Part shown: positions 1-64,000 of the stretch, in pieces
Position numbering within the stretch: position 1 is the stretch's first letter
How the letters are laid out: every line of letters starts with the position of its first letter
Virus record (IMG/VR): IMGVR_UViG_3300037189_012019
Location: 1 to 64,000 of that record
DNA from: a virus
Strand: one strand, 5' to 3'
Length of the DNA: 64,000 nt
Notes under the pieces: model-generated
Told to the model about the DNA's origin: nothing
Database searches by the model: none
The model's input: the letters and a program-made list of their open reading frames with translations, nothing else
Program-made: the position numbers and the translations under genes

Positions 1-600
1 CAACAAGTATGCAAGATACTTGGCACTGCACATGCCGAAAGTAATTGGTGCATGATACTTGATGCCAAGACATGGTTTATTCGTCCACTTGATATAGAAG
101 AAATATTTGACCAATACAATCGTGCACATTGTGAAAGTTGGGACTGCAATAGTCCACATTGGCAGTCTGGTTTAGAGTTTCTAAAACAAAAATATAGCAT
201 TACAGATTTTAAGTGGATCAGTCCTGCTGGTGTTCCTTTTCTTGCTTATACACACGCCATGCGTGATATGGTTATGAGTGAACCAAACTTTATAGAATGG
301 TTTGAAAGTAATTGTCAGTTTCCAAGCAAAGCAAATCCTGACACACATGGTATAACTGAATTTTTATGTTACAGTGCTTGGATAAGCAAGAATAACTTAT
401 TTGATGATCTTTATAGTGGCAAACAAAAAATTGGTATTTACAATCTTGCGGATTGGGAAGTAGATACATTTTATAACTGGTTTGTTAAATTGCAAAATGA
501 TTACAAAGCACTCACTGCAAGTGTGCATCCTCGTGCTTATAAACTTCTTGATACTGCCCAACGTAATGCATGGGATGAGTTTGTAAAGGACCGTATATGA
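1..600 (+). CDS. Putative DUF6492-like glycosyltransferase-fold protein (5' partial)
   Basis: The frame is open from base 1, so the gene begins upstream; the first visible ATG is at 52, but in-frame codons before it continue the fold (QxxCKILG...ESNWCMILDAKTWFIRP). A segment of the form 'lDaktwFirPld' followed by an aromatic-rich C-terminal half resembles DUF6492/glycosyltransferase-like proteins, in which that aspartate sits where a nucleotide-sugar GT keeps its DxD. I see no clear DxD. The stop overlaps the start of the PIG-L deacetylase gene (ATGA), so the two are probably translated together and may act on the same glycan. The family call is tentative. Confidence 0.5.
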   Translation, partial: QQVCKILGTAHAESNWCMILDAKTWFIRPLDIEEIFDQYNRAHCESWDCNSPHWQSGLEFLKQKYSITDFKWISPAGVPFLAYTHAMRDMVMSEPNFIEWFESNCQFPSKANPDTHGITEFLCYSAWISKNNLFDDLYSGKQKIGIYNLADWEVDTFYNWFVKLQNDYKALTASVHPRAYKLLDTAQRNAWDEFVKDRI

Positions 601-1136
601 AAGCAGTTTGTTTAGTTGCTCACCCTGATGATTGTGTAATATTTGCTTGGGGATTTATAAGAAAGTATCAGCATTTTAATTGGAAGATTGTTTATCTTAC
701 ATACAATTCTAATGATCCACGTGCTATTGAAATGAAAAATTTCTGGAACAAATATGGAATTGAAACACAATTTGGTGGTTTTACTGATGATTGGAAATTT
801 GTAAAAAATAATGAATTAGGTTTTGATGGTGAAGATGCGCAAAAATTTTTACAGTATCATTGCAGTCAACATGATTTTGTATTAACACACAATCACCTTG
901 GCGAGTATGGTCACTTGCATCATAAATTTATTAATGAATCTATAACACATATTGCAAAACCAAAAGTGTATTTTGGTAATTTTCCACAATATTATAATGA
1001 AATTATTCACACAGAACCATACAATGTTCATGAATTGCCACTACATAAAGATGTGATATTAGGATTTGACAACAGCAGATTTAAGTATTATATTACAGAA
1101 GAAGCTAAATCATTATTAAATGAACGAATTACGTAA
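597..1136 (+). CDS. PIG-L/LmbE-family deacetylase
   Basis: The N-terminus carries the zinc-binding AHPDD motif (residues 8-12), and the distal THNHLGEYGHLHH segment (near residue 99) matches the conserved GEYGHxxH histidine motif of the GlcNAc-PI de-N-acetylase family. At 179 residues it is short for the family but keeps both metal-binding blocks. Family members hydrolyse N-acetyl groups from sugar-containing substrates; the substrate here is unknown. It overlaps the preceding glycosyltransferase-like gene by 4 nt and the following gene by 17 nt, suggesting a sugar-modifying operon. PIG-L proteins occur in several marine T4-like phages. Confidence 0.8.
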   Translation: MKAVCLVAHPDDCVIFAWGFIRKYQHFNWKIVYLTYNSNDPRAIEMKNFWNKYGIETQFGGFTDDWKFVKNNELGFDGEDAQKFLQYHCSQHDFVLTHNHLGEYGHLHHKFINESITHIAKPKVYFGNFPQYYNEIIHTEPYNVHELPLHKDVILGFDNSRFKYYITEEAKSLLNERIT

Positions 1137-1854
1137 GATTGCCCGTGAAGCCGCTAAAGAGGTAAAACCTGGTGAGCATGTCTGCAAGCATTGTGGACTT
1201 GCTTTCACTCGTGAGAGCAGTCTTGTTGTTCACCAATGTGAACCAAAAAGACGTGAAAACCAAAAGAATGAAAAGGGTGTGCGTATTGGTTATATTGCTT
1301 GGATGCGGTTTTATGAATTAACCCAAGGCAGTGCTAAACTTAAAACATATGAGGATTTTTGTAGCAGTTCATTGTATCAAGGTTTTGTAAAGTTTGGTCG
1401 TCATTGCCATGCCATTGATGCAATTAATGTTAATAAATTTATAGATTACGTGCTTACAAGCAAATACAAACTTGATAGTTGGACACGTGATAAAATTTAT
1501 GAATCATATCTTTGGGAATATGTCAGAACAGAAAAATATGATGAAGCAATGGAACGTAGTATTGAAACAATGCAACGTTGGGCAGAAGAAACCAAAGATG
1601 GCACCATAGAGTTTAGTGATTATTTTAAGAAGATTAGTACCAGTCGTTTAATAAATCATATCGTGCATGGTCGCATTAGTCCTTGGGTAATTTATTGCTG
1701 TGATGCTGGCATGGAAAAACTTGGTGAATTAAACGAAGAACAAGTTACTCTTGCTTTGCCATGGATTGACCCACCATTTTGGGAACGTAAATTAAAAATA
1801 CACGCTGCAGAAGCAGAACTTGCAAGGCAGATATTAGAAAAAGCAGGCTGCTAA
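1120..1854 (+). CDS. Zinc-finger phage protein of unknown function
   Basis: The protein of 244 residues has an N-terminal C2H2-like finger (CKHCGLAF then HxC, residues about 22-41) followed by a basic stretch (PKRRENQKNEK) and a mainly helical, Trp/Tyr-rich region. Finger plus basic patch suggests nucleic-acid binding, but I recognise no catalytic motif. It starts inside the 3' end of the PIG-L gene and its stop overlaps the next start (TAATG), so it is part of the same operon, which ends in a DnaE-like gene. A replication-associated role is possible from position only. Confidence 0.6.
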   Translation: MNELRKIAREAAKEVKPGEHVCKHCGLAFTRESSLVVHQCEPKRRENQKNEKGVRIGYIAWMRFYELTQGSAKLKTYEDFCSSSLYQGFVKFGRHCHAIDAINVNKFIDYVLTSKYKLDSWTRDKIYESYLWEYVRTEKYDEAMERSIETMQRWAEETKDGTIEFSDYFKKISTSRLINHIVHGRISPWVIYCCDAGMEKLGELNEEQVTLALPWIDPPFWERKLKIHAAEAELARQILEKAGC

Positions 1855-2105
1855 TGGCGGCACGATTTGTAGTTGGTACCGCATCATTGAAAGATATTCG
1901 TGACTTATCTGATAATGTCTATGCGCTTGATTTGATAATAAACAAAAGTTTTCTTATTATCGCTGATCCATCATTCTGGGTAAAGAATGAAGAAGATATT
2001 AAGGCATGGTGCAATTTTTCCTTGACAAAGTGGTCACAATACGGTACGATGTTAGGGTTTATTAATGATGAAGAACGTAGTTTATTTTTAATGAGATGGG
2101 CATAA
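1854..2105 (+). CDS. Small hypothetical protein
   Basis: An 83-residue protein starting in a TAATG overlap with the zinc-finger gene and ending directly against the next start (TAA then ATG). It is acidic/aromatic with no signal peptide or membrane segment and no motif I recognise. I checked whether it could be a broken N-terminal part of the DnaE-like gene downstream; it lacks polymerase motifs, so it looks like a separate small operon member. Confidence 0.55.
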   Translation: MAARFVVGTASLKDIRDLSDNVYALDLIINKSFLIIADPSFWVKNEEDIKAWCNFSLTKWSQYGTMLGFINDEERSLFLMRWA

Positions 2106-2666
2106 ATGGATATTGACATAGATTTCGGAAGCCGTGAGGATATCTTGAAACTTATCAAGCACGTGCCTGCGTCTATACGCCGTGACGGTAACGTTGTCAA
2201 GCACAACACTGGAGTCTATGTCAATCCCATACCCCAAAACCCACTTACTGGTTTAAGCAATGTTGATTATGATGCGGCAGAAGAATTAGGTTATATGAAG
2301 TTAGACCTACTAAATGTTCACGTTTATAATTCAGTTTGCAGTAACGAGCATCTTGACGAACTCTGTAAACGTGAACCACAGTGGGAACTATTAAAAGAAA
2401 GGGATTTTGTTGCCAAACTTATTCATTTATCAAATCATTTTGATGTCTTACAACAACATCATCCTACTTCAATGGATATGTTGGCTATGGTATTGGCAAT
2501 CATTCGTCCATCCAAACGACACCTTATCGGAAAACGATGGCGAGAAATAGCTGATGAGATTTGGATTAAACCAAATGAAGGTTATTATTTTAAGAAAGCG
2601 CATGCTTATGGCTATGCACAATTAGTTATGGTTCATATGAATTTGTTAACCGAGTCGTTTAACTAA
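2106..2666 (+). CDS. Miniature DnaE-like (Pol III alpha palm) protein
   Basis: At only 186 residues it holds, in order, elements of bacterial DNA polymerase III alpha: MDIDIDFGSR at the N-terminus (like the PDxDIDF catalytic-Asp motif), KHNTGVYV (like KHAAGVVI), ELGYMKLDLLNV (like GLVKFDFLGL, third catalytic Asp), an AIIRPS segment (like ALxRPG) and FKKAHAYGYA (like FNKSHAAAYA). PHP, thumb, most of the fingers, beta-binding and OB domains are absent. The same blocks occur in the larger DnaE-like gene at 7509-9209. Typical DnaE exceeds 1000 residues. It could be a reduced polymerase, a regulatory decoy or a repurposed fold. Homology is by motif order seen by eye. Confidence 0.65.
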   Translation: MDIDIDFGSREDILKLIKHVPASIRRDGNVVKHNTGVYVNPIPQNPLTGLSNVDYDAAEELGYMKLDLLNVHVYNSVCSNEHLDELCKREPQWELLKERDFVAKLIHLSNHFDVLQQHHPTSMDMLAMVLAIIRPSKRHLIGKRWREIADEIWIKPNEGYYFKKAHAYGYAQLVMVHMNLLTESFN

Positions 2667-3020
2667 CTGAACAACTCTGCGTTTTGTTCTACGTTCTGCA
2701 AGTTTTGCAATGCTTACTATGTGACCACACTGCTCTCTTATATCTTTTGTTGTAAGTGTTACTGTACTATAACGATATTTGTCCCAACCATGCTTTAAAA
2801 AAATATTGATTGGTATCAACCGATTACTTTCCCACCACCATATTTCTGCTGCTTCTAAAAAACCACGTTTATCTTCTTCGGTTTTTAATTTATTAAAGGC
2901 ATACATGGAAACAATGTCGCCATCAAAATTTTGTATAATTCCAATAAAGTCCGCAGTGGGATATTTTATGTAACTTAAGAAGGGATATTGTTCAAGCATT
3001 TGTTCCAGTGAAAAACTCAT
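2646..3020 (-). CDS. Hypothetical phage protein
   Basis: This minus-strand gene converges with the DnaE-like gene and overlaps its end by 21 nt. An upstream in-frame start exists at 3077, but the internal Met at 3020 (MSFSLEQ) gives a more typical N-terminus and leaves 26 nt to the divergent gene at 3047. The product of about 124 residues is Trp-rich in the middle (EIWWWES) with a basic C-terminus (ERRTKRRVVQLVKR). I do not recognise a family. Confidence 0.55.
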   Translation of the reverse strand: MSFSLEQMLEQYPFLSYIKYPTADFIGIIQNFDGDIVSMYAFNKLKTEEDKRGFLEAAEIWWWESNRLIPINIFLKHGWDKYRYSTVTLTTKDIREQCGHIVSIAKLAERRTKRRVVQLVKRLG

Positions 3021-3046
3021 AATAAATATTAAAAAGGGTCCATTAG

Positions 3047-3835
3047 TTGCAGCAAATTTCAGGTTATTTATATCCACAAATTATAACTGTTGTAAAGAAC
3101 AGCGACCTTGCATTACACAGGGAGAATCAGTTGTTTTACGCCAAACCATTACAAATCTATAAAGGTGTAGATAATAGATTTAAGTTCGTTATTAAAAATA
3201 ATGACCAAAAACCTGCGAGCCTTTTACAAAGCACAGTTTTATTTAATTTAATTGATAGCACTACAAAAGAATTAGTATTTTCACGCAATCTTGACCTTGT
3301 TTATACACGTGATGGTGTAGCAACTTGTCTTATTGAAGGCAGTTTACTTGATAATATAAACGCTGGTTTATATAATTACAGCATTGTTGCTACAAATGGT
3401 AGTGGTGAACAAGAAATTGTTTACAGCGATGACAACTATCAGGCACAGGGTCAAGCTAGAATAAACGATGGTGTTTATCCACAGTTTACTTCAAGCTATC
3501 TTGCTAACAATTTTACCTATAGTAATGACGGCGATACAAACTATGTAAATGTTGCTTATAGCAGTAGCTTCTTGACAGCAAATTATGTTCGTGGTAGTGC
3601 TGTTTATCAGACCGTACAATATAATGCAAATGCTTTTACTGGCAATATCCAGTTACAAGCAAGTTTGGACGCAAAGAGTGTGGTTGATGCTAACAGCTTT
3701 ACTACAATAAGTTATGCTAACTGTGCTAATGTCAGTGGCACAAATTACTTTAATTTCCAAGGCAAATATCGTGCTGTAAGATTTAAAGTAAGCCAAATTA
3801 GCGGTCAGATGAATTACATTTATTATCGTCCTTGA
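3047..3835 (+). CDS. Putative virion structural protein, Ig-like fold
   Basis: A 262-residue protein that appears to begin at TTG 3047. Its N-terminal half (YKGVDNRFKFVIKNNDQKP, then a beta-rich segment with YTRDGVATCLI) looks like the immunoglobulin-like modules of phage baseplate/fibre proteins. The C-terminal half is Asn/Ser/Tyr-rich beta structure with few charges. There is no signal peptide. This composition is typical of tail-associated or decoration proteins. The exact virion location cannot be read from sequence. Confidence 0.55.
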   Translation: MQQISGYLYPQIITVVKNSDLALHRENQLFYAKPLQIYKGVDNRFKFVIKNNDQKPASLLQSTVLFNLIDSTTKELVFSRNLDLVYTRDGVATCLIEGSLLDNINAGLYNYSIVATNGSGEQEIVYSDDNYQAQGQARINDGVYPQFTSSYLANNFTYSNDGDTNYVNVAYSSSFLTANYVRGSAVYQTVQYNANAFTGNIQLQASLDAKSVVDANSFTTISYANCANVSGTNYFNFQGKYRAVRFKVSQISGQMNYIYYRP

Positions 3836-3860
3836 CAGATTACCATAAATCTGTTATATT
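3832..3860 (+). promoter_or_regulatory. Sigma70-type promoter, predicted leaderless (primase)
   Basis: Perfect TTGACA (3832-3837), 17-nt spacer, TATATT (3855-3860). The primase ATG begins 7 nt after the -10 box, where +1 is expected, so the mRNA would be leaderless. Confidence 0.8.
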
Positions 3861-3866
3861 AATGTA

Positions 3867-4865
3867 ATGGAAATTACCAACCAACTACTGGCACACTTGC
3901 CATGGAAAAAGAAAGCTACTCCAAGTGGATGGATTAGCTTTAACGCACCATGCTGTCAGCATTTAGGACATGAAGCCGATACTCGTGGTCGTGGTGGCGT
4001 TCATCAAACACCAGAAGGCGGTATCAATTATCATTGTTTTAATTGTCATTACACTTGTAGTTGGCAACCTGGTCGTCGTTTAAGTTATAAAATGCGGCGT
4101 TGGATGAACTGGCTTGGTATGGGTGAAGACCTTATAGGTCGTCTTGCATTATTTGCTATCAGCCAAGAGACCACCAAGCCAGTTGTAGTTGAACCACGTG
4201 AGTTACCTACCTATGAACCACGTGATCCTTGTCCTGGTCGTCCAATTACAAATTGGTTAAATGATGGATATATCAATGAAGCAGATTATAACAGTCTTGA
4301 AAATGCTATCAATTATCTTGATACTCGTGGTTTTGGCGATAAGTTGCATGAGTTTTATTGGACTAATGATGCGGCATTGCGTAACCGTGTGTTAGTTCCA
4401 TTTACTTGGAACAATAAGCCCATGGGTTTCAGTGGACGGTTATTTGAAGATGGTAAGAAAAAGATCAAATACTTTTCAAACTATCCAAGCAACATGATAT
4501 GGGGATATGATAAACAACACAAGAACGCAAAGTTCTGTATTGTAGTTGAAGGATTACTTGATGCAGTTGCCATTGGTGCACTTGCAATTTGTAGTAATGA
4601 AATTAATGATATACAAGCTGATGTTATTGAAACGCTTGACCGTGATATTATTGTTGTCCCTGATCGTGATAAAGCTGGTCACGCAATGGTTGATGCTGCC
4701 CTAAGATATGGTTGGAGTGTGGCATTTCCTGATTGGGAAAGTGGTATTAAAGATACTGCAGATGCGGTAGCCAAGTATGGACATACATTTACTATGAAAA
4801 GCATTTTAAGTAGTGTTGAACAATCTAGCTTAAAAATAAAATTACAAACAAAAAGATGGTTTTAA
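3867..4865 (+). CDS. DNA primase, zinc-binding plus toprim (T4 gp61-like)
   Basis: The 332-residue protein has an N-terminal zinc-ribbon (PCCQH around residue 27, HCFNCHYTC near residue 56) and a C-terminal toprim domain with the glutamate motif CIVVEGLLDAVAI and the DxD-type motif VVPDRDKAG. Size and layout match the T4 gp61-type primase that works with the gp41 helicase, encoded 1.2 kb downstream. It should synthesise RNA primers for lagging-strand replication. Its start coincides with the predicted +1 of a strong sigma70-like promoter, and there is no Shine-Dalgarno, consistent with early leaderless expression. Confidence 0.85.
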   Translation: MEITNQLLAHLPWKKKATPSGWISFNAPCCQHLGHEADTRGRGGVHQTPEGGINYHCFNCHYTCSWQPGRRLSYKMRRWMNWLGMGEDLIGRLALFAISQETTKPVVVEPRELPTYEPRDPCPGRPITNWLNDGYINEADYNSLENAINYLDTRGFGDKLHEFYWTNDAALRNRVLVPFTWNNKPMGFSGRLFEDGKKKIKYFSNYPSNMIWGYDKQHKNAKFCIVVEGLLDAVAIGALAICSNEINDIQADVIETLDRDIIVVPDRDKAGHAMVDAALRYGWSVAFPDWESGIKDTADAVAKYGHTFTMKSILSSVEQSSLKIKLQTKRWF

Positions 4866-6037
4866 TTTATATATTTGTTCATAATTTTTAAGTATATTTC
4901 TTTATCTTTTGCTTTTGGTGCACATAAACCACATCTGCAAAGTTGTTTGGCACATTTTATTACAGGTAATGTTTTATTTTCTAAATTTGTTTTTGTAAAA
5001 TTTAAAAGTTCATTATAATTTTTTAAATTACCAATAGGACCGATATTTCCAGAAAAATTCATCATACAATCTTTATTAACAAATATTTCTTCTGTAACTT
5101 GTTTCACAAAAACAAAAAAATAATTTACTGAGCAATACCAATCAAAAAAATTGTTATTAACAAAACTTACTTTATTTTTATAATTTTGATTTGTAGATAA
5201 TAAACGACCACCACAGCAGCATCTACCTTGTTCATTTAAATTATTATTTTTGTCAATAGAAGTTACAGTGTTTTTATTTCTACCATTATATTCCTCTTCA
5301 AACCAAGATATTTGTTCTTGAGAATATGTGTATTTGGGTTCATGATTTTCTGGACGATCAAGATAAACATTATAATACCAAGTTTCTTTTTTTTTAAGTT
5401 CTGAATTATAATTATCGGGAGCTTTGGCTAATGGTTGATCAAGCTGTCTTATTAAAAATCTCATATTGTTTTCTTGACAAAAAGAAATCATATCTAAACA
5501 ATATTCCCATTTTTTAGGATTCATTAGAATTACAACTTTAAAATTTTTATTATTGCTTTTTAAAAATAACAAATTTTCTTTAAAAATTTCTAATTGTTTG
5601 TCTGTGTTTTCAGAATGAAAGCTACACGTAAATTCATCTATATAATTTAATATCTGATTTAATATTTTTTGACTTAAAATTAAATTTGTAGTTGTAGTAA
5701 TTGTCAAATTCCAATTATATTTTTGATGTTTTTCTTTGCTTTGTTTTAAAATTGTAACAATGTCAGGATGATATAAACTTTCTCCACCATATACATTCAA
5801 AACGGCACTTTGTAAATTTTTCTTTGCTTGCATATAAATGTCAACATATTCATATAAAAAATCTAAAGTTTTTAAACATTTTTCTAAATTTGGATGAGGA
5901 ATACTGTTTTCATGTCCACCGTAAATACCTTTGTCACAATATCCACAGTCCAAATTACATTTTAAGGTAATTTCCCAATCAATCAAAAAAGATAATTTAT
6001 TATTATACGAAACTGCGCCTTCAACAGATGTAATCAT
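4862..6037 (-). CDS. Radical SAM enzyme with Cys-rich C-terminus
   Basis: A CNLDCGYC motif (CxxxCxxC, residues about 27-34) identifies a radical SAM 4Fe-4S cluster, followed by NVYGGESLYHPD (GGE motif) that contacts SAM. The C-terminus holds further cysteines (GRCCCGGR, CAKQLCRCGLC), as in SPASM-like auxiliary-cluster proteins that modify peptides or small molecules. It lies on the opposite strand between primase and helicase, is more AT-rich and Asn/Lys-rich than its neighbours, and has its own late-type promoter: features of a mobile cargo gene. The substrate is unknown. Confidence 0.8.
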   Translation of the reverse strand: MITSVEGAVSYNNKLSFLIDWEITLKCNLDCGYCDKGIYGGHENSIPHPNLEKCLKTLDFLYEYVDIYMQAKKNLQSAVLNVYGGESLYHPDIVTILKQSKEKHQKYNWNLTITTTTNLILSQKILNQILNYIDEFTCSFHSENTDKQLEIFKENLLFLKSNNKNFKVVILMNPKKWEYCLDMISFCQENNMRFLIRQLDQPLAKAPDNYNSELKKKETWYYNVYLDRPENHEPKYTYSQEQISWFEEEYNGRNKNTVTSIDKNNNLNEQGRCCCGGRLLSTNQNYKNKVSFVNNNFFDWYCSVNYFFVFVKQVTEEIFVNKDCMMNFSGNIGPIGNLKNYNELLNFTKTNLENKTLPVIKCAKQLCRCGLCAPKAKDKEIYLKIMNKYIN

Positions 6038-6040
6038 CGT

Positions 6041-6049
6041 AATATTTAC
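6041..6049 (-). promoter_or_regulatory. T4-type late promoter (minus strand, radical SAM gene)
   Basis: GTAAATATT on the minus strand. With T4 spacing (last A of the box at -6), +1 falls on the A of the radical SAM ATG at 6037, again predicting a leaderless mRNA. Confidence 0.6.
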
Positions 6050-6083
6050 CTACTACTATTGTGCGGTTTAAATAAAAAACTAA

Positions 6084-6112
6084 TAGAAAATTTAAAGTTT
6101 TTATGATACAAT
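6084..6112 (+). promoter_or_regulatory. Sigma70-type promoter, predicted leaderless (helicase)
   Basis: TAGAAA (6084-6089), 17-nt spacer, TACAAT (6107-6112). The helicase ATG is at 6119, 7 nt after the -10 box, the same geometry as at the primase. No Shine-Dalgarno is present. Confidence 0.7.
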
Positions 6113-6118
6113 AGTGTT

Positions 6119-7522
6119 ATGTCTAAATCTTATGATACCCAAGTTCAAAAACTATTCATTGAAATGATGTTAAGTGATCCACAAAGCTATGTGCGTGTCC
6201 AAAACATTTTCAATCCAAACAACTTTGACCGTAGTTTACAAAGTGCTGCAAGGTTCATTAAAGAACATTGTGACAAGCATACTATTATGCCATTAGTAGA
6301 ACAAATTAATGCTGCCACCAGCAATACTTTCCAACCAATACCTGGTATGACCGACGACCATACAAGTTGGTTCTTGGAAGAATTTGAAGGTTTTACTAAA
6401 CAAAAAGAACTTGAACGTGCAATTCTTAAAGCCGCAGATATGCTTGAGAAGGGTGACTTTGATCCTGTTGAAAAAATTATTAAAGATGCAGTACAAATAA
6501 GTTTAACCAAAGACCTTGGAACTGATTATTTCCTTGATCCTATTGCACGATTGAATAAAATTAAAGACAATAATGGTCAAACAAGTAGTGGTTGGACTAC
6601 ACTTGATAAGAAGTTATTTGGTGGATTTAACCGTGGTGAGTTGAATATCTTTGCTGGTGGTTCTGGTAGTGGTAAATCATTGTTCATGCAGAATATTGCA
6701 TGTAATTGGATATTGGCTGGTCTTAATGGCGTATACATTACACTTGAATTAAGTGAAGAACTTACTGCCATGCGTATTGATGGTATGCTTACCAATACAC
6801 CGTCACGAGATATCTTTAAGAGTATTGAAGATATTGAAGTTAAAGTTAAGATGCTTGGTAAGAAAAGTGGCAGATTACAAATCAAATATATGCCAGCACA
6901 AAGCAATATCAATGACGTTCGTGCTTATATTAAAGAACTTCAAATCCGCACAGGTCGTCGTGTAGACTTTGTTATGATTGATTACCTTGATCTTCTTATG
7001 CCAGTAAGTGCAAAAGTAAGTCCAAGCGATCTGTTCGTTAAAGACAAGTATGTCAGTGAAGAAATTCGTAACTTTGCAAAAGAATTAGACATACTTCTTG
7101 TAACTGCTTCACAGTTAAACCGTGCATCGGTAGAAGAAGTTGAATTTGACCACAGTCATATCAGTGGTGGTATCAGTAAGATTAACACTGCGGATAATTT
7201 GTTTGGTATCTTTACAAGTCGTAGTATGCGTGAACATGGCAAGTATCAACTACAACTTATGAAGACTCGTAGTAGTAGTGGTGTTGGACAGAAGATTGAA
7301 CTTGAATTTGATATTGATAGTTTGCGTATTCGTGATTTGGCAGAAGATCCAGATTATCAACAATTTAAGAAACAAAGCAGTAGTATCTTTGCAAGCATCA
7401 AGGGTGGCAGTAATGTTAAGCCATCAACAGAAGCAGTGGTAGAAGATCAACCTGGTAAAATACAGGCTGATGTAAACAGCAGTGCGCTACGACAAATGTT
7501 AAACAATCTTAAGCAGAAATAA
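6119..7522 (+). CDS. Replicative DNA helicase, DnaB/T4 gp41 family
   Basis: A 467-residue RecA-fold helicase with Walker A GGSGSGKS (residue about 180), Walker B-like VMIDYLDLL, and a downstream LLVTASQLNR segment (sensor/H3-like). Length is close to T4 gp41. It should form a hexamer on the lagging strand and pair with the primase at 3867. Its start coincides with the predicted transcription start of a sigma70-like promoter. The 3' end overlaps the convergent DnaE-like gene by 14 nt. Confidence 0.88.
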   Translation: MSKSYDTQVQKLFIEMMLSDPQSYVRVQNIFNPNNFDRSLQSAARFIKEHCDKHTIMPLVEQINAATSNTFQPIPGMTDDHTSWFLEEFEGFTKQKELERAILKAADMLEKGDFDPVEKIIKDAVQISLTKDLGTDYFLDPIARLNKIKDNNGQTSSGWTTLDKKLFGGFNRGELNIFAGGSGSGKSLFMQNIACNWILAGLNGVYITLELSEELTAMRIDGMLTNTPSRDIFKSIEDIEVKVKMLGKKSGRLQIKYMPAQSNINDVRAYIKELQIRTGRRVDFVMIDYLDLLMPVSAKVSPSDLFVKDKYVSEEIRNFAKELDILLVTASQLNRASVEEVEFDHSHISGGISKINTADNLFGIFTSRSMREHGKYQLQLMKTRSSSGVGQKIELEFDIDSLRIRDLAEDPDYQQFKKQSSSIFASIKGGSNVKPSTEAVVEDQPGKIQADVNSSALRQMLNNLKQK

Positions 7523-9209
7523 ATTTTTCTAGCTTAAATGTCCGCACATTTTGACATTCAATATACTGACTGCCATTACTTGTTTTAACTTTACCTACGC
7601 CGCATACAACATCATAATCATGATATGCTACTGGTCCCTTGACCAATAAGTCAATATATTTTCCGTTGTCAATTCCGAGTGTAAGAAAGGTAATGTATTT
7701 CCCGCCTTCTCCCTTAAATACACGACCATTGGCAACAAGACCAGCAAATTCAAAACGGTCAAGATATTGATTAGCACAATAAAAACCTTGTAAAAAATCG
7801 GCATCACCCCACCATCCATATTTTCTATATTCATATATAGGGTCATTTAACAAACTATAATTATAACCTAGATCACGTAAATCCCAACCAGCACGTTTGG
7901 CTTCACATTTATAGACCCAACGACGATAACTGCCTTCACAGTGTTTAAGATATGCTGCCCAAAATGGTTTTGGGTTATGTGCTTTTTGATATGCTAATGC
8001 CCAAATCAATCGCCCAAGATTTACAGCATGTGCACGGCATAGTCCAAAGTTTCCAAGTTGATAAAGTTCATCTACAATTTCTGTCTTGTTTGGGTGTGTT
8101 CCCATACGGTGCATAAACTCATACACTTTTTCTTCATTCTTTTTTGCAAATGCACGGCGATACATATCTGCTTCATAGATATCACAACCAATAAGTTTGC
8201 TTATCTTTTTGATAGCATCATCTTCATAAACAATACTTTCTTCTAAACGCTGTTCTGTCCAATCGTGAAAGAAACTGGCTTTTTGGCGACCAGTAGTTGC
8301 AACAGGACGTATAAGCGCAGTAGCAAATACGCAATCACTACGTGACTTTGGCTGTATTGCACGAAACAATCGCCGCATTGCTGGTGATTCACCTTGTGTT
8401 ACGCCTAGCACATCACCATTACAAAGAAGTTTTACAGTTGCTTCATCATAATCAGGATAATCTTCTAAACCCATATTTGGTTCTATTTCATAAAGTTGAC
8501 TTAATCCACGATTAGCAAGTATATCAACTTTTAAGTGTTCAAGGTCTTCTACTTCATGTTTGTCTAATAGTATTTGATTATCAGCATTTATAAGACTTTT
8601 AGGTAGATTATGCTTGAACACAAGTATGCCACCACAGTGTTTGCTGATGGCTCGTTTCTTACCAAGCAACTTCTTTTCAATACGAATAGCTTCCCCTATG
8701 TCAATGTCAAGATCATCGTATTTGAAGTTACGAGGTAATTTTCCTTTTGCACCAAGTCGTCTTGCTGCTTCACGCTTGGCACTTTTTTCTTTAAATGTAA
8801 CATAGTTACTAATTCTTGCACTTTTACCAGGCCAACGTTTGAATATACGTTCCATAACTGTAGTTTGTGCCCAATGTGGATAGTCTATATCAATGTCTGG
8901 TAAATCATCACGGTGCGGATTTAAAAATCGTGAAAGTGGTATATCCCATTTTATAGGATCAACATCTGTAATACCTAATGCCCAACAAACAAGACTACTG
9001 CCTGCACTACCACGTGTCATGTGTGGTAAGTCATTAGTCATATCTAATATTTCACGGATTTGTAAGAAGTATTCTGTAAAGCGTAGACCCAGTATGATTT
9101 CTATTTCTTCAACAAGTCGGTCACTATACGCCGCATCATCTGGTATTTGTCGTCTAAATTGTTTTAGTAATTGTTCGCATTGTGCCTGTGCGTTTTCTGG
9201 TAGTTTCAT
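7509..9209 (-). CDS. DnaE-like DNA polymerase III alpha lacking PHP domain
   Basis: About 566 residues. Conserved blocks run in DnaE order: RGSAGSSLVCWALGI (RGSAAGSLVAY motif), LPDIDIDYPH (two catalytic Asp), KHCGGILV, EHLKVDIL (third Asp), GVTQGESPAMR, TALIRPV, EADMYRRAFAKK and LCRAHAVNLGRL, ending in an OB-fold (GGKYITFLTLGIDNG). The N-terminal PHP domain (about 300 residues) is missing, so no PHP proofreading is expected. I chose ATG 9209, preceded by AAAGGG, over the upstream start at 9257. It could be an accessory or main polymerase; a B-family polymerase may lie outside this window. It is convergent with the helicase. Confidence 0.82.
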   Translation of the reverse strand: MKLPENAQAQCEQLLKQFRRQIPDDAAYSDRLVEEIEIILGLRFTEYFLQIREILDMTNDLPHMTRGSAGSSLVCWALGITDVDPIKWDIPLSRFLNPHRDDLPDIDIDYPHWAQTTVMERIFKRWPGKSARISNYVTFKEKSAKREAARRLGAKGKLPRNFKYDDLDIDIGEAIRIEKKLLGKKRAISKHCGGILVFKHNLPKSLINADNQILLDKHEVEDLEHLKVDILANRGLSQLYEIEPNMGLEDYPDYDEATVKLLCNGDVLGVTQGESPAMRRLFRAIQPKSRSDCVFATALIRPVATTGRQKASFFHDWTEQRLEESIVYEDDAIKKISKLIGCDIYEADMYRRAFAKKNEEKVYEFMHRMGTHPNKTEIVDELYQLGNFGLCRAHAVNLGRLIWALAYQKAHNPKPFWAAYLKHCEGSYRRWVYKCEAKRAGWDLRDLGYNYSLLNDPIYEYRKYGWWGDADFLQGFYCANQYLDRFEFAGLVANGRVFKGEGGKYITFLTLGIDNGKYIDLLVKGPVAYHDYDVVCGVGKVKTSNGSQYIECQNVRTFKLEKFISA

Positions 9210-9283
9210 TGATTGCCCTTTATGCCTAAATGTGCCAATAATATAATAATTTATCATTTAAAAAATATCTTAAATAAAAAACA

Positions 9284-10081
9284 ATGACCATTCCAGAATT
9301 ACCTAATTTTATTGATTTAAAAGACTCTGATATAAATTGGACAAAATTCCATAATCAAATTGTTGTACTACTTGAAGAAGTTAAAAAATATACATCTACT
9401 AAAAAAATAAATTTAAAAACACACGATACTGCTTTATCTTTAAAAAAACAATTAGAAGGTCCAGTAAGAGACTTGGATGATGTAATTCATGATGAATTGA
9501 TGACAGTCGTAGAATTAGTTCAGCGTTTAGAAAATTTTAATGAAACCCAATATATTGATTATGAAAAAAATACTGATAGTTTTATTTCCATATTAGATGA
9601 TACTAAATTTCAATATATAAAAGAAACATTAGAAGAAATTCAAGCAATTACTAAAATAGATTTTCGTATGATCAAATGTGCTACTATGTTTCCTCATACA
9701 ATGTATGATTTTCATATTGATTCAAGTTTTGTAGCCTATCATTTACCAATTATTACCACTATTCCAGATTGTTTTTTTATAGAAGGTAATGCTGCTTATG
9801 TGATGAATGATACTAAAAAATTATATAAATTAAATACGGGTGTGTTGCATAGTGCATTTAATGCATCAAGAAAAAAAAGATTACACTTGCTTTTTGCTCC
9901 TAAAAATTTAGAAATTATAAATCCCAAATCAATATCTAATGAAAATTTTTTATTGTATAGAGATGAAATTATTGAAAAAGCAAATAATAAATTAAGCCAA
10001 ATATCTAAAACTGAATTTTTGTATAATAAAGATTTTTATACCACAGTTGGAAATGCTATTAAAAAACTTAAAAATTGTTAA
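9284..10081 (+). CDS. Putative aspartyl/asparaginyl hydroxylase-like 2OG-Fe(II) oxygenase
   Basis: The N-terminal 110 residues are helical and charged. The C-terminal part has the order of the aspartyl/asparaginyl beta-hydroxylase family: MYDFHIDSS (HxD iron ligands), HLPI, a beta region, then GVLHSAFNASRKKRLHLLF (second His ligand and the Arg that binds 2-oxoglutarate). A TTAAATA element at 9270-9276 lies just before the ATG. Four bases separate it from the next radical SAM gene, so the two are probably co-expressed and may modify the same target. Such oxygenases are frequent in marine T4-like phages; the substrate is unknown. Confidence 0.65.
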   Translation: MTIPELPNFIDLKDSDINWTKFHNQIVVLLEEVKKYTSTKKINLKTHDTALSLKKQLEGPVRDLDDVIHDELMTVVELVQRLENFNETQYIDYEKNTDSFISILDDTKFQYIKETLEEIQAITKIDFRMIKCATMFPHTMYDFHIDSSFVAYHLPIITTIPDCFFIEGNAAYVMNDTKKLYKLNTGVLHSAFNASRKKRLHLLFAPKNLEIINPKSISNENFLLYRDEIIEKANNKLSQISKTEFLYNKDFYTTVGNAIKKLKNC

Positions 10082-10085
10082 AAAC

Positions 10086-11099
10086 ATGATAACTTATCAA
10101 AATATTAAACATTTACATATGGAATTTAGTTCACTATGTAATGCAAGATGTCCTCTTTGTCCAAGAAACTTATTTGGTTATCCATATAATAGTGGTTATG
10201 AAGAAACAAATTTATCACTTGATTTAATTAAAAAATCATTCTCGTCACAATTTATTAACCAACTTCAACGGGGCATACTAGTTAATGGAAACTTTGGTGA
10301 TTTTACTGCTAATTTAGAATCTATACAAATATTAGATTATTTTAAATCGTGTTATTCAAAATTAATAATAGATATAAGTACAAATGGCAGCGCAAGAAAT
10401 GCAGATTTTTGGCACGATCTTGGTAAATTTTCAAATACTGAAATTCAATTTTGTTTAGATGGATTAGAAGATACTCACGCACTGTATCGTCAAGATACAA
10501 ATTTTAATAAAATACTTCAAAATGCAAAGACATACATAGATGCTGGCGGTGTTGCTATTTGGAAGATGATACGTTTTGAGCATAATTTACACCAAATTGA
10601 AGAAGCAGAAAAACTTTCTAAAAAATTAGGATTTAAAGAATTTTGTTTAATAGATCATGGTCGCAATACTGGTCCAGTATTTGATCGCAGTGGTAAATTA
10701 GTTCATGTTATGGGTAAACATGATGGATTTACAAATATTGAAGATATAATTCGCTTTCAGCAAGATCCAAACAAAACTTACTCTTATAAACCATATATTG
10801 TAGGTCTATACCATGATTGTTTCACAAAAAACCATAATTCAATTTATATTGCTGCAAATGGATTAGTTTATCCATGTTGTTATATGGGGTTTAATCCTTT
10901 AACTTATAAGCAAGGATTTAATGGATTTATTAATCGTCAAATTAAACCATTAGTAAAAAATAATAGTTTACATGAATATGACTTAGAAACGTGCATAAAA
11001 TGGTTTAATACCGTTGAAAGTGCATGGACAAAAGATAGCTATGAAAACGGTAGATTAATCCAATGTGATCAAGTCTGTGGTAAATTAGAAACTGTTTAA
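10086..11099 (+). CDS. Radical SAM enzyme with SPASM-like C-terminus
   Basis: The CNARCPLC motif (residues about 18-25) provides the radical SAM cluster; a distal AANGLVYPCCYMGF block resembles the SPASM/twitch entry motif, and more cysteines follow near the C-terminus (QCDQVCGK). An upstream in-frame ATG at 10047 lies inside the previous gene; ATG 10086, 4 nt after that gene's stop, is the likely start. It is AT-rich like the radical SAM gene at 4862 but not closely similar to it. Probably modifies a peptide or cofactor; unknown substrate. Confidence 0.8.
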   Translation: MITYQNIKHLHMEFSSLCNARCPLCPRNLFGYPYNSGYEETNLSLDLIKKSFSSQFINQLQRGILVNGNFGDFTANLESIQILDYFKSCYSKLIIDISTNGSARNADFWHDLGKFSNTEIQFCLDGLEDTHALYRQDTNFNKILQNAKTYIDAGGVAIWKMIRFEHNLHQIEEAEKLSKKLGFKEFCLIDHGRNTGPVFDRSGKLVHVMGKHDGFTNIEDIIRFQQDPNKTYSYKPYIVGLYHDCFTKNHNSIYIAANGLVYPCCYMGFNPLTYKQGFNGFINRQIKPLVKNNSLHEYDLETCIKWFNTVESAWTKDSYENGRLIQCDQVCGKLETV

Positions 11100-11105
11100 A
11101 ATACC

Positions 11106-11112
11106 CTAAATA
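11106..11112 (+). promoter_or_regulatory. T4-type late promoter
   Basis: CTAAATA; predicted +1 near 11118, upstream of the small TTG-started gene at 11130, with a TTTTGGAG ribosome-binding site overlapping +1. Confidence 0.5.
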
Positions 11113-11129
11113 ATTTTGGAGTAAGTAAT

Positions 11130-11378
11130 TTGCGTAAACAATCTCGCAGTATTCTTGATGAATTAAGCCATATGTCAATAGGCAAAGATAGTGGACACGT
11201 CCTTGAAAGTCGTGCCAATCATATCATTAATAGTGCTATTAATTTAATTAATCAACTACGTGAAACATATGATACTCCAGAGGCAGAAGAACTTGAACGT
11301 AGATTGTTGAATAGCATACGCACCCAAGAACCAGCCAAATTTTTACGTGGATTGAGAAGAATAAATGAGAGCAAGTGA
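11130..11378 (+). CDS. Small hypothetical late protein
   Basis: An 82-residue protein beginning at TTG, 8 nt after GGAG. It is highly charged and helical, without membrane segments. A late promoter sits just upstream and the 3' end overlaps the next gene by 14 nt. Virion or assembly function is likely only by context. Confidence 0.55.
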   Translation: MRKQSRSILDELSHMSIGKDSGHVLESRANHIINSAINLINQLRETYDTPEAEELERRLLNSIRTQEPAKFLRGLRRINESK

Positions 11379-12189
11379 ATTTATCTTTGAACTTACAAAT
11401 CCAAGTGATCCACCACCAAAATCTGGTGACCCAGAATTTGAAAAAAGTAGAGAATTTTTTGAGAAAGTAATTAAAACTGCTATAAAAGATTTTAATGATG
11501 AACTTAAATTTCTACAAAAAAATAATGTAGCTGAATATGATAGAAAAACAACAGATGAAGATAAACTGCGAAACGATCTAACCAATTCAGTAGTAGATTA
11601 TCTTTTATCAAAGGGTGCTGGTAACTTTGTTCCAAAAGATAAGTCAAATTTTATTTCAAAATTTACATTAAGGGCGAGTGAAGCAGAATTTAATGATACT
11701 ACAGGGGAAGTAATATTTAAAAATCCATTGCCAATTATAGCATTATCAAACCAAGCTACTACAAGCTGGTATGCTAATCGTAATGCAAGATTCACAAACC
11801 CAACATTATGGGCAAGATATCAAGGACCATCAAGCGGTTCAGTTGGAAGACGTGTTGCACCAATTGATCCTGCAGTTTCAAGAGATATTGAAACTATAAT
11901 AAAAACTACTGTTACAGATGAATCTTTCTGGAAAAATTTACTTAATAAAATAAGTTCAAATGATACAAAAAATCAAATTTATACTGTTCTTAATCAAGTT
12001 TACAAAACAGATGATTATATTCCAGAATTTCCAACAAAGGTAGCACCTATAGATGCAAGGGCAGCAAACTTACTTGCACGTGAATTAGGATTAACAGCGG
12101 TTGATGATACAGCTTTTTGGTTTGAATTTACTAAAAAATTAAATAGTAGACCAGAAATTATTATTCGTATTCTTAAAGATTATTACTAA
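11365..12189 (+). CDS. Hypothetical late protein, possibly structural
   Basis: A 274-residue protein starting MRASEF, an N-terminus of a type that I associate with virion-related proteins of T4-like marine phages. It has two similar C-terminal segments (RRVAPIDPAVSRDIETII and TKVAPIDARAANLLAREL), suggesting an internal duplication of a VAPID-containing module. No enzymatic motif is seen. It is co-transcribed with the preceding small gene. Confidence 0.55.
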   Translation: MRASEFIFELTNPSDPPPKSGDPEFEKSREFFEKVIKTAIKDFNDELKFLQKNNVAEYDRKTTDEDKLRNDLTNSVVDYLLSKGAGNFVPKDKSNFISKFTLRASEAEFNDTTGEVIFKNPLPIIALSNQATTSWYANRNARFTNPTLWARYQGPSSGSVGRRVAPIDPAVSRDIETIIKTTVTDESFWKNLLNKISSNDTKNQIYTVLNQVYKTDDYIPEFPTKVAPIDARAANLLARELGLTAVDDTAFWFEFTKKLNSRPEIIIRILKDYY

Positions 12190-12214
12190 TAAACAAGCAA
12201 CTTTTTCCAACAAT

Positions 12215-12222
12215 TATAAATA
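12215..12222 (+). promoter_or_regulatory. T4 late promoter, exact consensus
   Basis: TATAAATA, identical to the T4 late consensus; predicted +1 at 12228. The leader contains a small GCGT/ACGC stem (12229-12244) and a TTTTGGAG ribosome-binding site before ATG 12263. Confidence 0.8.
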
Positions 12223-12262
12223 CATGTAGCGTATTAATAAACGCATATTTTGGAGTATTAAA

Positions 12263-12697
12263 ATGGCAGATTTTTATCGTGTAAATGGTAACGTTGGTCT
12301 TGTCGGTGACGGCAAGGGCTTTATCAGCACAGCAGCAGGTGCAAGTTTCATTGGTAAGCAACCAGTAGCTCTTGCAGGTTATATTGCAGGTTCTGGTGGT
12401 GCAGCAACCGATCTTACAAGCGAACTTGGTGTAAACCTTGGTGTTGAAGGTATCTTGAAGACACTTTCAGCAAACATTACAGTTCTTGCATACCAAATTG
12501 AAACAGGTAGTGGTGGTAACATCAGTCTTCTTCTTGAAGGTGCAGCAGGTATTGCATCAACTGACGCTGGTATTGCATCAGCAGTTCAGGCAATTGTTCG
12601 TAACGGTGGTAACGGTAGTGGTTACTATGGTAACAACAGCACTAACGCAACTACTTCACTTTTCGTGAACAAGGGTTTCAAACTTTCATATATATAA
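12263..12697 (+). CDS. Small Gly/Ala-rich virion protein candidate
   Basis: A 144-residue, Gly/Ala/Ser/Asn-rich, nearly uncharged beta-type protein. It has a perfect late promoter, a strong ribosome-binding site and its own intrinsic terminator, i.e. a monocistronic late unit of the kind used for abundant virion proteins. It has no signal peptide. A decoration or tail-associated role is inferred from expression design and composition; I do not recognise the family. Confidence 0.6.
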   Translation: MADFYRVNGNVGLVGDGKGFISTAAGASFIGKQPVALAGYIAGSGGAATDLTSELGVNLGVEGILKTLSANITVLAYQIETGSGGNISLLLEGAAGIASTDAGIASAVQAIVRNGGNGSGYYGNNSTNATTSLFVNKGFKLSYI

Positions 12698-12720
12698 TAG
12701 TATGTGAATATAGTAGAATC

Positions 12721-12748
12721 AAGGGCGGTATTTTTACCGCCCTTTTTT
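12721..12748 (+). terminator. Intrinsic terminator, bidirectional form
   Basis: AAGGGCGGTA (12721-12730), 4-nt loop, TACCGCCCTT (12735-12744) then T-run; perfect 10-bp stem. Confidence 0.9.
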
Positions 12749-12765
12749 ATTGTCTATATACTCTT

Positions 12766-13113
12766 ATGATACGTTGTTTAACACTTATAGATTTAGGAAC
12801 TGAAACAAATCCAAATAAAAATTGGATTTCACTTATGCAATCTATAAGTCTGTATTGCAATTTTGAAATACAAAATTTTCCTAAAAAAATTCATAGAGAT
12901 TTAAATGGGTTGGACTTTGGAAAAACCTATAACGGATTCCATAATGTATGGATATTTGATTTTAATGCAACTGAAAATATAAACATCGCTGAACTTGAAA
13001 AAATAGTGCAACATTTACCGATTATATCTGGACTTAATGAAACAATTAATTTTGACATAAAGTGTGCCTTGATAGACAGTGAACATAAAAACACCCACTT
13101 TTTAATGATTTAA
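12766..13113 (+). CDS. Hypothetical protein
   Basis: A 115-residue protein after the terminator, preceded by an AT-rich TATATA-like element (12755-12760) but no clear Shine-Dalgarno. Contents are mixed alpha/beta with no motif I know. Confidence 0.5.
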   Translation: MIRCLTLIDLGTETNPNKNWISLMQSISLYCNFEIQNFPKKIHRDLNGLDFGKTYNGFHNVWIFDFNATENINIAELEKIVQHLPIISGLNETINFDIKCALIDSEHKNTHFLMI

Positions 13114-13119
13114 CCATAT

Positions 13120-13127
13120 TATAAATA
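13120..13127 (+). promoter_or_regulatory. T4 late promoter, exact consensus
   Basis: TATAAATA; predicted +1 near 13133, just before the TTTGGAG ribosome-binding site of the holin-like gene. A TTGCACTGC nonamer (13130-13138), also found twice at the 51.2 kb late promoter, lies directly downstream. Confidence 0.75.
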
Positions 13128-13152
13128 CTTTGCACTGCATTTGGAGCTAAAA

Positions 13153-13428
13153 GTGGTTACTAAAGTTTATGAAAATGAGCGTGAAAGTTTAGAAGCACAC
13201 GTTGATCTTTGTGCAGAGCGTTATGAAAGAATGGATGAAAAAATGAATACTATGGAAACAAGACTTCTTAAAGTTGAATCCATAGTCAGCGAGATCAAAA
13301 ATATGTTGATCGAGAAAGAAACTATGGCTTATAAAAAACTCGTTGGCTTGGGAATTGGCATTATTGGCTCACTACTAACAGCCCTATTAGGGTTGATACT
13401 TTATATTGCGAAAAATCCGCACTTATAA
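13153..13428 (+). CDS. XhlA/holin-like coiled coil with C-terminal membrane helix
   Basis: About 91 residues: a charged coiled-coil region (residues about 5-60) followed by one hydrophobic segment (LVGLGIGIIGSLLTALLGLILYIA) and a short tail. This layout matches the XhlA/hemolysin family and some holins. TTG 13141 could start it, but that codon lies in the TTTGGAG ribosome-binding site; GTG 13153 is correctly spaced from it. It may work with the SleB-like or CHAP cell-wall enzymes, although it is not adjacent to them. Confidence 0.6.
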   Translation: MVTKVYENERESLEAHVDLCAERYERMDEKMNTMETRLLKVESIVSEIKNMLIEKETMAYKKLVGLGIGIIGSLLTALLGLILYIAKNPHL

Positions 13429-13457
13429 TTGACAATTACATCGCTGTTTGATAAAAT
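13429..13457 (+). promoter_or_regulatory. Sigma70-type promoter, predicted leaderless
   Basis: TTGACA (13429-13434), 17-nt spacer, TAAAAT (13452-13457); ATG of the next gene at 13464, 7 nt after the -10 box. Confidence 0.75.
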
Positions 13458-13463
13458 ACTTGT

Positions 13464-13898
13464 ATGAACAGCGAAAAACAGCAATTCAACAAAATAGCAA
13501 AGTTTATCACTGATTCTTATAATGATATGTCTAAACGTGGAAATATCATTGTAAAATCGGTAGGTAATACTTTTGTGGTTAATGATATTAAAATCAAGAA
13601 TAGCAATGGTGTCTGGAATGTTGAAAGGGGCAAAGCTACAATTTCTACTTTCAAACAACGCCGTATTGCTATACTATTTGCAGCATTAGTTTGCAAAAAA
13701 CGATATACCGATTCACATAAAATGGTAGCGTATGACCACCAAATGGACATGCTATTGGATGACAAAGAACGTTTTAAACGTAGACTAAAAACAAAATATA
13801 ATCCAATCTTGGATGATAGATTAGAAAATGTAGAAACTAACCTTGATTTGTTAGAACAACAGTTGAGAGAATTAGAAAAAAGTCTGTCTTTGCAATAA
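13464..13898 (+). CDS. Hypothetical basic protein with coiled-coil C-terminus
   Basis: A 144-residue Lys/Arg-rich protein ending in a leucine-heptad stretch (LDLLEQQLRELEKSLSL). No known motif; basic character suits nucleic-acid binding. Its ATG coincides with the predicted +1 of a sigma70-like promoter, so it is expected to be early and leaderless, unlike the late genes on both sides. Confidence 0.6.
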   Translation: MNSEKQQFNKIAKFITDSYNDMSKRGNIIVKSVGNTFVVNDIKIKNSNGVWNVERGKATISTFKQRRIAILFAALVCKKRYTDSHKMVAYDHQMDMLLDDKERFKRRLKTKYNPILDDRLENVETNLDLLEQQLRELEKSLSLQ

Positions 13899-13901
13899 AT
13901 A
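13894..13901 (+). promoter_or_regulatory. T4-type late promoter
   Basis: AATAAATA overlapping the preceding stop codon; predicted +1 near 13907, followed by an AAGGAC ribosome-binding site before ATG 13922. Confidence 0.5.
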
Positions 13902-13921
13902 ACTTAAACAAGGACATTACA

Positions 13922-14842
13922 ATGTTTGTTAAAGAATTTAATAATTTTTCTGCCGTAGAACTTAATAAGCAATTAGAGAAAGTTTACAAGTGGCAACTTA
14001 ATCTTGACAGTTTAACAGAAGGCAGTGTTAACCAAATGCTTTCAACTGTTCAAAGCACAATTAACACAATTCGTAAAAGTTCACAAGTGCATCATGCAGA
14101 ACGTAATCCAAAATATATGGAAGCTGTTATGGTAACTAAAGTCCTTGAAACATGGAAGAATGAAATGGCAGCAGGTCGCAAAGCACTCGCAGAAAAGATG
14201 ATCGCAATTAATGAATATTGCACAACCCAACTCAACGAACGTGAGTTGACACCAGGCGAAACAAAGAAGAAAGAACACTTTGTTAAGTCACTTAAAAAGC
14301 GTGGTGGTGATTTTGAAAAGCGTTATGGTAAGCGTGGTAAGGAAGTTATGTATGCCACTGCTACAAAGATGGCAAAGAACGAAAGTATTGTTCTGCCACC
14401 AGCATTAACAGAAGGTGAAATTGAACAGGCTCGTGTTACTATGGCTGCACGTGACCTTGCTGATACAGTCCAAGATATTGTTGAAAAGATCAGCACTATG
14501 CAAAACGAACAACTTCCAGCACTTGTAAGTGCAATGAAGGATGAAATTGGCATGGAACAAGCTAATTCATTTAATGATTCAACCAAGCAAGTTCTACAAG
14601 GATTGCTTGATAGTGCAAACACCGCACGTGACACACTTGATAATGCAGCACGTGGTGTTTATGGCGCACAACCAATGGGTGCCGCACCAGTTGGTGATTT
14701 AGGTGGAGCACCTGCTCCTACTGCTGAACCAGCAAGTGATATTGATGCAGCACCAATGCCTCCACGTGATGGTGGCGATTTGGACACTGCTGATAGTGCC
14801 GCTGGCGGAACTGCTGAATTGGGTCGTGGTAAGAGAGTTTAA
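13922..14842 (+). CDS. Putative virion/prohead protein with KEVMYATATKMA motif
   Basis: 306 residues: a helical N-terminal half, a basic patch with the motif RYGKRGKEVMYATATKMA (near residue 140), a second helical region and a Pro/Ala/Gly/Asp-rich disordered tail. I recall this ATATKMA motif recurring in structural proteins of T4-like cyanophages and pelagiphages, but no function is known to me. A late promoter precedes it and the next gene begins 2 nt after its stop. A core or internal head protein is plausible. Confidence 0.55.
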   Translation: MFVKEFNNFSAVELNKQLEKVYKWQLNLDSLTEGSVNQMLSTVQSTINTIRKSSQVHHAERNPKYMEAVMVTKVLETWKNEMAAGRKALAEKMIAINEYCTTQLNERELTPGETKKKEHFVKSLKKRGGDFEKRYGKRGKEVMYATATKMAKNESIVLPPALTEGEIEQARVTMAARDLADTVQDIVEKISTMQNEQLPALVSAMKDEIGMEQANSFNDSTKQVLQGLLDSANTARDTLDNAARGVYGAQPMGAAPVGDLGGAPAPTAEPASDIDAAPMPPRDGGDLDTADSAAGGTAELGRGKRV

Positions 14843-14844
14843 TA

Positions 14845-15267
14845 ATGAAACTCTTGGAAGTTGCACCAGATTTTGTTCGTAGTCAAGTAGGAACCTTGAT
14901 GACAATTTTGCAGTATTTGCAAAATAAGACAGAACCTGGCACAAAAATTCCAATGCGCAACATTACAAATCTTATGAATAATGCTGGTTATAGTTTTAAC
15001 TGGGAAGCATTAGAAGGTTTGAAAAAACAATTTCCAGCACTTGATGAATTGATTGGTGATTCTAATGAAGATTATATCACCATTGGAAAAACAGAAGAAC
15101 CAGAACCTGAACCAGAAATGGATGCGGCAGCACAACAACCTGATTTAGCTGTGCCTCCACCTCCACTAGAACCAGAACCAGAACAAGGTGGTGCTCCAAT
15201 AGGTAATGGTCGTAGTCCAGAACGTGCAACGGTTGATAAAATGGCTGCACGTGCCTCACGTTTTTAA
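14845..15267 (+). CDS. Hypothetical late protein with Pro/Glu linker
   Basis: 140 residues: a folded N-terminal domain of about 75 residues, then an acidic proline-rich linker with EPEPEPE and PPPPLEPEPE runs and a short C-terminal segment (KMAARASRF). It follows the 306-residue protein with a 2-nt gap and shares its acidic, disordered tail design, suggesting partners in the same late structure. Confidence 0.5.
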   Translation: MKLLEVAPDFVRSQVGTLMTILQYLQNKTEPGTKIPMRNITNLMNNAGYSFNWEALEGLKKQFPALDELIGDSNEDYITIGKTEEPEPEPEMDAAAQQPDLAVPPPPLEPEPEQGGAPIGNGRSPERATVDKMAARASRF

Positions 15268-15268
15268 T

Positions 15269-15275
15269 CTAAATA
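15269..15275 (+). promoter_or_regulatory. T4-type late promoter, nearly leaderless
   Basis: CTAAATA; T4 spacing places +1 at 15281, one base from the ATG at 15280. Confidence 0.5.
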
Positions 15276-15279
15276 CCAC

Positions 15280-16212
15280 ATGCGCATTGGTGACTTAGAA
15301 CAACTTACAAAATTTCATGACAAGTTGAATCTTGATTTATGGGAAAACAATCGCCTTAAACCAGAAGTCCGTCTTGCATTGTTTAAGATTGCCAAAGCAT
15401 TTGTTGATTTTATAAACATTCCCAATTTACAATTAACTGATATTACAATAAGTGGTAGTAATGCAAGTTATAATTATAATGCAGACAGTGATATAGATTT
15501 ACATCTTGTTGCAGACGTAAATGGTCCATGTGAAGAAGACCTTGATCAATTGTTTATGGCTAAAAAAGGTGCATTTAACGACCAACATGATATAAGCATT
15601 TATGGACATGCCGTAGAAGTATATGTTCAACGCAGTGATGAAAAGCATATATCTAATGGAATTTACAGCATTTATAATAATAACTGGATTAAGTTTCCTA
15701 AAACAATTGTAGCTAATCCAGATACAACAAACATTCAAGACAAATTTGAACATCTACATGCTGAAATAGACCAAGCGGTAGAAAGCGGTGACCGTGCTAC
15801 TATTAAACGTTTAAAAGAACGTATTAAAAAACTTCGCCAAAGTGGATTAGAACGTGAAGGCGAATTTGGTGTTGAAAACCTTACATTTAAGTTGCTTCGT
15901 AATGAAGGTGATCTTGACAAACTAAATGACGCACATCTACAAGCAGTTGATAATGATTTAAGTTTAAGTGAAGGTAATGCCTTTAGTGGTGCTTTGAGAA
16001 CTGCACGTGAAAAAGGTTTAGATTACTTCATTGTTGATGGTAAAAAGTATAAAGTTAAAAAATCCATGCAGAAAATAATTGAAACATGGACTAAAAAATA
16101 TAAGAAAAGTATTAATTGCAGTCATCCAAAAGGTTTTAGCCAGAAAGCACATTGTGCTGGCAGACGTAAAAGACAAGCAGGTGGCAAAACAAAAAGCAAA
16201 AGTGTATCCTAA
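15280..16212 (+). CDS. Nucleotidyltransferase-domain protein with C-terminal CSHPKGF motif
   Basis: 310 residues. Residues about 58-75 contain the nucleotidyltransferase signature (SGSNASYNYNADSDIDLHLV, i.e. GS then DxD). The middle is helical and charged (an EREGEFG segment). The C-terminus carries SINCSHPKGFSQKAHCAGR plus a Lys/Arg tail, a Cys/His motif that I associate with several proteins of marine T4-like phages and that may be a zinc or targeting module. Substrate of the transferase is unknown. Confidence 0.65.
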   Translation: MRIGDLEQLTKFHDKLNLDLWENNRLKPEVRLALFKIAKAFVDFINIPNLQLTDITISGSNASYNYNADSDIDLHLVADVNGPCEEDLDQLFMAKKGAFNDQHDISIYGHAVEVYVQRSDEKHISNGIYSIYNNNWIKFPKTIVANPDTTNIQDKFEHLHAEIDQAVESGDRATIKRLKERIKKLRQSGLEREGEFGVENLTFKLLRNEGDLDKLNDAHLQAVDNDLSLSEGNAFSGALRTAREKGLDYFIVDGKKYKVKKSMQKIIETWTKKYKKSINCSHPKGFSQKAHCAGRRKRQAGGKTKSKSVS

Positions 16213-16215
16213 ATA
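16209..16215 (+). promoter_or_regulatory. T4-type late promoter
   Basis: CTAAATATT overlapping the stop of the previous gene; predicted +1 at 16221, 11 nt before ATG 16232. Confidence 0.5.
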
Positions 16216-16231
16216 TTAGTGGAAAAATAAT

Positions 16232-16570
16232 ATGTTTACAGCAACAAATGCCAGAACACAAACTATAACGAGCGTAGCAACCGAAACAGAAATTGCATTG
16301 TTAAATCTTAACATTCTTTCTGCCGTTTCTGCTGGCAATGTAACAGTTACAGTAAACAAAACATCAAATACATTTCTAAATGGCAATACTGTGGTCGGAA
16401 CACCAATGACACTGGCTACACAATATTATACAGCTTGGCAGACAAGCACCGCCAACGCACTTGCCACTGGACAGATGCAATCAGTTATTGACAACTTTGC
16501 TAAATTGGGGTATACTATCAGTCGTATATCAACTGATGGGACAAATATCTCTTGGCAAATATCCTGGTAA
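16232..16570 (+). CDS. Small hypothetical structural-type protein
   Basis: 112 residues, Thr/Ser/Asn/Val-rich beta-type N-terminus and a helical segment (TANALATGQMQSVIDNFAKLGY). It resembles small uncharacterised virion proteins in composition. Driven by its own late promoter; its last 19 nt overlap the next gene. Confidence 0.5.
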   Translation: MFTATNARTQTITSVATETEIALLNLNILSAVSAGNVTVTVNKTSNTFLNGNTVVGTPMTLATQYYTAWQTSTANALATGQMQSVIDNFAKLGYTISRISTDGTNISWQISW

Positions 16571-17253
16571 AGCACAATCCACAATATAATTACACTGAAA
16601 TTAAACGAAAAGAAACAGAACAAGGTCGTAGATACCTGACACCAAGTGGTGATGTTGTTCCTTCTGTAACCACTATTCTTGACAAAACAAAGCCAAAAGA
16701 AAAAGTTCAAGCATTAAATGAATGGCGTAAGCGTGTTGGTGTCCAAAAAGCACAAGCTATTACCACAGAAGCTGCTGGACGTGGAACCAGTATGCATAAA
16801 CAACTTGAAAATTGGTTGGAACATGGTGAATTAAAAACAGGTAGTAATGCTGTTCATCAAGAAAGTGCTAAAATGGCAAATACTATTATTAATGAATATC
16901 TTAAAGGACAACTCCAAGAATTTTGGGGTATGGAAACTGCACTATATTATCCACAGCTTTATGCTGGCACTACTGACCTTGTTGGTGTTTATAATGGTAA
17001 ACCAAGTATTATAGACTATAAACAAACCAATAAACCTAAAAAAACTGAATGGATTCATGATTATTTTATTCAAGGTGCCGCTTATGCTGCTGCTCATAAT
17101 GAAATATTTGGCACAGATATCAAACAAATTGTTATCTTAATGTGTAGTAAGAACTGTGAACCACAACGTTGGATCATTACTGGTGACGATTTTGATCAGT
17201 GGACTGCAACTTGGTGGGATAGAGTTTGGCAGTTCTATGCGGAGAACTCATAA
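16552..17253 (+). CDS. PD-(D/E)XK exonuclease (RecB/MGME1-like)
   Basis: 233 residues with the nuclease core: GRGTSMHKQLE (helix with conserved His), an acidic segment YAGTTDLVGVYNGKPSIIDYKQ (GxxD, then DYKQ as the (D/E)xK element) and a distal QGAAYAAAH helix. This matches RecB-like/MGME1-type single-strand exonucleases known in T4-like phages. It likely processes DNA ends in recombination or packaging. TTG 16552 is the apparent start, overlapping the previous gene. Confidence 0.75.
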   Translation: MANILVKHNPQYNYTEIKRKETEQGRRYLTPSGDVVPSVTTILDKTKPKEKVQALNEWRKRVGVQKAQAITTEAAGRGTSMHKQLENWLEHGELKTGSNAVHQESAKMANTIINEYLKGQLQEFWGMETALYYPQLYAGTTDLVGVYNGKPSIIDYKQTNKPKKTEWIHDYFIQGAAYAAAHNEIFGTDIKQIVILMCSKNCEPQRWIITGDDFDQWTATWWDRVWQFYAENS

Positions 17254-17256
17254 ATA
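17250..17256 (+). promoter_or_regulatory. T4-type late promoter (tail spike)
   Basis: ATAAATA; predicted +1 near 17262. It overlaps the 5' arm of an inverted repeat (TATCTCT 17255-17261 / AGAGATA 17270-17276) whose 3' arm carries the GAGAG ribosome-binding site of the spike gene, so read-through transcripts could mask that site. Confidence 0.55.
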
Positions 17257-17276
17257 TCTCTATAAAATGAGAGATA
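17255..17276 (+). repeat. Inverted repeat masking tail-spike RBS
   Basis: TATCTCT and AGAGATA with an 8-nt loop. Only read-through RNA contains both arms; RNA starting near 17262 lacks the 5' arm. Confidence 0.5.
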
Positions 17277-17279
17277 CTA

Positions 17280-20200
17280 ATGAGCATTGTCCAAATCTCA
17301 AGAATACAACATCGTAGCGGAATTTTTGAAAATTTACCACAACTTGCAAAGGCAGAAATAGGTTATGCTGTCGATGAACGCCGCCTTTTTATTGGTAACG
17401 GTCTTGTAAGTGATGGTGCGCCACAAACTGGTAATACAGAAATTCTCACTGAATACAGTGACATCCTTAATTTAGCAAATTTATATGATTTTAAAAACAG
17501 TGATGCTGGTTATAATCCACAAACTGGTAATGCACGTGCAGTTTATGAAGCAATTGCGTCTAATGGTTCAGTATATGTTGTAGTTGGTAGTAATGGAAAT
17601 ATTTTAACAAGCACTGATGGTTCTACATGGAATAGCACTATAAGTGGAACTACACAAAATCTTCTTGATGTTGCATATGGTGGTGGATATTTCGTAGCAG
17701 TTGGTGCTAATGGAACAGTGCTTTATAGTTCAAATGGAACAGTATGGCAAGCAAGCGGTGCAGTTTCATATACAAATATCAACGCAATTGTTTATGCAAG
17801 TAGTAAGTTTGTTCTCGTTACTGCTCTTGGTGAAGTTTATACAAGTAATAATGGTGTTACTTGGAGTAGTCAAACAACAGGCACAACTGATGCACTTTAT
17901 AGCATAGCATACGGTAACAGTATATTTGTTGCTGGTGGCGCAAATGGAACAATCATAACAAGTCCAGATGCTATCACTTGGACTGTCACAACTGTTGGTT
18001 TTTATGATGTTTTAGGTTTGCGTTATATTACTAATACTGCTGGCAATTCTTTTGTTGCAACATGTGAAAATAATAAAGTTTATGTAAGCACTGATGGTTC
18101 AACTTGGACTCGTAGTCTTGTTGATGGGTTGGTAAGTGTTACAAATGATGGAACAAATGTTTGGTCACTTACAAGTTGGGGCGATGTTTATAAAAACACA
18201 ACTGGAACAACTTTAAGTAGTGTCACAACTGTTGCAAGTGCTATTGAAAATTTCAAATATATCTATCACAATGGTGCTGGCTTATTCACAGTTTTAACTG
18301 GTAGTGGTGGAATCTATACCAGTGGAACAGGTGCTACGTGGACAGCAAGAACAAGTGGTGTATCTACAAGTCTTAATGCAGTTTGGTTTGATGGAACCAC
18401 TTGGGTTGTAGTAGGTGATAGTGGTGTAATTTTAACAAGTACAACTGGAACTACATTTACCGCACAAACAAGTGGAACTACACAAAATCTACTTGGTATT
18501 ACAAAATTAAGCACTACAACATGGATAGCTGTAGGTGCTAACGGAACAATACTAACAAGTCCAAATGCCGTAACTTGGACTGCACGTAGTAGTGGCACAA
18601 GCGTTGAATTGCGTAGCGTAGCTGTTGCCGATTTAGGTGGTGGCACATTCAAGGCTATTGCAGTTGGTGCAAGTGGTGTTGGTGTAAGCAGTGCAGACGG
18701 CACAACTTGGAGTAGTGCTATTGCAAATAGTGCAACTGATCCAACTGGTGCTACTGTTTCATTGAGCGATTTGAATAGCGTAAGATATTATACATTTACA
18801 CCACCAGGTGGGACATCAACAAATTATTGGATTGTTACTGGTGATCATGGTGTTATAGCTACGAGTACAAATGGAACCAGTTGGTTTACAAAAACAACCA
18901 CTACAACTGCTAATTTTACAGGTTCTACTTATATTGGAACATATTTTTATGTAAGTGGTGACACAAGTCTAACATATCTCAAATCACAAGATGCAGTAAC
19001 TTGGACCTATTCAAGTATCTATTTTGGTAGTAGTGCATTAGCACCAGATTTATATGATATTGCTGATAATAACACAACTAATGTTATCGGTGGACAATAT
19101 GGTTTCTTTTATTACAGCACAAGCCAATACAATTATTTTAGAAAAGAAACACAATCAGTAACTTATAGCAATCGTGGTATGGGTTATATTGGTAGCACCT
19201 ATTATGCTATTGGTGATGACGGTCATATCAGTACAAGTCTTGACGCACAAACTTGGACTACACAAAGTTTAAGTTATGGTGGAACAATTACACAACGTTC
19301 TTTACAGAAAAAACTTGATGATTTCGTAAGTGTTAAAGATTTTGGTGCAAAAGGTGATGGTGTTACTGATGACACAGAAGCCATTAACCGTGCAATGTAT
19401 GAACTATATTGCAGAACTTCAAGTCTTGCTGCACATAAAGTTTTATGGTTTCCAGCAGGTAATTATATAGTAAGCGGTAGTATTAATGTTCCAAGTCGTG
19501 CAAGATTACGTGGTGAAGGAACTTATAATACACAAATTACACAAACAGCAAATCCTTACATATATCCATATACTACTTGGGTAATGTATACCGCTGATGA
19601 CCTACAACAAATTCAAAATCTAATTGGTTTGAATGGTGCAGCATTACCTACAGATATTACAATTAGTGATATGACACTGCAAAGTCTTAATGATGGTATT
19701 GTTATTGACAGTGCAACACGTGTTACATTAGACAATATTCGCTTCCAAGGACCAAACACAAGCACAGTTACTGTATTAACTGATCCAGTAAATGGTAGCA
19801 CAACTGCTGGTGTAAAATTATTGGGTCGTGCTCTTGCATATGCAAGTGATGTTAATATTATAGATTGTTTATTCAATGGATTCCATACAGGTGTTTATTT
19901 GCCAAGTAGTCAATATACAAGTAATGGTTTAATAGATAGTTGCACATTCAGTAATCTTTATCATGGTTTGTATTTTGTTGGAACAAGTGCTATTGGTTTT
20001 ACTATAAGCAACAGCACAATGGACTTAATTTATAATAGTGGTTGTTATATGACAAACAGCACTAATTTCTTAAGTTTAAGTAATTATTACCGTGATGTAG
20101 GTAACAAAAGCACTGGTGTTGCAAACCCATTTTATGTAATCATATATTTTGACACTACTATTAGTGGTTGTGCAAGTATTGGTGATAGTTTTGATAGAAC

Positions 20201-20612
20201 AGAAGCACAGGCAAGCACAAGCACTGGTATACCATATGTAAGTGAAGTTGAACAAGCTGTTGAATGGGTATATTCTTACGGTCTGCGTATGGGAACAATC
20301 AATTACCAACGTGGTAGAACTTTAGCATTAGCAAATAATACAACTGCGGCTCTTGTAACTGGATTAAATGAATTTGGTGAAAACTTTGGATTTGAGTTCC
20401 AATATACAATTACAAGAGGCAGTAATGTTTGCACTGGACTTGCTAAATTTACATTGACTTCTGGTGGTTTATATAGTATAGAAGATGATAGGACATTCAG
20501 TAGTGATGTTGGTGTTACATTTGGTTATAATGGCACTGATGTAACATACACTACCGATTCAACAGGTACGGGTCTTATCAACTATGCTATTAGATACTTC
20601 GATATGTTCTAA
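17280..20612 (+). CDS. Tail spike: Mtd-like N-terminus, beta-propeller repeats, pectate-lyase-type helix
   Basis: 1110 residues. The N-terminus (ISRIQHRSGIFENLPQLA, ERRLFIGNG) matches the attachment module of Mtd-like tropism proteins. From about residue 80 to 660 there are many repeats of about 40-45 residues of the type 'fvavGanGtIltSpdgvtWt', as in Ycf48/BNR-type propellers. From about residue 685, VKDFGAKGDGVTDDTEAINRA starts a pectate_lyase_3-type right-handed beta-helix running to the C-terminus. It probably binds and may cleave host surface polysaccharide as the receptor-binding spike. The propeller-plus-helix combination is unusual. Late promoter at 17250. Confidence 0.8.
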   Translation: MSIVQISRIQHRSGIFENLPQLAKAEIGYAVDERRLFIGNGLVSDGAPQTGNTEILTEYSDILNLANLYDFKNSDAGYNPQTGNARAVYEAIASNGSVYVVVGSNGNILTSTDGSTWNSTISGTTQNLLDVAYGGGYFVAVGANGTVLYSSNGTVWQASGAVSYTNINAIVYASSKFVLVTALGEVYTSNNGVTWSSQTTGTTDALYSIAYGNSIFVAGGANGTIITSPDAITWTVTTVGFYDVLGLRYITNTAGNSFVATCENNKVYVSTDGSTWTRSLVDGLVSVTNDGTNVWSLTSWGDVYKNTTGTTLSSVTTVASAIENFKYIYHNGAGLFTVLTGSGGIYTSGTGATWTARTSGVSTSLNAVWFDGTTWVVVGDSGVILTSTTGTTFTAQTSGTTQNLLGITKLSTTTWIAVGANGTILTSPNAVTWTARSSGTSVELRSVAVADLGGGTFKAIAVGASGVGVSSADGTTWSSAIANSATDPTGATVSLSDLNSVRYYTFTPPGGTSTNYWIVTGDHGVIATSTNGTSWFTKTTTTTANFTGSTYIGTYFYVSGDTSLTYLKSQDAVTWTYSSIYFGSSALAPDLYDIADNNTTNVIGGQYGFFYYSTSQYNYFRKETQSVTYSNRGMGYIGSTYYAIGDDGHISTSLDAQTWTTQSLSYGGTITQRSLQKKLDDFVSVKDFGAKGDGVTDDTEAINRAMYELYCRTSSLAAHKVLWFPAGNYIVSGSINVPSRARLRGEGTYNTQITQTANPYIYPYTTWVMYTADDLQQIQNLIGLNGAALPTDITISDMTLQSLNDGIVIDSATRVTLDNIRFQGPNTSTVTVLTDPVNGSTTAGVKLLGRALAYASDVNIIDCLFNGFHTGVYLPSSQYTSNGLIDSCTFSNLYHGLYFVGTSAIGFTISNSTMDLIYNSGCYMTNSTNFLSLSNYYRDVGNKSTGVANPFYVIIYFDTTISGCASIGDSFDRTEAQASTSTGIPYVSEVEQAVEWVYSYGLRMGTINYQRGRTLALANNTTAALVTGLNEFGENFGFEFQYTITRGSNVCTGLAKFTLTSGGLYSIEDDRTFSSDVGVTFGYNGTDVTYTTDSTGTGLINYAIRYFDMF

Positions 20613-21042
20613 ATGGATTACGCCAAGAACCCATGAAAACATACTACAATGGCGTGATTTTAGGCGCAATATAGACAAAGATCACTTGCGTCTTGTTGCC
20701 ACAGCATGGCAGAATTGCAAATTAACTGACCCTTATCTTGAATTTGATGATTGTCGTCATTGGCCTGACCCGTGGACACTTATAAGCAGTGGTTTATATG
20801 ACGATACTGCACGTGCTTTGGGTATTTTTTACACTTTATACTTTACTTCTTATTCACAAAAGGATAGTATGGTAATAGAGGTTTATCGTGACCGCAAAAA
20901 ACATGAATACCTTAATTTAGTCAGGTGCGAGGGTGGATTATATACGCTGAATTACCAGGATGGAGTGGTTGTAAATAACCTATCAATCAGTCCAACCGCA
21001 GAACTGATTAATACTGTAAACGCAAAACAATTAAAAATATAG
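20584..21042 (+). CDS. Hypothetical protein
   Basis: 152 residues, Trp/Asp-rich (CRHWPDPWTLI), overlapping the end of the tail spike by 29 nt and ending 8 nt before nrdA. It has no recognised motif. The overlap suggests translation coupled to the spike, yet position also joins it to the nrd group. Confidence 0.5.
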   Translation: MLLDTSICSKWITPRTHENILQWRDFRRNIDKDHLRLVATAWQNCKLTDPYLEFDDCRHWPDPWTLISSGLYDDTARALGIFYTLYFTSYSQKDSMVIEVYRDRKKHEYLNLVRCEGGLYTLNYQDGVVVNNLSISPTAELINTVNAKQLKI

Positions 21043-21050
21043 GAAATCAA

Positions 21051-23363
21051 ATGGCGATTAATGTTACTAAACGTGATGGTCGTAAAGAACCATTGAATAT
21101 TGATAAACTTCACAAAGTAGTATTCTGGGCAACAGAAAATATCAACAACGTAAGTGCAAGTGAACTAGAACTACGAAGTCAGATTCAATTTTATAATAAC
21201 ATTAAAACCAGTGAAATTCAAGAAACTATGATTAAGGCTGCTGCTGATCTTATCAGTGAAGATGCGCCTAATTACCAATATGTCGCAGGTCGTCTTGTAA
21301 ATTATCACCTACGCAAAGAAGTATATGGTGACTATCATCCGTGGGCATTGATTGATATTATTAAAAAGAATATAGCAAGTGGATTTTATGATCCTGCACT
21401 ATTAACAGATTATACCGAAGAAGAATGGGCAACTATTAATAAGTTTGTTGACCATGAACGTGATTGCAGTCTTGCTTATGTTGCAATGGAACAGCTACGT
21501 GGCAAGTATCTTGTGCAGAACCGTGTAACTGGTCAAATTATGGAAACGCCACAAGTTGCATATGCACTTATTGCTGCAACACTATTCTCAAAGTATCCAA
21601 AAGAAACTCGTTTACGTTATGTTAGGGACTATTATGATGCTATTAGTAAGCATGATATTAGTTTACCTACTCCTGTGATGGCTGGTGTCCGCACACCACA
21701 ACGTCAGTTTAGTAGCTGTGTATTAATTGAAACTGACGATAGTCTAGACAGCATCAATGCAACAAGTAGTGCCATTGTCAAGTATGTAAGTCAAAAGGCA
21801 GGCATTGGGATTGGTGCTGGGGCTATCCGTGCTATTGGTTCTCCAATTCGTAAAGGTGACGCCAGCCACACAGGTTTAATTCCATTTTATAAGCATTTCC
21901 AAACTGCTGTTCGTAGCTGTTCACAAGGTGGTGTTCGCAACGGTGCGGCTACACTTTACTATCCACTATGGCATTATGAAGTAGAAGATTTATTAGTTCT
22001 TAAAAATAATAAGGGAACAGAAGATAATCGTGTTCGCCATATGGATTATGGTGTGCAATTTAACAAGTTAATGTATGAGCGTCTTCTCCAAGGTGGGGAC
22101 ATCACTTGTTTTAGTCCAAGTGATGTTCCAGGCTTATACGATGCTTTCTTCCAAGACCAAGACAAGTTTAAACAACTTTATGAGGCTGCTGAAAAAAACA
22201 GTAAGATTCGTAAGAAAACTTATAAAGCTATTGACTTGTTTAGTATGTTTATGGAAGAACGCAAGAATACAGGTCGCATTTATCTTATGAATGTTGACCA
22301 TGCCAATAGCCATGGTGCATTTATTGAAAGTGTCGCACCTGTTAAGCAAAGCAATCTTTGTGCTGAAATTGCATTACCAACAAAACCACTTAAGCATATC
22401 TTTGATGAAGAAGGTGAAATCTCACTTTGCACATTAAGTGCTATTAACTGGGGAAATGTAAAAGAACCAAAAGACTTTGAAAAGATGTGTGACCTTGCTG
22501 TTCGTGGTCTTGATGAATTGCTTGACTACCAAAAATATCCTGTTTTGGCGGCACAGCTTTCAACAATGAATCGTCGCCCATTGGGTATTGGTATTATTAA
22601 CTTTGCATATTTCCTCGCCAAGAATGACTTATCATACAGCGATCCATTAGCATTGCCACTTGTTGATGAATATGCAGAAGCATGGAGTTACTATCTCATC
22701 AAAGCAAGTAACCAACTTGCTATTGAAAAAGGTGCATGTCCAAAGAGTAATGAAACAAAATATGGCAACGGTATTCTACCTATTGACACATATAAGCGTG
22801 AAGTTGATGAACTTGTTGGACCAGTGTTTACAATGGATTGGGAATCACTTCGTGCAAGTCTTAAAGAACATGGTATCCGTAATTCAACTCTTATGGCTCT
22901 TATGCCAGCAGAAACAAGCGCACAGGTTGCTAATGCTACAAACGGCATTGAACCACCACGTAGCCTTATAAGTGTCAAGCAAAGTAAGCATGGCGTATTA
23001 AAGCAAGTTGTTCCAGAGTTTCGTAAACTTAAGAACAAGTATGAATTGCTTTGGGACCAAAAGTCACCAGAGGGTTATTTGAAGATTGTTGCTATCCTAC
23101 AAAAGTATATTGACCAAAGTATTTCAACCAATACATCATATAATCCAACATTCTACGAAGATGAAAAGATTCCAATGAGTGTTATGATTGGTCATCTGCT
23201 ACTTTGCTACAAATATGGTATTAAAACCCTATATTATTTCAATACCTATGATGGTCAAGGTGAAGTTGATGTCAGCAAGTTTGTTGAACAAAAACAAGAT
23301 TTTGAAGTTAAAAACTTACAACTACTTGATGACCAAGATGCTTGTGAAAGTTGCACGATTTAA
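21051..23363 (+). CDS. nrdA: Ribonucleotide reductase class Ia, alpha subunit
   Basis: 770 residues. An N-terminal ATP-cone (KRDGRKEPLNIDKLHK) precedes the catalytic barrel with SSCVLIE (first redox Cys), NLCAEIALP (N-x-C-x-E radical site), SLCTLSAINWG (second redox Cys) and the C-terminal CESC pair that is re-reduced by glutaredoxin. The enzyme makes dNDPs from NDPs for phage DNA synthesis with NrdB (23412) and the glutaredoxin at 26057. Ribosome-binding site AGGAA lies 5 nt before the ATG. Confidence 0.95.
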   Translation: MAINVTKRDGRKEPLNIDKLHKVVFWATENINNVSASELELRSQIQFYNNIKTSEIQETMIKAAADLISEDAPNYQYVAGRLVNYHLRKEVYGDYHPWALIDIIKKNIASGFYDPALLTDYTEEEWATINKFVDHERDCSLAYVAMEQLRGKYLVQNRVTGQIMETPQVAYALIAATLFSKYPKETRLRYVRDYYDAISKHDISLPTPVMAGVRTPQRQFSSCVLIETDDSLDSINATSSAIVKYVSQKAGIGIGAGAIRAIGSPIRKGDASHTGLIPFYKHFQTAVRSCSQGGVRNGAATLYYPLWHYEVEDLLVLKNNKGTEDNRVRHMDYGVQFNKLMYERLLQGGDITCFSPSDVPGLYDAFFQDQDKFKQLYEAAEKNSKIRKKTYKAIDLFSMFMEERKNTGRIYLMNVDHANSHGAFIESVAPVKQSNLCAEIALPTKPLKHIFDEEGEISLCTLSAINWGNVKEPKDFEKMCDLAVRGLDELLDYQKYPVLAAQLSTMNRRPLGIGIINFAYFLAKNDLSYSDPLALPLVDEYAEAWSYYLIKASNQLAIEKGACPKSNETKYGNGILPIDTYKREVDELVGPVFTMDWESLRASLKEHGIRNSTLMALMPAETSAQVANATNGIEPPRSLISVKQSKHGVLKQVVPEFRKLKNKYELLWDQKSPEGYLKIVAILQKYIDQSISTNTSYNPTFYEDEKIPMSVMIGHLLLCYKYGIKTLYYFNTYDGQGEVDVSKFVEQKQDFEVKNLQLLDDQDACESCTI

Positions 23364-23364
23364 T

Positions 23365-23393
23365 TTGTGCAACTGACATAATTTTGTTATAAT
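23365..23393 (+). promoter_or_regulatory. Sigma70-like promoter (nrdB)
   Basis: TTGTGC, 17-nt spacer, perfect TATAAT (23388-23393). Predicted leader of about 12 nt with AAAGAGG before ATG 23412. Confidence 0.6.
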
Positions 23394-23411
23394 TATTTTA
23401 AAGAGGTTGTT

Positions 23412-24509
23412 ATGAGTACAGTATTTGACGCAAATGATAAGAGTGATCACACAAAGGCTTTGGCATTTTTAGACCCAAATGGTGGTGTAAGTATCCAACG
23501 ATATGATACACTAAAGTATAAACAGTTTGAAAAACTTACCGAAAAACAATTATCATTCTTTTGGTTACCACAAGAAGTAGATATTTTGCGTGATGCTAAA
23601 GATTTCAAAGATTTGACAGCAAGTGAGCAACATATCTTTACAAGTAATCTTAAACGCCAGATTCTGCTTGATTCTGTGCAAGGTCGTGCACCAGCAGTAG
23701 CATTTGGTCCTATTTGTTCACTTCCAGAATTAGAAACTTGGATTACAACATGGACATTTAGTGAAACTATTCACTCTCGTTCTTATACACATATCATCCG
23801 CAATGTGTATGCTAACCCATCAAAAGTATTTGATGAGATGATGGATATTCAAGAGATTGTTGATTGTGCTGGTGATATTACAGAACTTTATGACAAACTA
23901 ATTGATTTGAATAATAATCATGCTCTTGGACATCAAACAAATTCATATGAACATAAGAAAGCATTATGGCTTGCACTTATGAGTGTGAACATTCTTGAAG
24001 GTGTTCGTTTCTATGTGTCATTCGCTTGTAGTTGGGCATTTGCTGAATTGAAGAAGATGGAAGGCAATGCCAAGATTATCAAATTCATTGCACGTGATGA
24101 AAATCTACATCTTGCTGGCACACAGTCACTGTTGAAGATTCTTCCAAAAGATGATCCAGATTATGAAAAGATTGAAGTAGAATGTCGTGAACAAGCTATC
24201 AAGTTGTTTGATGATGCAGTCCAACAAGAAAAGGCATGGGCACAATACTTGTTCAAAGATGGTAGTATGATTGGTCTTAACTATCAACTACTTGCAGAAT
24301 ATGTTGAGTTTATTGCTAATAAACGTATGCAAGCAGTTGGTCTTGGTCAGCCATATGTTACAAAGAATAATCCGCTACCTTGGACACAAAAGTGGATTGC
24401 TGGTGCAGAAGTGCAGGTGGCTCCCCAACAAGTGCAGGTGAGTTCGTATGTCATTGGTGGTGTTAAACAAGACATTGACAAGAATACTTTCAATGGATTT
24501 AGTCTTTGA
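23412..24509 (+). CDS. nrdB: Ribonucleotide reductase class Ia, beta subunit
   Basis: 365 residues. The diiron/tyrosyl centre is intact: DAKDF (Asp ligand), FSETIHSRSYTHI (Glu, His and radical Tyr), EGVRFYVSFAC and ARDENLHL (further Glu/His ligands). Closely follows the class Ia NrdB pattern of E. coli. It has its own promoter in the 48-nt nrdA-nrdB gap, which can raise beta subunit synthesis. The end overlaps the next gene. Confidence 0.95.
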   Translation: MSTVFDANDKSDHTKALAFLDPNGGVSIQRYDTLKYKQFEKLTEKQLSFFWLPQEVDILRDAKDFKDLTASEQHIFTSNLKRQILLDSVQGRAPAVAFGPICSLPELETWITTWTFSETIHSRSYTHIIRNVYANPSKVFDEMMDIQEIVDCAGDITELYDKLIDLNNNHALGHQTNSYEHKKALWLALMSVNILEGVRFYVSFACSWAFAELKKMEGNAKIIKFIARDENLHLAGTQSLLKILPKDDPDYEKIEVECREQAIKLFDDAVQQEKAWAQYLFKDGSMIGLNYQLLAEYVEFIANKRMQAVGLGQPYVTKNNPLPWTQKWIAGAEVQVAPQQVQVSSYVIGGVKQDIDKNTFNGFSL

Positions 24510-25624
24510 TTTGGTTTATACCATCAACAACTGAAGTTGCTGATTTTGCCCGTAATATTGGCTGTGATTGGTTGGGAAATATTCCAGTCACACCCGATGC
24601 CAGTTGTGAAGAAAATATATGCCATGCGAATGTAAAAAATTATATTCTTGGACACGGTGGTAAAAAAATACTTGGCTATTACTTTTTAGAAAGTGCGTGG
24701 GGATATCAGGCAATATTACATAGTGTATGGCAAGATATTGATGGAAACTTGATAGATATTACTCCATTTGCTGATAAAAGAAATACAAATGTATTTGCCA
24801 AATTAAAAAATAATATACAAAAATATACCACAAATAATATATATTCTCTATCTCTTGATAAATATAATCAGGAGATTGAAAATATGTATTATATATATGC
24901 TCTCATAGACCCAAGAAACAATATGCCTTTTTATATTGGCAAGGGAACTGGAAAAAGAGCACAAACACATCTTTGGGATATGTCAAGAAACGATAATATT
25001 CATAAAGAAAATAAGATTGATGCTATTAGAAAAGCAGGATTAGAACCACAAATTGAATATATTGCAGAAGATATTATTGATGAAGAACTTGCTTACAATA
25101 TGGAAGAAGATTTAATATTGCGATATGGTCGTAAGGGATATGAACCTTATGGTATTTTAACAAATATATGTTTAGAGGCAAGACCACCAAATCATAAGGG
25201 AAGAACTTATGAACAAATATATGGCAAAGAAGGTGCAGAAATCCAAAGAGCCAAACGTTCACAATTGCAGAAAGAACGAGGCGGTTATGGACCTAAAAAG
25301 CACAGTGAAGAAACTCGTGCAAAGTTTAGAGAACTCACTGCTGGCAGCAATAATCCAATGTATGGCAAGCATCATAGTCCAGAAACAATACAAAAAATTA
25401 AAGAAAATAGAATAATGCCGACTGGTGAAAACCATTATTTTAGCAACCATTGGAAACTTACATCCCCAACGGGTGAAGTATATCAACAGGTTGGAAATCT
25501 TAAAGGACTATGTAAAAAATTAAATTTAAGTTTTGCAACCATTCACGCCGCATATCTATATAATAGAATACCAAATCGTGGTAAAGCAAAAGACTGGAAG
25601 ATAGAAGTAATTAAAAATGACTAA
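24506..25624 (+). CDS. GIY-YIG homing endonuclease fused to a host-gene N-terminus
   Basis: 372 residues in two parts. Residues 1 to about 110 are a phage-type domain ending in HSVWQDIDGNLIDITPFAD, unlike an endonuclease. Residues about 130-230 form a GIY-YIG nuclease (YYIYALIDPRNNMPFYIGKGTGKRAQ), followed by NUMOD3-like DNA-binding motifs (GSNNPMYGKHHSPETIQKI) and a helical DNA-binding end. The likely event is insertion of a Seg-type mobile endonuclease into a small gene downstream of nrdB, leaving an in-frame chimera. The start is TTG 24506, overlapping the nrdB stop. Confidence 0.8.
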   Translation: MIWFIPSTTEVADFARNIGCDWLGNIPVTPDASCEENICHANVKNYILGHGGKKILGYYFLESAWGYQAILHSVWQDIDGNLIDITPFADKRNTNVFAKLKNNIQKYTTNNIYSLSLDKYNQEIENMYYIYALIDPRNNMPFYIGKGTGKRAQTHLWDMSRNDNIHKENKIDAIRKAGLEPQIEYIAEDIIDEELAYNMEEDLILRYGRKGYEPYGILTNICLEARPPNHKGRTYEQIYGKEGAEIQRAKRSQLQKERGGYGPKKHSEETRAKFRELTAGSNNPMYGKHHSPETIQKIKENRIMPTGENHYFSNHWKLTSPTGEVYQQVGNLKGLCKKLNLSFATIHAAYLYNRIPNRGKAKDWKIEVIKND

Positions 25625-26060
25625 CAATATAAAAAAGATAGGTTTCAGTTGCAGTTCATTTGATTTACTTCACGCAGGGCATGTAGCAATGTTGCGTGAG
25701 GCAAAAGATCATTGTGATTATCTTATCTGTGGATTGCAAGTTGATCCAACATTAGATCGTCCTACTAAAAACAAACCAGTGCAAACTGTTGTAGAACGTC
25801 ATGCACAACTTGCTGCAGTTCGTTATGTAGATGAAGTTATTCCATATGTAACAGAAGCAGATTTAGAAGATATTCTTGCAATGTATCCAATTAATGTGCG
25901 TATACTTGGTGAAGAATATCGTGACAAGGATTTTACTGGTCGTGATATTTGTAAAAAACGTGGCATAGAACTTTACTTTAATCGCAGAGAGCATAGATTT
26001 AGCACGACTGATTTACGTAATCGTGTGAGCGAAAGAAATAATATCAAGGAGACAAAATGA
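25617..26060 (+). CDS. Cytidylyltransferase-like nucleotidyltransferase (TagD/RfaE type)
   Basis: 147 residues with HAGH (HxGH nucleotide-binding motif, residues about 20-23), GLQVDPTLDR, and the distal FSTTDLRNR (like ISSTxIR). This is the pattern of glycerol-3-phosphate or ADP/CMP-sugar nucleotidyltransferases. It would activate a phosphorylated sugar or alcohol with CTP or ATP. Its frame begins in the 3' end of the GIY-YIG gene and overlaps the glutaredoxin start (ATGA). Confidence 0.8.
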   Translation: MTNNIKKIGFSCSSFDLLHAGHVAMLREAKDHCDYLICGLQVDPTLDRPTKNKPVQTVVERHAQLAAVRYVDEVIPYVTEADLEDILAMYPINVRILGEEYRDKDFTGRDICKKRGIELYFNRREHRFSTTDLRNRVSERNNIKETK

Positions 26061-26317
26061 TTACATTATATACAAAAGATCATTGCCCATATTGCGATGG
26101 TGCAAAGCTGCTACTTAAAAGTTGGGGTGAAGATTTTACAGAAGTAGATATTATGGAAGAAGGTGTGCGTGATTTTCTTATTGGTGAAGGTCACAAAACA
26201 ATGCCACAGATTTACTACAACGGTAAACTTTTAGTAGAAGGTGGTTATACAGGATTAAGTAAAGTATCTTACGAACAATTACAGGAAAGAAAACATGCTA
26301 ATCAGCAAAACGGATAA
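26057..26317 (+). CDS. Glutaredoxin
   Basis: 86 residues with the CPYC redox centre (residues 10-13) followed by TMPQIYYNGKLLVEGGYT (cis-Pro and glutathione site). Equivalent in role to T4 NrdC, supplying electrons to NrdAB, which is encoded 2.7 kb upstream. Overlaps both neighbours, so the unit nrdA-nrdB-X-nucleotidyltransferase-grx is probably one operon. Confidence 0.9.
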   Translation: MITLYTKDHCPYCDGAKLLLKSWGEDFTEVDIMEEGVRDFLIGEGHKTMPQIYYNGKLLVEGGYTGLSKVSYEQLQERKHANQQNG

Positions 26318-26591
26318 AAATACTGTCTATACATTTAAGACTGTCACTGGCGAAGAAATCATTAGCCGTGTAAGTGATGAAAGTGCTACTACCTACTCAT
26401 TACTTAAACCATTGGTAATGATCTCTACTCAAAATGGATTTGGTTTAGCGCCTGCAATCTTTAGTGTTTCACCTACGGAACCTGTAATGTTAAATAAGAG
26501 AGCAGTTGCACTTTCTGGCAAAACAGAAAGCGATATCGCCACACAGTATCTTGCAAAAACAACAGGACTGACATTGGCGACTTCTGTATAA
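26295..26591 (+). CDS. Conserved-type small phage protein
   Basis: 98 residues starting YTFKTVTGEEIISRV, with a small beta-barrel-like pattern (TGEEIISRV...YSLLKPLVM). The layout resembles Sm-like folds but the match is too weak to name. It overlaps glutaredoxin by 23 nt. Confidence 0.5.
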   Translation: MLISKTDKNTVYTFKTVTGEEIISRVSDESATTYSLLKPLVMISTQNGFGLAPAIFSVSPTEPVMLNKRAVALSGKTESDIATQYLAKTTGLTLATSV

Positions 26592-26601
26592 AGGAGCTTA
26601 A

Positions 26602-26868
26602 ATGCCAATACCAGCAAAAATGGGAACTTATAATAACGGCGGTGGTGTTTCTATTATGGGCGCACAAAGCGTTATTATGCAAGGTAGACCAGCTAGTCGT
26701 ATGGGTGATTATGTAACAGGTCACCCTTATTTGCATCCAGCAAACCCAATTGTATTGGCAAGCCGCAGTGTAATTATTGAAGGTCGTCCTCAAGGATTTT
26801 TAGGAAGTTATGATGCGTGTGGTCACATCATGATACCAAATGAATCGGATGTATTGGTAGGTATGTAA
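26602..26868 (+). CDS. PAAR-repeat tail spike tip protein
   Basis: 88 residues made of short beta repeats with PAAR-like segments (ASRMGDYVTGH, GHIMI). PAAR proteins cap the gp5-type central spike and pierce the outer membrane. The AAGGAG site precedes ATG 26602, and the next two genes encode baseplate proteins, supporting this. Confidence 0.8.
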   Translation: MPIPAKMGTYNNGGGVSIMGAQSVIMQGRPASRMGDYVTGHPYLHPANPIVLASRSVIIEGRPQGFLGSYDACGHIMIPNESDVLVGM

Positions 26869-28101
26869 ATGCCATTATCAAATTATGCAAACGGCACTGG
26901 AAATATAAGAACTTATACAACTAATACCACAGTAATTGGTTATGGAACAACATTCTTAACACAATTACAACTTGGTGCTGTTATTGGTAATGTTAGCAAC
27001 ACATTTGTTGGGTATGTTAGTAATATTAATAGTAATACAAGTATAACATTAACTGCTAATGCAAATGTTGCTATTAGTAGTAATACAAATCCAACAAACT
27101 TTCATTATCGTGCAATGACAGCTAATATTCCAAATTATGTTTATGCAACAACTGGAAATATAACTGCAAATGTTAACAGCACAGTTGTTACAGGTAATAG
27201 CACTAATTTTGCAACAGAATTAACATATGGTGATATATTATATGTTGCAAATGGAAGTTATGCTAATACCTATCTTGGAAGAGTTGAATATATTATAAGC
27301 AACACAAGTTTATATCTTAATGCAAATAGTTTAGCAAATGTAAGCAATTTACGATATTTTAATACACAAACAACAACAAACTTTTTTGGAATTGGACCAG
27401 GCACGGCGTATGATGAACCAAATACAGTAGCAGGTTTGTATACTGTAAACAGTCAACTTTACCGTTGGGCACAAAGCGGTTTAATTCCAAATGTAGCAGT
27501 AGTTAACAATTATCATCCACCAATTCGTGATAGTGTAACTGGTATTTTAGTTAATTTACCAGCAACAATATATCAAAAAACTGGTAACAGTAATACAAAC
27601 ATTTATACACTTGGTAGCTCATTGGCTTATAGTGGCAATGGTTCTGTTGTTAAAGATTTTGATGTAAATCAAAAGGTTTTTGCAACAGATGTAAGCTATG
27701 TAAAGAATGCTTTGTATAATGTTGATGTACTTAAAACTGCTGCTAAAGGTGATGATACACAATTTTTTAATTCTACAATTAGTCAAGCTATTCCACATAC
27801 AATGGTTGATGTTGCAGCTTCATTAATTGGAGCAAATGTAGCAAGAGTCACTGATAATCATGATCTTGCTAAACAATATTTTAATCAAGATACACCACTG
27901 GATTCTATTAAATCATATCCAAAGAACCTAACTTCAAATCAAGATTTAAGTTTACGCAAAGAAGCAAAAGGTTTACGTAAACTTGTACCAACTGGTGCAC
28001 CAATTGCTATACCTGGTTTGTTAAATGCAGTTGCAGATGTTTATGTTCCTAATAACGTTTCTTGGACACCACCAACATTTAGTAGGACAAATGTAAAATG
28101 A
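26869..28101 (+). CDS. Baseplate/tail structural protein with duplicated N-terminal domain
   Basis: 410 residues. Residues about 8-70 and 85-155 are two copies of one beta-rich module (GNIRTYTTNTTVIGYGTTF versus GNITANVNSTVVTGNSTNF), then a segment with repeated Asn/Tyr and a helical C-terminus. It begins directly after the PAAR gene stop and overlaps the lysozyme-hub gene by 4 nt. It likely forms part of the central spike or baseplate hub. Confidence 0.6.
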   Translation: MPLSNYANGTGNIRTYTTNTTVIGYGTTFLTQLQLGAVIGNVSNTFVGYVSNINSNTSITLTANANVAISSNTNPTNFHYRAMTANIPNYVYATTGNITANVNSTVVTGNSTNFATELTYGDILYVANGSYANTYLGRVEYIISNTSLYLNANSLANVSNLRYFNTQTTTNFFGIGPGTAYDEPNTVAGLYTVNSQLYRWAQSGLIPNVAVVNNYHPPIRDSVTGILVNLPATIYQKTGNSNTNIYTLGSSLAYSGNGSVVKDFDVNQKVFATDVSYVKNALYNVDVLKTAAKGDDTQFFNSTISQAIPHTMVDVAASLIGANVARVTDNHDLAKQYFNQDTPLDSIKSYPKNLTSNQDLSLRKEAKGLRKLVPTGAPIAIPGLLNAVADVYVPNNVSWTPPTFSRTNVK

Positions 28102-31100
28102 GTACACTAAAAGACCCATCACTTACCGCCAGTTTTATTGCTGCACATGAAGGTTATGCTCAAAAAGCATATTGGGATGTTAATGGTTGGGCTGTTGGAT
28201 ATGGTAATCATTATTATGCAGATGGAACACCAGTTCGTGCTGGTGATACCATAGATCAAGCTGGTGCTCAAAGTTTATTACAAACATCTATAACTGACAC
28301 ATATGCAGCTGGCATTGCCAATAGAATTGGCGAACCTTATTGGAGCAATATGACAGCGGAACAACAAGCCGCTTATACAAGTTTAGCTTACAATTATGGA
28401 CCAGGAAGTACATGTTTAAGTGATGCAGTGGGTGCAGCAAGAACTGGTGATAGCACTGCAATGTCTAATGAAATAGGTTCATTAAGTGCAAATCCTGGTC
28501 GTCGTGCAGATGAAGCCGCACTTGCAAATGGAACCTATGATGGTAAAGTAACAAAAGGTGGACCAAGCGCAGAATTAGCAAAAAATGCAAAAGGTGCCGC
28601 ACCTGGCACTGGAGCAGGATGTGCTGGTGCAGGTATGGGTATTTTTGGTGCAATTGCTGGTGCTGGTTTTTTAAATGGTTTAGGTGCGGCAATTAACACT
28701 GCATTATCTGTTGCTACTGGTGCTTTAGGAGCTACAGGAATAACAGGACTTATGGGCGGTGCATTAAGTCAAGCAGGTGGACTTTTAGGAGGTGGATTAG
28801 GACAAGCTCTTGGACAAGCTACTGGTCCATTAAATCAACTATCTGGTGGTATGTTTGATAGATTATCAAATATTGGCGGTGGAATATTACCAAGTTTAAC
28901 TGGTGTATTACCAAAAGAAATTACACAAATAGTAAGTGGTGGAGTAGGTGGTGCGTTAGGTGGTGCAATTGGTGGATTTTTAGGTCCACTTAATGGTGTA
29001 TTACGTAATCCGTTAAGTTTACCAAATGCAGTTCAACAATTTGCAGCCAACGGTGGTCTTAATGGTATGATTCAACGTGTTGGAATGAATATGGTTGCTG
29101 GTGCCAGTGCAGGTGCAAGTGCCAGTTTTGTTCAAACTATGGGTTTAGCAAATGCATTTGGTGGAATAAGCAATAATATTGTAGGTGCAGCTGCAGAAGC
29201 AAGTGCTCTACGTTTTGGTGCTTACGGACCAGGTGCTATGGGTGCAAACTTTGTTAATAATAATGGTGTTATAAGTTATGGTATGAGTTCACTCACAAGT
29301 AATCTACCAGCCGCCGCAAGTAATTTACAAAATCTTGGAACTTTTGATACAACAAATATGTTGCGATTACAACAACCTGCACGTGTTGCAAAACAAATTC
29401 TGAATGCAGGTTTAGGAAATACAACAGGTCTTACACAGAAGTTAGTTAAAAATAATATTCCTATTGCTGGTATCGATAATCCACAATATGATGCAAAAGT
29501 GCAATCTATTTTAAACAGTATAAATGATCCAACAGCGGTTGGTGCTGTGAGTAGCCAATTTAATTTGGGTAAAAAAATTGATCATCTTGGACAATTAACA
29601 GATATGAGTTATATGTGTCCTGATTTATATTCAACTGGACCAAGTAAATCATTTAGTGATTTAGGTCAGCATTTTACAAGTCTTGGTGTAACTAAAGCAA
29701 AAACATTTGATGATATTGGAACAGCATTAAGCAAAACTGATGCTGGTCTTGACCTTAATCATATGAGTCAAATGAGCACACCAATATATCCACAAGCCGT
29801 TTCAAAACTTTACCAAACATTTGGTTATGGCGGTGGTAGTATTGGTGAAATTACTATGGCAGATTTTATAGGAACACCTGCTGGTTATATTCATAATGAC
29901 ACTTTACCAGTTATTACAGATGCTAATAATATTTTAATGGGAACCGCTGATGGTGTAGAATTAAATTCTCGTATCACTGTTCTCAACAAACTTTTATCAG
30001 GACAATATCACGTTAATGGCGATGGCGGTGGCGGCGGCGCACCTGCTTCAAGTGATACTATTAATATCAATGGAACAATTTATACTACTCTTGATGCCGC
30101 CGTAGATGCACAAATTACTAGTATAGAAGCACAATTAAGCGTAATAAAAGCAAGTAGTAATCCTACAATTCAATCAGCCATTCAAGCAAGTGAAGCCGCA
30201 CATGCTGCAAGTTGTGCACAAATACTTAAAGAAAATCATCATTGCACAGCAATGGGTGTTGATATATTTGCACCAGTTCAAAATAATCCAATAAGTGCTT
30301 ATGTATTTGCAGATGGGTTACCTTACTATGGTCAGCAAAATGGTTATGGACAAATGGGTGACTATCTTGAACGTGTAGCACAAGATAACATTTATGGTGA
30401 TGCTATTAAAGCCTCAATGCGTCAAGGTCGTAATGCCGCTGCACTTGAAACACTTGGTGTTAATGTTGAAAGATTTAAATTACCACATAGCAAGTATCTT
30501 CGTGATCCTGCTGGCTTCTATCTTGATGCTTATAGCGGTAATTTACCAGATATTCCTGATTTCTTAACCGATACATATATTCCACAAACTGGTCAAGAAA
30601 TCTATGCAGACATGCGTAATCAAATGTTGGTAAACAAAGGATTTGATCCAAGTAAAATGTTGCCAGCACAAGCTGATGAAATGTTCTATGATTTACAATG
30701 GGAAACTACTAATTCAAAAGTATTGGAAGATATTGGCTTAACTACACTACAACAAGCAGTTGATAATAATATACTTGTGCTTGGTGACAAAATGTTTATT
30801 GTTGGTTTAGATCGTAGTCAAAAACAATTTGCTCAAGTTACAAATCGTGGTTTAATTCTTACTGATAATGATATGTTTGTTACTACAATTTTAAGCATTG
30901 TAAACAAGATTCTTTATGGTGATATTGGAACAACAAAATATAACAATCCATTTGCAACAGAACAAATGACTTATGGCATGTTAGAAATGTTGGCACAGCT
31001 TACACCACAAAATATAGAAGGTTTACGTAATACATTACTTGGTAATAAAGTTTTAGCCAATCTGCTTAAAAAGTTAGGCAATGTTTATGACCAATTGTTG

Positions 31101-31190
31101 CAGGTTACTAATACTGGCATGGACCGTAACGTAATTGCTCCGTGGGGTGGTGCTGGTCCCGATGGACAAACTACTACAATAAGAACCTAA
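28098..31190 (+). CDS. Baseplate hub protein with N-terminal GH24 lysozyme domain
   Basis: 1030 residues. Residues about 5-150 are a T4-lysozyme-type GH24 domain: AAHEGYAQKAYWDVNGWAV with the catalytic Glu and Asp in T4-like spacing, then GYGNHYYADGTPV. The T4 Thr26 position appears to be Ala (NGWAVGYG). After it comes a Gly/Ala-rich, possibly hydrophobic stretch (about 170-300) and a long C-terminal structural region. Domain fusion of a lysozyme to a hub recalls T4 gp5. Role: local cell-wall digestion during injection. It follows the PAAR gene in an operon. Confidence 0.75.
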   Translation: MSTLKDPSLTASFIAAHEGYAQKAYWDVNGWAVGYGNHYYADGTPVRAGDTIDQAGAQSLLQTSITDTYAAGIANRIGEPYWSNMTAEQQAAYTSLAYNYGPGSTCLSDAVGAARTGDSTAMSNEIGSLSANPGRRADEAALANGTYDGKVTKGGPSAELAKNAKGAAPGTGAGCAGAGMGIFGAIAGAGFLNGLGAAINTALSVATGALGATGITGLMGGALSQAGGLLGGGLGQALGQATGPLNQLSGGMFDRLSNIGGGILPSLTGVLPKEITQIVSGGVGGALGGAIGGFLGPLNGVLRNPLSLPNAVQQFAANGGLNGMIQRVGMNMVAGASAGASASFVQTMGLANAFGGISNNIVGAAAEASALRFGAYGPGAMGANFVNNNGVISYGMSSLTSNLPAAASNLQNLGTFDTTNMLRLQQPARVAKQILNAGLGNTTGLTQKLVKNNIPIAGIDNPQYDAKVQSILNSINDPTAVGAVSSQFNLGKKIDHLGQLTDMSYMCPDLYSTGPSKSFSDLGQHFTSLGVTKAKTFDDIGTALSKTDAGLDLNHMSQMSTPIYPQAVSKLYQTFGYGGGSIGEITMADFIGTPAGYIHNDTLPVITDANNILMGTADGVELNSRITVLNKLLSGQYHVNGDGGGGGAPASSDTININGTIYTTLDAAVDAQITSIEAQLSVIKASSNPTIQSAIQASEAAHAASCAQILKENHHCTAMGVDIFAPVQNNPISAYVFADGLPYYGQQNGYGQMGDYLERVAQDNIYGDAIKASMRQGRNAAALETLGVNVERFKLPHSKYLRDPAGFYLDAYSGNLPDIPDFLTDTYIPQTGQEIYADMRNQMLVNKGFDPSKMLPAQADEMFYDLQWETTNSKVLEDIGLTTLQQAVDNNILVLGDKMFIVGLDRSQKQFAQVTNRGLILTDNDMFVTTILSIVNKILYGDIGTTKYNNPFATEQMTYGMLEMLAQLTPQNIEGLRNTLLGNKVLANLLKKLGNVYDQLLQVTNTGMDRNVIAPWGGAGPDGQTTTIRT

Positions 31191-32008
31191 TGACAGATAA
31201 TTTCTTTGAAAATTATTCAAATAGTTACAAGCTATTTAAGCCACATACTGTTTATAATTTTATAGGTAATGACAGTAAAAACTTATTTGAATATAATCTA
31301 AAAAACAATCAGGCATTATTAAAAAAGAATAATTGGATCAATACTGAAATAAAGTATTTGTATAACAATTATGGTTTTAGAACATATGATGACTTTTATA
31401 CACAAAACTATAATGATGTTAATATGTTTTTTGGTTGTAGTTTAACAGATGGTGTTGGTCTTAATATAGAAGATACGTGGGCATATAAAATTAACCAAAA
31501 GTTAGGTGGTTCATTTTATAATTTTGGTCAAAGTGGTGGTGGTATAGAAGTAGCATACCGTTTATTAAAGTCTTGGACAAGTAAAGTTTTACCAAAAAAT
31601 ATTTTCATCTTCATTTACTCATTACACAAAGCAAGACGTGAATTTTTACATTCTGAAAATTATAATGATAATAATTTTGGTCCGTGGGATTTAGAAGACA
31701 ATAATATTTCTATATTAATTAAAGAATTTGCAAATGATATGGAATTACAAAAACAAAAGCGTGAATTTTATTTTGATTTTTTAGCATCACAAAAAGAAAT
31801 AGAAATATCATATGAAAGAAGTTGGGATGCTATTCATTATGTTGTATCTAAATTAGATTGTAATGTTTACGTTCCTAAACAATATAAAATTCTTAAAGCG
31901 GCAGCGATTTGCAGAAAGAATGATTACTATGCAAGAGATTGTTTTCATCTTGGTTCACAATTCCATGATATGATAAGTGATTTTGATTATTGGGAAAAAA
32001 TAAAATAA
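31190..32008 (+). CDS. SGNH/GDSL hydrolase-like protein
   Basis: About 272 residues from ATG 31190 (TAATG overlap with the hub gene). FFGCSLTDGVG places a Ser in the nucleophile block; FYNFGQSGGG resembles block II/III; ARDCFHLGSQFH gives a Dx2H-type Asp/His near the C-terminus. These are the SGNH hydrolase blocks. Such phage proteins may de-esterify surface glycans. A longer in-frame start at 31142 lies inside the hub gene and is less likely. Confidence 0.6.
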   Translation: MTDNFFENYSNSYKLFKPHTVYNFIGNDSKNLFEYNLKNNQALLKKNNWINTEIKYLYNNYGFRTYDDFYTQNYNDVNMFFGCSLTDGVGLNIEDTWAYKINQKLGGSFYNFGQSGGGIEVAYRLLKSWTSKVLPKNIFIFIYSLHKARREFLHSENYNDNNFGPWDLEDNNISILIKEFANDMELQKQKREFYFDFLASQKEIEISYERSWDAIHYVVSKLDCNVYVPKQYKILKAAAICRKNDYYARDCFHLGSQFHDMISDFDYWEKIK

Positions 32009-32163
32009 TGCAAACCAACGTAGAAAAAATTTGGCATTTTACCTGTGAATTTTGCAAAATGTGGTTTAGTATCGCCGTAATGGACGATTGGGAGCCTAAA
32101 AAACTGTATTGTCCACATTGTGGTAAGCAACAAGAAATTAAACTTGACAATAACAATAAGTGA
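32008..32163 (+). CDS. Small zinc-ribbon protein
   Basis: 51 residues starting in a TAATG overlap with the SGNH gene. Two CxxC pairs (CEFC and CPHC, about 30 residues apart) form a zinc ribbon. It is short and its sequence contains the -35 element of the tmRNA promoter. Function unknown; it may bind nucleic acid or another phage protein. Confidence 0.65.
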   Translation: MQTNVEKIWHFTCEFCKMWFSIAVMDDWEPKKLYCPHCGKQQEIKLDNNNK

Positions 32164-32172
32164 TGCTATAAA
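32144..32172 (+). promoter_or_regulatory. Sigma70 promoter overlapping a late promoter (tmRNA)
   Basis: TTGACA (32144-32149), 17-nt spacer, TATAAA (32167-32172). The -10 box is the first six bases of the exact late box at 32167-32174. Confidence 0.75.
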
Positions 32173-32174
32173 TA
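32167..32174 (+). promoter_or_regulatory. T4 late promoter, exact consensus (tmRNA)
   Basis: TATAAATA; predicted +1 near 32180, just before the tmRNA acceptor piece. It shares bases with a sigma70 -10 box, so the RNA could be made both early and late. Confidence 0.8.
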
Positions 32175-32179
32175 TTCTT

Positions 32180-32475
32180 GTCACGGTTGTTGACGCAGAG
32201 TAAAATAAGCATGTTGGACGACGGGGCGGTACCGTCCAGGTCCACCATAGATACATTGGTTTCAAGTCACGGATGAACTTGTGTAATAGTTTCCCTGTCT
32301 ACCTTCCGATGTATCTTTTATGGGCCTGAAATAGGATCGACAAGTGCAGTAAAGACTTTGAAGAGACTTTGACAAACGTTATAGATGCAAACGATAATGC
32401 ACCTGTTGAAATGCGCCTAGCGGCATAATTTCTTGGGTTGGCAACTTACCTAGAAACAGAAAAGTTGCAACTTTT
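32180..32475 (+). ncRNA. ssrA: Circularly permuted (two-piece type) tmRNA
   Basis: The acceptor piece comes first: T-stem GACGG/CCGTC (32220-32236), acceptor strand CAGGTCC (32237-32243), A and an encoded CCA (32245-32247). A 10-bp stem (32250-32259/32306-32315) then brackets the spacer. The coding piece begins GGGCCTG (32322-32328), which pairs with CAGGTCC over 7 bp. The tag ORF runs from resume codon GCA at 32387 to TAA at 32426-32428 and encodes ANDNAPVEMRLAA, ending in the LAA degron type. A hairpin GCAACTT/AAGTTGC (32441-32468) follows. The T-loop (GGCGGTA) is non-canonical. It rescues stalled ribosomes; permuted forms are typical of alphaproteobacteria, some cyanobacteria and betaproteobacteria. 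Confidence 0.88.
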
Positions 32476-32483
32476 ATGAGGTA

Positions 32484-32951
32484 ATGAAACGGCTTTTTAT
32501 ATCTTTGGTAGCCTTCATCGTAGTGAGTTATCCTGCGTTTTCTAAAGATCCACTCCCAAAACCAAAAGTTTATCAGGAATCACCAACAGAGTGCGTAGTG
32601 CAGGCGCTGTTTTATGAAGCATATGGTGAAGGTTATGAAGGACAAGTTGCAGTTGGTTGGGTTATACGTAATCGTATAGAAAGCCATAAATTTCCACAAA
32701 CTGCTTGTAAAGTTGTAAATCAACGTAGCAAAGAAGACTGTCAGTTTACATTTATATGTTATCCATATGAAAAAATTACAAGTGAAAAATATATGGAATT
32801 ATATCTTTTAGCAAGTCATATTTTATATGATGCTTATATGCATGACCCAACTGATGGTGCACTATATTTTAATAACAAACCATTCAAGAATAAAGGGTTT
32901 AAATTTATTAAAAAGATAGGCAACCACTGGTTTTATACGGATGCTAATTAA
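32484..32951 (+). CDS. Secreted SleB-like cell wall hydrolase
   Basis: 155 residues with a signal peptide (MKRLFISLVAFIVVSYPAFS, cleavage near residue 20) followed by the cell-wall hydrolase family pattern: VQALFYEAYGEGYEGQVAVG (catalytic Glu helix), VIRNRIES and FTFICYP. The family (SleB/CwlJ type) cuts peptidoglycan. It is the probable endolysin, exported by the host Sec system instead of needing a holin. Its ribosome-binding site (GAGG) follows the tmRNA directly, so both may share one transcript. Confidence 0.8.
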   Translation: MKRLFISLVAFIVVSYPAFSKDPLPKPKVYQESPTECVVQALFYEAYGEGYEGQVAVGWVIRNRIESHKFPQTACKVVNQRSKEDCQFTFICYPYEKITSEKYMELYLLASHILYDAYMHDPTDGALYFNNKPFKNKGFKFIKKIGNHWFYTDAN

Positions 32952-33178
32952 AGTTTCATTGCGGCTTTAATGCAACCAATAAGCATAGACTTAACATTAA
33001 GGTCATCTGCTTCTGCATTTAACTTATCAGTTGCAACTAAATCACTCATTAATTCTTTATATTCATCTTCTGCAAGTTCACCACTTTTATATTGGTCAAT
33101 CAAGTCATTAGCAATACTTGCACGTTTGACAGCCCAAGGTTTACCACAATTTAGTAGTTTCTGTAAATCTTCTAACAT
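32948..33178 (-). CDS. Small hypothetical helical protein
   Basis: 76 residues, charged and helical (LIDQYKSGELAEDEYKELMSDL), on the minus strand at the end of the lipase operon. It converges with the SleB gene (4-nt overlap). Its start abuts the lipoprotein stop. Function unknown; a helix-turn-helix-like layout is possible but not convincing. Confidence 0.55.
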   Translation of the reverse strand: MLEDLQKLLNCGKPWAVKRASIANDLIDQYKSGELAEDEYKELMSDLVATDKLNAEADDLNVKSMLIGCIKAAMKL

Positions 33179-33594
33179 TAATATCTCCCTAATACTGCTT
33201 TAGCCGCAGCCTCTGCTTGACTATCAAGTATATCTTTCTTGATTTTACAATATGCTTTGCTTGGTTCTTTTGTCTTTGCACGTTCTACCCATTCAGCTGC
33301 AGTATCACGTAATGGTTTTACAACAGCAATAACATCACCTTGAGTAATGCCTTTGCTTTCACTGTATAATATAAACCAATTTGCATCACGCTCAATATTT
33401 TGTGCTTGTTGTAGTTGTGGCTTGCTACAATCAATATAGGTAATATCGTTGCGAACGTTTGTAATGGCTGCACTTTGGTTGTCATCCCAAAAACTTGGAA
33501 TAAACTTATACATACTATCCACACTTACACAGCCAGTTAAACTTAAAAAACTCAATGAAATCAATAACTTACGCAATGTCTTGACCAGTATCAC
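33178..33594 (-). CDS. Lipoprotein of unknown function
   Basis: 138 residues with a lipoprotein signal: hydrophobic LRKLLISLSFLSL then LTGC lipobox. The mature part is soluble and helical with two cysteines (DCSKP, YCKIKK). It lies between the lipase and the 76-residue gene on the minus strand and overlaps the lipase 3' end by 26 nt. A spanin-like role in lysis is possible but it lacks the Pro-rich o-spanin pattern. Confidence 0.7.
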   Translation of the reverse strand: MILVKTLRKLLISLSFLSLTGCVSVDSMYKFIPSFWDDNQSAAITNVRNDITYIDCSKPQLQQAQNIERDANWFILYSESKGITQGDVIAVVKPLRDTAAEWVERAKTKEPSKAYCKIKKDILDSQAEAAAKAVLGRY

Positions 33595-34327
33595 GAATAT
33601 TTGTTAGTTTTGCAATATATTTGTCCATGCCATGGTCACGAATACCATCAAAGAACTCACCCTTTTTCCAAGCACGAATACGACCACGTAGCTGATCCTT
33701 AAAACGTTGCCAGCTTGTTACAGGACGGATATTACCATAGAAGTTGATATAGCAAAGTTTGCCATGATGCTTGAATAATAGTGCACGTGGTGGAACGTGT
33801 GTTACAAGATCATTGCAATTTACAAAACGATAATGTGCGGCTTTAATTCCATCTACATAATCTGCATTACCCAAACGTGGCTGACCATAACTCATTAGTA
33901 ACTTTGGTGGAAAACCAGCATATTCCAACTCTTGTGTAACATAAAGTGCCATTGCAGCACCAAGACTATGACCAGTTACGTAAATGTCTTTGCCTTTGTT
34001 CTTCTTTGCCCAATCTAAAACATCATCAATAATTTTACGTGCTTCTGTGCGAAATCCACTGTGAACCCAACCATTACCATGACGCTTTGGAATAGTATTC
34101 AGGTCTGCTAACAAATCATTTGGTTGTGTTGGTTGAGTACCACGGCAAGCAACAATTACTTCATCTTTGCTTGCGGCAACATATGCTTGCGCACCTTCAT
34201 GGTCTATAAATTTTGTTTTTGTAAAACCAAGATTTTTGTAAACAGTATCATCATTATCAATATAAGCAGCACTTGCAATTTCAGCAAATATTACCGCTAA
34301 TTCTTGTATTGTTTTATCACCAAGCAT
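33569..34327 (-). CDS. Class 3 lipase
   Basis: 252 residues. The alpha/beta-hydrolase nucleophile elbow VTGHSLGAAMA (GxSxG), an oxyanion-type VACRGTQ segment, SYGQPRLGN (with catalytic-Asp region) and NDLVTHVPP (His region) match class 3 lipases. No signal peptide is seen. It could attack host membrane lipids during lysis. Start follows GGGAG and a minus-strand consensus late promoter. It heads a three-gene antiparallel late operon. Confidence 0.85.
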   Translation of the reverse strand: MLGDKTIQELAVIFAEIASAAYIDNDDTVYKNLGFTKTKFIDHEGAQAYVAASKDEVIVACRGTQPTQPNDLLADLNTIPKRHGNGWVHSGFRTEARKIIDDVLDWAKKNKGKDIYVTGHSLGAAMALYVTQELEYAGFPPKLLMSYGQPRLGNADYVDGIKAAHYRFVNCNDLVTHVPPRALLFKHHGKLCYINFYGNIRPVTSWQRFKDQLRGRIRAWKKGEFFDGIRDHGMDKYIAKLTNIRDTGQDIA

Positions 34328-34348
34328 AGTTGAACTCCCTTTTAAACA

Positions 34349-34356
34349 TATTTATA
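34349..34356 (-). promoter_or_regulatory. T4 late promoter, exact consensus (minus strand)
   Basis: TATAAATA read on the minus strand; drives the lipase, lipoprotein and 76-residue gene leftward. Confidence 0.75.
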
Positions 34357-34381
34357 GGAACATTATTACAGAAATAGTCGC

Positions 34382-34388
34382 CTAAATA
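34382..34388 (+). promoter_or_regulatory. T4-type late promoter (autotransporter-like gene)
   Basis: CTAAATATC, predicted +1 near 34394, giving a long AT-rich leader of about 100 nt before the AAGGAAAAATT site and ATG 34495. I see no other structure in the leader. Confidence 0.5.
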
Positions 34389-34494
34389 TCATGCAATCTA
34401 TCAGCAATAGTATTTTCAACTATTCAATAACATTATTTTTCAACGATTCGATTTAAAAAAGCATTTCAAAAAATAATCAAATCAAGGAAAAATT

Positions 34495-37350
34495 ATGTTT
34501 AAGAATATTATGAAAACCATCGCTGCGATGGTAGGTATAACTTTTGCTTCTGCGGCTTATGCTGGTCTTTTAGACCTTAAAGTTGGTTCAGCACAAATAT
34601 TTGATGTACAATATTATTGGAGCAGTTCCACAAATGATTCCAGTTGCGGTTGGGGTAATGAAGGTTCTTGCGATACACTTAATGTAAGTGGATTAATCGC
34701 ACCATATCAATCTACTGGACCAGGTGGTAGTTTTCAACACCCAAATCTTACCAGTGGTCAATATTATGGATTTATTAATAGCACAACAGTGCCTGGCACA
34801 TATGGTATGGCAGTTTTTAATGCCAATGGCACACAAGCATATGTAATTCACGATACTGGTGATCTCTACAAACTTTCTGGAGACGGTATCTTTTATGTTG
34901 GTGGTGGTTTCTTCGGAACAGTTATTACACCAAGCACAGGTTATGCGTATGGTAGTAGTGCAACATTAAATGTTGGAACTGGAACACCAAATGCAACTGC
35001 AATTGCAAGTTATACTCCACCAAGCACCACAGTTCTTACTGCTGGTCAAACAGCAACCCAAAGTAGTGGTGGTAGTGGTGGAGGAAGCACACCTACAATT
35101 TATAACATTACTGATAGCGGTTCAAATGCAAACTTTGCAACAGGTTCATTAGGTCCATGGACAGCAGGTGGCGGAACAGGTACACAATCAACAACTGCAT
35201 ATGGTGATGTAGGTGTTGGTGTTGCTGTTGTTCAAGAAATGACAAGTTATACTGCAAATGGTAGTCCATATCAATGGACTGTTAGACCACCAACTGGAAC
35301 ATATATGGTAAGTATTCAACCAAATGCTATGCAAACATCAGGTGTTAATACATTTGATGATATGGCTACTGATCTTGGTATCAGCACCGCAAGCAAGAAT
35401 GAAATTATTGCAGCTATGGTAGCAAGTGGCAATGGTCAACCAACTAATGCAGCTTGGATTCGCCAAGACATTACACTAACAAATGGTCAAACATTCCATA
35501 TGGCATGGCAATATATTTCTACTGACTATGTTCCATTTAATGATGGTAGTGTAACTACACTTGTTAATAAGACAGGCACAATTATTGCAACTGTTAACGG
35601 TGAAAGTAAAGAATATGCTCTACTTGGATTTACAAATCCAGGCACAGGTAACTATTCAGTTGGTTCATATGGTGCAACAGGTTGGCAGTTAGCAGAATAT
35701 ACAGCAAATGAAGCTGGCACATATAGACTTGGTTTTGGTGCATTTAACTTAAGTGATACTGCATTGAGTCCGATTCTTTTTGTTACTAAAGAAGTTGGAA
35801 CAACACTTAACTTTACTACACCATTTGGTCCTATTGCTCCTAATGCTGGTTCAAGTGCTCCCAATAATTCAACACCAAGCGCACCAACTGTTGTAAGCAC
35901 AGCGCCTGGTACACCAATTGTGTCAAGTAGCAGTGTTAATGGAACACCAGTTACAACTACTGTAACTAATACAAATCTTGTTAACTCAACTGATGGAAAT
36001 GGTAATCCTGTAGTAACAACTTACTTCACAGTGACAACTACAACTACTACTCCAACAACTACTACAACTGTAACAACACCTGTTACTGTAACAACTTATA
36101 GTGATGGTTCCACAACTACTACTAACGGAACTCCAGTAACAACTTCTGTAGTAACAAACAGCGTTGCTACATCTATAACTGATCCTGCTGTGCAAAGTGT
36201 AGCGACTACTGAACCAGTGACAACTACTTCTACATCATCTGGAACAGCTACTACAACTACAAGCGTTATTACTTGGCCTTCAACAAGTTTAGATACTGTT
36301 ACATTTACTGGCACAAAGAGTGGTAATACTGTAAGCATTAATAAAAACGTTGTGACAGTAGTTGATACTCCAACTACAACAACTACAACAGTAACAACAC
36401 CGATTACTACAACTACTACTGTAACACCTACAACCACTACTGTAGATGCTAATGGTAATGCAATTGGAACTTCTACTGGCGCACCTACTGCAACTGATTC
36501 AACAATTAACCAAGTTGTAAGTAGTGATGTTTATACTGACAATTATAGCGCAAGCAGTACAAATACAGTAAAAACTGCAAATGTGACAGGCGCACAAGAT
36601 AGTGTAAACTATGCAAACCAAAACTTGTTTATGGTAGATCCTGCTTTCACACCAAATGGAACTTGGTCAACACCATCATACAGTGCAGGCAGTAATGGTA
36701 ATGGCAATATTGGCAGTAGTGGTTATGCTTTTGGCTTCCAAACACAGGCAAACGGTAACACATTTGGTGTAGCAGGTTACTATGGCTCTACAGGCACAAG
36801 TGGATACAACAATAGCAGTAGTGATAGTAAAACATTGGCAGGCACAACTTACGCAGTAATAGAAACAGGCAATGGTAAAGTGAAAGTAGCTGGCGGTATA
36901 GCAAGCACAGATCATACCAGTGTTACAAGCATACCAGAGTTTGGTTTAAGTAACGCACAAAAACTTCACCAAACTAATGTTTATGCTGATGTTGCTTACT
37001 ATCTACCAGTAGATATTGGTGGATGGACACCATTTGCTGGTGTTACTGTAAACAACAGTAATGTAGAAGATAAAGGCAGCAGTGGCACCGCATTATTGGC
37101 TCAAACTCCAGACACAGGCAGTAAAACAACAGCAACTCCTTATGCAGGTGCACAATATAAAGTAAATGATAATGTTGCACTACAAGCAAAAGTAAGTGAA
37201 AGCCCAATTTATGGCACTGTTGTAAGTGGCAAGGCTATAGTAAAACAAAAAATTACTGACAATACCAGTATGTTTATAAGTGCTGGTGTTGATGTTGGCA
37301 ATAATTATAATAATGGCACAATTATGGCTGGTTTAACTATTAATTTCTAA
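34495..37350 (+). CDS. Secreted outer-membrane autotransporter-like protein
   Basis: 951 residues. A Sec signal peptide (about residues 1-23, ending ASAAYA) leads into a beta-rich passenger with SSSTNDSSCGWGNEG; residues about 430-690 are a low-complexity Thr/Ser/Val tract with long TTTT runs; the last 200 residues are an Asn/Gly/Tyr beta-barrel-like domain ending GTIMAGLTINF, a classic terminal-Phe outer-membrane signal. This is the plan of an autotransporter/adhesin inserted by the BAM machinery. A phage-borne version could change the infected cell's surface. A terminator with a built-in promoter follows. Confidence 0.7.
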   Translation: MFKNIMKTIAAMVGITFASAAYAGLLDLKVGSAQIFDVQYYWSSSTNDSSCGWGNEGSCDTLNVSGLIAPYQSTGPGGSFQHPNLTSGQYYGFINSTTVPGTYGMAVFNANGTQAYVIHDTGDLYKLSGDGIFYVGGGFFGTVITPSTGYAYGSSATLNVGTGTPNATAIASYTPPSTTVLTAGQTATQSSGGSGGGSTPTIYNITDSGSNANFATGSLGPWTAGGGTGTQSTTAYGDVGVGVAVVQEMTSYTANGSPYQWTVRPPTGTYMVSIQPNAMQTSGVNTFDDMATDLGISTASKNEIIAAMVASGNGQPTNAAWIRQDITLTNGQTFHMAWQYISTDYVPFNDGSVTTLVNKTGTIIATVNGESKEYALLGFTNPGTGNYSVGSYGATGWQLAEYTANEAGTYRLGFGAFNLSDTALSPILFVTKEVGTTLNFTTPFGPIAPNAGSSAPNNSTPSAPTVVSTAPGTPIVSSSSVNGTPVTTTVTNTNLVNSTDGNGNPVVTTYFTVTTTTTTPTTTTTVTTPVTVTTYSDGSTTTTNGTPVTTSVVTNSVATSITDPAVQSVATTEPVTTTSTSSGTATTTTSVITWPSTSLDTVTFTGTKSGNTVSINKNVVTVVDTPTTTTTTVTTPITTTTTVTPTTTTVDANGNAIGTSTGAPTATDSTINQVVSSDVYTDNYSASSTNTVKTANVTGAQDSVNYANQNLFMVDPAFTPNGTWSTPSYSAGSNGNGNIGSSGYAFGFQTQANGNTFGVAGYYGSTGTSGYNNSSSDSKTLAGTTYAVIETGNGKVKVAGGIASTDHTSVTSIPEFGLSNAQKLHQTNVYADVAYYLPVDIGGWTPFAGVTVNNSNVEDKGSSGTALLAQTPDTGSKTTATPYAGAQYKVNDNVALQAKVSESPIYGTVVSGKAIVKQKITDNTSMFISAGVDVGNNYNNGTIMAGLTINF

Positions 37351-37351
37351 A

Positions 37352-37380
37352 TTGACAATATAGTGGCTCCGTGGTAAATT
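37352..37380 (+). promoter_or_regulatory. Sigma70-type promoter inside a terminator hairpin
   Basis: TTGACA (37352-37357), 17-nt spacer, TAAATT (37375-37380). The -10 box sits in the terminator loop; predicted +1 near 37387. Confidence 0.65.
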
Positions 37381-37400
37381 AAATATCACGGAGCCTTTTT
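37365..37400 (+). terminator. Intrinsic terminator with nested promoter and RBS
   Basis: GGCTCCGTG (37365-37373), 13-nt loop, CACGGAGCC (37387-37395), T5. The GGAG of the 3' arm also serves as ribosome-binding site of the gene at 37402. Confidence 0.85.
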
Positions 37401-37401
37401 A

Positions 37402-37764
37402 ATGGACAATACTGCGCCAGACTTGGAAAAAGATTTGTATAATAGTGATTATATACGCAATAAAGCACGTGGCAATGATGCATATTGCCAACATCTTTAT
37501 GCGGCATTATGCAACAATGAGTTTATCAAGGCAGAGGTTCTTACAATTTTAGCGGCAGAACATTGGTCTTGCAGTTGGCGACATGCTGGCGGTATTGGTG
37601 CTAGTTTGTATGATGGTAGTTTCAGTGGCGATTACATGCGTTATTATGTAAGTAACATGGAAGATAATTCTTCTTATGTTAGTGAAGCCACAATTACAGA
37701 AGAAATACGTGAAGATTTCAAGAAACTTGGTTGGTATGTTGTAGAAAATACGGTGGAAGTTTGA
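37402..37764 (+). CDS. Hypothetical phage protein
   Basis: 120 residues with a Cys/Trp/His-rich centre (EHWSCSWRHAGGI). No motif known. Its ATG lies 2 nt after the terminator T-run, using GGAG in the terminator arm; the local promoter would make an mRNA free of the hairpin. Confidence 0.55.
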   Translation: MDNTAPDLEKDLYNSDYIRNKARGNDAYCQHLYAALCNNEFIKAEVLTILAAEHWSCSWRHAGGIGASLYDGSFSGDYMRYYVSNMEDNSSYVSEATITEEIREDFKKLGWYVVENTVEV

Positions 37765-37765
37765 T

Positions 37766-39406
37766 ATGTTTCTTAATATTTTAGCACTTTTAAGTGCAGT
37801 CAGCATCAGTGGCGTGGCGGCATATTACAGTATTGCTGGTCTTACAGCAATATTCAGTGGTGCTGTAATCCCTATTATCATTATGGGCGGTGTCTTAGAG
37901 TTTGGTAAAATCATCACCACTGTCTGGCTACACCAAAACTGGAACCGTGTAAACTTCATTGTAAAATGGTATCTTGCACTTGCCGTTATTGTTCTTATGT
38001 TTGTAACAAGTATGGGTATCTTTGGATTCCTATCACGTGCGCATATTGAAACTACAAGTAGCGTAGGTGATAATACTCTACTCATTGAGCAGATTGACCA
38101 AAATCTTGGCGTAGAACAGCAAAGAATCAAGGATAATCAAGCACTTATCAAGCAAATGGATGATGCTGTAAATGGATTGTTGAATAGTGGTGCAAGCAAT
38201 GCAACACGTGATAATAACCGCACAGCTACTTTAACTACACAAGCAACTAAACTACGTGAAAGTCAAAAGAAAGAACGTCTTGCGGCAAACCAAACTATTG
38301 ATGAAACCAATAAGCGTATTGCTGACCTTAATTCACAGAAGTTAAAACTTCAACAAGCACAACTTAAGGTAGAAGCAGAAGTTGGACCAATTAAGTATAT
38401 CGCACAATTAATATATGGAGATAATGTTGATAAGTCATTACTTGAACGAGCAGTCCGTTGGGTTATTATTTTTATTGTTGCTGTGTTTGATCCCCTTGCA
38501 GTCAGCTTGGTTTTGGGTGCGACAATGGGTATCAGTAATCGTCGCAAAGAACGTGATGCGCAAACAGAAGAAATTGTAAAAGAAATTGTTAAAGAAGTTG
38601 TTGTTGAAAAGCCTATTGAAAAAGTAGTAACAGTTTATAATAATGAAGCTATATTACGTGTAAATGAATTGGAAGAAGAATTAGAAGCATTTCGTAATCG
38701 TGAACCAGAAATAATTGAACGTGAAGTTGTTCAGGCGGTTCCAATATTCCGTGACAAAATTGTGGAGAAAATTATAGAAGTTCCTACAGTTGAAACTATT
38801 GAAAAGATTGTTGAGATTGAAAAACCTGTTTACATCACTACAGTAGATAGAATTGAAGTTCCTGTTGAAGTTATCAAGGAAGTTCAAGTTGAAAAGATTG
38901 TAGAAAAAATTGTGGAAGTCCCTGTTGAAACTATTGTTGAAAAGATAGTTGAAGTTCCTGTTGATAGAATTGTAGAAGTTGATAAAACAGATAACAAAAC
39001 ACTTATGGACTTGACTGTTGCACTTGATCATCTTATTAAAGAAGTTGATGCAAAAAATAATGAAATAAATCAACTTAAAGCAGAACGTGAACTAGATAAA
39101 CGTCTTGCAGAAAGCGATGATATTGGTGACAAAGCATATCTACTTGATGTAGATAATGATATTGTTGGACATAATTTACCAACACAACCATATATGGGTC
39201 AACTTTTTATACTTGTTCGTGAACCAAATAATTTGTATAAATGGAATGGTTCAGAGTGGATTTTAGTTGACAGAAACCAAAATACTGGCTATACTGATAA
39301 CGTGAATTGGCAGAATTGGCAGTTAGGTAGATTAGGTCGTCGTGAAGTTGAATATGACGATATGACACCAACTGAACAAGTTGCTATAGATAATTTAAGT
39401 AAATGA
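37766..39406 (+). CDS. Membrane protein with long coiled coil
   Basis: 546 residues: four hydrophobic segments (about 1-20, 28-48, 68-90 and 232-255), a coiled coil between the third and fourth, then a long region of VEKIVEVPVE-type repeats (about 275-415) and an Asn/Trp-rich C-terminus with a YKWNGSEWILVD motif. This arrangement resembles membrane proteins in T4-like cyanophages and pelagiphages of unknown role. The repeats suggest a stiff filament. It overlaps the following gene (ATGA). Confidence 0.65.
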   Translation: MFLNILALLSAVSISGVAAYYSIAGLTAIFSGAVIPIIIMGGVLEFGKIITTVWLHQNWNRVNFIVKWYLALAVIVLMFVTSMGIFGFLSRAHIETTSSVGDNTLLIEQIDQNLGVEQQRIKDNQALIKQMDDAVNGLLNSGASNATRDNNRTATLTTQATKLRESQKKERLAANQTIDETNKRIADLNSQKLKLQQAQLKVEAEVGPIKYIAQLIYGDNVDKSLLERAVRWVIIFIVAVFDPLAVSLVLGATMGISNRRKERDAQTEEIVKEIVKEVVVEKPIEKVVTVYNNEAILRVNELEEELEAFRNREPEIIEREVVQAVPIFRDKIVEKIIEVPTVETIEKIVEIEKPVYITTVDRIEVPVEVIKEVQVEKIVEKIVEVPVETIVEKIVEVPVDRIVEVDKTDNKTLMDLTVALDHLIKEVDAKNNEINQLKAERELDKRLAESDDIGDKAYLLDVDNDIVGHNLPTQPYMGQLFILVREPNNLYKWNGSEWILVDRNQNTGYTDNVNWQNWQLGRLGRREVEYDDMTPTEQVAIDNLSK

Positions 39407-39792
39407 ACCAAAGTAGAATTGTAACCGCACCTGATCTTGATTTAGATCACCGATTCAAGGTGCTACTTGTAGATGTTGAATGGGGCGACATAGAACGTCT
39501 GTCAAATACTATCAACAATCTTGACATTGATATTACATTATTCTTATATGGTAGCAATGAAACTGATGATGTTTGGTGTTTAAATGCACACAAACACAGT
39601 TATGCTACACTTGTTAATACACGTTTTAGCGGCAATAAAGAATTATTAAAAGGTTATTTGCTTGCACAAAAGAATTGTTGGGGATATGGCTCCAATGATA
39701 TTGCCAAATATAATCATCGTGAAACGTTTGATATATATTCTTGGCTTATTCAACTACATGCTAATTATATCAAAGAGGAAAATAATGTCTAG
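39403..39792 (+). CDS. Hypothetical protein, possible NYN/PIN-like nuclease fold
   Basis: 129 residues beginning with a basic/acidic mix, then FKVLLVDVEWGDIERL followed by DIDITLFLYGS, a beta-alpha-beta with acidic residues like NYN domains. The match is weak. It overlaps the bS21 gene by 8 nt. Function unproven. Confidence 0.45.
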   Translation: MNQSRIVTAPDLDLDHRFKVLLVDVEWGDIERLSNTINNLDIDITLFLYGSNETDDVWCLNAHKHSYATLVNTRFSGNKELLKGYLLAQKNCWGYGSNDIAKYNHRETFDIYSWLIQLHANYIKEENNV

Positions 39793-40033
39793 CAGACCAG
39801 AACTTGAAAATGTTAAACAACGTGGATTTTTTGTAGAAGTTCACAATAATGATGTTAATAAAGCACTTCGCAAGATGAAGAAGATGCTACAACAAGATGG
39901 TATCTTCCAAACACTTCGTGAACGTGAACGTTTTGAACAACCAAGCATGAAACGTAAGAAAGCCAAGGCACGTGCACAAAAACGTTGGCAGAAAAAGTTG
40001 AAAGAACTTCGCAATCTTGGTATTGCACGTTAA
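39785..40033 (+). CDS. rpsU: Ribosomal protein bS21 homologue
   Basis: 82 residues. FFVEVHNNDVNKALRKMKK then ERERFEQPSMKRKKAKARAQKRW matches bS21: an N-terminal strand-helix followed by a basic helix with the PSxKRKxAKA motif. A GAGGAAAATA site precedes ATG 39785 inside the end of the previous gene. bS21 helps the 30S subunit select mRNAs through the anti-Shine-Dalgarno region, so a phage copy may bias initiation to phage mRNAs, here notably relevant to leaderless ones. bS21 is known in a few phage groups, including pelagiphages. Confidence 0.8.
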   Translation: MSSRPELENVKQRGFFVEVHNNDVNKALRKMKKMLQQDGIFQTLRERERFEQPSMKRKKAKARAQKRWQKKLKELRNLGIAR

Positions 40034-40047
40034 ACAATAGGTGAAAA

Positions 40048-41148
40048 ATGCGTATTATTAATGACACTAAACTTGATTTTAGTGATGTTCTAATTGTGCC
40101 AAAACGTAGCACACTGGTAAGTCGTGATGAAGTTAGTCTTGACCGTAAATTTATCTTTCGTAATAGTGGTATGCAATGGTCAAACAAACCAATTATTGCG
40201 GCGAATATGGATGGTGTTGGTACGTTTACAATGGCAGAAGCACTTGCTGAACATGGTTTGATGACAGCACTTCGCAAGAATTATACTGTAGAAGAAATTA
40301 TCCTATGGATTGGTCGCACTGGATACAAGATCAATGACCTTTGGGCATATGGTCTTGGTATCAAAGATGAAGATTATGAAAAATATAAACTTGTAAAAAG
40401 TAAGTTACCCGAAGGTAATATTAAAATTGTATGCATTGACGTAGCCAATGGTTATACTGAACGATTTATTGGATTTGTTCGTAAATTTCGTCAAGAAAAT
40501 CAAGGGGTTACCATTATTGCAGGTAATGTTGTTACTCCAGAAATGACAGAGGAACTTATTTTAAGTGGCGTTGATATTGTTAAAGTTGGTATTGGTCCTG
40601 GTAGTGTATGCACTACTCGTATCAAAACTGGAGTGGGGTATCCGCAACTATCAGCGGTTATTGAATGTGCAGATGCTGCTCACGGTCTTGGTGGACATAT
40701 TATTAGTGATGGTGGTTGCACTTGTCCTGGTGATGTTGCTAAAGCCTTTGCTGGTGGTGCTGACTTCGTAATGCTTGGTGGAATGTTAGCTGGCTGTGAT
40801 CAAGGTGGCGGCGATGTTATTACCAAATATTATAAAACAAATGAAATAAGTCAGGATGGACATAATCATGTAATTGAAGAACGTAAGTTTGTTCAATTCT
40901 ATGGTATGAGCAGTCGTGCCGCTAATGATAAGCATAGCGGTGGTCTTAAAACATACCGTGCCGCAGAAGGCAAGGAAGTATTAGTTCCTTATCGTGGTGA
41001 TGTAAATGATGTTATTCAAGACGTTCTTGGTGGTGTTCGTAGCACATTAACTTATGTTGGTGCCCGCCGTCTTAAGGAATTAAGCAAGCGTTGCACTTTT
41101 ATAAGTGTTAATAATCAAGTTAATAATATTTTTTCTAAAACCCCTTGA
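40048..41148 (+). CDS. guaC: GMP reductase
   Basis: 366 residues of the IMPDH/GMPR barrel family. [10 protein letters not shown] holds the catalytic Cys; [19 protein letters not shown] and [10 protein letters not shown] form phosphate-binding loops. No CBS domains, and the [11 protein letters not shown] context favours GMP reductase over IMP dehydrogenase. It converts GMP to IMP, a route from host guanylate to adenylate, fitting an AT-rich phage genome. The gene lies between bS21 and Hsp20. Confidence 0.85.
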
Positions 41149-41173
41149 CAAATTTAAAATAAATGCTATATAA
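41145..41173 (+). promoter_or_regulatory. Sigma70-type promoter (Hsp20)
   Basis: TTGACA (41145-41150), spacer of 16-17 nt, TATATA/ATATAA (41167-41173). Confidence 0.7.
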
Positions 41174-41174
41174 G

Positions 41175-41205
41175 GTTAGACGATGCCAAAGTTGGGTCGT
41201 CTAAC
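41175..41205 (+). repeat. Inverted repeat at Hsp20 transcription start
   Basis: GTTAGACGA (41175-41183) and TCGTCTAAC (41197-41205), a perfect 9-bp repeat spanning predicted +1. It could be an operator or a 5' mRNA stem. The AGAAGGAG ribosome-binding site lies outside it. Confidence 0.7.
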
Positions 41206-41232
41206 TTACTCGCTTTTAGAAGGAGAAACAAA

Positions 41233-41667
41233 ATGAGTAATCTACTTAAAGTATTTGATGGTTTTGACCATTTTAATCGCACTGCAATTGGTTTTGAACG
41301 CCTATTTGATGATATGCTTCGTGTAAATTCAGTGCAAGTTCAGCAAAGTTATCCACCATATAACATTATCCGCAATAGTGATACTGACTACGAAATTGAA
41401 ATTGCGGCAAGTGGATTTAGCGATGATGATATTGACATCACGTTAAAGGACAATCAACTTGTAATTACTGGTGAAATCAAGAATGAAAATCCTACGGATT
41501 ATATTTTCCGTGGTATTGCAAGTCGCAAGTTTGTCCGTACATTTAACTTGGCTGACAATATGGAAGTCAAAACTGCCAAGATGCAGAATGGATTGCTTGT
41601 GATTAAATTGGAATTTCATATTCCAGAGTCACAAAAGCCAAAGAAAATAGCTATTGCAAAATCTTAA
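41233..41667 (+). CDS. Small heat shock protein Hsp20 (IbpA-like)
   Basis: 144 residues with a full alpha-crystallin domain: NSDTDYEIEIAASGFSDDDI, the FRGIASRKFVRTF strand and the end block MQNGLLVIKLE. It is an ATP-independent holdase that would protect unfolded virion proteins. Strong AGAAGGAGA site at 41217-41225. It stands in its own promoter-hairpin unit followed by a GAAA-capped hairpin. T4-like cyanophages also carry Hsp20. Confidence 0.92.
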   Translation: MSNLLKVFDGFDHFNRTAIGFERLFDDMLRVNSVQVQQSYPPYNIIRNSDTDYEIEIAASGFSDDDIDITLKDNQLVITGEIKNENPTDYIFRGIASRKFVRTFNLADNMEVKTAKMQNGLLVIKLEFHIPESQKPKKIAIAKS

Positions 41668-41687
41668 TAGTTATGGTAATATAAAAT

Positions 41688-41711
41688 CACAGTGGGCGAA
41701 AGCCCACTGTG
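41688..41711 (+). terminator. GAAA-capped hairpin after Hsp20
   Basis: CACAGTGGGC/GCCCACTGTG, perfect 10-bp stem with a GAAA tetraloop. No T-run follows; it likely protects or ends the upstream RNA. The late promoter at 41712 starts at the very next base. Confidence 0.65.
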
Positions 41712-41718
41712 GTAAATA
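41712..41718 (+). promoter_or_regulatory. T4-type late promoter (ClpS)
   Basis: GTAAATA; predicted +1 at 41724, one base from ATG 41725. Confidence 0.5.
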
Positions 41719-41724
41719 TAAATG

Positions 41725-42048
41725 ATGGGCAAAATGACAGCAGACGTTCAAACACGCACAAAAATTAAAATTACACCTAAAAAAGACCTTACTCCACCAC
41801 CAAAGTTTAAGGTTATTTTTATGAATGATAATGTAACTACTGTTGATTTTGTTATCGCAGTATTACAAGAAATCTTTGATCATAACTTTGATAGCGCACA
41901 AGAATTAACAGTTAAGATTCATGAAGAAGGTAGTGCAATGGTTGCTGTATTACCATTTGAGATTGCTGAAAGTAAAGCAGTAGAAACAACACTACTTGCA
42001 AGAACAAACAACTTTCCTCTTGCTGTTAAGATAGAACCAGAATCTTAA
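41725..42048 (+). CDS. clpS: ClpS-like adaptor
   Basis: About 107 residues; ATG codons at 41722, 41725 and 41734 are all possible starts. FKVIFMNDNVTTVDFVIAVLQ matches ClpS (NDxxT region) and VKIHEEGSAMV keeps the His used to bind ClpA. ClpS hands N-degron substrates to ClpAP. In a phage it could divert or promote host proteolysis. Together with the tmRNA tag ending LAA and Hsp20, this suggests control of protein turnover. Confidence 0.85.
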   Translation: MGKMTADVQTRTKIKITPKKDLTPPPKFKVIFMNDNVTTVDFVIAVLQEIFDHNFDSAQELTVKIHEEGSAMVAVLPFEIAESKAVETTLLARTNNFPLAVKIEPES

Positions 42049-42821
42049 AATTGAACTAATTTTGGAAAATAGATATTTCCAATACCTTCATCACTACGAC
42101 CACGTGGATGGCAAATATATCTTATACCATCTATTGTTTCATCTATTTCGTGATGACAATGACCAAAACACCATGCTTTAATTTTCTTATTGATGTTGGC
42201 TAATAGAACTGTTTGCATCATACTACTACCAGCACGACCATAGTGTGCAACATGCATTTCAGGAGTAATGTATCTAAATTTACGTTTTGGTGAGGTATGC
42301 GTTACAACTACAATATGATTTATTCTTGGGTCATTATTAAAAGTTTCTATTTGAGTATACAGCATTTTAGCTTCAACTTTAGCAACTGCCATAATTTCTG
42401 CTAACTTATCATCACTCCAACCTTCACTGATAAGGTGATCCCAACATTCAAAGTTAGTGACTTCTGGCATACAAAAATCATATGTCCACCAACCGTTACA
42501 GCCAACAAATGCAACATCATCTAATACAATTACACTTTTATGCAAATATGTAATATGATTATGTTCAGCAATACGTAATTGAAATTCATTATTATGGTGG
42601 TGTAAATCAGGCTTATGACCATGTTCATGATTGCCATCAACAAATATAACATGACGGTAATGTTCACCGATTTCTACAAGTTTATTATATGAATAATCCC
42701 AATCATTGCTGATATCACCAGCAACAACGCATACTAAACTTGTTCCAAGACCTTCCCATTTCAAGTTTTTTTCAGGTGGCCAGAAATTTTCATGTAGATC
42801 ACTAACTAAATCAAAGTGCAT
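42045..42821 (-). CDS. Calcineurin-like metallophosphoesterase
   Basis: About 258 residues. Metal motifs run in order: DLVSDLHEN (DxH), VVAGDISND (GDxxxN), VDGNHEHGH (GNHE) and FGHCHHEID (GHxH). A longer TTG start at 42839 exists; ATG 42821 leaves a cleaner N-terminus. The family hydrolyses phosphoesters of nucleotides, nucleic acids or lipids; the substrate is not evident. It is divergent from the gene at 42863 and its 3' end meets clpS. Confidence 0.8.
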   Translation of the reverse strand: MHFDLVSDLHENFWPPEKNLKWEGLGTSLVCVVAGDISNDWDYSYNKLVEIGEHYRHVIFVDGNHEHGHKPDLHHHNNEFQLRIAEHNHITYLHKSVIVLDDVAFVGCNGWWTYDFCMPEVTNFECWDHLISEGWSDDKLAEIMAVAKVEAKMLYTQIETFNNDPRINHIVVVTHTSPKRKFRYITPEMHVAHYGRAGSSMMQTVLLANINKKIKAWCFGHCHHEIDETIDGIRYICHPRGRSDEGIGNIYFPKLVQF

Positions 42822-42827
42822 TTTTTT

Positions 42828-42856
42828 ATTGTTTTCCAATAATAATTATATATAAT
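42828..42856 (+). promoter_or_regulatory. Sigma70-like promoter, predicted leaderless
   Basis: Perfect TATAAT (42851-42856) with a weak ATTGTT/TTGTTT -35; ATG 42863 lies 7 nt after the -10 box. Confidence 0.6.
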
Positions 42857-42862
42857 TGTGTT

Positions 42863-43222
42863 ATGAATATTATTTTTGATGCGGCAACTGCTAAAAGCAT
42901 GGCAGACAAATATACCATACTTGAACTTGATACAGTTATGCAACCTGGTTTACCAGAACCAGTTATACTACACGCATTGGTTGAAGTAAGCAATGTAAAT
43001 GAATTGGCTACACTACCATTCTTTAGAGAAATGCATATTGATATGATTCGTGAATATAAAAGTGGTAACTGGCAACGTGCTATGGAACTCACCAGTGGAT
43101 TGATGGGACAATTTAATGGTGAACTTGATAGTTTTTATGAAAATATTATTGACTTCTGCCAGAAAAATGATATAGTAGGAAATAAGTGGGACGGTATTAG
43201 ACATACTGTTCCTAAACAATAA
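42863..43222 (+). CDS. Hypothetical phage protein
   Basis: 119 residues, mixed alpha/beta. PEPVILHALVEVSN precedes a helical end. Its ATG matches the predicted +1. The stop lies 1 nt before tRNA-Thr, so the two are probably co-transcribed. Confidence 0.55.
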   Translation: MNIIFDAATAKSMADKYTILELDTVMQPGLPEPVILHALVEVSNVNELATLPFFREMHIDMIREYKSGNWQRAMELTSGLMGQFNGELDSFYENIIDFCQKNDIVGNKWDGIRHTVPKQ

Positions 43223-43223
43223 A

Positions 43224-43298
43224 GCCCAAATAGCACAGCGGTAGTGCAACGCACTTGTAATGCGTAGGTCGGGAGTTCAATCCTCTCTTTGGGCACCA
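43224..43298 (+). tRNA. tRNA-Thr (anticodon TGT), encoded CCA
   Basis: Acceptor GCCCAAA/TTTGGGC, anticodon stem ACGCA/TGCGT with loop CTTGTAA (anticodon TGT), T-arm GGGAG/CTCTC with loop TTCAATC, then A-CCA. It reads ACA codons, which are common in this AT-rich genome. Confidence 0.92.
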
Positions 43299-43314
43299 TT
43301 TTTTAGAGGCAGAT

Positions 43315-44097
43315 ATGAAAAACTATTATTTTATGGACTGTGCAGCAAATCGTTGGCTTCGTAAAAAGTTTGGTATTGAAAAACCAACTGCTCTTGAATG
43401 GGGTGGTTGGAAAAAGTGGGATGATGAATTGAAAAAATCAAAACCACTTGGATTCTTTTTAACTGAAACAGTTCCTAATTTTTTAGATGATGTTGTTTAT
43501 AGCATAACTGAAATTTGGAATAAACCAAAACGTTATGTTCGTAATCGTTTTATTGATCGCACACATATCATGCCAACGGATTTAAAACCTGGTCAGTGGT
43601 GGGACAGTGATAGTCGTCTTGTAAGTGGCATGCGTCAACTTATTATTGATCATGTTGAAATTGAACTTGCTTGGAAAAATACTTGGAAAAAGAAATGGAA
43701 GTTTGTTAATGGGCGTTGTCCAGAAGCAGGTTTAGATTATATTGCATGGGAAAAAGGTTTAACTTATGATGAAAGTTGGGGTGTTGATAAAACCGATGAA
43801 AAGCATGGACAACTAACACATCAAGCAATTAGTGCAATAGAAATTGAAGAATTATATAATTGGTGCAAGAATTTCCCTAGCCGTCCAGATGCTATGGATG
43901 TTAGTGGTTGGAGTGAACATTGCGACTTGTTACATGCAAATGGTGATGGATTTTTTTCCAAAGAAAAAACAGATGAAGAACGTGAGCGTGGTAAAATTGC
44001 ACATAAGCGTTTAATAGAAATTGAAAAACAGTATGATGAAGAAGAAACAGAAATGCTGACACGCATTGTTAAACTTCGTAAATCATTATGGACGTAA
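43315..44097 (+). CDS. Hypothetical Trp-rich phage protein
   Basis: 260 residues, rich in Trp/Lys/Asp (KKWDDELKKSKPLGFFL), with a helical C-terminus. No motif recognised. The gene sits between tRNA-Thr and the structured RNA; its 3' end carries a weak CTGACA-N17-TAAATC promoter-like element (44056-44084) that could serve the RNA. Confidence 0.55.
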   Translation: MKNYYFMDCAANRWLRKKFGIEKPTALEWGGWKKWDDELKKSKPLGFFLTETVPNFLDDVVYSITEIWNKPKRYVRNRFIDRTHIMPTDLKPGQWWDSDSRLVSGMRQLIIDHVEIELAWKNTWKKKWKFVNGRCPEAGLDYIAWEKGLTYDESWGVDKTDEKHGQLTHQAISAIEIEELYNWCKNFPSRPDAMDVSGWSEHCDLLHANGDGFFSKEKTDEERERGKIAHKRLIEIEKQYDEEETEMLTRIVKLRKSLWT

Positions 44098-44101
44098 AAG
44101 A

Positions 44102-44297
44102 TTTTAACGGCGGCACGGCTGTGCGTAAAGGTTGGAGCGAGTATAACTAGAATCCATTTGTGCGGGCTGCAGACCTATATCAGTGGGCTGGACAGGTGAG
44201 AGACCTGTGAAGGTAATGGTGATTGCGTCAGGCAATTGAAACCCCAAAATTTGGCCATCCTAAAACCATCGTGGGAGTAGCGTCCCACCCGTTAAAA
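44102..44297 (+). ncRNA. Structured RNA of unknown class (copy A)
   Basis: A 196-nt intergenic RNA with a tRNA-like closing plan: outer stem TTTTAACGG/CCGTTAAAA (44102-44110/44289-44297), two bases, a 4-bp hairpin GCAC/GTGC (44113-44124), a long internal region with ACAGGT/ACCTGT and ATTGC/GCAAT hairpins, and a T-arm-like hairpin GTGGGA/TCCCAC (44271-44288) abutting the outer stem. Copy B at 62869 shares this plan, the CGGCGGC junction, TTGGAG, AACTAGAA and ACCATC, with compensating changes in the stems. No known family is recognised. It may come from the upstream gene's transcript. Confidence 0.65.
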
Positions 44298-44302
44298 ACT
44301 AC

Positions 44303-44331
44303 TTGACAAAATAAAACATATATAGTATATT
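44303..44331 (+). promoter_or_regulatory. Sigma70-type promoter
   Basis: TTGACA (44303-44308), 17-nt spacer, TATATT (44326-44331); leader of about 21 nt with GAGAG before ATG 44359. Confidence 0.8.
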
Positions 44332-44358
44332 GGTAAAATAATATAACAGAGAGAGTAT

Positions 44359-44556
44359 ATGACAATGTTGATCATGGGTTATCGTGGAACTGTAGAGTGG
44401 GGTAAGGTTCGTGCAGCTATCAAGCGTTGCACAGAAATGACTGCAACCGATATTGAGAAGATTGTCAAGAATGTCAAGGATGGTAAAACCGAAACCATTC
44501 CTAACGATCATATCCTTTATGAAGACTTAAAGGAACTTGGTTTGCTTATCAAGTAA
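44359..44556 (+). CDS. Small hypothetical protein
   Basis: 65 residues with its own strong early-type promoter. It is charged and helical (RAAIKRCTEMTATDIEKIV), of unknown function; small early proteins of this kind often target host factors. It is followed by a hairpin carrying a late promoter. Confidence 0.6.
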   Translation: MTMLIMGYRGTVEWGKVRAAIKRCTEMTATDIEKIVKNVKDGKTETIPNDHILYEDLKELGLLIK

Positions 44557-44561
44557 GAAAT

Positions 44562-44603
44562 AGCCCACTTTTTCCTAAATATTATGTTAGGTAAAGGTGG
44601 GCT
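44562..44603 (+). repeat. Hairpin with nested late promoter and RBS
   Basis: AGCCCAC (44562-44568)/GTGGGCT (44597-44603) with an inner CCTAA/TTAGG. The loop holds the late box CTAAATATT; the 3' arm contains the AGGTGGG ribosome-binding region of the gene at 44607. Confidence 0.75.
44575..44581 (+). promoter_or_regulatory. T4-type late promoter in hairpin loop
   Basis: CTAAATA; predicted +1 at 44587 is the first base of the inner 3' arm TTAGG. Confidence 0.6.
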
Positions 44604-44606
44604 TTA

Positions 44607-45305
44607 ATGATTTTAGGTGATTATTGGTTAAAATTGCAACCAGTAGCAGATCCAACCCGTTGGTTAGAACAAGCACAAGCAAAAGTTGAAATATTACAAA
44701 AACTATTTGGTGGATTACAAATTCAACCAAAAACCCTACTCTTTACCCATTTTAATCCTATTGTATTGCTTTTAGAACAACACTATAATTGCATTGTTGT
44801 TGGTGACCAAAGTGTAAAATATGCTTATCAAAGCAGTAGCACATTTATTGATAACATTACACAAGTTAAAAATATAGTAGATGTTACTATCGCACTTGAT
44901 GAATATTTTACATTTGCTACAAGTGAAAATGACCAGCGACAATTATTAAGTGAAATTAAAAGTGTAACTCGTGGTTATCTTGTTACAAGCCTACAAGATT
45001 ACAAAAATAGTGCACCACATAAACGCAACCATGTTGAAAGTGGTGTTTATGGTGATACAATCATACTTGAACAAAGTCAAGTAGATAAAAATAATAAACA
45101 GAATTGGCAAAATCATATATACTTTATAGAAAATAACCGTGATTTAACAGTTATCGGTCCAGTAGAACGCCGCACAATGTATTTCAAGCAACTTGCAAAA
45201 TACAGCAGCGACCTTGGTGGAAGCGATTATGTTATACAAAAGAACATGTTATATCGTGGGTTTTTTAAAAGAAATTATGAACATATTATAACCGTGCAAT
45301 TTTGA
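44607..45305 (+). CDS. Hypothetical late protein
   Basis: 232 residues, mixed alpha/beta, with LLFTHFNPIVLLLEQHYNC and a helical ending. No enzyme motif is evident. Late expression and adjacency to the tail-fibre gene suggest a fibre-assembly role, without direct evidence. Confidence 0.5.
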   Translation: MILGDYWLKLQPVADPTRWLEQAQAKVEILQKLFGGLQIQPKTLLFTHFNPIVLLLEQHYNCIVVGDQSVKYAYQSSSTFIDNITQVKNIVDVTIALDEYFTFATSENDQRQLLSEIKSVTRGYLVTSLQDYKNSAPHKRNHVESGVYGDTIILEQSQVDKNNKQNWQNHIYFIENNRDLTVIGPVERRTMYFKQLAKYSSDLGGSDYVIQKNMLYRGFFKRNYEHIITVQF

Positions 45306-45314
45306 GGACGCCAA

Positions 45315-46502
45315 TTGGTTGATATTAATATTCAAGAAGCAATCGCACAGAGTGTGCGTAATAACGTAGAAACATATCTACAAAACACTGATTTGTCAGC
45401 AGTAATTGCTGATACGCTGCAAAAACAGATTAACAATGTTGTTATTAATCTTACTGGTAGAGTTTATAATGAAATCACGACTAAACGTGATTTTGCAGAT
45501 GAAGTCACACAACTTGTAAAAGGTATTGTCCTTGAACAACTTATAGAAATTGGTAGTAAACAAATTAATGAATATATTCAAGGCAGTGATTTAAATCGTG
45601 TCATTGTAAGCAGTGTTCAAAATGAAGTTAATCGTGCCGCAAGCAATTACAATTTTCCGCCACAAAGTATTTCATTTGAAAGTATTCGTATGGATGGCAA
45701 TGAATTTAATGCTGGTTGGATTAATAATGGTATCTATAGAAACTTTACAAGCAGCGGTATCAAAGATAGCGCAAGCAAGTTACAATTAGAAATTACTGAT
45801 GATGGTATTATTACTACAAATAGTATCACTGCTGAAAACTTGTTAATTGAAGATAATACATTTTTAAAAAATGTAACAATAGATGGTGATATAACTGTTA
45901 ATGGTAATATTTTAGAAAGTCCAGGTTTACAACGTTATATCCAACAAGTAAGTCATACTACGAGTACACAGAATATAGAAAACGTTAATAGTCAAGATAT
46001 CAATATTGCTAACCGTAATATTGTTGATGGCGACAAGCACGTATTAGGTAACAATTCACTTGGTCCACATATTATTAACAGTAACTTACGTAAGGTAGGA
46101 AATCTACAAGAATTAGTTGTAAGTGGTCAAGCACTTATAGGTGAGACTCTTACAGTTAACATGGGTAGAGTTGGAATTAATACAGAAGAAACTGCTGGTG
46201 TTTTAAGTATTTGGGATCAAGACAGTGAATTAAGCATAGTAAAATATGCACAAAAAAATATGTTTGTTGGTAGCACTCGTAGTAATGATATTACGTTAGG
46301 CAGTAACAATCAAAATCAAATTGTACTTAAAACTGATAATATTATAGAATTAAATGGAAAAATACGTTGGAATGGTTTATTGTTAGACATAGTAGATCGT
46401 ATACCAGAACGCATCGGTGAGCCAAATGAAATCGCCATATTGCGTGATGGTAGTGCTATATACAGTTGCCGTGGTCAAAATATTTGGGGGAAGATTCTAT
46501 AA
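45315..46502 (+). CDS. Tail fibre protein
   Basis: 395 residues from TTG 45315 (GAGG 8 nt upstream). The N-terminal third is coiled-coil-like; the middle has strand-turn repeats such as ITAENLLIEDNTFLKNVTIDG and ITVNGNIL, typical of trimeric fibres; the end contains RVGINTEETAGVLSIW and GKIRWNGLLL. It lacks an obvious chaperone domain. It ends in a TAATG overlap with a tiny gene. Confidence 0.7.
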   Translation: MVDINIQEAIAQSVRNNVETYLQNTDLSAVIADTLQKQINNVVINLTGRVYNEITTKRDFADEVTQLVKGIVLEQLIEIGSKQINEYIQGSDLNRVIVSSVQNEVNRAASNYNFPPQSISFESIRMDGNEFNAGWINNGIYRNFTSSGIKDSASKLQLEITDDGIITTNSITAENLLIEDNTFLKNVTIDGDITVNGNILESPGLQRYIQQVSHTTSTQNIENVNSQDINIANRNIVDGDKHVLGNNSLGPHIINSNLRKVGNLQELVVSGQALIGETLTVNMGRVGINTEETAGVLSIWDQDSELSIVKYAQKNMFVGSTRSNDITLGSNNQNQIVLKTDNIIELNGKIRWNGLLLDIVDRIPERIGEPNEIAILRDGSAIYSCRGQNIWGKIL

Positions 46503-46609
46503 TGCGTATTTTTCGTTGGATTTATAACTTCTTTGATGATTTAGTTTACAAACATAAACGCCGTCAACTATTAAAAGAACTTAAAAAACGTGACCCTTTC
46601 ATTTATTAA
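46502..46609 (+). CDS. Very small basic protein ending RDPFIY
   Basis: 35 residues: an aromatic/hydrophobic start (MRIFRWIYNFFDDLV), a basic KHKRRQLLKELKKR helix and a RDPFIY C-terminus. I recall similar mini-proteins in T4-like cyanophages, supporting that it is real. It starts in TAATG with the tail fibre. Function unknown. Confidence 0.6.
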   Translation: MRIFRWIYNFFDDLVYKHKRRQLLKELKKRDPFIY

Positions 46610-46617
46610 GGGTAAAC

Positions 46618-48081
46618 ATGTTTCTTGGAATCAATGCTAATAATCACGATGCAAGTATCGCTCTTGTTGATGGCTCTAACATTCTGTTTGCTGGTCACGC
46701 TGAACGGTATAGCAGAGTAAAGAATGATCCACATCTAAATGAATCATTGATTGACGATGCGTTACAATATGGTATACCAGATAAAATAGTATGGTATGAA
46801 CAACCATGGAAGCGCACAATACGTAACCTTATAAGTGGTCAGCGTCCACTACACTATAACTTAAAAAAATACTTAAAAAACAATGGGTTAGGCAATATTT
46901 CAGTTGTGACAACGCCACATCATGGTGCACATGCTGCTATGGGTTATTATAGTAGTGGGTTTAGTGATGCAGCAGTTGTGGTTATTGATGCGATTGGTGA
47001 GTTAGAGTGCACTAGTATATGTCGTGGACATGGTGATAAAATTAGCAGAGTTTGGCACAATGTTTATCCGCAAAGTATCGGACTTTTTTATAGTGCGGTA
47101 ACAGATTATCTTGGGTTTAAACCTAATGAAGAAGAATATATTGTCATGGGTATGGCAGCATGTGGTGAACCAAGACATCTTAAAGAAATGCTTAACGAGT
47201 TTTTTGGGCAGTGGTCACCACCTGATATAGAGTTTAAGCATAACCTACATCGTGGTATGCGTTGGTGGACTAAACCTAAAGATGAAAATTGGAAACCAGA
47301 AGATATTGCCGCTTCTGCACAAGCATTATATGAACAATACCTAATGGCAATTTGTCGTTATACTCGTGAAGTAATTGGCAGTGATAATCTTGTATTGGTT
47401 GGTGGTTGCGCTCTCAACTGTGTAGCAAATAGCCGATTAAAAACATTTACTGGATTTAGTAAAATATGGGTGCCACCAAATCCTGGTGATGCTGGTTTAA
47501 GTTTAGGCGCAGTTACCTATCATACTAAAAAACATGTGCATTTAGAACATGCGTTTCTTGGTCACGATATTAATCGCACAATAAATGTGCGTGATGTAGT
47601 TGATGCATTAGAAGCAGGTCAAGTTGTTGGTATCGCCAATGGTCGTGCAGAGTTTGGACCACGTGCGCTAGGCAATCGTTCGCTGATTGCTGATCCTCGT
47701 GGACCAGATGTAAAAGACCGTGTAAACCAAATTAAGAAACGTGAGCCATTTCGTCCATTCGCTCCAATCATATTGAAATCTTGGTTTAGTGAATACTTTT
47801 ATAGTAAGATGCAAGTTAATCACGATTATATGCAATGGGCAGATGCGTGTATAGACCCACAATCTTTTCCAGCAATCTGTCATGTTGATGGCACTTCACG
47901 TGTTCAAACTATTGACCAACCTACTCCAAGTATTATGTATAAAATATTGGAAGCATGGTATAGTAGAACTCGTTGTCCAATGTTGCTAAACACTAGCTTG
48001 AATATCAAGGGTGAACCATTGGTGAATACATGGGAAGATGCCCAAAGATTTAGTCAGTTGAATAATGTGCGGATATTTTGA
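46618..48081 (+). CDS. Carbamoyltransferase (NodU/CmcH family)
   Basis: 487 residues. LGINANNHDASIAL is the N-terminal Kae1-like ATP-binding motif; THHGAH-type TPHHGAHAAMGYY provides metal histidines; the distal GRAEFGPRALGNRSLIADPR and NTSLNIKGEPLV blocks define the NodU/CmcH family. It transfers a carbamoyl group from carbamoyl phosphate to a sugar or other acceptor. Common in marine T4-like phages, perhaps for glycan or cell-surface modification. The next SGNH gene overlaps its stop. Confidence 0.85.
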   Translation: MFLGINANNHDASIALVDGSNILFAGHAERYSRVKNDPHLNESLIDDALQYGIPDKIVWYEQPWKRTIRNLISGQRPLHYNLKKYLKNNGLGNISVVTTPHHGAHAAMGYYSSGFSDAAVVVIDAIGELECTSICRGHGDKISRVWHNVYPQSIGLFYSAVTDYLGFKPNEEEYIVMGMAACGEPRHLKEMLNEFFGQWSPPDIEFKHNLHRGMRWWTKPKDENWKPEDIAASAQALYEQYLMAICRYTREVIGSDNLVLVGGCALNCVANSRLKTFTGFSKIWVPPNPGDAGLSLGAVTYHTKKHVHLEHAFLGHDINRTINVRDVVDALEAGQVVGIANGRAEFGPRALGNRSLIADPRGPDVKDRVNQIKKREPFRPFAPIILKSWFSEYFYSKMQVNHDYMQWADACIDPQSFPAICHVDGTSRVQTIDQPTPSIMYKILEAWYSRTRCPMLLNTSLNIKGEPLVNTWEDAQRFSQLNNVRIF

Positions 48082-48644
48082 TGCGTATATTAATTACAGG
48101 TGATAGTTTTACATACAGTTACAAAAACACTTGGATAGAACGAGTATGTAATGAACTTAATCTTGAAATGATAAGTTGTTATGGATTTAGAGGACAAAGT
48201 CAGTATAAAATTTATGATAATTTTATTAAAACTTTAGTCCCACAACCAGATGTTATAATAGTATGCCATACTGAATTTACAAGATTGTATAATGAAGGAT
48301 TGGCTGATATTGAATTTGCTAAAACTATTCAACGATTACTAATCAAAGATATGCAAGAACAATGTAAAATAAGAAATATTAAAATGATTAATATTCCTTG
48401 TTTTGAACATGGTTTTTTAGATAAAGATTATGGTCTGTGGTTTCTTGCACCTGGTGGATTAATGATTTGCAGTAAAGCTGATGATCCTACATGGGATTAC
48501 AAAAACAATGATAAAAGACTAAATCACTTTAGTCCTCGTGGGCACGAAATAATGGCAAACAATATAATTCCTCATATAAGAAATTATATTAATTCTGACC
48601 AACAATTCCATATTGCTAGTTTATACCCTGAAATTTTCTCTTGA
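48081..48644 (+). CDS. SGNH hydrolase-like protein
   Basis: 187 residues from ATG 48081 (TGATG overlap). ILITGDSFTYS is SGNH block I with the nucleophile Ser; CYGFRGQSQYK resembles block II; the end has LNHFSPRGHEIMA, with His in the DxxH-type position though the Asp is replaced by Asn or Leu region. May de-esterify a carbamoylated or acetylated sugar made by its neighbours. Confidence 0.65.
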   Translation: MRILITGDSFTYSYKNTWIERVCNELNLEMISCYGFRGQSQYKIYDNFIKTLVPQPDVIIVCHTEFTRLYNEGLADIEFAKTIQRLLIKDMQEQCKIRNIKMINIPCFEHGFLDKDYGLWFLAPGGLMICSKADDPTWDYKNNDKRLNHFSPRGHEIMANNIIPHIRNYINSDQQFHIASLYPEIFS

Positions 48645-48668
48645 CACTGTAAAAAACTATGTTATAGT
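48641..48668 (+). promoter_or_regulatory. Sigma70-type promoter, predicted leaderless (UV endonuclease)
   Basis: TTGACA (48641-48646), 16-nt spacer, TATAGT (48663-48668); ATG 48675 is 7 nt after the -10 box. Confidence 0.75.
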
Positions 48669-48674
48669 GGTAAT

Positions 48675-49703
48675 ATGACACACAAACGTATCGGTTTTTG
48701 CTGCAAATGGCTTGATCTTCCACGCCAAGTGGATGGGTTTAAACCCAAGGATGAAGCACTGAAACTTAACAATAAAACAACCACAGTAGCTTGGCTTAAC
48801 CGCCAAGAACGTGCCGTTGCCGAACAACGGTTGTGGGATATTATGGAGCACAATACAAATGCTACACTTGAATTGGTCAAACGTGTTGGAACTTTGGAAC
48901 CACGACAACGCATGGTTAGGCTATCTAGCGATATGTTTCCAGTTTATACTGAGTCAACTTACTCTTATTTTTATCAGTTACCAGATGTTAAAGAAGCCAT
49001 TGCCAAAAAATGCGCTATTATTGGCGAGACCGCTCGTATGCTTGATGTACGGGTTAGTTTTCATCCTGGTCAGTTTTGCGTTTTGGCTAGTGATAACGAA
49101 ACTATTGTTACCAACTCAATCCGTGAATTTGAGTATCACACTGATTTGGCTAGATGGATGGGTTATGGGAATAGCTTTCACGACCATGGTTTTAAAATTA
49201 ATGTCCATATATCGGGTCGTAAAGGTCCAGACGGTATTAGAGCCATTTGGAACCAACTTTCAACAGAAGCCAGAAACCTCGTCACAATAGAAAACGAGGA
49301 GAATAGTTATGGTTTGGATGACACTTTATCTCTTGCAGATATCATTCCTACTGTTTTTGATTGTCACCATCATTGGGTTAAAACGGGAGAGTATATTGAA
49401 CCTACTGATGACAAAATCAAGCGTGTTATTGACAGTTGGCGTGGTGTGCGCCCAACTATGCATTATAGCGTCAGCAGTGAGTCTATTCTTATTAATCATG
49501 ACAATAGCGTTCGTCCTACCATGACAACACTACTTGAAAGTGGACATAAAAAACAAAAACTTCGTGCTCACAGTGATTTCATGTGGAATACTGCTGTCAA
49601 CCAATATGTTGCAGAGTTTTGGGAAAACTTTGATATTCAAGTAGAAAGTAAAGCCAAGAACCTTGCAAGCACTGAATTATACAAATATCTGACAAATGCA
49701 TAA
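48675..49703 (+). CDS. uvsE: UV damage endonuclease (UvdE/UvsE family)
   Basis: 342 residues: RIGFCCKWLDLP at the start, then VRLSSDMFPVYT, RVSFHPGQFCVL (metal His), LVTIENEE, VFDCHHHWV and LRAHSDFMWN, all blocks of the UVDE TIM barrel with metal-binding His/Glu. It nicks DNA 5' to cyclobutane dimers and (6-4) photoproducts, giving an alternative to T4 DenV. Leaderless-type promoter suggests early use, sensible for a sun-exposed phage. A GIY-YIG gene overlaps its end. Confidence 0.9.
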   Translation: MTHKRIGFCCKWLDLPRQVDGFKPKDEALKLNNKTTTVAWLNRQERAVAEQRLWDIMEHNTNATLELVKRVGTLEPRQRMVRLSSDMFPVYTESTYSYFYQLPDVKEAIAKKCAIIGETARMLDVRVSFHPGQFCVLASDNETIVTNSIREFEYHTDLARWMGYGNSFHDHGFKINVHISGRKGPDGIRAIWNQLSTEARNLVTIENEENSYGLDDTLSLADIIPTVFDCHHHWVKTGEYIEPTDDKIKRVIDSWRGVRPTMHYSVSSESILINHDNSVRPTMTTLLESGHKKQKLRAHSDFMWNTAVNQYVAEFWENFDIQVESKAKNLASTELYKYLTNA

Positions 49704-50085
49704 ATCTTTTAGAACACACACAGCAACAGGAAATGTATATAGGAGATATTATGTTTACGAATATCTTCGTGAAGATGGAACTCCTTATTACATTGGGAAA
49801 GGAAAAGGAAGTCGTGCTTTTCGTAAGCATGATGACATTTTAGTTCCTCGCTATAACGATAGAATTAATATTATCATTGATGATTTATCAGAAGATGAAG
49901 CATATGAAATTGAAAAAGGTTTGATAAAACATTATGGTAGATTAGACAACAATACAGGAATATTAGAAAATTACACAGATGGTGGAAAAGGTTCTGCTAA
50001 TAAAAGAAATATAAAAGAACCAGAACCTATCGTTAGATTACGAAAAAGTTTTTATAAAAAATTAGACTACAAATACGGAAAATAG
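49696..50085 (+). CDS. GIY-YIG endonuclease (Seg-like)
   Basis: 129 residues with YYVYEYLREDGTPYYIGKGKGSRAFRKH, the GIY-YIG catalytic module, and a Glu-containing helix (EAYEIEKGLIKHYG). It is a free-standing small nuclease without the NUMOD tail of the one at 24506. Inserted between uvsE and metK, overlapping the uvsE stop by 8 nt; it may target an adjacent sequence in related phages. Confidence 0.85.
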   Translation: MHKSFRTHTATGNVYRRYYVYEYLREDGTPYYIGKGKGSRAFRKHDDILVPRYNDRINIIIDDLSEDEAYEIEKGLIKHYGRLDNNTGILENYTDGGKGSANKRNIKEPEPIVRLRKSFYKKLDYKYGK

Positions 50086-50107
50086 TATTAAAAAGGAAAA
50101 ATACATA

Positions 50108-51199
50108 ATGAGTTATCTGTTTACTAGTGAAAGCGTAAGTGAAGGACATCCAGATAAGGTCGCTGATGCAATCAGTGATGCGATTCTGGATTTGATGATG
50201 GCACCACAGGATAAATCTTATCGGTGTGCGTGTGAAACACTTGTTACTACTAATCAAGTGGTAATCGCAGGTGAATATAAAGGCGAACTTGATCCACAAT
50301 TAGTTGATGCCGCTGTTATCAATACTATTAAAGATATTGGTTACGAGCAAAATGGATTTAATTGGCGCACGGTCAATATTCTTAATCTAATGCATGGACA
50401 AAGTGCTGATATTGCACTTGGCACTGATACATTTGGTGCTGGTGACCAAGGCTTAATGTTTGGTTATGCTTCTAATGAAACACCAAACTTCATGCCAAGT
50501 GCTATTCATTACAGCCATGAAGTTGTAAAGGCACTTGCTGAACATCGTAAAAGCGGTCGTGATTGGCTTGGTCCAGATGCCAAAAGCCAAATTACTGTTG
50601 AATACAATGATGATAATCTTCCTTATCGTATTGACAAGGTAGTTTGTTCCACGCAACACAGTGAAGATACTGATATGTATGCGGTTCGCACACGAGTAGA
50701 ACAACTTATTCGTAGTGTTCTTCCTGACCGCTTAGTTGATACTCGCACAGAGTTTCATATCAATCCTACTGGACGCTTTGTTATTGGTGGTCCAGATGGT
50801 GATACTGGTCTAACTGGTCGTAAGATTATTGTTGATACTTATGGTGGTTATGCTCCACATGGTGGTGGTGCATTTAGTGGTAAAGACCCTACAAAGGTTG
50901 ACCGTTCTGCAGCTTATATGATGCGTTATCTTGCCAAGAATATTGTAGCAAGTGGTCGTGCAGATTGGGCAACAGTTCAGGTATCTTATGCTATTGGTCT
51001 TGAACAACCAATGAGTTTCTATGTTGAAAGCAATGGCGATAGTCGTGGTTTGACAAAATGGATACGTGATAATGTTGATCTAACACCACTTGGTATTATC
51101 AATAAGTTTGACCTGTTCCGTCCTATCTATAGTTCTACTACAAACTATGGTCACTTTGGTAAGGATGGATTGCCATGGGAAACTGTTGATCTTTTCTAA
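50108..51199 (+). CDS. metK: S-adenosylmethionine synthetase
   Basis: 363 residues with FTSESVSEGHPDK (ATP/Met site), GAGDQGLMFGYA, GGPDGDTGLTGRKI, and GGGAFSGKDPTKVDRSAAY, all canonical MetK blocks. It makes SAM from methionine and ATP. A phage copy would feed its two radical SAM enzymes (4862, 10086) or DNA methylation. AAAAAGGAAAAAT precedes the ATG. Confidence 0.95.
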   Translation: MSYLFTSESVSEGHPDKVADAISDAILDLMMAPQDKSYRCACETLVTTNQVVIAGEYKGELDPQLVDAAVINTIKDIGYEQNGFNWRTVNILNLMHGQSADIALGTDTFGAGDQGLMFGYASNETPNFMPSAIHYSHEVVKALAEHRKSGRDWLGPDAKSQITVEYNDDNLPYRIDKVVCSTQHSEDTDMYAVRTRVEQLIRSVLPDRLVDTRTEFHINPTGRFVIGGPDGDTGLTGRKIIVDTYGGYAPHGGGAFSGKDPTKVDRSAAYMMRYLAKNIVASGRADWATVQVSYAIGLEQPMSFYVESNGDSRGLTKWIRDNVDLTPLGIINKFDLFRPIYSSTTNYGHFGKDGLPWETVDLF

Positions 51200-51208
51200 A
51201 ATAATATA

Positions 51209-51237
51209 TTGACATAATTGTTGCACTGCGGTATAAA
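51209..51237 (+). promoter_or_regulatory. Sigma70 promoter overlapping late promoter
   Basis: TTGACA (51209-51214), 17-nt spacer, TATAAA (51232-51237), which is also part of the late box at 51232-51239. Confidence 0.75.
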
Positions 51238-51251
51238 TATATGCAGTGCAA
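51221..51251 (+). repeat. Inverted repeat around late promoter
   Basis: TTGCACTGC (51221-51229) and GCAGTGCAA (51243-51251) perfectly flank TATAAATA; the AAGGAAG ribosome-binding site starts at 51253. TTGCACTGC also occurs at 13130. Confidence 0.75.
51232..51239 (+). promoter_or_regulatory. T4 late promoter, exact consensus
   Basis: TATAAATA; predicted +1 near 51245, inside the 3' arm of the inverted repeat. Confidence 0.75.
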
Positions 51252-51264
51252 TAAGGAAGTAAAA

Positions 51265-51636
51265 ATGTGGCCTTACACAAACGAAGAAGCGGATACGCTT
51301 TACAACATAGAAAAGGATAAAGAAATGTTTAACAATGCGGATGAATTTATTGATACAGTACAAAAAGCAAAGAAAGATTGGGTAAAGATGTTTGTTTATA
51401 GTGATAATGTTTCAAAGACTATGAATGAATTTATTGATGCTCAAACAACTTATACAAAAGAAGCAGTAAAGGCAACATCAGCCGCAGCTGGTACAATTGC
51501 AAGCGAAATCCAAAAGACTGCTGATCAGATTTACAGTGGCAAGCATTTCAAGAAGATGCAAGAACAGGTTAGTAATGACCTTTACAGCACTTTCTGGAAA
51601 GAAGCATTTAAATATTATACTCCAAGCTACAAATAA
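51265..51636 (+). CDS. Phasin-like helical protein
   Basis: About 123 residues from ATG 51265 (MWPY), after AAGGAAG. NEFIDAQTTYTKEAVKATSAAAGTIASEIQK has the amphipathic helical, Ala/Thr-rich pattern of phasin-type granule proteins. No charged catalytic motif. An alternative is a generic helical virion protein. The dual promoter suggests expression through infection. The function in a phage is unclear. Confidence 0.4.
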   Translation: MWPYTNEEADTLYNIEKDKEMFNNADEFIDTVQKAKKDWVKMFVYSDNVSKTMNEFIDAQTTYTKEAVKATSAAAGTIASEIQKTADQIYSGKHFKKMQEQVSNDLYSTFWKEAFKYYTPSYK

Positions 51637-51639
51637 TAC

Positions 51640-51670
51640 TTGACAAGTATTTTGTTTTATGGCATACTAT
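51640..51670 (+). promoter_or_regulatory. Sigma70-like promoter
   Basis: TTGACA (51640-51645) and CATACT/TACTAT (51663-51670) with 17 or 19 nt spacing; AAGGAG precedes ATG 51703. Confidence 0.6.
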
Positions 51671-51702
51671 AGAACGTAAATAGTAATACCAAGGAGATAT
51701 CA

Positions 51703-52098
51703 ATGGGAACTATTCTCGTTCTACTAGTAGTGGCCGCTGGAGTTGCATTAATTTACAAACTCTTAAGTCACAAAGATGATGCTTCTGAACAATCTGAAAC
51801 TTTAAAAGTTGATGAAATTGTTGAGCAAGCAGCAAAGAAGGAACCACCAAAGTGTGGTTGTGGTCGCAGTTCAACTGGTTATTGTGTTGGATTGCATAAG
51901 TTGAGTGATGCTGAATGGGCTATAAGCGATAAGAACCCAAACCGTGTTGAAGTTGCACCAGTAGTTGTAACTGCCGATACACCAAGCACCACCACCGAAG
52001 CCGCATCTGCCCCAAAGAAGGCACGTGCCGCAAAGCCAAAAAAAGCGACAGAAGCCGCTGAAAAGCCTAAAAAGCCCAAGGCTAAAAAAGCAAAGTAA
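51703..52098 (+). CDS. Membrane-anchored CDGSH-like Fe-S protein
   Basis: 131 residues: an N-terminal membrane helix (ILVLLVVAAGVALIYKL), a CGCGRSSTGYCVGLHKL motif (residues about 50-66) resembling the C-x-C-x2-S...C-x3-H ligand set of CDGSH iron-sulfur proteins with one residue fewer, and a Lys/Ala-rich tail (KKATEAAEKPKKPKAKKAK). CDGSH proteins bind 2Fe-2S clusters. The membrane anchor plus basic tail is unusual. A strong terminator follows. Confidence 0.55.
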   Translation: MGTILVLLVVAAGVALIYKLLSHKDDASEQSETLKVDEIVEQAAKKEPPKCGCGRSSTGYCVGLHKLSDAEWAISDKNPNRVEVAPVVVTADTPSTTTEAASAPKKARAAKPKKATEAAEKPKKPKAKKAK

Positions 52099-52100
52099 TT

Positions 52101-52125
52101 AAAAGACCGCTTCGGCGGTCTTTTT
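52101..52125 (+). terminator. Intrinsic terminator with TTCG loop
   Basis: AAAAGACCGC, TTCG loop, GCGGTCTTTTT; 10-bp stem and T-run. Confidence 0.92.
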
Positions 52126-52154
52126 CTTTGACGTTTTTATGAAGCGTCCTTTAG

Positions 52155-52161
52155 GTAAATA
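52155..52161 (+). promoter_or_regulatory. T4-type late promoter
   Basis: GTAAATATT; predicted +1 near 52167, with AAAAGGAG before ATG 52199. Confidence 0.6.
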
Positions 52162-52198
52162 TTGGTGCAGCGTATTTCACACTCAAAAGGAGACATAG

Positions 52199-53134
52199 AT
52201 GGCAGCACCTACATTAGATTCATTACAAGCTGAAATAAACGATATAAAAGCAAAATTATGTGCAGTTGGAACAATTTTAAGTGATTATTGCACATTTGTT
52301 CCTAAAGTAGAAATACCAAAAGACCCATTTTTACATCTTGATGGTTCAAAATATAATGGCACTGGTAATTGGATTGATCAAACAGGTCGTGGTTTAGATG
52401 CTGTTCCCGTAGCAGCGACAAACACTCCAACTTATGATGCAGTAAATAAATGTTTCAATTTTGACGTTGTTAATCATAACGCATTTAAAATTGATACAAA
52501 GAAGCATGTTACCAGTATACCTGGTATGAGTGCAGCTGACTTTGCTAAAATGAGTGATCCTAACGGAACACAACAATTAGGTTATCAGTTAAATGCTAAG
52601 AAGCCTCGTACCTTTGCAACATGGGTAAAGTTTAAACCATTTGGACAATCAGTTATTCCTGGATACGGTAAAATTGTTAGTCAGTATGTTCTCGGTTTTG
52701 GCCGTAATGAATCAGGTTATCTATACTCATTAGGTAGTACTTGGGATGCTCGTCCAATGCTATACAATGGTAACTATGATGGCTGGACTTCATTTACAGA
52801 TCCTCAAGTAGGAACTAATAATTACCAAAAACAAGAAATGTCAACAGCATTTGTTGATCAATGGATATTGATGGTTGCTACATTTGATGGCACAACCAAC
52901 ACAATTTATATTGACGATGGTGAAACTAAACAGTCATGGGTTCCAAGAACACAACTTAATACAATACCAGACTTATTCTATATTGGTCGTCAACCAGTAA
53001 CTACTAATACAGAAGCAAAGTTTAACGAAAGTTTAACTGGTTCTGTTGGTATGGTAACTGTCTATAACAGAGCCTTGACCGTAGAGGAAGTTAAGCAGTA
53101 TTTTGAAGCTACCAAGGCAACTTATAAGAAATAA
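52199..53134 (+). CDS. LamG/concanavalin-like virion protein
   Basis: 311 residues: a short helical N-terminus, then a jelly-roll pattern with GTGNWIDQTGRGLDA, FATWVKFKPFG and a final WILMVATFDGTTNTIYIDDGE and GSVGMVTVYNRALTVEEV, the typical end of LamG/concanavalin-A-like lectin domains. It likely binds carbohydrate on the host or decorates the head. Monocistronic: late promoter before, terminator after. Confidence 0.75.
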   Translation: MAAPTLDSLQAEINDIKAKLCAVGTILSDYCTFVPKVEIPKDPFLHLDGSKYNGTGNWIDQTGRGLDAVPVAATNTPTYDAVNKCFNFDVVNHNAFKIDTKKHVTSIPGMSAADFAKMSDPNGTQQLGYQLNAKKPRTFATWVKFKPFGQSVIPGYGKIVSQYVLGFGRNESGYLYSLGSTWDARPMLYNGNYDGWTSFTDPQVGTNNYQKQEMSTAFVDQWILMVATFDGTTNTIYIDDGETKQSWVPRTQLNTIPDLFYIGRQPVTTNTEAKFNESLTGSVGMVTVYNRALTVEEVKQYFEATKATYKK

Positions 53135-53160
53135 TATATTATATAATTGCTAACCCATTG

Positions 53161-53191
53161 AAAAAGCACCGTTTTTTACGGTGCTTTTTTT
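53161..53191 (+). terminator. Intrinsic terminator
   Basis: AAAAAGCACCG (53161-53171), 7-nt loop, CGGTGCTTTTT plus T-run; 11-bp stem. Confidence 0.95.
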
Positions 53192-53193
53192 GC

Positions 53194-53221
53194 TTGACAG
53201 ACCCCAAATATATGATATTAT
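53194..53221 (+). promoter_or_regulatory. Sigma70-type promoter
   Basis: TTGACA (53194-53199), 16-nt spacer, TATTAT (53216-53221); GGAG then ATG 53251. Confidence 0.75.
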
Positions 53222-53250
53222 AAGTCATAGATTGTTGATGGAGAAACAAT

Positions 53251-53487
53251 ATGACTGACACTGATTTTGCCATGTTTGGTATGTCCAAAGCCGATATCCG
53301 TGACCAATATATCAATAATATTACCGCCAAGTTGTCAGGTTTGGAAATGGTTGTTATGGGTATTTTGAGCGATTGCCAAGAAATGCAGAACTACGGCGTC
53401 GATACCAAAGAACGCATCCGCAAACAGATGAATATCGCCAAGTTTATTCTTGCCGAAATGATGCAAGAAAAACGTCAAGCGGCTTGA
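53251..53487 (+). CDS. Small hypothetical early protein
   Basis: 78 residues, helical, with a Cys and several Met (MVVMGILSDCQEMQ). It begins an early operon of three small genes, at sigma70-like promoter 53194. Function unknown. Confidence 0.6.
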   Translation: MTDTDFAMFGMSKADIRDQYINNITAKLSGLEMVVMGILSDCQEMQNYGVDTKERIRKQMNIAKFILAEMMQEKRQAA

Positions 53488-53497
53488 TAGGTGCGAT

Positions 53498-53842
53498 ATG
53501 AACGTTACAGTCCAAAACACCCTTTATGGTCGTAAAACCAAAATTGTGTATAGTGGTGAGGAAATGCCACTTCCTAAATGGGTAGATTATCCTGCCATCG
53601 CATTATCAACGGGTGATCGCCAATTTCCTGTTCGTATCATCGCACGTGAGCATATTACTAAAATTGACAATGAACTTGTTGAACAAAAGTTTGTTGCTGA
53701 ACCTGTTGCAAAACGCACGATTAAAGTTAGTGGTAGCAAAGGTAACACATATCTTGTAACCATTGATGGTAAGTATAAATCTTGCACTTGCAGTGGTTTT
53801 CAATTTCGTCGCAACTGTCGTCATGTCGTAGAGGCTGCATAA
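53498..53842 (+). CDS. SWIM-type zinc-finger protein
   Basis: 114 residues; the C-terminus has KSCTCSGFQFRRNCRHVVE, the CxCxnCxH SWIM zinc-binding motif, preceded by a strand-rich segment with YLVTIDGK. SWIM domains bind DNA or proteins. Its stop overlaps the next start (TAATG). Confidence 0.7.
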   Translation: MNVTVQNTLYGRKTKIVYSGEEMPLPKWVDYPAIALSTGDRQFPVRIIAREHITKIDNELVEQKFVAEPVAKRTIKVSGSKGNTYLVTIDGKYKSCTCSGFQFRRNCRHVVEAA

Positions 53843-54069
53843 TGTCCGAAGTTATCGATTGTTCAAATAAATTCAAACATCTTAAAATTCTTAATCATAT
53901 TAAGCGTATTATTGCTAATACTGATTATGCTGATTATGTAAGTGCAGTGACTTATCCTGATGAACGCCAAGAAAGTGGTCTTGGCGTTGCTATTGTTACC
54001 ACTGATGGTACATCAAAACTGCTTGATTTGCGTGAATATGATATTGAAAAAATTTATAATATTAAATAA
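53842..54069 (+). CDS. Small hypothetical protein
   Basis: 75 residues from ATG 53842 in a TAATG overlap. An alternative upstream start lies in the SWIM gene. The end is alpha/beta (GLGVAIVTTDGTSKLLDL). Unknown function, in the same early operon. Confidence 0.5.
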   Translation: MSEVIDCSNKFKHLKILNHIKRIIANTDYADYVSAVTYPDERQESGLGVAIVTTDGTSKLLDLREYDIEKIYNIK

Positions 54070-54073
54070 AAAA

Positions 54074-55030
54074 ATGAAAAAATTTATAAAATTTGATTCA
54101 AAAATTTCATCTTTTGAAACTGTATGTTTTTACTCTAATAAAAATTATCAATTTGTTAATTTTAGTGAAGAATATAAAATTAAAGATGAAGATATTTTAG
54201 TATTAACTCTTAACTCTAAAAATTTTTCTTTAGATTTAAAAAACGAACCTTACCGTATTCAAAAAATTATAGAAAAATATCCAAATAATTTTATTTTTTA
54301 TGATTTAATTGGTGAAGAAGATTTTAATATTAAGATTGAACATAGTAATTTGTATTTTCTTTATGGAAATTACCCATCAATCAAAAAACAAAATTATTTT
54401 TATTTTCCTTTTTACTGGTGGTTGATTGAGTCAATTTGTAAAAAAACTTATATACCTCAAAAAAACTACGAGAAAAAGTTTTTAATGCCAGTTGCACAAT
54501 ATAAAAAATGGAGAGAAAGATTTATCCACTATATGACATTTTATTTAAAAGATGCAATTTATAGTCAAGTATACAAAAAAATATATCTTCCCAATGATGG
54601 ATCTAATAATAGTTTTAATGATAGATTTTTTAATCCAAGTTGGTATGATTCTACATTTTTTTCGTTAGTTCTTGAAACAAATATAAACAATAACTCAATT
54701 TTTATAACGGAAAAAACATTTAAACCAATACAATATTTTCATCCATACATGGTTATGGGTTCGAAAAATTCTCTTAAACTTATGAAGGATTGGGGCTTCC
54801 AAACCTTTGAAAATTTATTTGATGAATCATATGATGAAGAAGAAGATTTTATTAAAAAAGTTAAAATTATACAAGATAATATTGAAAACTTTAATTATTC
54901 ACCATATGATTCTATAACAAAAGAAAAACTAGAATTAAATTATAATAATTTCTATCAAAAAAAACAAATAAATCAATATTCAGAAAATGTGTTTTTTCCA
55001 GAAATAGAAAAAGTTATTAATTCTCAATAA
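54074..55030 (+). CDS. Putative glycosyltransferase-like protein
   Basis: About 318 residues from ATG 54074, markedly richer in Lys/Asn/Phe than its neighbours. The C-terminal FITEKTFKPIQYFHPYMVMGS block resembles the acceptor/donor motif of GT10-like and phage glycosyltransferase-like families (EKtfKPi). No DxD is obvious. It converges with the next gene by 14 nt. Its composition suggests recent acquisition. Confidence 0.45.
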   Translation: MKKFIKFDSKISSFETVCFYSNKNYQFVNFSEEYKIKDEDILVLTLNSKNFSLDLKNEPYRIQKIIEKYPNNFIFYDLIGEEDFNIKIEHSNLYFLYGNYPSIKKQNYFYFPFYWWLIESICKKTYIPQKNYEKKFLMPVAQYKKWRERFIHYMTFYLKDAIYSQVYKKIYLPNDGSNNSFNDRFFNPSWYDSTFFSLVLETNINNNSIFITEKTFKPIQYFHPYMVMGSKNSLKLMKDWGFQTFENLFDESYDEEEDFIKKVKIIQDNIENFNYSPYDSITKEKLELNYNNFYQKKQINQYSENVFFPEIEKVINSQ

Positions 55031-55751
55031 AGGTTCCGTTTGGTGCTACGTGTCCACGAACACCTGTGCGATCAAATTCAATGATTGCATCACGAGGTAA
55101 AAACTTATGCCAAAGATGTTCTATATCAATATATCCACCAACGCTTACACGTTCTTGCATATGGTTAATCATATCTTCAAGAAGCATTAAAAATTCACGT
55201 TGACGGTTTGCACCAAAGCTATAAACACGTAACATATATTGTTGGTCAATACCAGTGATACCGTGAGCAAACTGACTTAACAAGCGTTTGCTTACAACAT
55301 ATTTGTCACCAATTATATCATTTTCATAATCTTTAGTATTAAAGCGGTCAGTGAGTGTGTAACGACCACTTACTTTAAAAATGCGGTCGCAACCATCAAA
55401 CCAACCTTCTTCAAGTGCATATGTGAAAAAGCTACGAACTACACACATTTCAGTAAGATTTTTTACAATATCCTGAACTTGAATATTTTTATGAATTTCA
55501 ACAACATTATCATCAAGACTAAAATCAATAAAATGATCTACATCTTTTGTTAATGTTTCAATTTGTTCATCAGTCAAGCCAGGAATACCACAATCTGTTA
55601 AACAAATAACAGCATTTGGAATACGTTCACGAACACTTGCAATAGTTTCAAGTGTTTGTTCTAGTCGCTCTGCTGGACTATAAAGTGAAAACTTTGCATT
55701 AATTGCACTGGTGATAAAAACACCATATTTCTTTTCTTTTTTCTTAGACAT
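55017..55751 (-). CDS. Putative glycan-related protein
   Basis: 244 residues with VICLTDCGIPGLTDEQI and DRIFKVSGRYTLTDRF, a FKxSGRYxL pattern I associate with glycosyltransferase-like proteins encoded beside sugar dehydratases. It lies head-to-tail with the epimerase on the minus strand (8-nt overlap), so both likely work on the same sugar. Confidence 0.45.
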   Translation of the reverse strand: MSKKKEKKYGVFITSAINAKFSLYSPAERLEQTLETIASVRERIPNAVICLTDCGIPGLTDEQIETLTKDVDHFIDFSLDDNVVEIHKNIQVQDIVKNLTEMCVVRSFFTYALEEGWFDGCDRIFKVSGRYTLTDRFNTKDYENDIIGDKYVVSKRLLSQFAHGITGIDQQYMLRVYSFGANRQREFLMLLEDMINHMQERVSVGGYIDIEHLWHKFLPRDAIIEFDRTGVRGHVAPNGTFIEN

Positions 55752-56778
55752 CTAAGTTCAACCAATCTGGACGAGCAAGGGTCCAATCTACAACTTGTTT
55801 AATACGTTCTGTAAGTTCAATAGTAGGTTCCCAACCAAGGTTCTTCATAAACTCACCGCTAAGTGCGTAACGAAGATCATGACCAGGACGGCTGCTATGG
55901 AAGTCAACCATTTCATAGTTAAGGGGTTTGCCTTGACTATCGGCAATAATCTGTGCTAGTTCTAGGTTATTGATTTCCTGTTTACCTACAATGTTGAACT
56001 TTGGACATTTTGCACCACCAAACTCTGGTGGCATTACAAAATCCTTAAGACCAAGAATAAACATAAGTGCACTGGCAACATCCTTGGCATGAATATAGTG
56101 ACGTGAACCAGGAATAGTGCGAGTTCTATCACTATGAACTGTAATAGTTTCACCATCACGAGCTTTGCGGATACACATAGGAATAAACTTCTCTGGATGC
56201 TGACGCTCACCAAATACGTTCATGGTATGTGTCACATAAACTGGAAGACCATAAGTGTTTTCATAACATACTGCTAATTCTTCACCGCCAGCCTTGGTAG
56301 CACTATATGGATTACCGCTGTTATAGCGATCATACTCACCATAGTTTACGCCATGCGGTGCAGGACCAAATACTTCATCAGTTGAGAAATATACAAAACG
56401 TTCTAAATTATCACATTTACGAGCAAATTCAAGAATATTACAAGTTCCAACAACATTATCAAGAACGAACTCCATAGGGTAATCAATACTACGATCAACG
56501 TGAGAACCAGCGGCCAAGTGAAGAATAATATCAACAGGACCGATACGAGTTTTAGTAAGAGGGTTAATTTCTGCTTTGAGATCATGAAATATTACCTTTA
56601 CACGTTTTTGTGTTTGTGGATCATGATCTTGCATCATATCATGCAGACGATTTAGGTTACCGCTAAAGTCCAAGCGGTCAAGACTGACAATATTCCAATC
56701 TGTAGTTTTAAGGATATGATCAATAACATGGTGTGCAATAAATCCTGCGCCGCCAGTAATAAGAACGTTCTTTGACAT
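55744..56778 (-). CDS. dTDP-glucose 4,6-dehydratase-like NAD epimerase/dehydratase
   Basis: 344 residues of the extended SDR family: TGGAGFI (NAD-binding), HLAAGSHVD, FSTDEVFG and YSATKAGGEE with the YxxxK active site, plus the RHYIHAKDVASAL block. Highest resemblance is to RfbB-type 4,6-dehydratases. It would make a dTDP- or GDP-linked deoxysugar precursor. A GGAG site precedes the ATG. Operon mate: the 244-residue gene downstream. Confidence 0.8.
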   Translation of the reverse strand: MSKNVLITGGAGFIAHHVIDHILKTTDWNIVSLDRLDFSGNLNRLHDMMQDHDPQTQKRVKVIFHDLKAEINPLTKTRIGPVDIILHLAAGSHVDRSIDYPMEFVLDNVVGTCNILEFARKCDNLERFVYFSTDEVFGPAPHGVNYGEYDRYNSGNPYSATKAGGEELAVCYENTYGLPVYVTHTMNVFGERQHPEKFIPMCIRKARDGETITVHSDRTRTIPGSRHYIHAKDVASALMFILGLKDFVMPPEFGGAKCPKFNIVGKQEINNLELAQIIADSQGKPLNYEMVDFHSSRPGHDLRYALSGEFMKNLGWEPTIELTERIKQVVDWTLARPDWLNLDV

Positions 56779-56816
56779 ATTTTCTCCGTGTATTTTAATA
56801 ATATATAGGATATTTC

Positions 56817-56845
56817 TTGACAGGTCAATAATTTAATGCTAAATT
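56817..56845 (+). promoter_or_regulatory. Sigma70-type promoter (tRNA-Gln)
   Basis: TTGACA (56817-56822), 17-nt spacer, TAAATT (56840-56845); the tRNA starts 12 nt downstream. Confidence 0.75.
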
Positions 56846-56856
56846 ATAAAAACGAT

Positions 56857-56932
56857 TGGGGAGTGGTGGAATTGGCAACACGCTTGACTTTGACTCAAGA
56901 GATTCCAGGTTCGATCCCTGGCTCCCCAGCCA
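56857..56932 (+). tRNA. tRNA-Gln (anticodon TTG), encoded CCA
   Basis: Acceptor TGGGGAG/CTCCCCA with a U1-A72 type pair, anticodon stem CTTGA/TCAAG and loop CTTTGAC (anticodon TTG), T-arm loop TTCGATC, then G-CCA. It reads CAA codons. Confidence 0.93.
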
Positions 56933-56942
56933 GCCAGCCTAA

Positions 56943-56950
56943 AATAAATA
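56943..56950 (+). promoter_or_regulatory. T4-type late promoter (curli-like operon)
   Basis: AATAAATA; predicted +1 at 56956, one base from the second ATG (56955) of the CHAP gene. Confidence 0.5.
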
Positions 56951-56951
56951 T

Positions 56952-57482
56952 ATGATGAAAAGATTATTAGCAATAATTGGTATTTGTCTAATACCTTTCA
57001 ATAGTGCAAGCGCATTTGAATTAACGATTCCATTTAATTGGGACTCCAATGGTTTAACATTTGGTGAAACACGTGGTGATATAATGCAAATAGCCATGAA
57101 TTATAATGGTTATGATGCAAAAAAGAATCGTAAAGAATTACAAGCCATATTAGATATTGATCCTGTAAAAATTCCTTGGTGTGCTGGTTTTATAAACTAT
57201 GTATTAGAACGTGCTGGTTATGATTCCACTGGTAATTTAAGTGCAGCAAGTTATCATAACTACGGAATAAAAGTTACAGACCCCCAACCAGGCGATATTG
57301 TCTTAATGCGCCGTAGCGGTGGAAGTGGTCGCCATGTCGCTTTCTTTTATGGTTGGACATTTGATAATGGTATAAAGTATGTTCAACTTCTTGGTGGAAA
57401 CCAAGACGACAGTGTTAACATAAGCGCATATCCTGTAGCATCAATAGTTGAATTTCGCAGACCTATAAAGAAATTGTCTTAA
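56952..57482 (+). CDS. Secreted CHAP/NlpC-type peptidase
   Basis: 176 residues. Signal peptide (about 1-22, ending NSASA), then PWCAGFINYVLERAGY (catalytic Cys) and GRHVAFFYG (catalytic His), the CHAP-type amidase/peptidase pattern. It would cut peptide cross-links in the periplasm, either for lysis or to clear space for CsgG-like pores next to it. Two ATGs (56952, 56955) are possible. First gene of the late operon. Confidence 0.8.
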   Translation: MMKRLLAIIGICLIPFNSASAFELTIPFNWDSNGLTFGETRGDIMQIAMNYNGYDAKKNRKELQAILDIDPVKIPWCAGFINYVLERAGYDSTGNLSAASYHNYGIKVTDPQPGDIVLMRRSGGSGRHVAFFYGWTFDNGIKYVQLLGGNQDDSVNISAYPVASIVEFRRPIKKLS

Positions 57483-57493
57483 TATTATTAAAA

Positions 57494-57522
57494 AATCCTC
57501 ATAATAAATAAAAAAGAGGATT
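57494..57522 (+). repeat. RBS-masking hairpin with nested late promoter (csgF)
   Basis: AATCCTC (57494-57500)/GAGGATT (57516-57522). The late box AATAAATA lies in the loop and the GAGG of the 3' arm is the csgF ribosome-binding site. Confidence 0.75.
57503..57510 (+). promoter_or_regulatory. T4-type late promoter in hairpin loop
   Basis: AATAAATA; predicted +1 at 57516, the first base of the hairpin's 3' arm. Confidence 0.6.
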
Positions 57523-57525
57523 AAT

Positions 57526-57975
57526 ATGCGTAAAATTGTGCCTTTTTTCATCACTGGAATGATGTTTTCTACACCTGTCTTTGCAAGTGGAATGGTTTTT
57601 GGTTTTAAAAATCCAGAGTTTAGCGGCGATGGTTACAGTAGTCATGCACTGACTATTGAAAATGAAGAATACACTCGTCGTAAAGCACGTGAAGCAGAAG
57701 AAAAAGCTGCAAAAGAAGCAGCTGAATCAAAGGCAAATAACACAAATTTAAATAAGTTTCTCAACAATCTGGAAAGCCGTATCTATGCACAATTAAGTTT
57801 GCAATTAAGCAATGCTATGTTTGCTGATGGGGCAACCACTGGTACAATGCAGTTTGAGGGTAGCACTTTAACATGGTTAAAAGATACTGTTAACCAAACT
57901 ATTACTCTTACTGTCATTGATGCTACTGGTAATCGGACTGATGTCACAGTTCCAATAGGGAGTTTCAAGTTCTAA
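57526..57975 (+). CDS. csgF: CsgF-like curli assembly protein
   Basis: 149 residues. Signal peptide ends TPVFA; the mature start SGMVFGFKNPEFSG matches the CsgF N-terminus (GTMTFQFRNPNFGG type) that plugs into the CsgG pore. Then a helical Ala/Glu stretch and the C-terminal LNNLESRIYAQLSLQLSNA and TLTVIDATGNRTDVTVPIG beta region as in CsgF. In bacteria it couples secreted curlin to the surface. Overlaps csgG (TAATG). Confidence 0.8.
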   Translation: MRKIVPFFITGMMFSTPVFASGMVFGFKNPEFSGDGYSSHALTIENEEYTRRKAREAEEKAAKEAAESKANNTNLNKFLNNLESRIYAQLSLQLSNAMFADGATTGTMQFEGSTLTWLKDTVNQTITLTVIDATGNRTDVTVPIGSFKF

Positions 57976-58784
57976 TGCGTAAGATAGTATTTTCAATTAT
58001 GGCAATGATGTTAGCTGGTTGTAATACAACCATACCATATGAGGCAAAGGTTCCTGAAAAGGCTACGCCCATGCCACAAATAATTAAAAAAAGTACATAT
58101 AATGAATTATCAAGTATGCCACCACCAGCGGGTCCACCTATCACTATTGCCATGTATGGTTTTAATGATAAGACTGGACAACGTAAAGAAAATGACAAAT
58201 TTAGTGTATTAAGCAGTGCAGTAACACAAGGTGGTGAAGTATTTTTAATTAAAGCATTGCAAGATGCTGGTCGTGGTAAATGGTTTCAAGTTGTAGAACG
58301 TGTGGGTTTAGATGATCTTATTAAAGAACGTCAACTTATTCGTAATCAACGTGAAACTTATGAAGGTAAAGATGCAAAACCATTATCACCAATGCTTATT
58401 GCTGGTGTAATGGTAGAAGGTGGTATCGTAGGTTACGATACGAATGTTCAAAGTGGTGGTGCAGGAGCTGCCATGTTAGGTATTGGAATAAGTCAACAAT
58501 ATAGAACTGATGTAGTCACAGTTGTTTTACGATTAATCAGTGTTCATACAGGTGAAGTCCTTGTAAGTGCTGGTGCCACAAAAACTATTTTAAGCACTGG
58601 TGGAAATGGAAATGCACTAACATTTCTTGACCAAGGAACTATGAGTATTCAATTAGAAGCAGGTGCAAATGTCAACGAACCCACCACATATGCTGTGCGT
58701 CTGGCAACAGAAGCAGCCGTTGTGGATATGATCAAACAGGGTGCAAATAAAGGTTTATGGGGTTTTGCTTCCGATAAAAAGTAA
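57975..58784 (+). CDS. csgG: CsgG-like outer-membrane curli secretion channel
   Basis: 269 residues. Lipobox MLAGCN, then the CsgG core with VVERVGLDDLIKERQ, the diagnostic GGIVGYDTNVQSGGAGAAMLGIG and QYRTDVVTVVLRLISV and a SAGATKTILST strand. CsgG forms a nonameric lipoprotein pore that exports curlin subunits. A phage copy with its own csgF and two curlin-like genes forms a compact export cassette. No CsgE or CsgC is present. Confidence 0.9.
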   Translation: MRKIVFSIMAMMLAGCNTTIPYEAKVPEKATPMPQIIKKSTYNELSSMPPPAGPPITIAMYGFNDKTGQRKENDKFSVLSSAVTQGGEVFLIKALQDAGRGKWFQVVERVGLDDLIKERQLIRNQRETYEGKDAKPLSPMLIAGVMVEGGIVGYDTNVQSGGAGAAMLGIGISQQYRTDVVTVVLRLISVHTGEVLVSAGATKTILSTGGNGNALTFLDQGTMSIQLEAGANVNEPTTYAVRLATEAAVVDMIKQGANKGLWGFASDKK

Positions 58785-58789
58785 GCAAT

Positions 58790-58803
58790 ACTCCTAAAGG
58801 AGT
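58790..58803 (+). promoter_or_regulatory. RBS hairpin of curlin gene
   Basis: ACTCC, TAAA loop, GGAGT sequesters the AAAGGAG ribosome-binding site ahead of the TTG start; the csgG stop at 58784 lies 6 nt upstream, so terminating ribosomes could open it. Confidence 0.6.
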
Positions 58804-58809
58804 AGGCAT

Positions 58810-59496
58810 TTGAATAAGGTATTAAGAACAGCATTAATGGCTGTTGGGTTGCTGTATGCAAGCAATGTGTTTGCAGGTACAACCAATAACGTGTATATCG
58901 ACCAAGTTGGTAGTGGAAGCACTATCGGCATCACTCAAACAGGTAGTGGTAATGAAGTCGGTAATGACACGACTCGTGCCACTTTTAATGGTAATACGCA
59001 AACTGTAAGCATTGATCAAGTAGGAAGCCAAAATACACATAATGTTAATATGCAAGGTGCAAGTAGTAGTTTAAACAGCACTGTAACTGGTGATAGCAAC
59101 ACTGTGAATGTTGCTTGCGGTGCCGCACCAACAACAACTTGTACTGATACAAGCATTACTGCAAACGCAACTGGTAGTGGAAATACATTAAGTGTGACTG
59201 CAAGTGCAAAAAGCACTATGGGTATTGCTGTAACTGGTGACAATAATAATGCAAGTATCAACAGTAGCACTACTAATATGTTAGGTGCAAAGGCTGATAT
59301 TAAAGCAACTGGTGACAGTAATGTAGTAAGCGTTCAACAAAGTGGTCCTGCTGGCGCTACTGGTTTTGATGCAAAAGTTGATGTAACAGGTAGTTCAAAT
59401 AACGTTGGAGTGACACAAGGTGGCACAATCGATAGTAAAGTTGATATCAAGAGCAACGGTTCTAACAACAGTATTACTGTTAACAGCAGTAACTGA
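58810..59496 (+). CDS. Curlin-like amyloid subunit
   Basis: 228 residues from TTG. Signal peptide ends ASNVFA. The mature protein has repeats of the curlin type (YIDQVGSGSTIGITQTGSGNEV, SIDQVGSQNTHNVNMQG) with Gln/Asn ladders, then degenerate Thr/Asn/Ser-rich repeats. Role: amyloid-like subunit exported by CsgG. Overlaps the FecR gene by 77 nt in another frame. Confidence 0.75.
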   Translation: MNKVLRTALMAVGLLYASNVFAGTTNNVYIDQVGSGSTIGITQTGSGNEVGNDTTRATFNGNTQTVSIDQVGSQNTHNVNMQGASSSLNSTVTGDSNTVNVACGAAPTTTCTDTSITANATGSGNTLSVTASAKSTMGIAVTGDNNNASINSSTTNMLGAKADIKATGDSNVVSVQQSGPAGATGFDAKVDVTGSSNNVGVTQGGTIDSKVDIKSNGSNNSITVNSSN

Positions 59497-60538
59497 TTGT
59501 TGGGCGGCTGTTGGTAAAGTAACTGAACAAACTGGACCAACTGAAATTCAACGAGATAAAGAAAGTATACCAAGTGCGGTGAACAGCGGCGTTGAAATGA
59601 ATGATGCCGTTGTCACCGCTCGTGCACGTGTAGGTATTACTTTCGAAGATGATACCAAAGTGCAAATCACTGAACAAAGTAAACTTGTAATTGATGACTT
59701 TGTATATGATCCAAATAATGCAAGTGCAAGCAAACTTGGTATTAAAGTTGCTATTGGAACTGCAACCTATGCCAGTGGACAAATAGCAAAAGAAAATCCA
59801 CAGCAAGTTAAAATTGAAACACCAACTGCTGTCATTGGTGTTCGTGGAACTGACTTTAGTATGACAGTTGATGAATTAGGTCGCAGTCTTGTAGTTCTGT
59901 TGCCAAGCTGTCCTGTAGGTTACAAAAATATTGAAAAAGATTGTGTTACTGGAAAGATTGATGTCACTACTGATATGGGTACAGTTCATCTTGATAAACC
60001 ATTTCAAGCAACAACTACAAGTGCAAAAGAACAGAATCCAACTAAACCCGTTATACTTGTGTTAAATCAAGAACAAATTAATAATATGTTAATTTTAACC
60101 CCACCAAAGAAATCAGCAGAAAATGAAACAACACAAAAAACTGCACTTGATATTAATTTTCTTGATAAAGATTTTCTAAAGTTTGATGAACTTGATATGA
60201 ATTATCTTATGGGATTCAACAAACTTGATATTAACCAACTTGATTCTGTATTATTGGTAAATCAACTTGACTTGCTAAATGCTGCACTACTTGAAAGTAT
60301 GTTGGGTGGTGAAAATCAAATGTTGCCAAATTATAAACCTAATAAAGCTGCTGGTTTATTATATTATAAACAAGACCAAACCGTTGTGCTATATCGTGTT
60401 GGCGCAAATAGTTTTAGCCAAATTGGAGTTGATAAGGATAGTGCAACAACTATACAATTAACACAAGATGGAACTACACTTATTCAAAATGTTCAACATG
60501 CTGGCGGTAGCTTGATAAGGATTGCACAATCACAATGA
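59420..60538 (+). CDS. Secreted FecR-domain protein
   Basis: 372 residues. A signal-like N-terminus (hydrophobic TVLTTVLLLTAVTDCWA) encoded inside the curlin 3' end, then a FecR fold with PTAVIGVRGTDFSM; the C-terminal half has LD-rich repeats (DINFLDKDFLKFDELDMNYL). FecR domains are usually sigma-factor signalling parts, but secreted FecR proteins also exist. Its place between two curlins suggests a nucleator, scaffold or partner. Confidence 0.75.
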   Translation: MAQSIVKLISRATVLTTVLLLTAVTDCWAAVGKVTEQTGPTEIQRDKESIPSAVNSGVEMNDAVVTARARVGITFEDDTKVQITEQSKLVIDDFVYDPNNASASKLGIKVAIGTATYASGQIAKENPQQVKIETPTAVIGVRGTDFSMTVDELGRSLVVLLPSCPVGYKNIEKDCVTGKIDVTTDMGTVHLDKPFQATTTSAKEQNPTKPVILVLNQEQINNMLILTPPKKSAENETTQKTALDINFLDKDFLKFDELDMNYLMGFNKLDINQLDSVLLVNQLDLLNAALLESMLGGENQMLPNYKPNKAAGLLYYKQDQTVVLYRVGANSFSQIGVDKDSATTIQLTQDGTTLIQNVQHAGGSLIRIAQSQ

Positions 60539-61065
60539 AAAAATTATTATTCTTACTAATGATTACCACACCTTGTTACGCAGGCAGTGTTTATATTGAT
60601 CAAGTTGGAAATGGAAATATTTTTTACCTAGACCAAAGTTCAAGTGGAAATAGTGAAGCAATTCTACTAAACAAAGGCGATAGTAATAATCATACAATAG
60701 TTCAAGAAGGAAGCGGAGATCATCTTGCTTTTATTGGAACACCACCAGTAGGAAAAAATTATGATGGGACTTACAATACTAATACAAATGCTTCAAATAA
60801 CAATAACAACACACTTACTATTTTACAAAATGGTAGCGGTAATCATACTGCCGCCATTAATTTGGATGCTACAACACAAAACAACAATAATAATGCAAGT
60901 ATTACCCAAACTGGCGATGCTAATAAAAGTTTTGTTCTTAATTTGAGTGGTAGTGATATTGGTGCAACTGTTGTGCAAGATAACCTTAATACACCAGATA
61001 GTAGCAATATGAATATACAATGTTTAACTCCTCCTTGTAGTGGTTATTCTTATACTAAACACTAA
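60535..61065 (+). CDS. Second curlin-like subunit
   Basis: 176 residues. Signal peptide (ends TPCYA), mature start SVYIDQVGNGNIFYLDQSSSG, further Gln/Asn repeats (TILQNGSGNHTAAINLD, SITQTGDANKS) and a Cys-containing tail. Could be the nucleating (CsgB-like) or minor subunit. It overlaps the FecR gene by 4 nt. Confidence 0.75.
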   Translation: MKKLLFLLMITTPCYAGSVYIDQVGNGNIFYLDQSSSGNSEAILLNKGDSNNHTIVQEGSGDHLAFIGTPPVGKNYDGTYNTNTNASNNNNNTLTILQNGSGNHTAAINLDATTQNNNNNASITQTGDANKSFVLNLSGSDIGATVVQDNLNTPDSSNMNIQCLTPPCSGYSYTKH

Positions 61066-61096
61066 AAAGCATCATAAAACTTACATAAATGGTCAG

Positions 61097-61103
61097 GTAA
61101 ATA
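61097..61103 (+). promoter_or_regulatory. T4-type late promoter (plcP-agt)
   Basis: GTAAATATT; predicted +1 at 61109, one base from ATG 61110. Confidence 0.55.
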
Positions 61104-61109
61104 TTTTAT

Positions 61110-61859
61110 ATGAATTATTATCGTAGTGTCTTTATAAGCGATGTGCATTTAGGCACTCGTATGAGTCAAGCAAATGATTTGCTTGAATTTATTAAAACTT
61201 TTGAGTGTGAACGTCTGTATCTTGTTGGTGACATAATTGATGGTTGGGCAATGGCTAAAAGTTTTTACTGGCCGCAACATCATAATGATGTAATCCAAAA
61301 ACTTATGCGTTTGGCAAGAAAAGGCGTTCAAGTCTATTATTTGCCAGGAAATCACGATGAATTTTTACGAACATTTGGAGAGTATAGCTTTGGTAATATT
61401 TGTCTCGTGGATAATATTACACATGCCAGCTTAGATGGTAAAAAATATATTGTTATGCATGGAGACCAGTTTGATGTTGTTATTAAAAATATGAAATGGT
61501 TAAGTCATATTGGTAGTTGGGCATATGATTTAACAATTGCATTAAATGTTGTTATAGCAAGAATTAGAAATTTATTTAAGTTACCATATTGGAGTTTAAG
61601 TGCTTGGGCAAAATATAAAGTTAAAAAGGCAGTAAACTTTATTGGTGATTTTGAAGATAATCTTGCTAGTTTTGCGAGAACACGTGGTGCAAATGGAATT
61701 ATATGCGGACATATACATCACGCAAATATACGTGAAATAGGTGATATAAAATATATGAATTGCGGTGATTGGGTTGAAAGTTGCACAGCATTAGTTGAAG
61801 ATTATAATGGTCATTGGTTTATAATTAAATATAAAAATGCGAATCTCACTGGTAACTGA
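61110..61859 (+). CDS. plcP: PlcP-type phospholipase C metallophosphoesterase
   Basis: 249 residues of the COG2908 (LpxH-like) family: ISDVHLGTR, VGDIIDGW, LPGNHDEF, HGDQFD and CGHIHHA metal-binding blocks. The KSFYWPQHHNDVIQKLMR segment matches my recollection of the alphaproteobacterial PlcP subtype, which releases diacylglycerol from phospholipids. It overlaps the next glycosyltransferase by 23 nt. The pair is the plcP-agt lipid-remodelling order known from phosphorus-limited marine bacteria. LpxH itself remains an alternative. Confidence 0.7.
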   Translation: MNYYRSVFISDVHLGTRMSQANDLLEFIKTFECERLYLVGDIIDGWAMAKSFYWPQHHNDVIQKLMRLARKGVQVYYLPGNHDEFLRTFGEYSFGNICLVDNITHASLDGKKYIVMHGDQFDVVIKNMKWLSHIGSWAYDLTIALNVVIARIRNLFKLPYWSLSAWAKYKVKKAVNFIGDFEDNLASFARTRGANGIICGHIHHANIREIGDIKYMNCGDWVESCTALVEDYNGHWFIIKYKNANLTGN

Positions 61860-62838
61860 TACATACGCACCAAGTGTAAATGGTGTTGTTACAACTCTTA
61901 TAAACACTGTTGCAGAGTTAGAACGACTTGGACATATAGTTCAGGTTATTGAACCTAGTCAATTTAAGACTGTGCCAGCGCCAGGTTATCCAGAAATAAA
62001 ACTTACACTTAATATTTGGCGTGTTGGTCCCATGATTGAATCGTTTAAGCCAGATGCTATTCATATTGCTACAGAGGGTCCATTAGGATTTGCCGCACGT
62101 TGGTATTGCAAAGTAGATAAGCGCAGTATTCCACATAACACAAGTTATCATACAAAATTTCCAGAATACTTTAACAAATATTTTAATATACCCGTAGATT
62201 GGGGTTATTGGTTTATTCGTTGGTTTCATAAGTTTAGCACACGGGTTTTAGTTACAAATGAAACTATGCGACAAGAATTACAAGGACGTGGATTTGAACG
62301 TCTTGCTGTATGGAATCGTGGAGTTGATACTAAAATATTTAATCCCAAAAAACGTAAGTCAAATCAAGCAACTAAACCTATATTACTTTGCGTAAGTCGT
62401 GCAAGCATAGAAAAAGGTTTAGATGATTTTTGCAGTCTAAAAACTGACGGAACAAAAATATTAGTTGGTGATGGTCCATACTTGGCAGAATTAAAAAAGA
62501 AATATAACGACGTAATTTTTACAGGTTATAAACATGGTGATGCACTTGCTGAATATTATGCTAACTCAGATGTATTTGTATTTCCAAGTAAGACTGATAC
62601 CTTTGGTGTGGTAATGTTAGAAGCAATGGCATGTGGAACACCAATTGCAGCATATCCAGTTACAGGTCCAACTGATATTATAATAAATGGTGTAAATGGT
62701 GCTATGGATGACAATTTACAAATTGCCATTGAATATGCACTAGACTGTAATCGCAAAAATGTACATAAAATAAGCAAAGATTATACTTGGGAAAAATGCA
62801 CAAATAGTTTTTTAAAAAACTTACAACAAATACATTGA
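61837..62838 (+). CDS. agt: GT4 glycosyltransferase, Agt-like
   Basis: 333 residues: ISLVTDTYAPSVNGVVTTL at the N-terminus, LLCVSRASIEKGLDDF, then GDGPYLAEL and FPSKTDTFGVVMLEAMACGTPIAAY, the GT4 nucleotide-sugar blocks. Beside plcP it is best read as Agt, which glycosylates diacylglycerol to replace phospholipid headgroups. Other GT4 substrates cannot be excluded. Confidence 0.68.
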   Translation: MRISLVTDTYAPSVNGVVTTLINTVAELERLGHIVQVIEPSQFKTVPAPGYPEIKLTLNIWRVGPMIESFKPDAIHIATEGPLGFAARWYCKVDKRSIPHNTSYHTKFPEYFNKYFNIPVDWGYWFIRWFHKFSTRVLVTNETMRQELQGRGFERLAVWNRGVDTKIFNPKKRKSNQATKPILLCVSRASIEKGLDDFCSLKTDGTKILVGDGPYLAELKKKYNDVIFTGYKHGDALAEYYANSDVFVFPSKTDTFGVVMLEAMACGTPIAAYPVTGPTDIIINGVNGAMDDNLQIAIEYALDCNRKNVHKISKDYTWEKCTNSFLKNLQQIH

Positions 62839-62863
62839 CAGCACTAATACAATAATATATAAA
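62835..62863 (+). promoter_or_regulatory. Sigma70-type promoter (structured RNA copy B)
   Basis: TTGACA (62835-62840), 17-nt spacer, TATAAA (62858-62863); predicted +1 at 62870, the first bases of the RNA's outer stem. Confidence 0.8.
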
Positions 62864-62868
62864 GAGAT

Positions 62869-63006
62869 AAGTGCGGCGGCGTGGGCAGGACACGTATTGG
62901 AGTATCGGCATGATGGAAATAAAGGAACTAGAAAGCAAGGGTCTGTTAAATCTGTAGCTTGTTAATACCATCAAATTGTAGGTATAAATCCTACCCGCAC
63001 TTTTTT
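62869..63006 (+). ncRNA. Structured RNA of unknown class (copy B), self-standing transcript
   Basis: Outer stem AAGTGCGG/CCGCACTT (62869-62876/62995-63002), 4-5-bp hairpin CGTG/CACG (62880-62894), a long arm TGATGG/CCATCA (62911-62916/62968-62973) with inner AGCAAG/CTTGTT, and a 5-bp hairpin GTAGG/CCTAC with a 7-nt loop (62978-62994) abutting the outer stem. A T6 run ends it. The promoter places +1 at the outer stem, so the transcript should equal the fold, about 135 nt. Shares plan and motifs with copy A at 44102. No CCA and an over-long third arm argue against a tRNA. Confidence 0.75.
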
Positions 63007-63041
63007 AAAAAAATTAATTTTATTTTTTTATGCAGAGTGTG

Positions 63042-63047
63042 TATAAT
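63042..63047 (+). promoter_or_regulatory. Possible -10 box (GHKL ATPase gene)
   Basis: Perfect TATAAT but a poor -35; leader of about 65 nt to ATG 63118 with AAAAGGA. The stretch 63007-63117 otherwise shows only AT-rich sequence. Confidence 0.4.
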
Positions 63048-63117
63048 AAGTATTATTACCTAAAACATAGTTACCACATAGTTGGTTAGTTTTAAGAACT
63101 TATAAAAGGAAAACATT

Positions 63118-64000
63118 ATGACTGCATTAAACGTTACAAATACGTCTTATCTTATTACTCGTACAATTGAACAAGCCCCAAGTGAAATGATGATACGAGA
63201 ATTAATTCAAAATTCCATTGAAGCATCTATCACAGCAAAAGAACCAAAAATTCAAATACTAGAAACTGATCCTTCTGTTTTTGGATTTAACGAAAATGTT
63301 TTTGGTGATTTTGGTTTTAATATAAAAAAACTTACTTTCTGGAATAATGGCACTGGTATGTCTGCCAAAGAATTGCGAGAAGTTACTAATTTATCATCAT
63401 CACTCAACAAAATTCAACGCCTTGATCAAAATTTTGGTATCGGCGCAAAAGTTACAGCAATGGGTGTAAATCAAGAAGGAATGATTTGGATTTCATGTAA
63501 GAATAAGAAAGTTTCCATTTCACTTTTACGAAAAGAAATTAATAGCAAAGGACAAGCAAATTATTGCCGTTATGATTTTGTAGAAACAGATGGTGAAAGT
63601 CCAACTGGGTATAAGGATGTTTGGGATATTACTGGACTTGCAACAATACCATGGGATACCAATGAAGATTGGACAGCAATTGTGCTTTGTGGTAATAATC
63701 CTAATCAAAATACGGTTGAACGTCCCTATGATGGTGAAGAACAGAAACCTAGTGCATGGTTAATCAATCAAATGTATCGTCGTTTTTTCCGAATTCCAAA
63801 TACCGTCAGTTTGCGATTAGAAGTTGGTTTTTCAAAACATAAACATCTTAATATACGATTCTTAACAATTTTAGAACATATTACACATACTTCTATGTCA
63901 AAACCCGATAAGGTTATTCAAGAATTTGTTAATGACAAAAATGGAAGTGGTATAAAAATTTGGTATGTTTATGATGGTCCAAGTGGTTTTTCAGGATATG
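63118..64000 (+). CDS. GHKL-type (HSP90/MORC-like) ATPase, 3' partial
   Basis: Open from ATG 63118 through the window end with no stop (294 codons visible). MIRELIQNSIEA is the Bergerat N-box (Asn/Glu); FWNNGTGMS takes the place of the usual DxGxG motif, with Asn for Asp; NFGIGAKVTAMG is the G2 loop. GHKL members hydrolyse ATP as chaperones, topoisomerases or defence-related proteins. The missing Asp may change ATP binding. Role in the phage is unknown. Confidence 0.7.
   Translation, partial: MTALNVTNTSYLITRTIEQAPSEMMIRELIQNSIEASITAKEPKIQILETDPSVFGFNENVFGDFGFNIKKLTFWNNGTGMSAKELREVTNLSSSLNKIQRLDQNFGIGAKVTAMGVNQEGMIWISCKNKKVSISLLRKEINSKGQANYCRYDFVETDGESPTGYKDVWDITGLATIPWDTNEDWTAIVLCGNNPNQNTVERPYDGEEQKPSAWLINQMYRRFFRIPNTVSLRLEVGFSKHKHLNIRFLTILEHITHTSMSKPDKVIQEFVNDKNGSGIKIWYVYDGPSGFSGY

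Follow-up and report, generated by a model that had tools for sequence, protein, structure and literature searches.

A T4-like jumbo phage carries a curli-type module, and we think it probable that this serves as a phage-encoded type VIII secretion system acting late in infection, which lays down fibres on the infected cell. The module lies within a 64,000-nucleotide stretch of viral DNA (the 'window'; positions 1 to 64,000 of IMG/VR record IMGVR_UViG_3300037189_012019), as a tight operon of five genes (57526-61065) that encode CsgF, CsgG, two curlin-repeat proteins and a FecR-domain protein (Table 1). Six open reading frames listed in the earlier note are all present and all score above the Pfam curated cut-offs, bearing out its claim of homology. 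The operon is no assembly artefact: bases 47975-64000 (16,026 bases) are 100% identical to a second record, a contig of 338,435 bases (the samples are possibly the same), and the CsgG family recurs in 100 differently named viral contigs, some of which are near-identical to one another. For the viral tallies given here, nine loci that repeated a contig were merged, and near-identical contigs under other names were kept separate. All five operon genes are under purifying selection, with a dN/dS of 0.03-0.27 in 35/35 gene-pair tests.

Table 1. Features of the curli-type module and its surroundings (window coordinates unless stated).
Feature	Position	Strand	Evidence and remarks
tRNA-Gln (ttg)	56857..56932	+	ARAGORN, Rfam; at the module edge, no part of the module
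Secreted CHAP / TIGR02594 peptidase	56952..57482	+	Pfam CHAP 9.1e-7; TIGR02594 92.2 bits (cut-off 70.55); 5'-edge neighbour
Hairpin AATCCTC / loop / GAGGATT	57494..57522	+	Late-promoter motif AATAAATA (57503-57510) in loop; CsgF Shine-Dalgarno in 3' arm
CsgF, curli pore partner	57526..57975	+	Pfam 8e-13; signal peptide by eye
CsgG outer-membrane pore lipoprotein	57975..58784	+	Pfam 4.6e-45; lipobox Cys16
Curlin-repeat protein 1 (curlin 1), likely fibre subunit	58810..59496	+	Pfam Curlin_rpt 8.9e-7; TTG start
Secreted FecR-domain protein	59420..60538	+	Pfam FecR 1.1e-9; GTG start
Curlin-repeat protein 2 (curlin 2)	60535..61065	+	Pfam Curlin_rpt 3.8e-7, 3 repeats
LpxH-like metallophosphoesterase	61110..61859	+	Pfam 6.8e-14; LpxH model 59.2 bits, below cut-off 134; neighbour
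GT4 glycosyltransferase	61837..62838	+	Pfam 2.6e-23; neighbour, paired with the phosphoesterase
CHASE2-sensor cyclase	64985-67096 (record position)		Beyond the window; three more genes between curlin 2 and cyclase

An export channel together with its own substrates, which the earlier note (counting in a wall-cutting enzyme) took to be undescribed, is supported here by the CsgG, CsgF and curlin-repeat families, and had already been published for pelagiphages in 2020, with fibre subunits following in 2022. Module parts have been described, and roles in sibling capture and lysis proposed (PMC7029224, 2020; PMC9004378, 2022), whilst PMC9599517 (2022) gives the order CsgF-CsgG-CsgA/B-FecR-CsgA/B-cyclase for podo- and myo-pelagiphages; the isolates HTVC008M and Melnitz are both annotated with the module. 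The pelagiphage version (HTVC008M; PMC9599517 and PMC7029224) shares the order and strand of CsgF-CsgG-curlin-FecR-curlin, with a cyclase downstream, but here the carrier is a 338 kb T4-like jumbo phage, the CHAP gene and tRNA-Gln lie upstream, and a phosphoesterase, a glycosyltransferase (top NCBIfam match a glycolipid synthase, below cut-off) and a HATPase_c_3 protein come between curlin 2 and the cyclase. The histidine kinase placed upstream of CsgF in PMC9599517 is not found here, the gene in that position being CHAP; the HATPase_c_3 protein, which sits between glycosyltransferase and cyclase, was considered as its counterpart and rejected, as none of the other viral loci examined has a relative of it. 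The operon of the methylophage Melnitz (PMC9004378) shares the gene order and the presence of a tmRNA in the genome, has no TAAATA near its CsgF start, and relatives of 13 of the 21 Melnitz proteins tried are present in the 338 kb contig. A glutamine riboswitch, as in Melnitz, gave no Rfam match at the gathering threshold within the window.

The six genes are indeed adjacent, as the earlier note had it; the operon, though, begins at CsgF rather than at CHAP, with a late-promoter motif between the two. A CHAP of this family occurs at 1/92 viral curli loci, namely this one, and the four other relatives found lie in stretches 8.7-16.5 kb long that have no curli genes. CHAP domains are present in 4/19 records, two of which are this phage and two of which have the domain more than 10 kb from the curli genes; in eight relatives the place upstream of CsgF is taken not by CHAP but by a protein that, by eye, matches the one at 55017-55751, and similar CHAP stretches turn up in 453 phage records, where the annotation is often that of a tail or lysozyme protein. 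We reject CHAP as part of the module, on its lack of conservation at curli loci and the separate late-promoter motif 3' of it. These same observations count against a reading of the six genes as a single unit, with CHAP opening the wall to let the channel through; adjacency, a signal peptide seen by eye and the similar role suggested for another lysin in Melnitz (PMC9004378) speak for it, and overall we regard it as very improbable.

The late promoter claimed by the earlier note takes the form of a T4-type motif within a hairpin loop. A precedent is T4 gene e (lysozyme), for which PMC3014915 describes a late promoter inside the region encoding an RNA hairpin by which the ribosome site is masked. 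The two are alike in having the promoter in the loop and the ribosome site in the 3' arm; they differ in that a secretion operon is served here, that the arms vary between lineages, and that repression is in our case a supposition. Taken by itself, the hairpin of the window is weak (z -1.62; 14/200 shuffles equally good), and relatives have eight different arm pairs. Across 82 distinct CsgF upstreams (wider start rule, contig L025 left out), a strict hairpin round TAAATA is present in 14, compared with 3/1812 other ORFs and, over 500 shuffles, a mean of 0.48 and a maximum of 4; a narrower start rule gives 24/38 (loose) and 10/61 (strict), and omits 21 distinct upstreams, those of Melnitz and HTVC008M among them. 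Because 68/82 upstreams have no strict hairpin and 29/82, including Melnitz, have no TAAATA near the start, such a switch would be a trait of some lineages; HTVC008M has the motif TATAAATA before CsgF, and Melnitz does not. Nor is the arrangement unique to the curli operon, since 7/537 ORFs of the jumbo phage outscore CsgF in the hairpin scan (several starts per ORF being tried). The 338 kb phage encodes a T4-type late sigma factor, gp55 (E 5.65e-15), whilst tblastn with Melnitz queries found neither gp33 nor gp45 in this contig; a scan for sigma-70 promoters gave 27, no more than shuffled sequence did (mean 29.3).

CsgG is shown, by homology, to be an outer-membrane lipoprotein pore, with CsgF as its partner. 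The CsgG profile finds the solved E. coli CsgG in the PDB at 9.1e-66, the lipobox cysteine is invariant (15/15 aligned), and identity is 52% to the HTVC008M protein and 45% to that of Melnitz. CsgF is present in 94/94 viral loci that extend far enough upstream of CsgG; phmmer matched it to no PDB sequence. The reported absence of CsgE holds (0/17 records, with a positive E. coli control). CsgE is the periplasmic gate, and raises export in E. coli. It is likewise absent from two alphaproteobacterial genomes that have CsgFG, and so the gate is no defining feature beyond the E. coli type. An ungated CsgG pore might import nutrients or cofactors, as proposed in PMC7029224 and PMC9599517, and the missing gate would suit this; such a role would not need the curlins and CsgF, which are conserved, nor does it sit well with a FecR that is without an anti-sigma domain, and we give it very little credence. 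Passage of virions through the pore, a further suggestion of the earlier note, is unlikely by size, as argued in PMC7029224.

The two curlin-repeat proteins, whose signal peptides are seen by eye only, are the likely cargo of CsgG/CsgF. Curlin 1 is found in 91/93 viral loci with room for it, and a curlin-2-like gene in 62/84. The AF2 model of curlin 1 is all-beta, with 17 regular short strands (pLDDT 88.6, pTM 0.81); Foldseek returned no PDB match for it at E <= 0.001, and comparison with VIA-align gave generic beta-solenoids (Z up to 17.7), with no solved CsgA among the matches listed. Curlin 2 matches a solved curlin-repeat protein in the PDB (8c50) at 1.2e-15, and CsgA (8enq) at 0.028 only.

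The FecR-domain protein is a constant companion of the pore: it is present in 21/21 CsgG-selected contigs, and CsgG in 60/60 FecR-selected contigs. (Rates for FecR and the cyclase are taken from the CsgG-selected set, as in the FecR-selected one they are true by construction or biased.) Its gene overlaps that of curlin 1 by 77 nt, with an overlap of 59-80 nt in 56/91 viral loci. The model matches the PupR signalling domain in fold (Z 15.5 over 134 residues) and has one signal-peptide-like helix at the N-terminus (2-25) and strands from residue 32 onwards, with no N-terminal cytoplasmic anti-sigma domain. The protein thus shares the FecR domain fold of the FecR/PupR cell-surface signalling regulators, but with a signal-peptide-like helix in place of their cytoplasmic anti-sigma domain; because the one is present and the other absent in the model, a role as an iron regulator appears unlikely. 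The AF2 model also has six C-terminal strands. Separately, the conserved C-terminal ending (Q.G ... GG ... ITI.Q) is curlin-like by eye, and we considered it as a curlin repeat and rejected it on sequence: 86 FecR tails scored a median of 1.2 bits against a profile built from 1507 bacterial curlin units, with none at 5 bits or more, a level reached by 28/1720 shuffles and by 145/188 viral curlin tails, and Pfam found no curlin repeat in nine FecR tails.

Beyond the window lies a cyclase with a CHASE2 sensor (3.6e-37) and an adenylate/guanylate cyclase catalytic domain (2.1e-18). It is present in 11/12 CsgG-selected contigs (not found in L015), and 14/14 module-selected phage records, two of which are this phage, have one CHASE2 protein each. 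Two small membrane coiled-coil paralogues, in this phage likewise beyond the window, mark the module edge in 55/57 contigs, with two copies in 52 and the nearer gene upstream of CsgF in 22/55. In a phage collection, the small membrane pair occurs in 6/50,697 records, the same six having FecR, the full-length cyclase and CsgG, although these represent two phages only (HTVC008M twice, and four Melnitz strains); a seventh record, unannotated and of 1.5 kb, has CsgG without the rest of the module. Pfam found neither a kinase domain, in nine members of the small membrane family, nor a holin. Two of nine paralogues weakly resemble the holin family PHROG 4898 (E 0.00068 and 0.0011), the other seven giving 0.21 or more or no score, and this phage's own copy 0.093.

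Such proteins, along with the late hairpin arrangement of T4 lysozyme, could point to a lysis device, as proposed for Melnitz (PMC9004378), in which CsgGF acts late, as a pore or trigger, to depolarise or weaken the envelope with the help of holin-like proteins and a lysin, fibres being secondary; the weak holin likeness of two paralogues in a family so regularly found at the module edge is in keeping with this. That said, the likeness to holins is marginal; the curlins and FecR, needless for a bare pore, have been retained under purifying selection; further wall enzymes are encoded by the phage (SleB-like, 32484-32951; a lysozyme domain within 28098-31190); and CHAP is not conserved here. We consider lysis an unlikely primary function.

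Bacterial curli operons (alphaproteobacterial and others) resemble the phage module in having CsgG with CsgF (67/77 loci) and curlin-repeat genes (76/77), but this FecR is found in 0/77, the search covering the available stretches round CsgG. A CHASE2/cyclase-type hit occurs at 1/77 (L058, on the opposite strand), and the small membrane pair at 0/77. Three of 80 bacterial CsgG loci were set aside as suspected phage contigs: their CsgG profile scores (L043 344, L044 387, L045 317) compare with 297 or less for the other 77, and L045 also has the module in full, together with the membrane pair and, by eye, a T4-type clamp loader, L043 and L044 being excluded by CsgG score alone. FecR adjoins CHASE2 at 6/33 bacterial CHASE2 loci (~1 kb flank), two of which come from a suspected phage-bearing MAG; this adjacency is suggestive only.

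Returning to the secretion of fibres as our preferred reading, we propose that early read-through RNA would be poorly translated, its CsgF ribosome site being locked in the hairpin, and that late transcription from the motif in the loop would yield RNA missing the 5' arm, from which CsgF-CsgG-curlin-FecR-curlin could be made. The curlins would then exit through CsgGF and assemble into amyloid-like fibres at the surface of the infected cell, with secreted FecR and the CHASE2 cyclase acting as a periplasm-to-cytoplasm signalling arm, perhaps along with the two inner-membrane coiled-coil proteins. Given working fibres, the chance seems to us a little short of even that their benefit is to bind cells, debris and progeny to one another, which would bring new virions into contact with hosts; no clumping was seen in Melnitz cultures (PMC9004378). 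Fibres made late might instead be a surface coat that masks receptors on the infected cell or debris against competing phages, as proposed in PMC9599517, and the adjoining LpxH-like enzyme and glycosyltransferase might remodel the envelope as well; exclusion would, however, be most useful early, and the operon in this lineage looks late-gated, which leaves the coat doubtful, although it is not exclusive of our preferred reading, the fibre-secretion step being common to both. A more elaborate proposal, offered only tentatively, is that of a self-monitoring, late-gated amyloid exporter, absent from bacteria in this form, in which the RNA hairpin confines production to late infection, and the FecR-CHASE2 arm and the two dedicated membrane proteins signal fibre export back to the cytoplasm, coupling assembly at the surface to the end of infection.

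At least 533 viral stretches have a confirmed curli module (from one FecR scan), and such modules are thus widespread in phages. The co-conservation of the CHASE2 cyclase and the membrane pair speaks for a purpose-built phage apparatus and against a straightforward copy of a bacterial operon. If the late hairpin 'switch' is true in this lineage, then fibre production would fall at the end of infection, and import, exclusion, capture and lysis would become separable.

The six genes that the earlier note had claimed are all real, and every operon product matches its own Pfam family above the curated cut-off, with the CsgG profile recovering the solved E. coli pore (9.1e-66). CsgG carries a lipobox whose cysteine (Cys16) is invariant in 15 of 15 aligned sequences, and an AlphaFold2 model of curlin 1, the first curlin-repeat protein (pLDDT 88.6), has 17 regular short strands and aligns with beta-solenoids. 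The genes are tightly packed: the last base of CsgF is the first base of CsgG, the FecR gene shares 77 nt with curlin 1 and 4 nt with curlin 2. The 3' end of curlin 1 (59420-59496) also encodes, in a second frame, the FecR signal-peptide region; an overlap of 59-80 nt is present at 56 of the 91 viral loci where it was measured, with each frame taken to begin at its earliest start codon.

Coordinates of the curli-type module and other features (window positions unless marked as record)
Feature	Position	Strand	Detail
tmRNA, alphaproteobacterial-type (permuted), with following SleB-like gene	32140-32951		
SleB-like cell wall hydrolase gene	32484-32951		
ROSE_3 RNA-thermometer match, with the Hsp20 gene it runs into	41177-41667		43.5 bits, cut-off 43
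Hsp20 gene	41233-41667		
ClpS gene	41722-42048		
Secreted CHAP peptidase, sixth gene	56952-57482		real ORF
Hairpin between CHAP and CsgF	57494-57522		AATCCTC-ATAATAAATAAAAAA-GAGGATT, then AAT and start ATG
CsgF, CsgG, curlin 1, FecR-domain protein, curlin 2	57526-61065	+	five tightly packed genes
LpxH-like metallophosphoesterase and GT4 glycosyltransferase genes	61110-62838		overlap as a pair
Cyclase	record 64985-67096		just past window; CHASE2 sensor domain, 3.6e-37
Small membrane pair	record 67366-67806 and 69671-69955		minus strand, open frames

The window belongs to a virus record of 90,241 bases; the final 16,026 bases of the window match part of a 338,435-base viral contig at 100% identity. 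The phage is a T4-like jumbo phage, since 13 of 21 Melnitz proteins tried have relatives in that contig, including gp23, gp20, gp17, gp18, gp21, gp43, gp41, UvsX and gp46, as well as the late sigma gp55; eight queries (gp19, gp45, gp33, gp13/14, gp5, gp32, UvsY and GH108) gave no match there. The window also holds a tmRNA and, directly before and running into an Hsp20 gene with ClpS next, a ROSE_3 match; these last three would amount to heat-shock and proteolysis control carried by the phage.

The same gene order is annotated in the isolates HTVC008M (a pelagiphage) and Melnitz (a methylophage), and earlier papers, including PMC7029224 (2020) in its available part, make the module a known kind, so the suggestion of an undescribed channel with substrates of its own is wrong. 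For podo- and myophages, the available text of PMC9599517 (2022) reports CsgF, CsgG, CsgA/B, FecR and another CsgA/B, together with an adenylate cyclase; two more papers, PMC7198788 and PMC9636769, likewise in part, note curli genes from further viral genomes.

Membership was tallied over 100 differently named CsgG contigs, the two isolates included, from loci gathered by CsgG scan (32) and FecR scan (80 of at least 533 confirmed). The gene order sought in viral contigs was found, with CsgF in 94/94 contigs with room, curlin 1 in 91/93 and a curlin-2-like gene in 62/84; CHAP, though a real gene, occurs at only 1/92 viral loci and drops out as a module part. Free of selection bias, CsgG-selected contigs hold FecR in 21/21 and cyclase in 11/12, and FecR-selected contigs hold CsgG in 60/60. 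The phosphoesterase and glycosyltransferase genes, presumably a PlcP/Agt-type lipid-remodelling pair, lie near the module in six more distant viral loci (L184, L186, L187, L192, L193 and L200), some of which look alike; a literature search for phage-encoded PlcP gave no paper with a title on the subject. At locus L041 (2119-3996), a 625-aa HATPase_c_3 protein (GHKL-type, 6.2e-6) sits between glycosyltransferase and cyclase, with no relative among the other viral loci examined.

Bacterial curli loci (the best 80 of 505 CsgG loci, less three set aside as suspected phage contigs; 70 of the 77 stretches at least 10 kb) resemble the phage module in CsgF (67/77) and curlins (76/77), but hold neither its FecR nor the small membrane pair (0/77 each), and a CHASE2/cyclase-type match was found at one, on the other strand. 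The absence of CsgE held in 17/17 records tested, two alphaproteobacterial genomes with CsgFG included, the E. coli control being positive. Contig L045 (3911-13367), assigned to a Sphingobacteriales MAG, has the complete module together with the small membrane pair and, by eye, a T4-like clamp-loader-like gene; it is probably of phage origin and was binned with bacterial sequence.

All 14 of the module-bearing phage records inspected contain exactly one CHASE2 protein. The two small paralogues at the module edge, which as read from their sequence span the membrane once and contain a coiled coil, belong to PHROG 18771 (function unknown) in 9/9 members scanned; at least one occurs in 55/57 contigs and two or more in 52. 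The nearer one lies upstream of CsgF in 22 contigs; in 33 it is found past FecR on the cyclase side, no more than 2.9 kb away. Six of 50,697 records in the phage collection hold them, representing only two phages, and the same six hold FecR and the full-length cyclase; three further records have its catalytic part only, and CsgG occurs in those six and one unannotated 1.5 kb record. From position and shortness, we suspect that the upstream histidine kinase (sometimes two) of the available text of PMC9599517 corresponds to these small genes, although nine members gave no kinase domain in Pfam.

The FecR domain shares its fold with the PupR periplasmic signalling domain (Z 15.5, 134 residues) and also resembles the cell-surface anchoring domain 5ix9 (Z 10.6, 73 residues). 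Unlike PupR, the modelled N terminus is a signal-peptide-like helix with no anti-sigma domain, which makes a role as sigma regulator unlikely; it is better explained as an exported adaptor, possibly the partner of the CHASE2 sensor (a pairing we infer), than as the iron-dependent regulator of PMC9599517 (available part).

The late promoter proposed for all six genes stands as a motif, AATAAATA of T4 type, between CHAP and CsgF; it lies in the loop of a hairpin whose 3' arm contains the Shine-Dalgarno. Among 82 distinct CsgF upstreams, 53 have TAAATA within the last 42 nt, with a hairpin round it in 32 by loose and 14 by strict definition, against means of 15.0 (maximum 27) and 0.48 (maximum 4) in 500 runs with shuffled flanks; strict hairpins occur at 3/1812 other ORFs. 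The 3' arm ends within 8 nt of the start in 12 of the 14, and these 12 fall into eight different arm pairs (L004; L005/L006/L009/L013/L029; L015; L018; L131; L148; L166; L180), with one core common to L015 and L131 and another to L148 and L166. Several loci are close relatives, which makes the Fisher p values (1.6e-17 against these other ORFs; 9.8e-9 in the comparison with ORFs of the jumbo phage itself) smaller than they should be. Folds are good in L006 (z -4.8), L018 (z -4.1) and L131 (z -7.0), and weak in the window (z -1.62); HTVC008M has TATAAATA before CsgF with a loose hairpin only, and Melnitz no late-promoter motif there. According to the available part of PMC3014915, the same arrangement at T4 gene e cuts lysozyme synthesis 100-fold. 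Because 7/537 jumbo-phage ORFs outscore CsgF (in a scan trying several starts per ORF), the hairpin seems to serve several genes in that phage. The main text of PMC9599517 contains neither "CHASE2" nor "promoter", and that of PMC9004378 no "hairpin".

For five genes, the curlins among them, compared in seven pairs, dN/dS was 0.03-0.27 in 35/35 cases; several of the dS values approach saturation, and the L005 copy of curlin 2 is partial. The fibre subunits, and not the pore alone, are maintained, and by sequence the operon looks late in this lineage, which together argue against import, proposed with superinfection protection and aggregation in the available text of PMC9599517, and against an early exclusion role. 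They argue instead for fibres that would form on or around the dying infected cell. Lysis control is the main mechanistic rival; PMC9004378 (2022), in its available part, proposes a role in lysis and records no clumping in Melnitz cultures. Capture of cells and progeny would be the likeliest benefit of such fibres to the phage.
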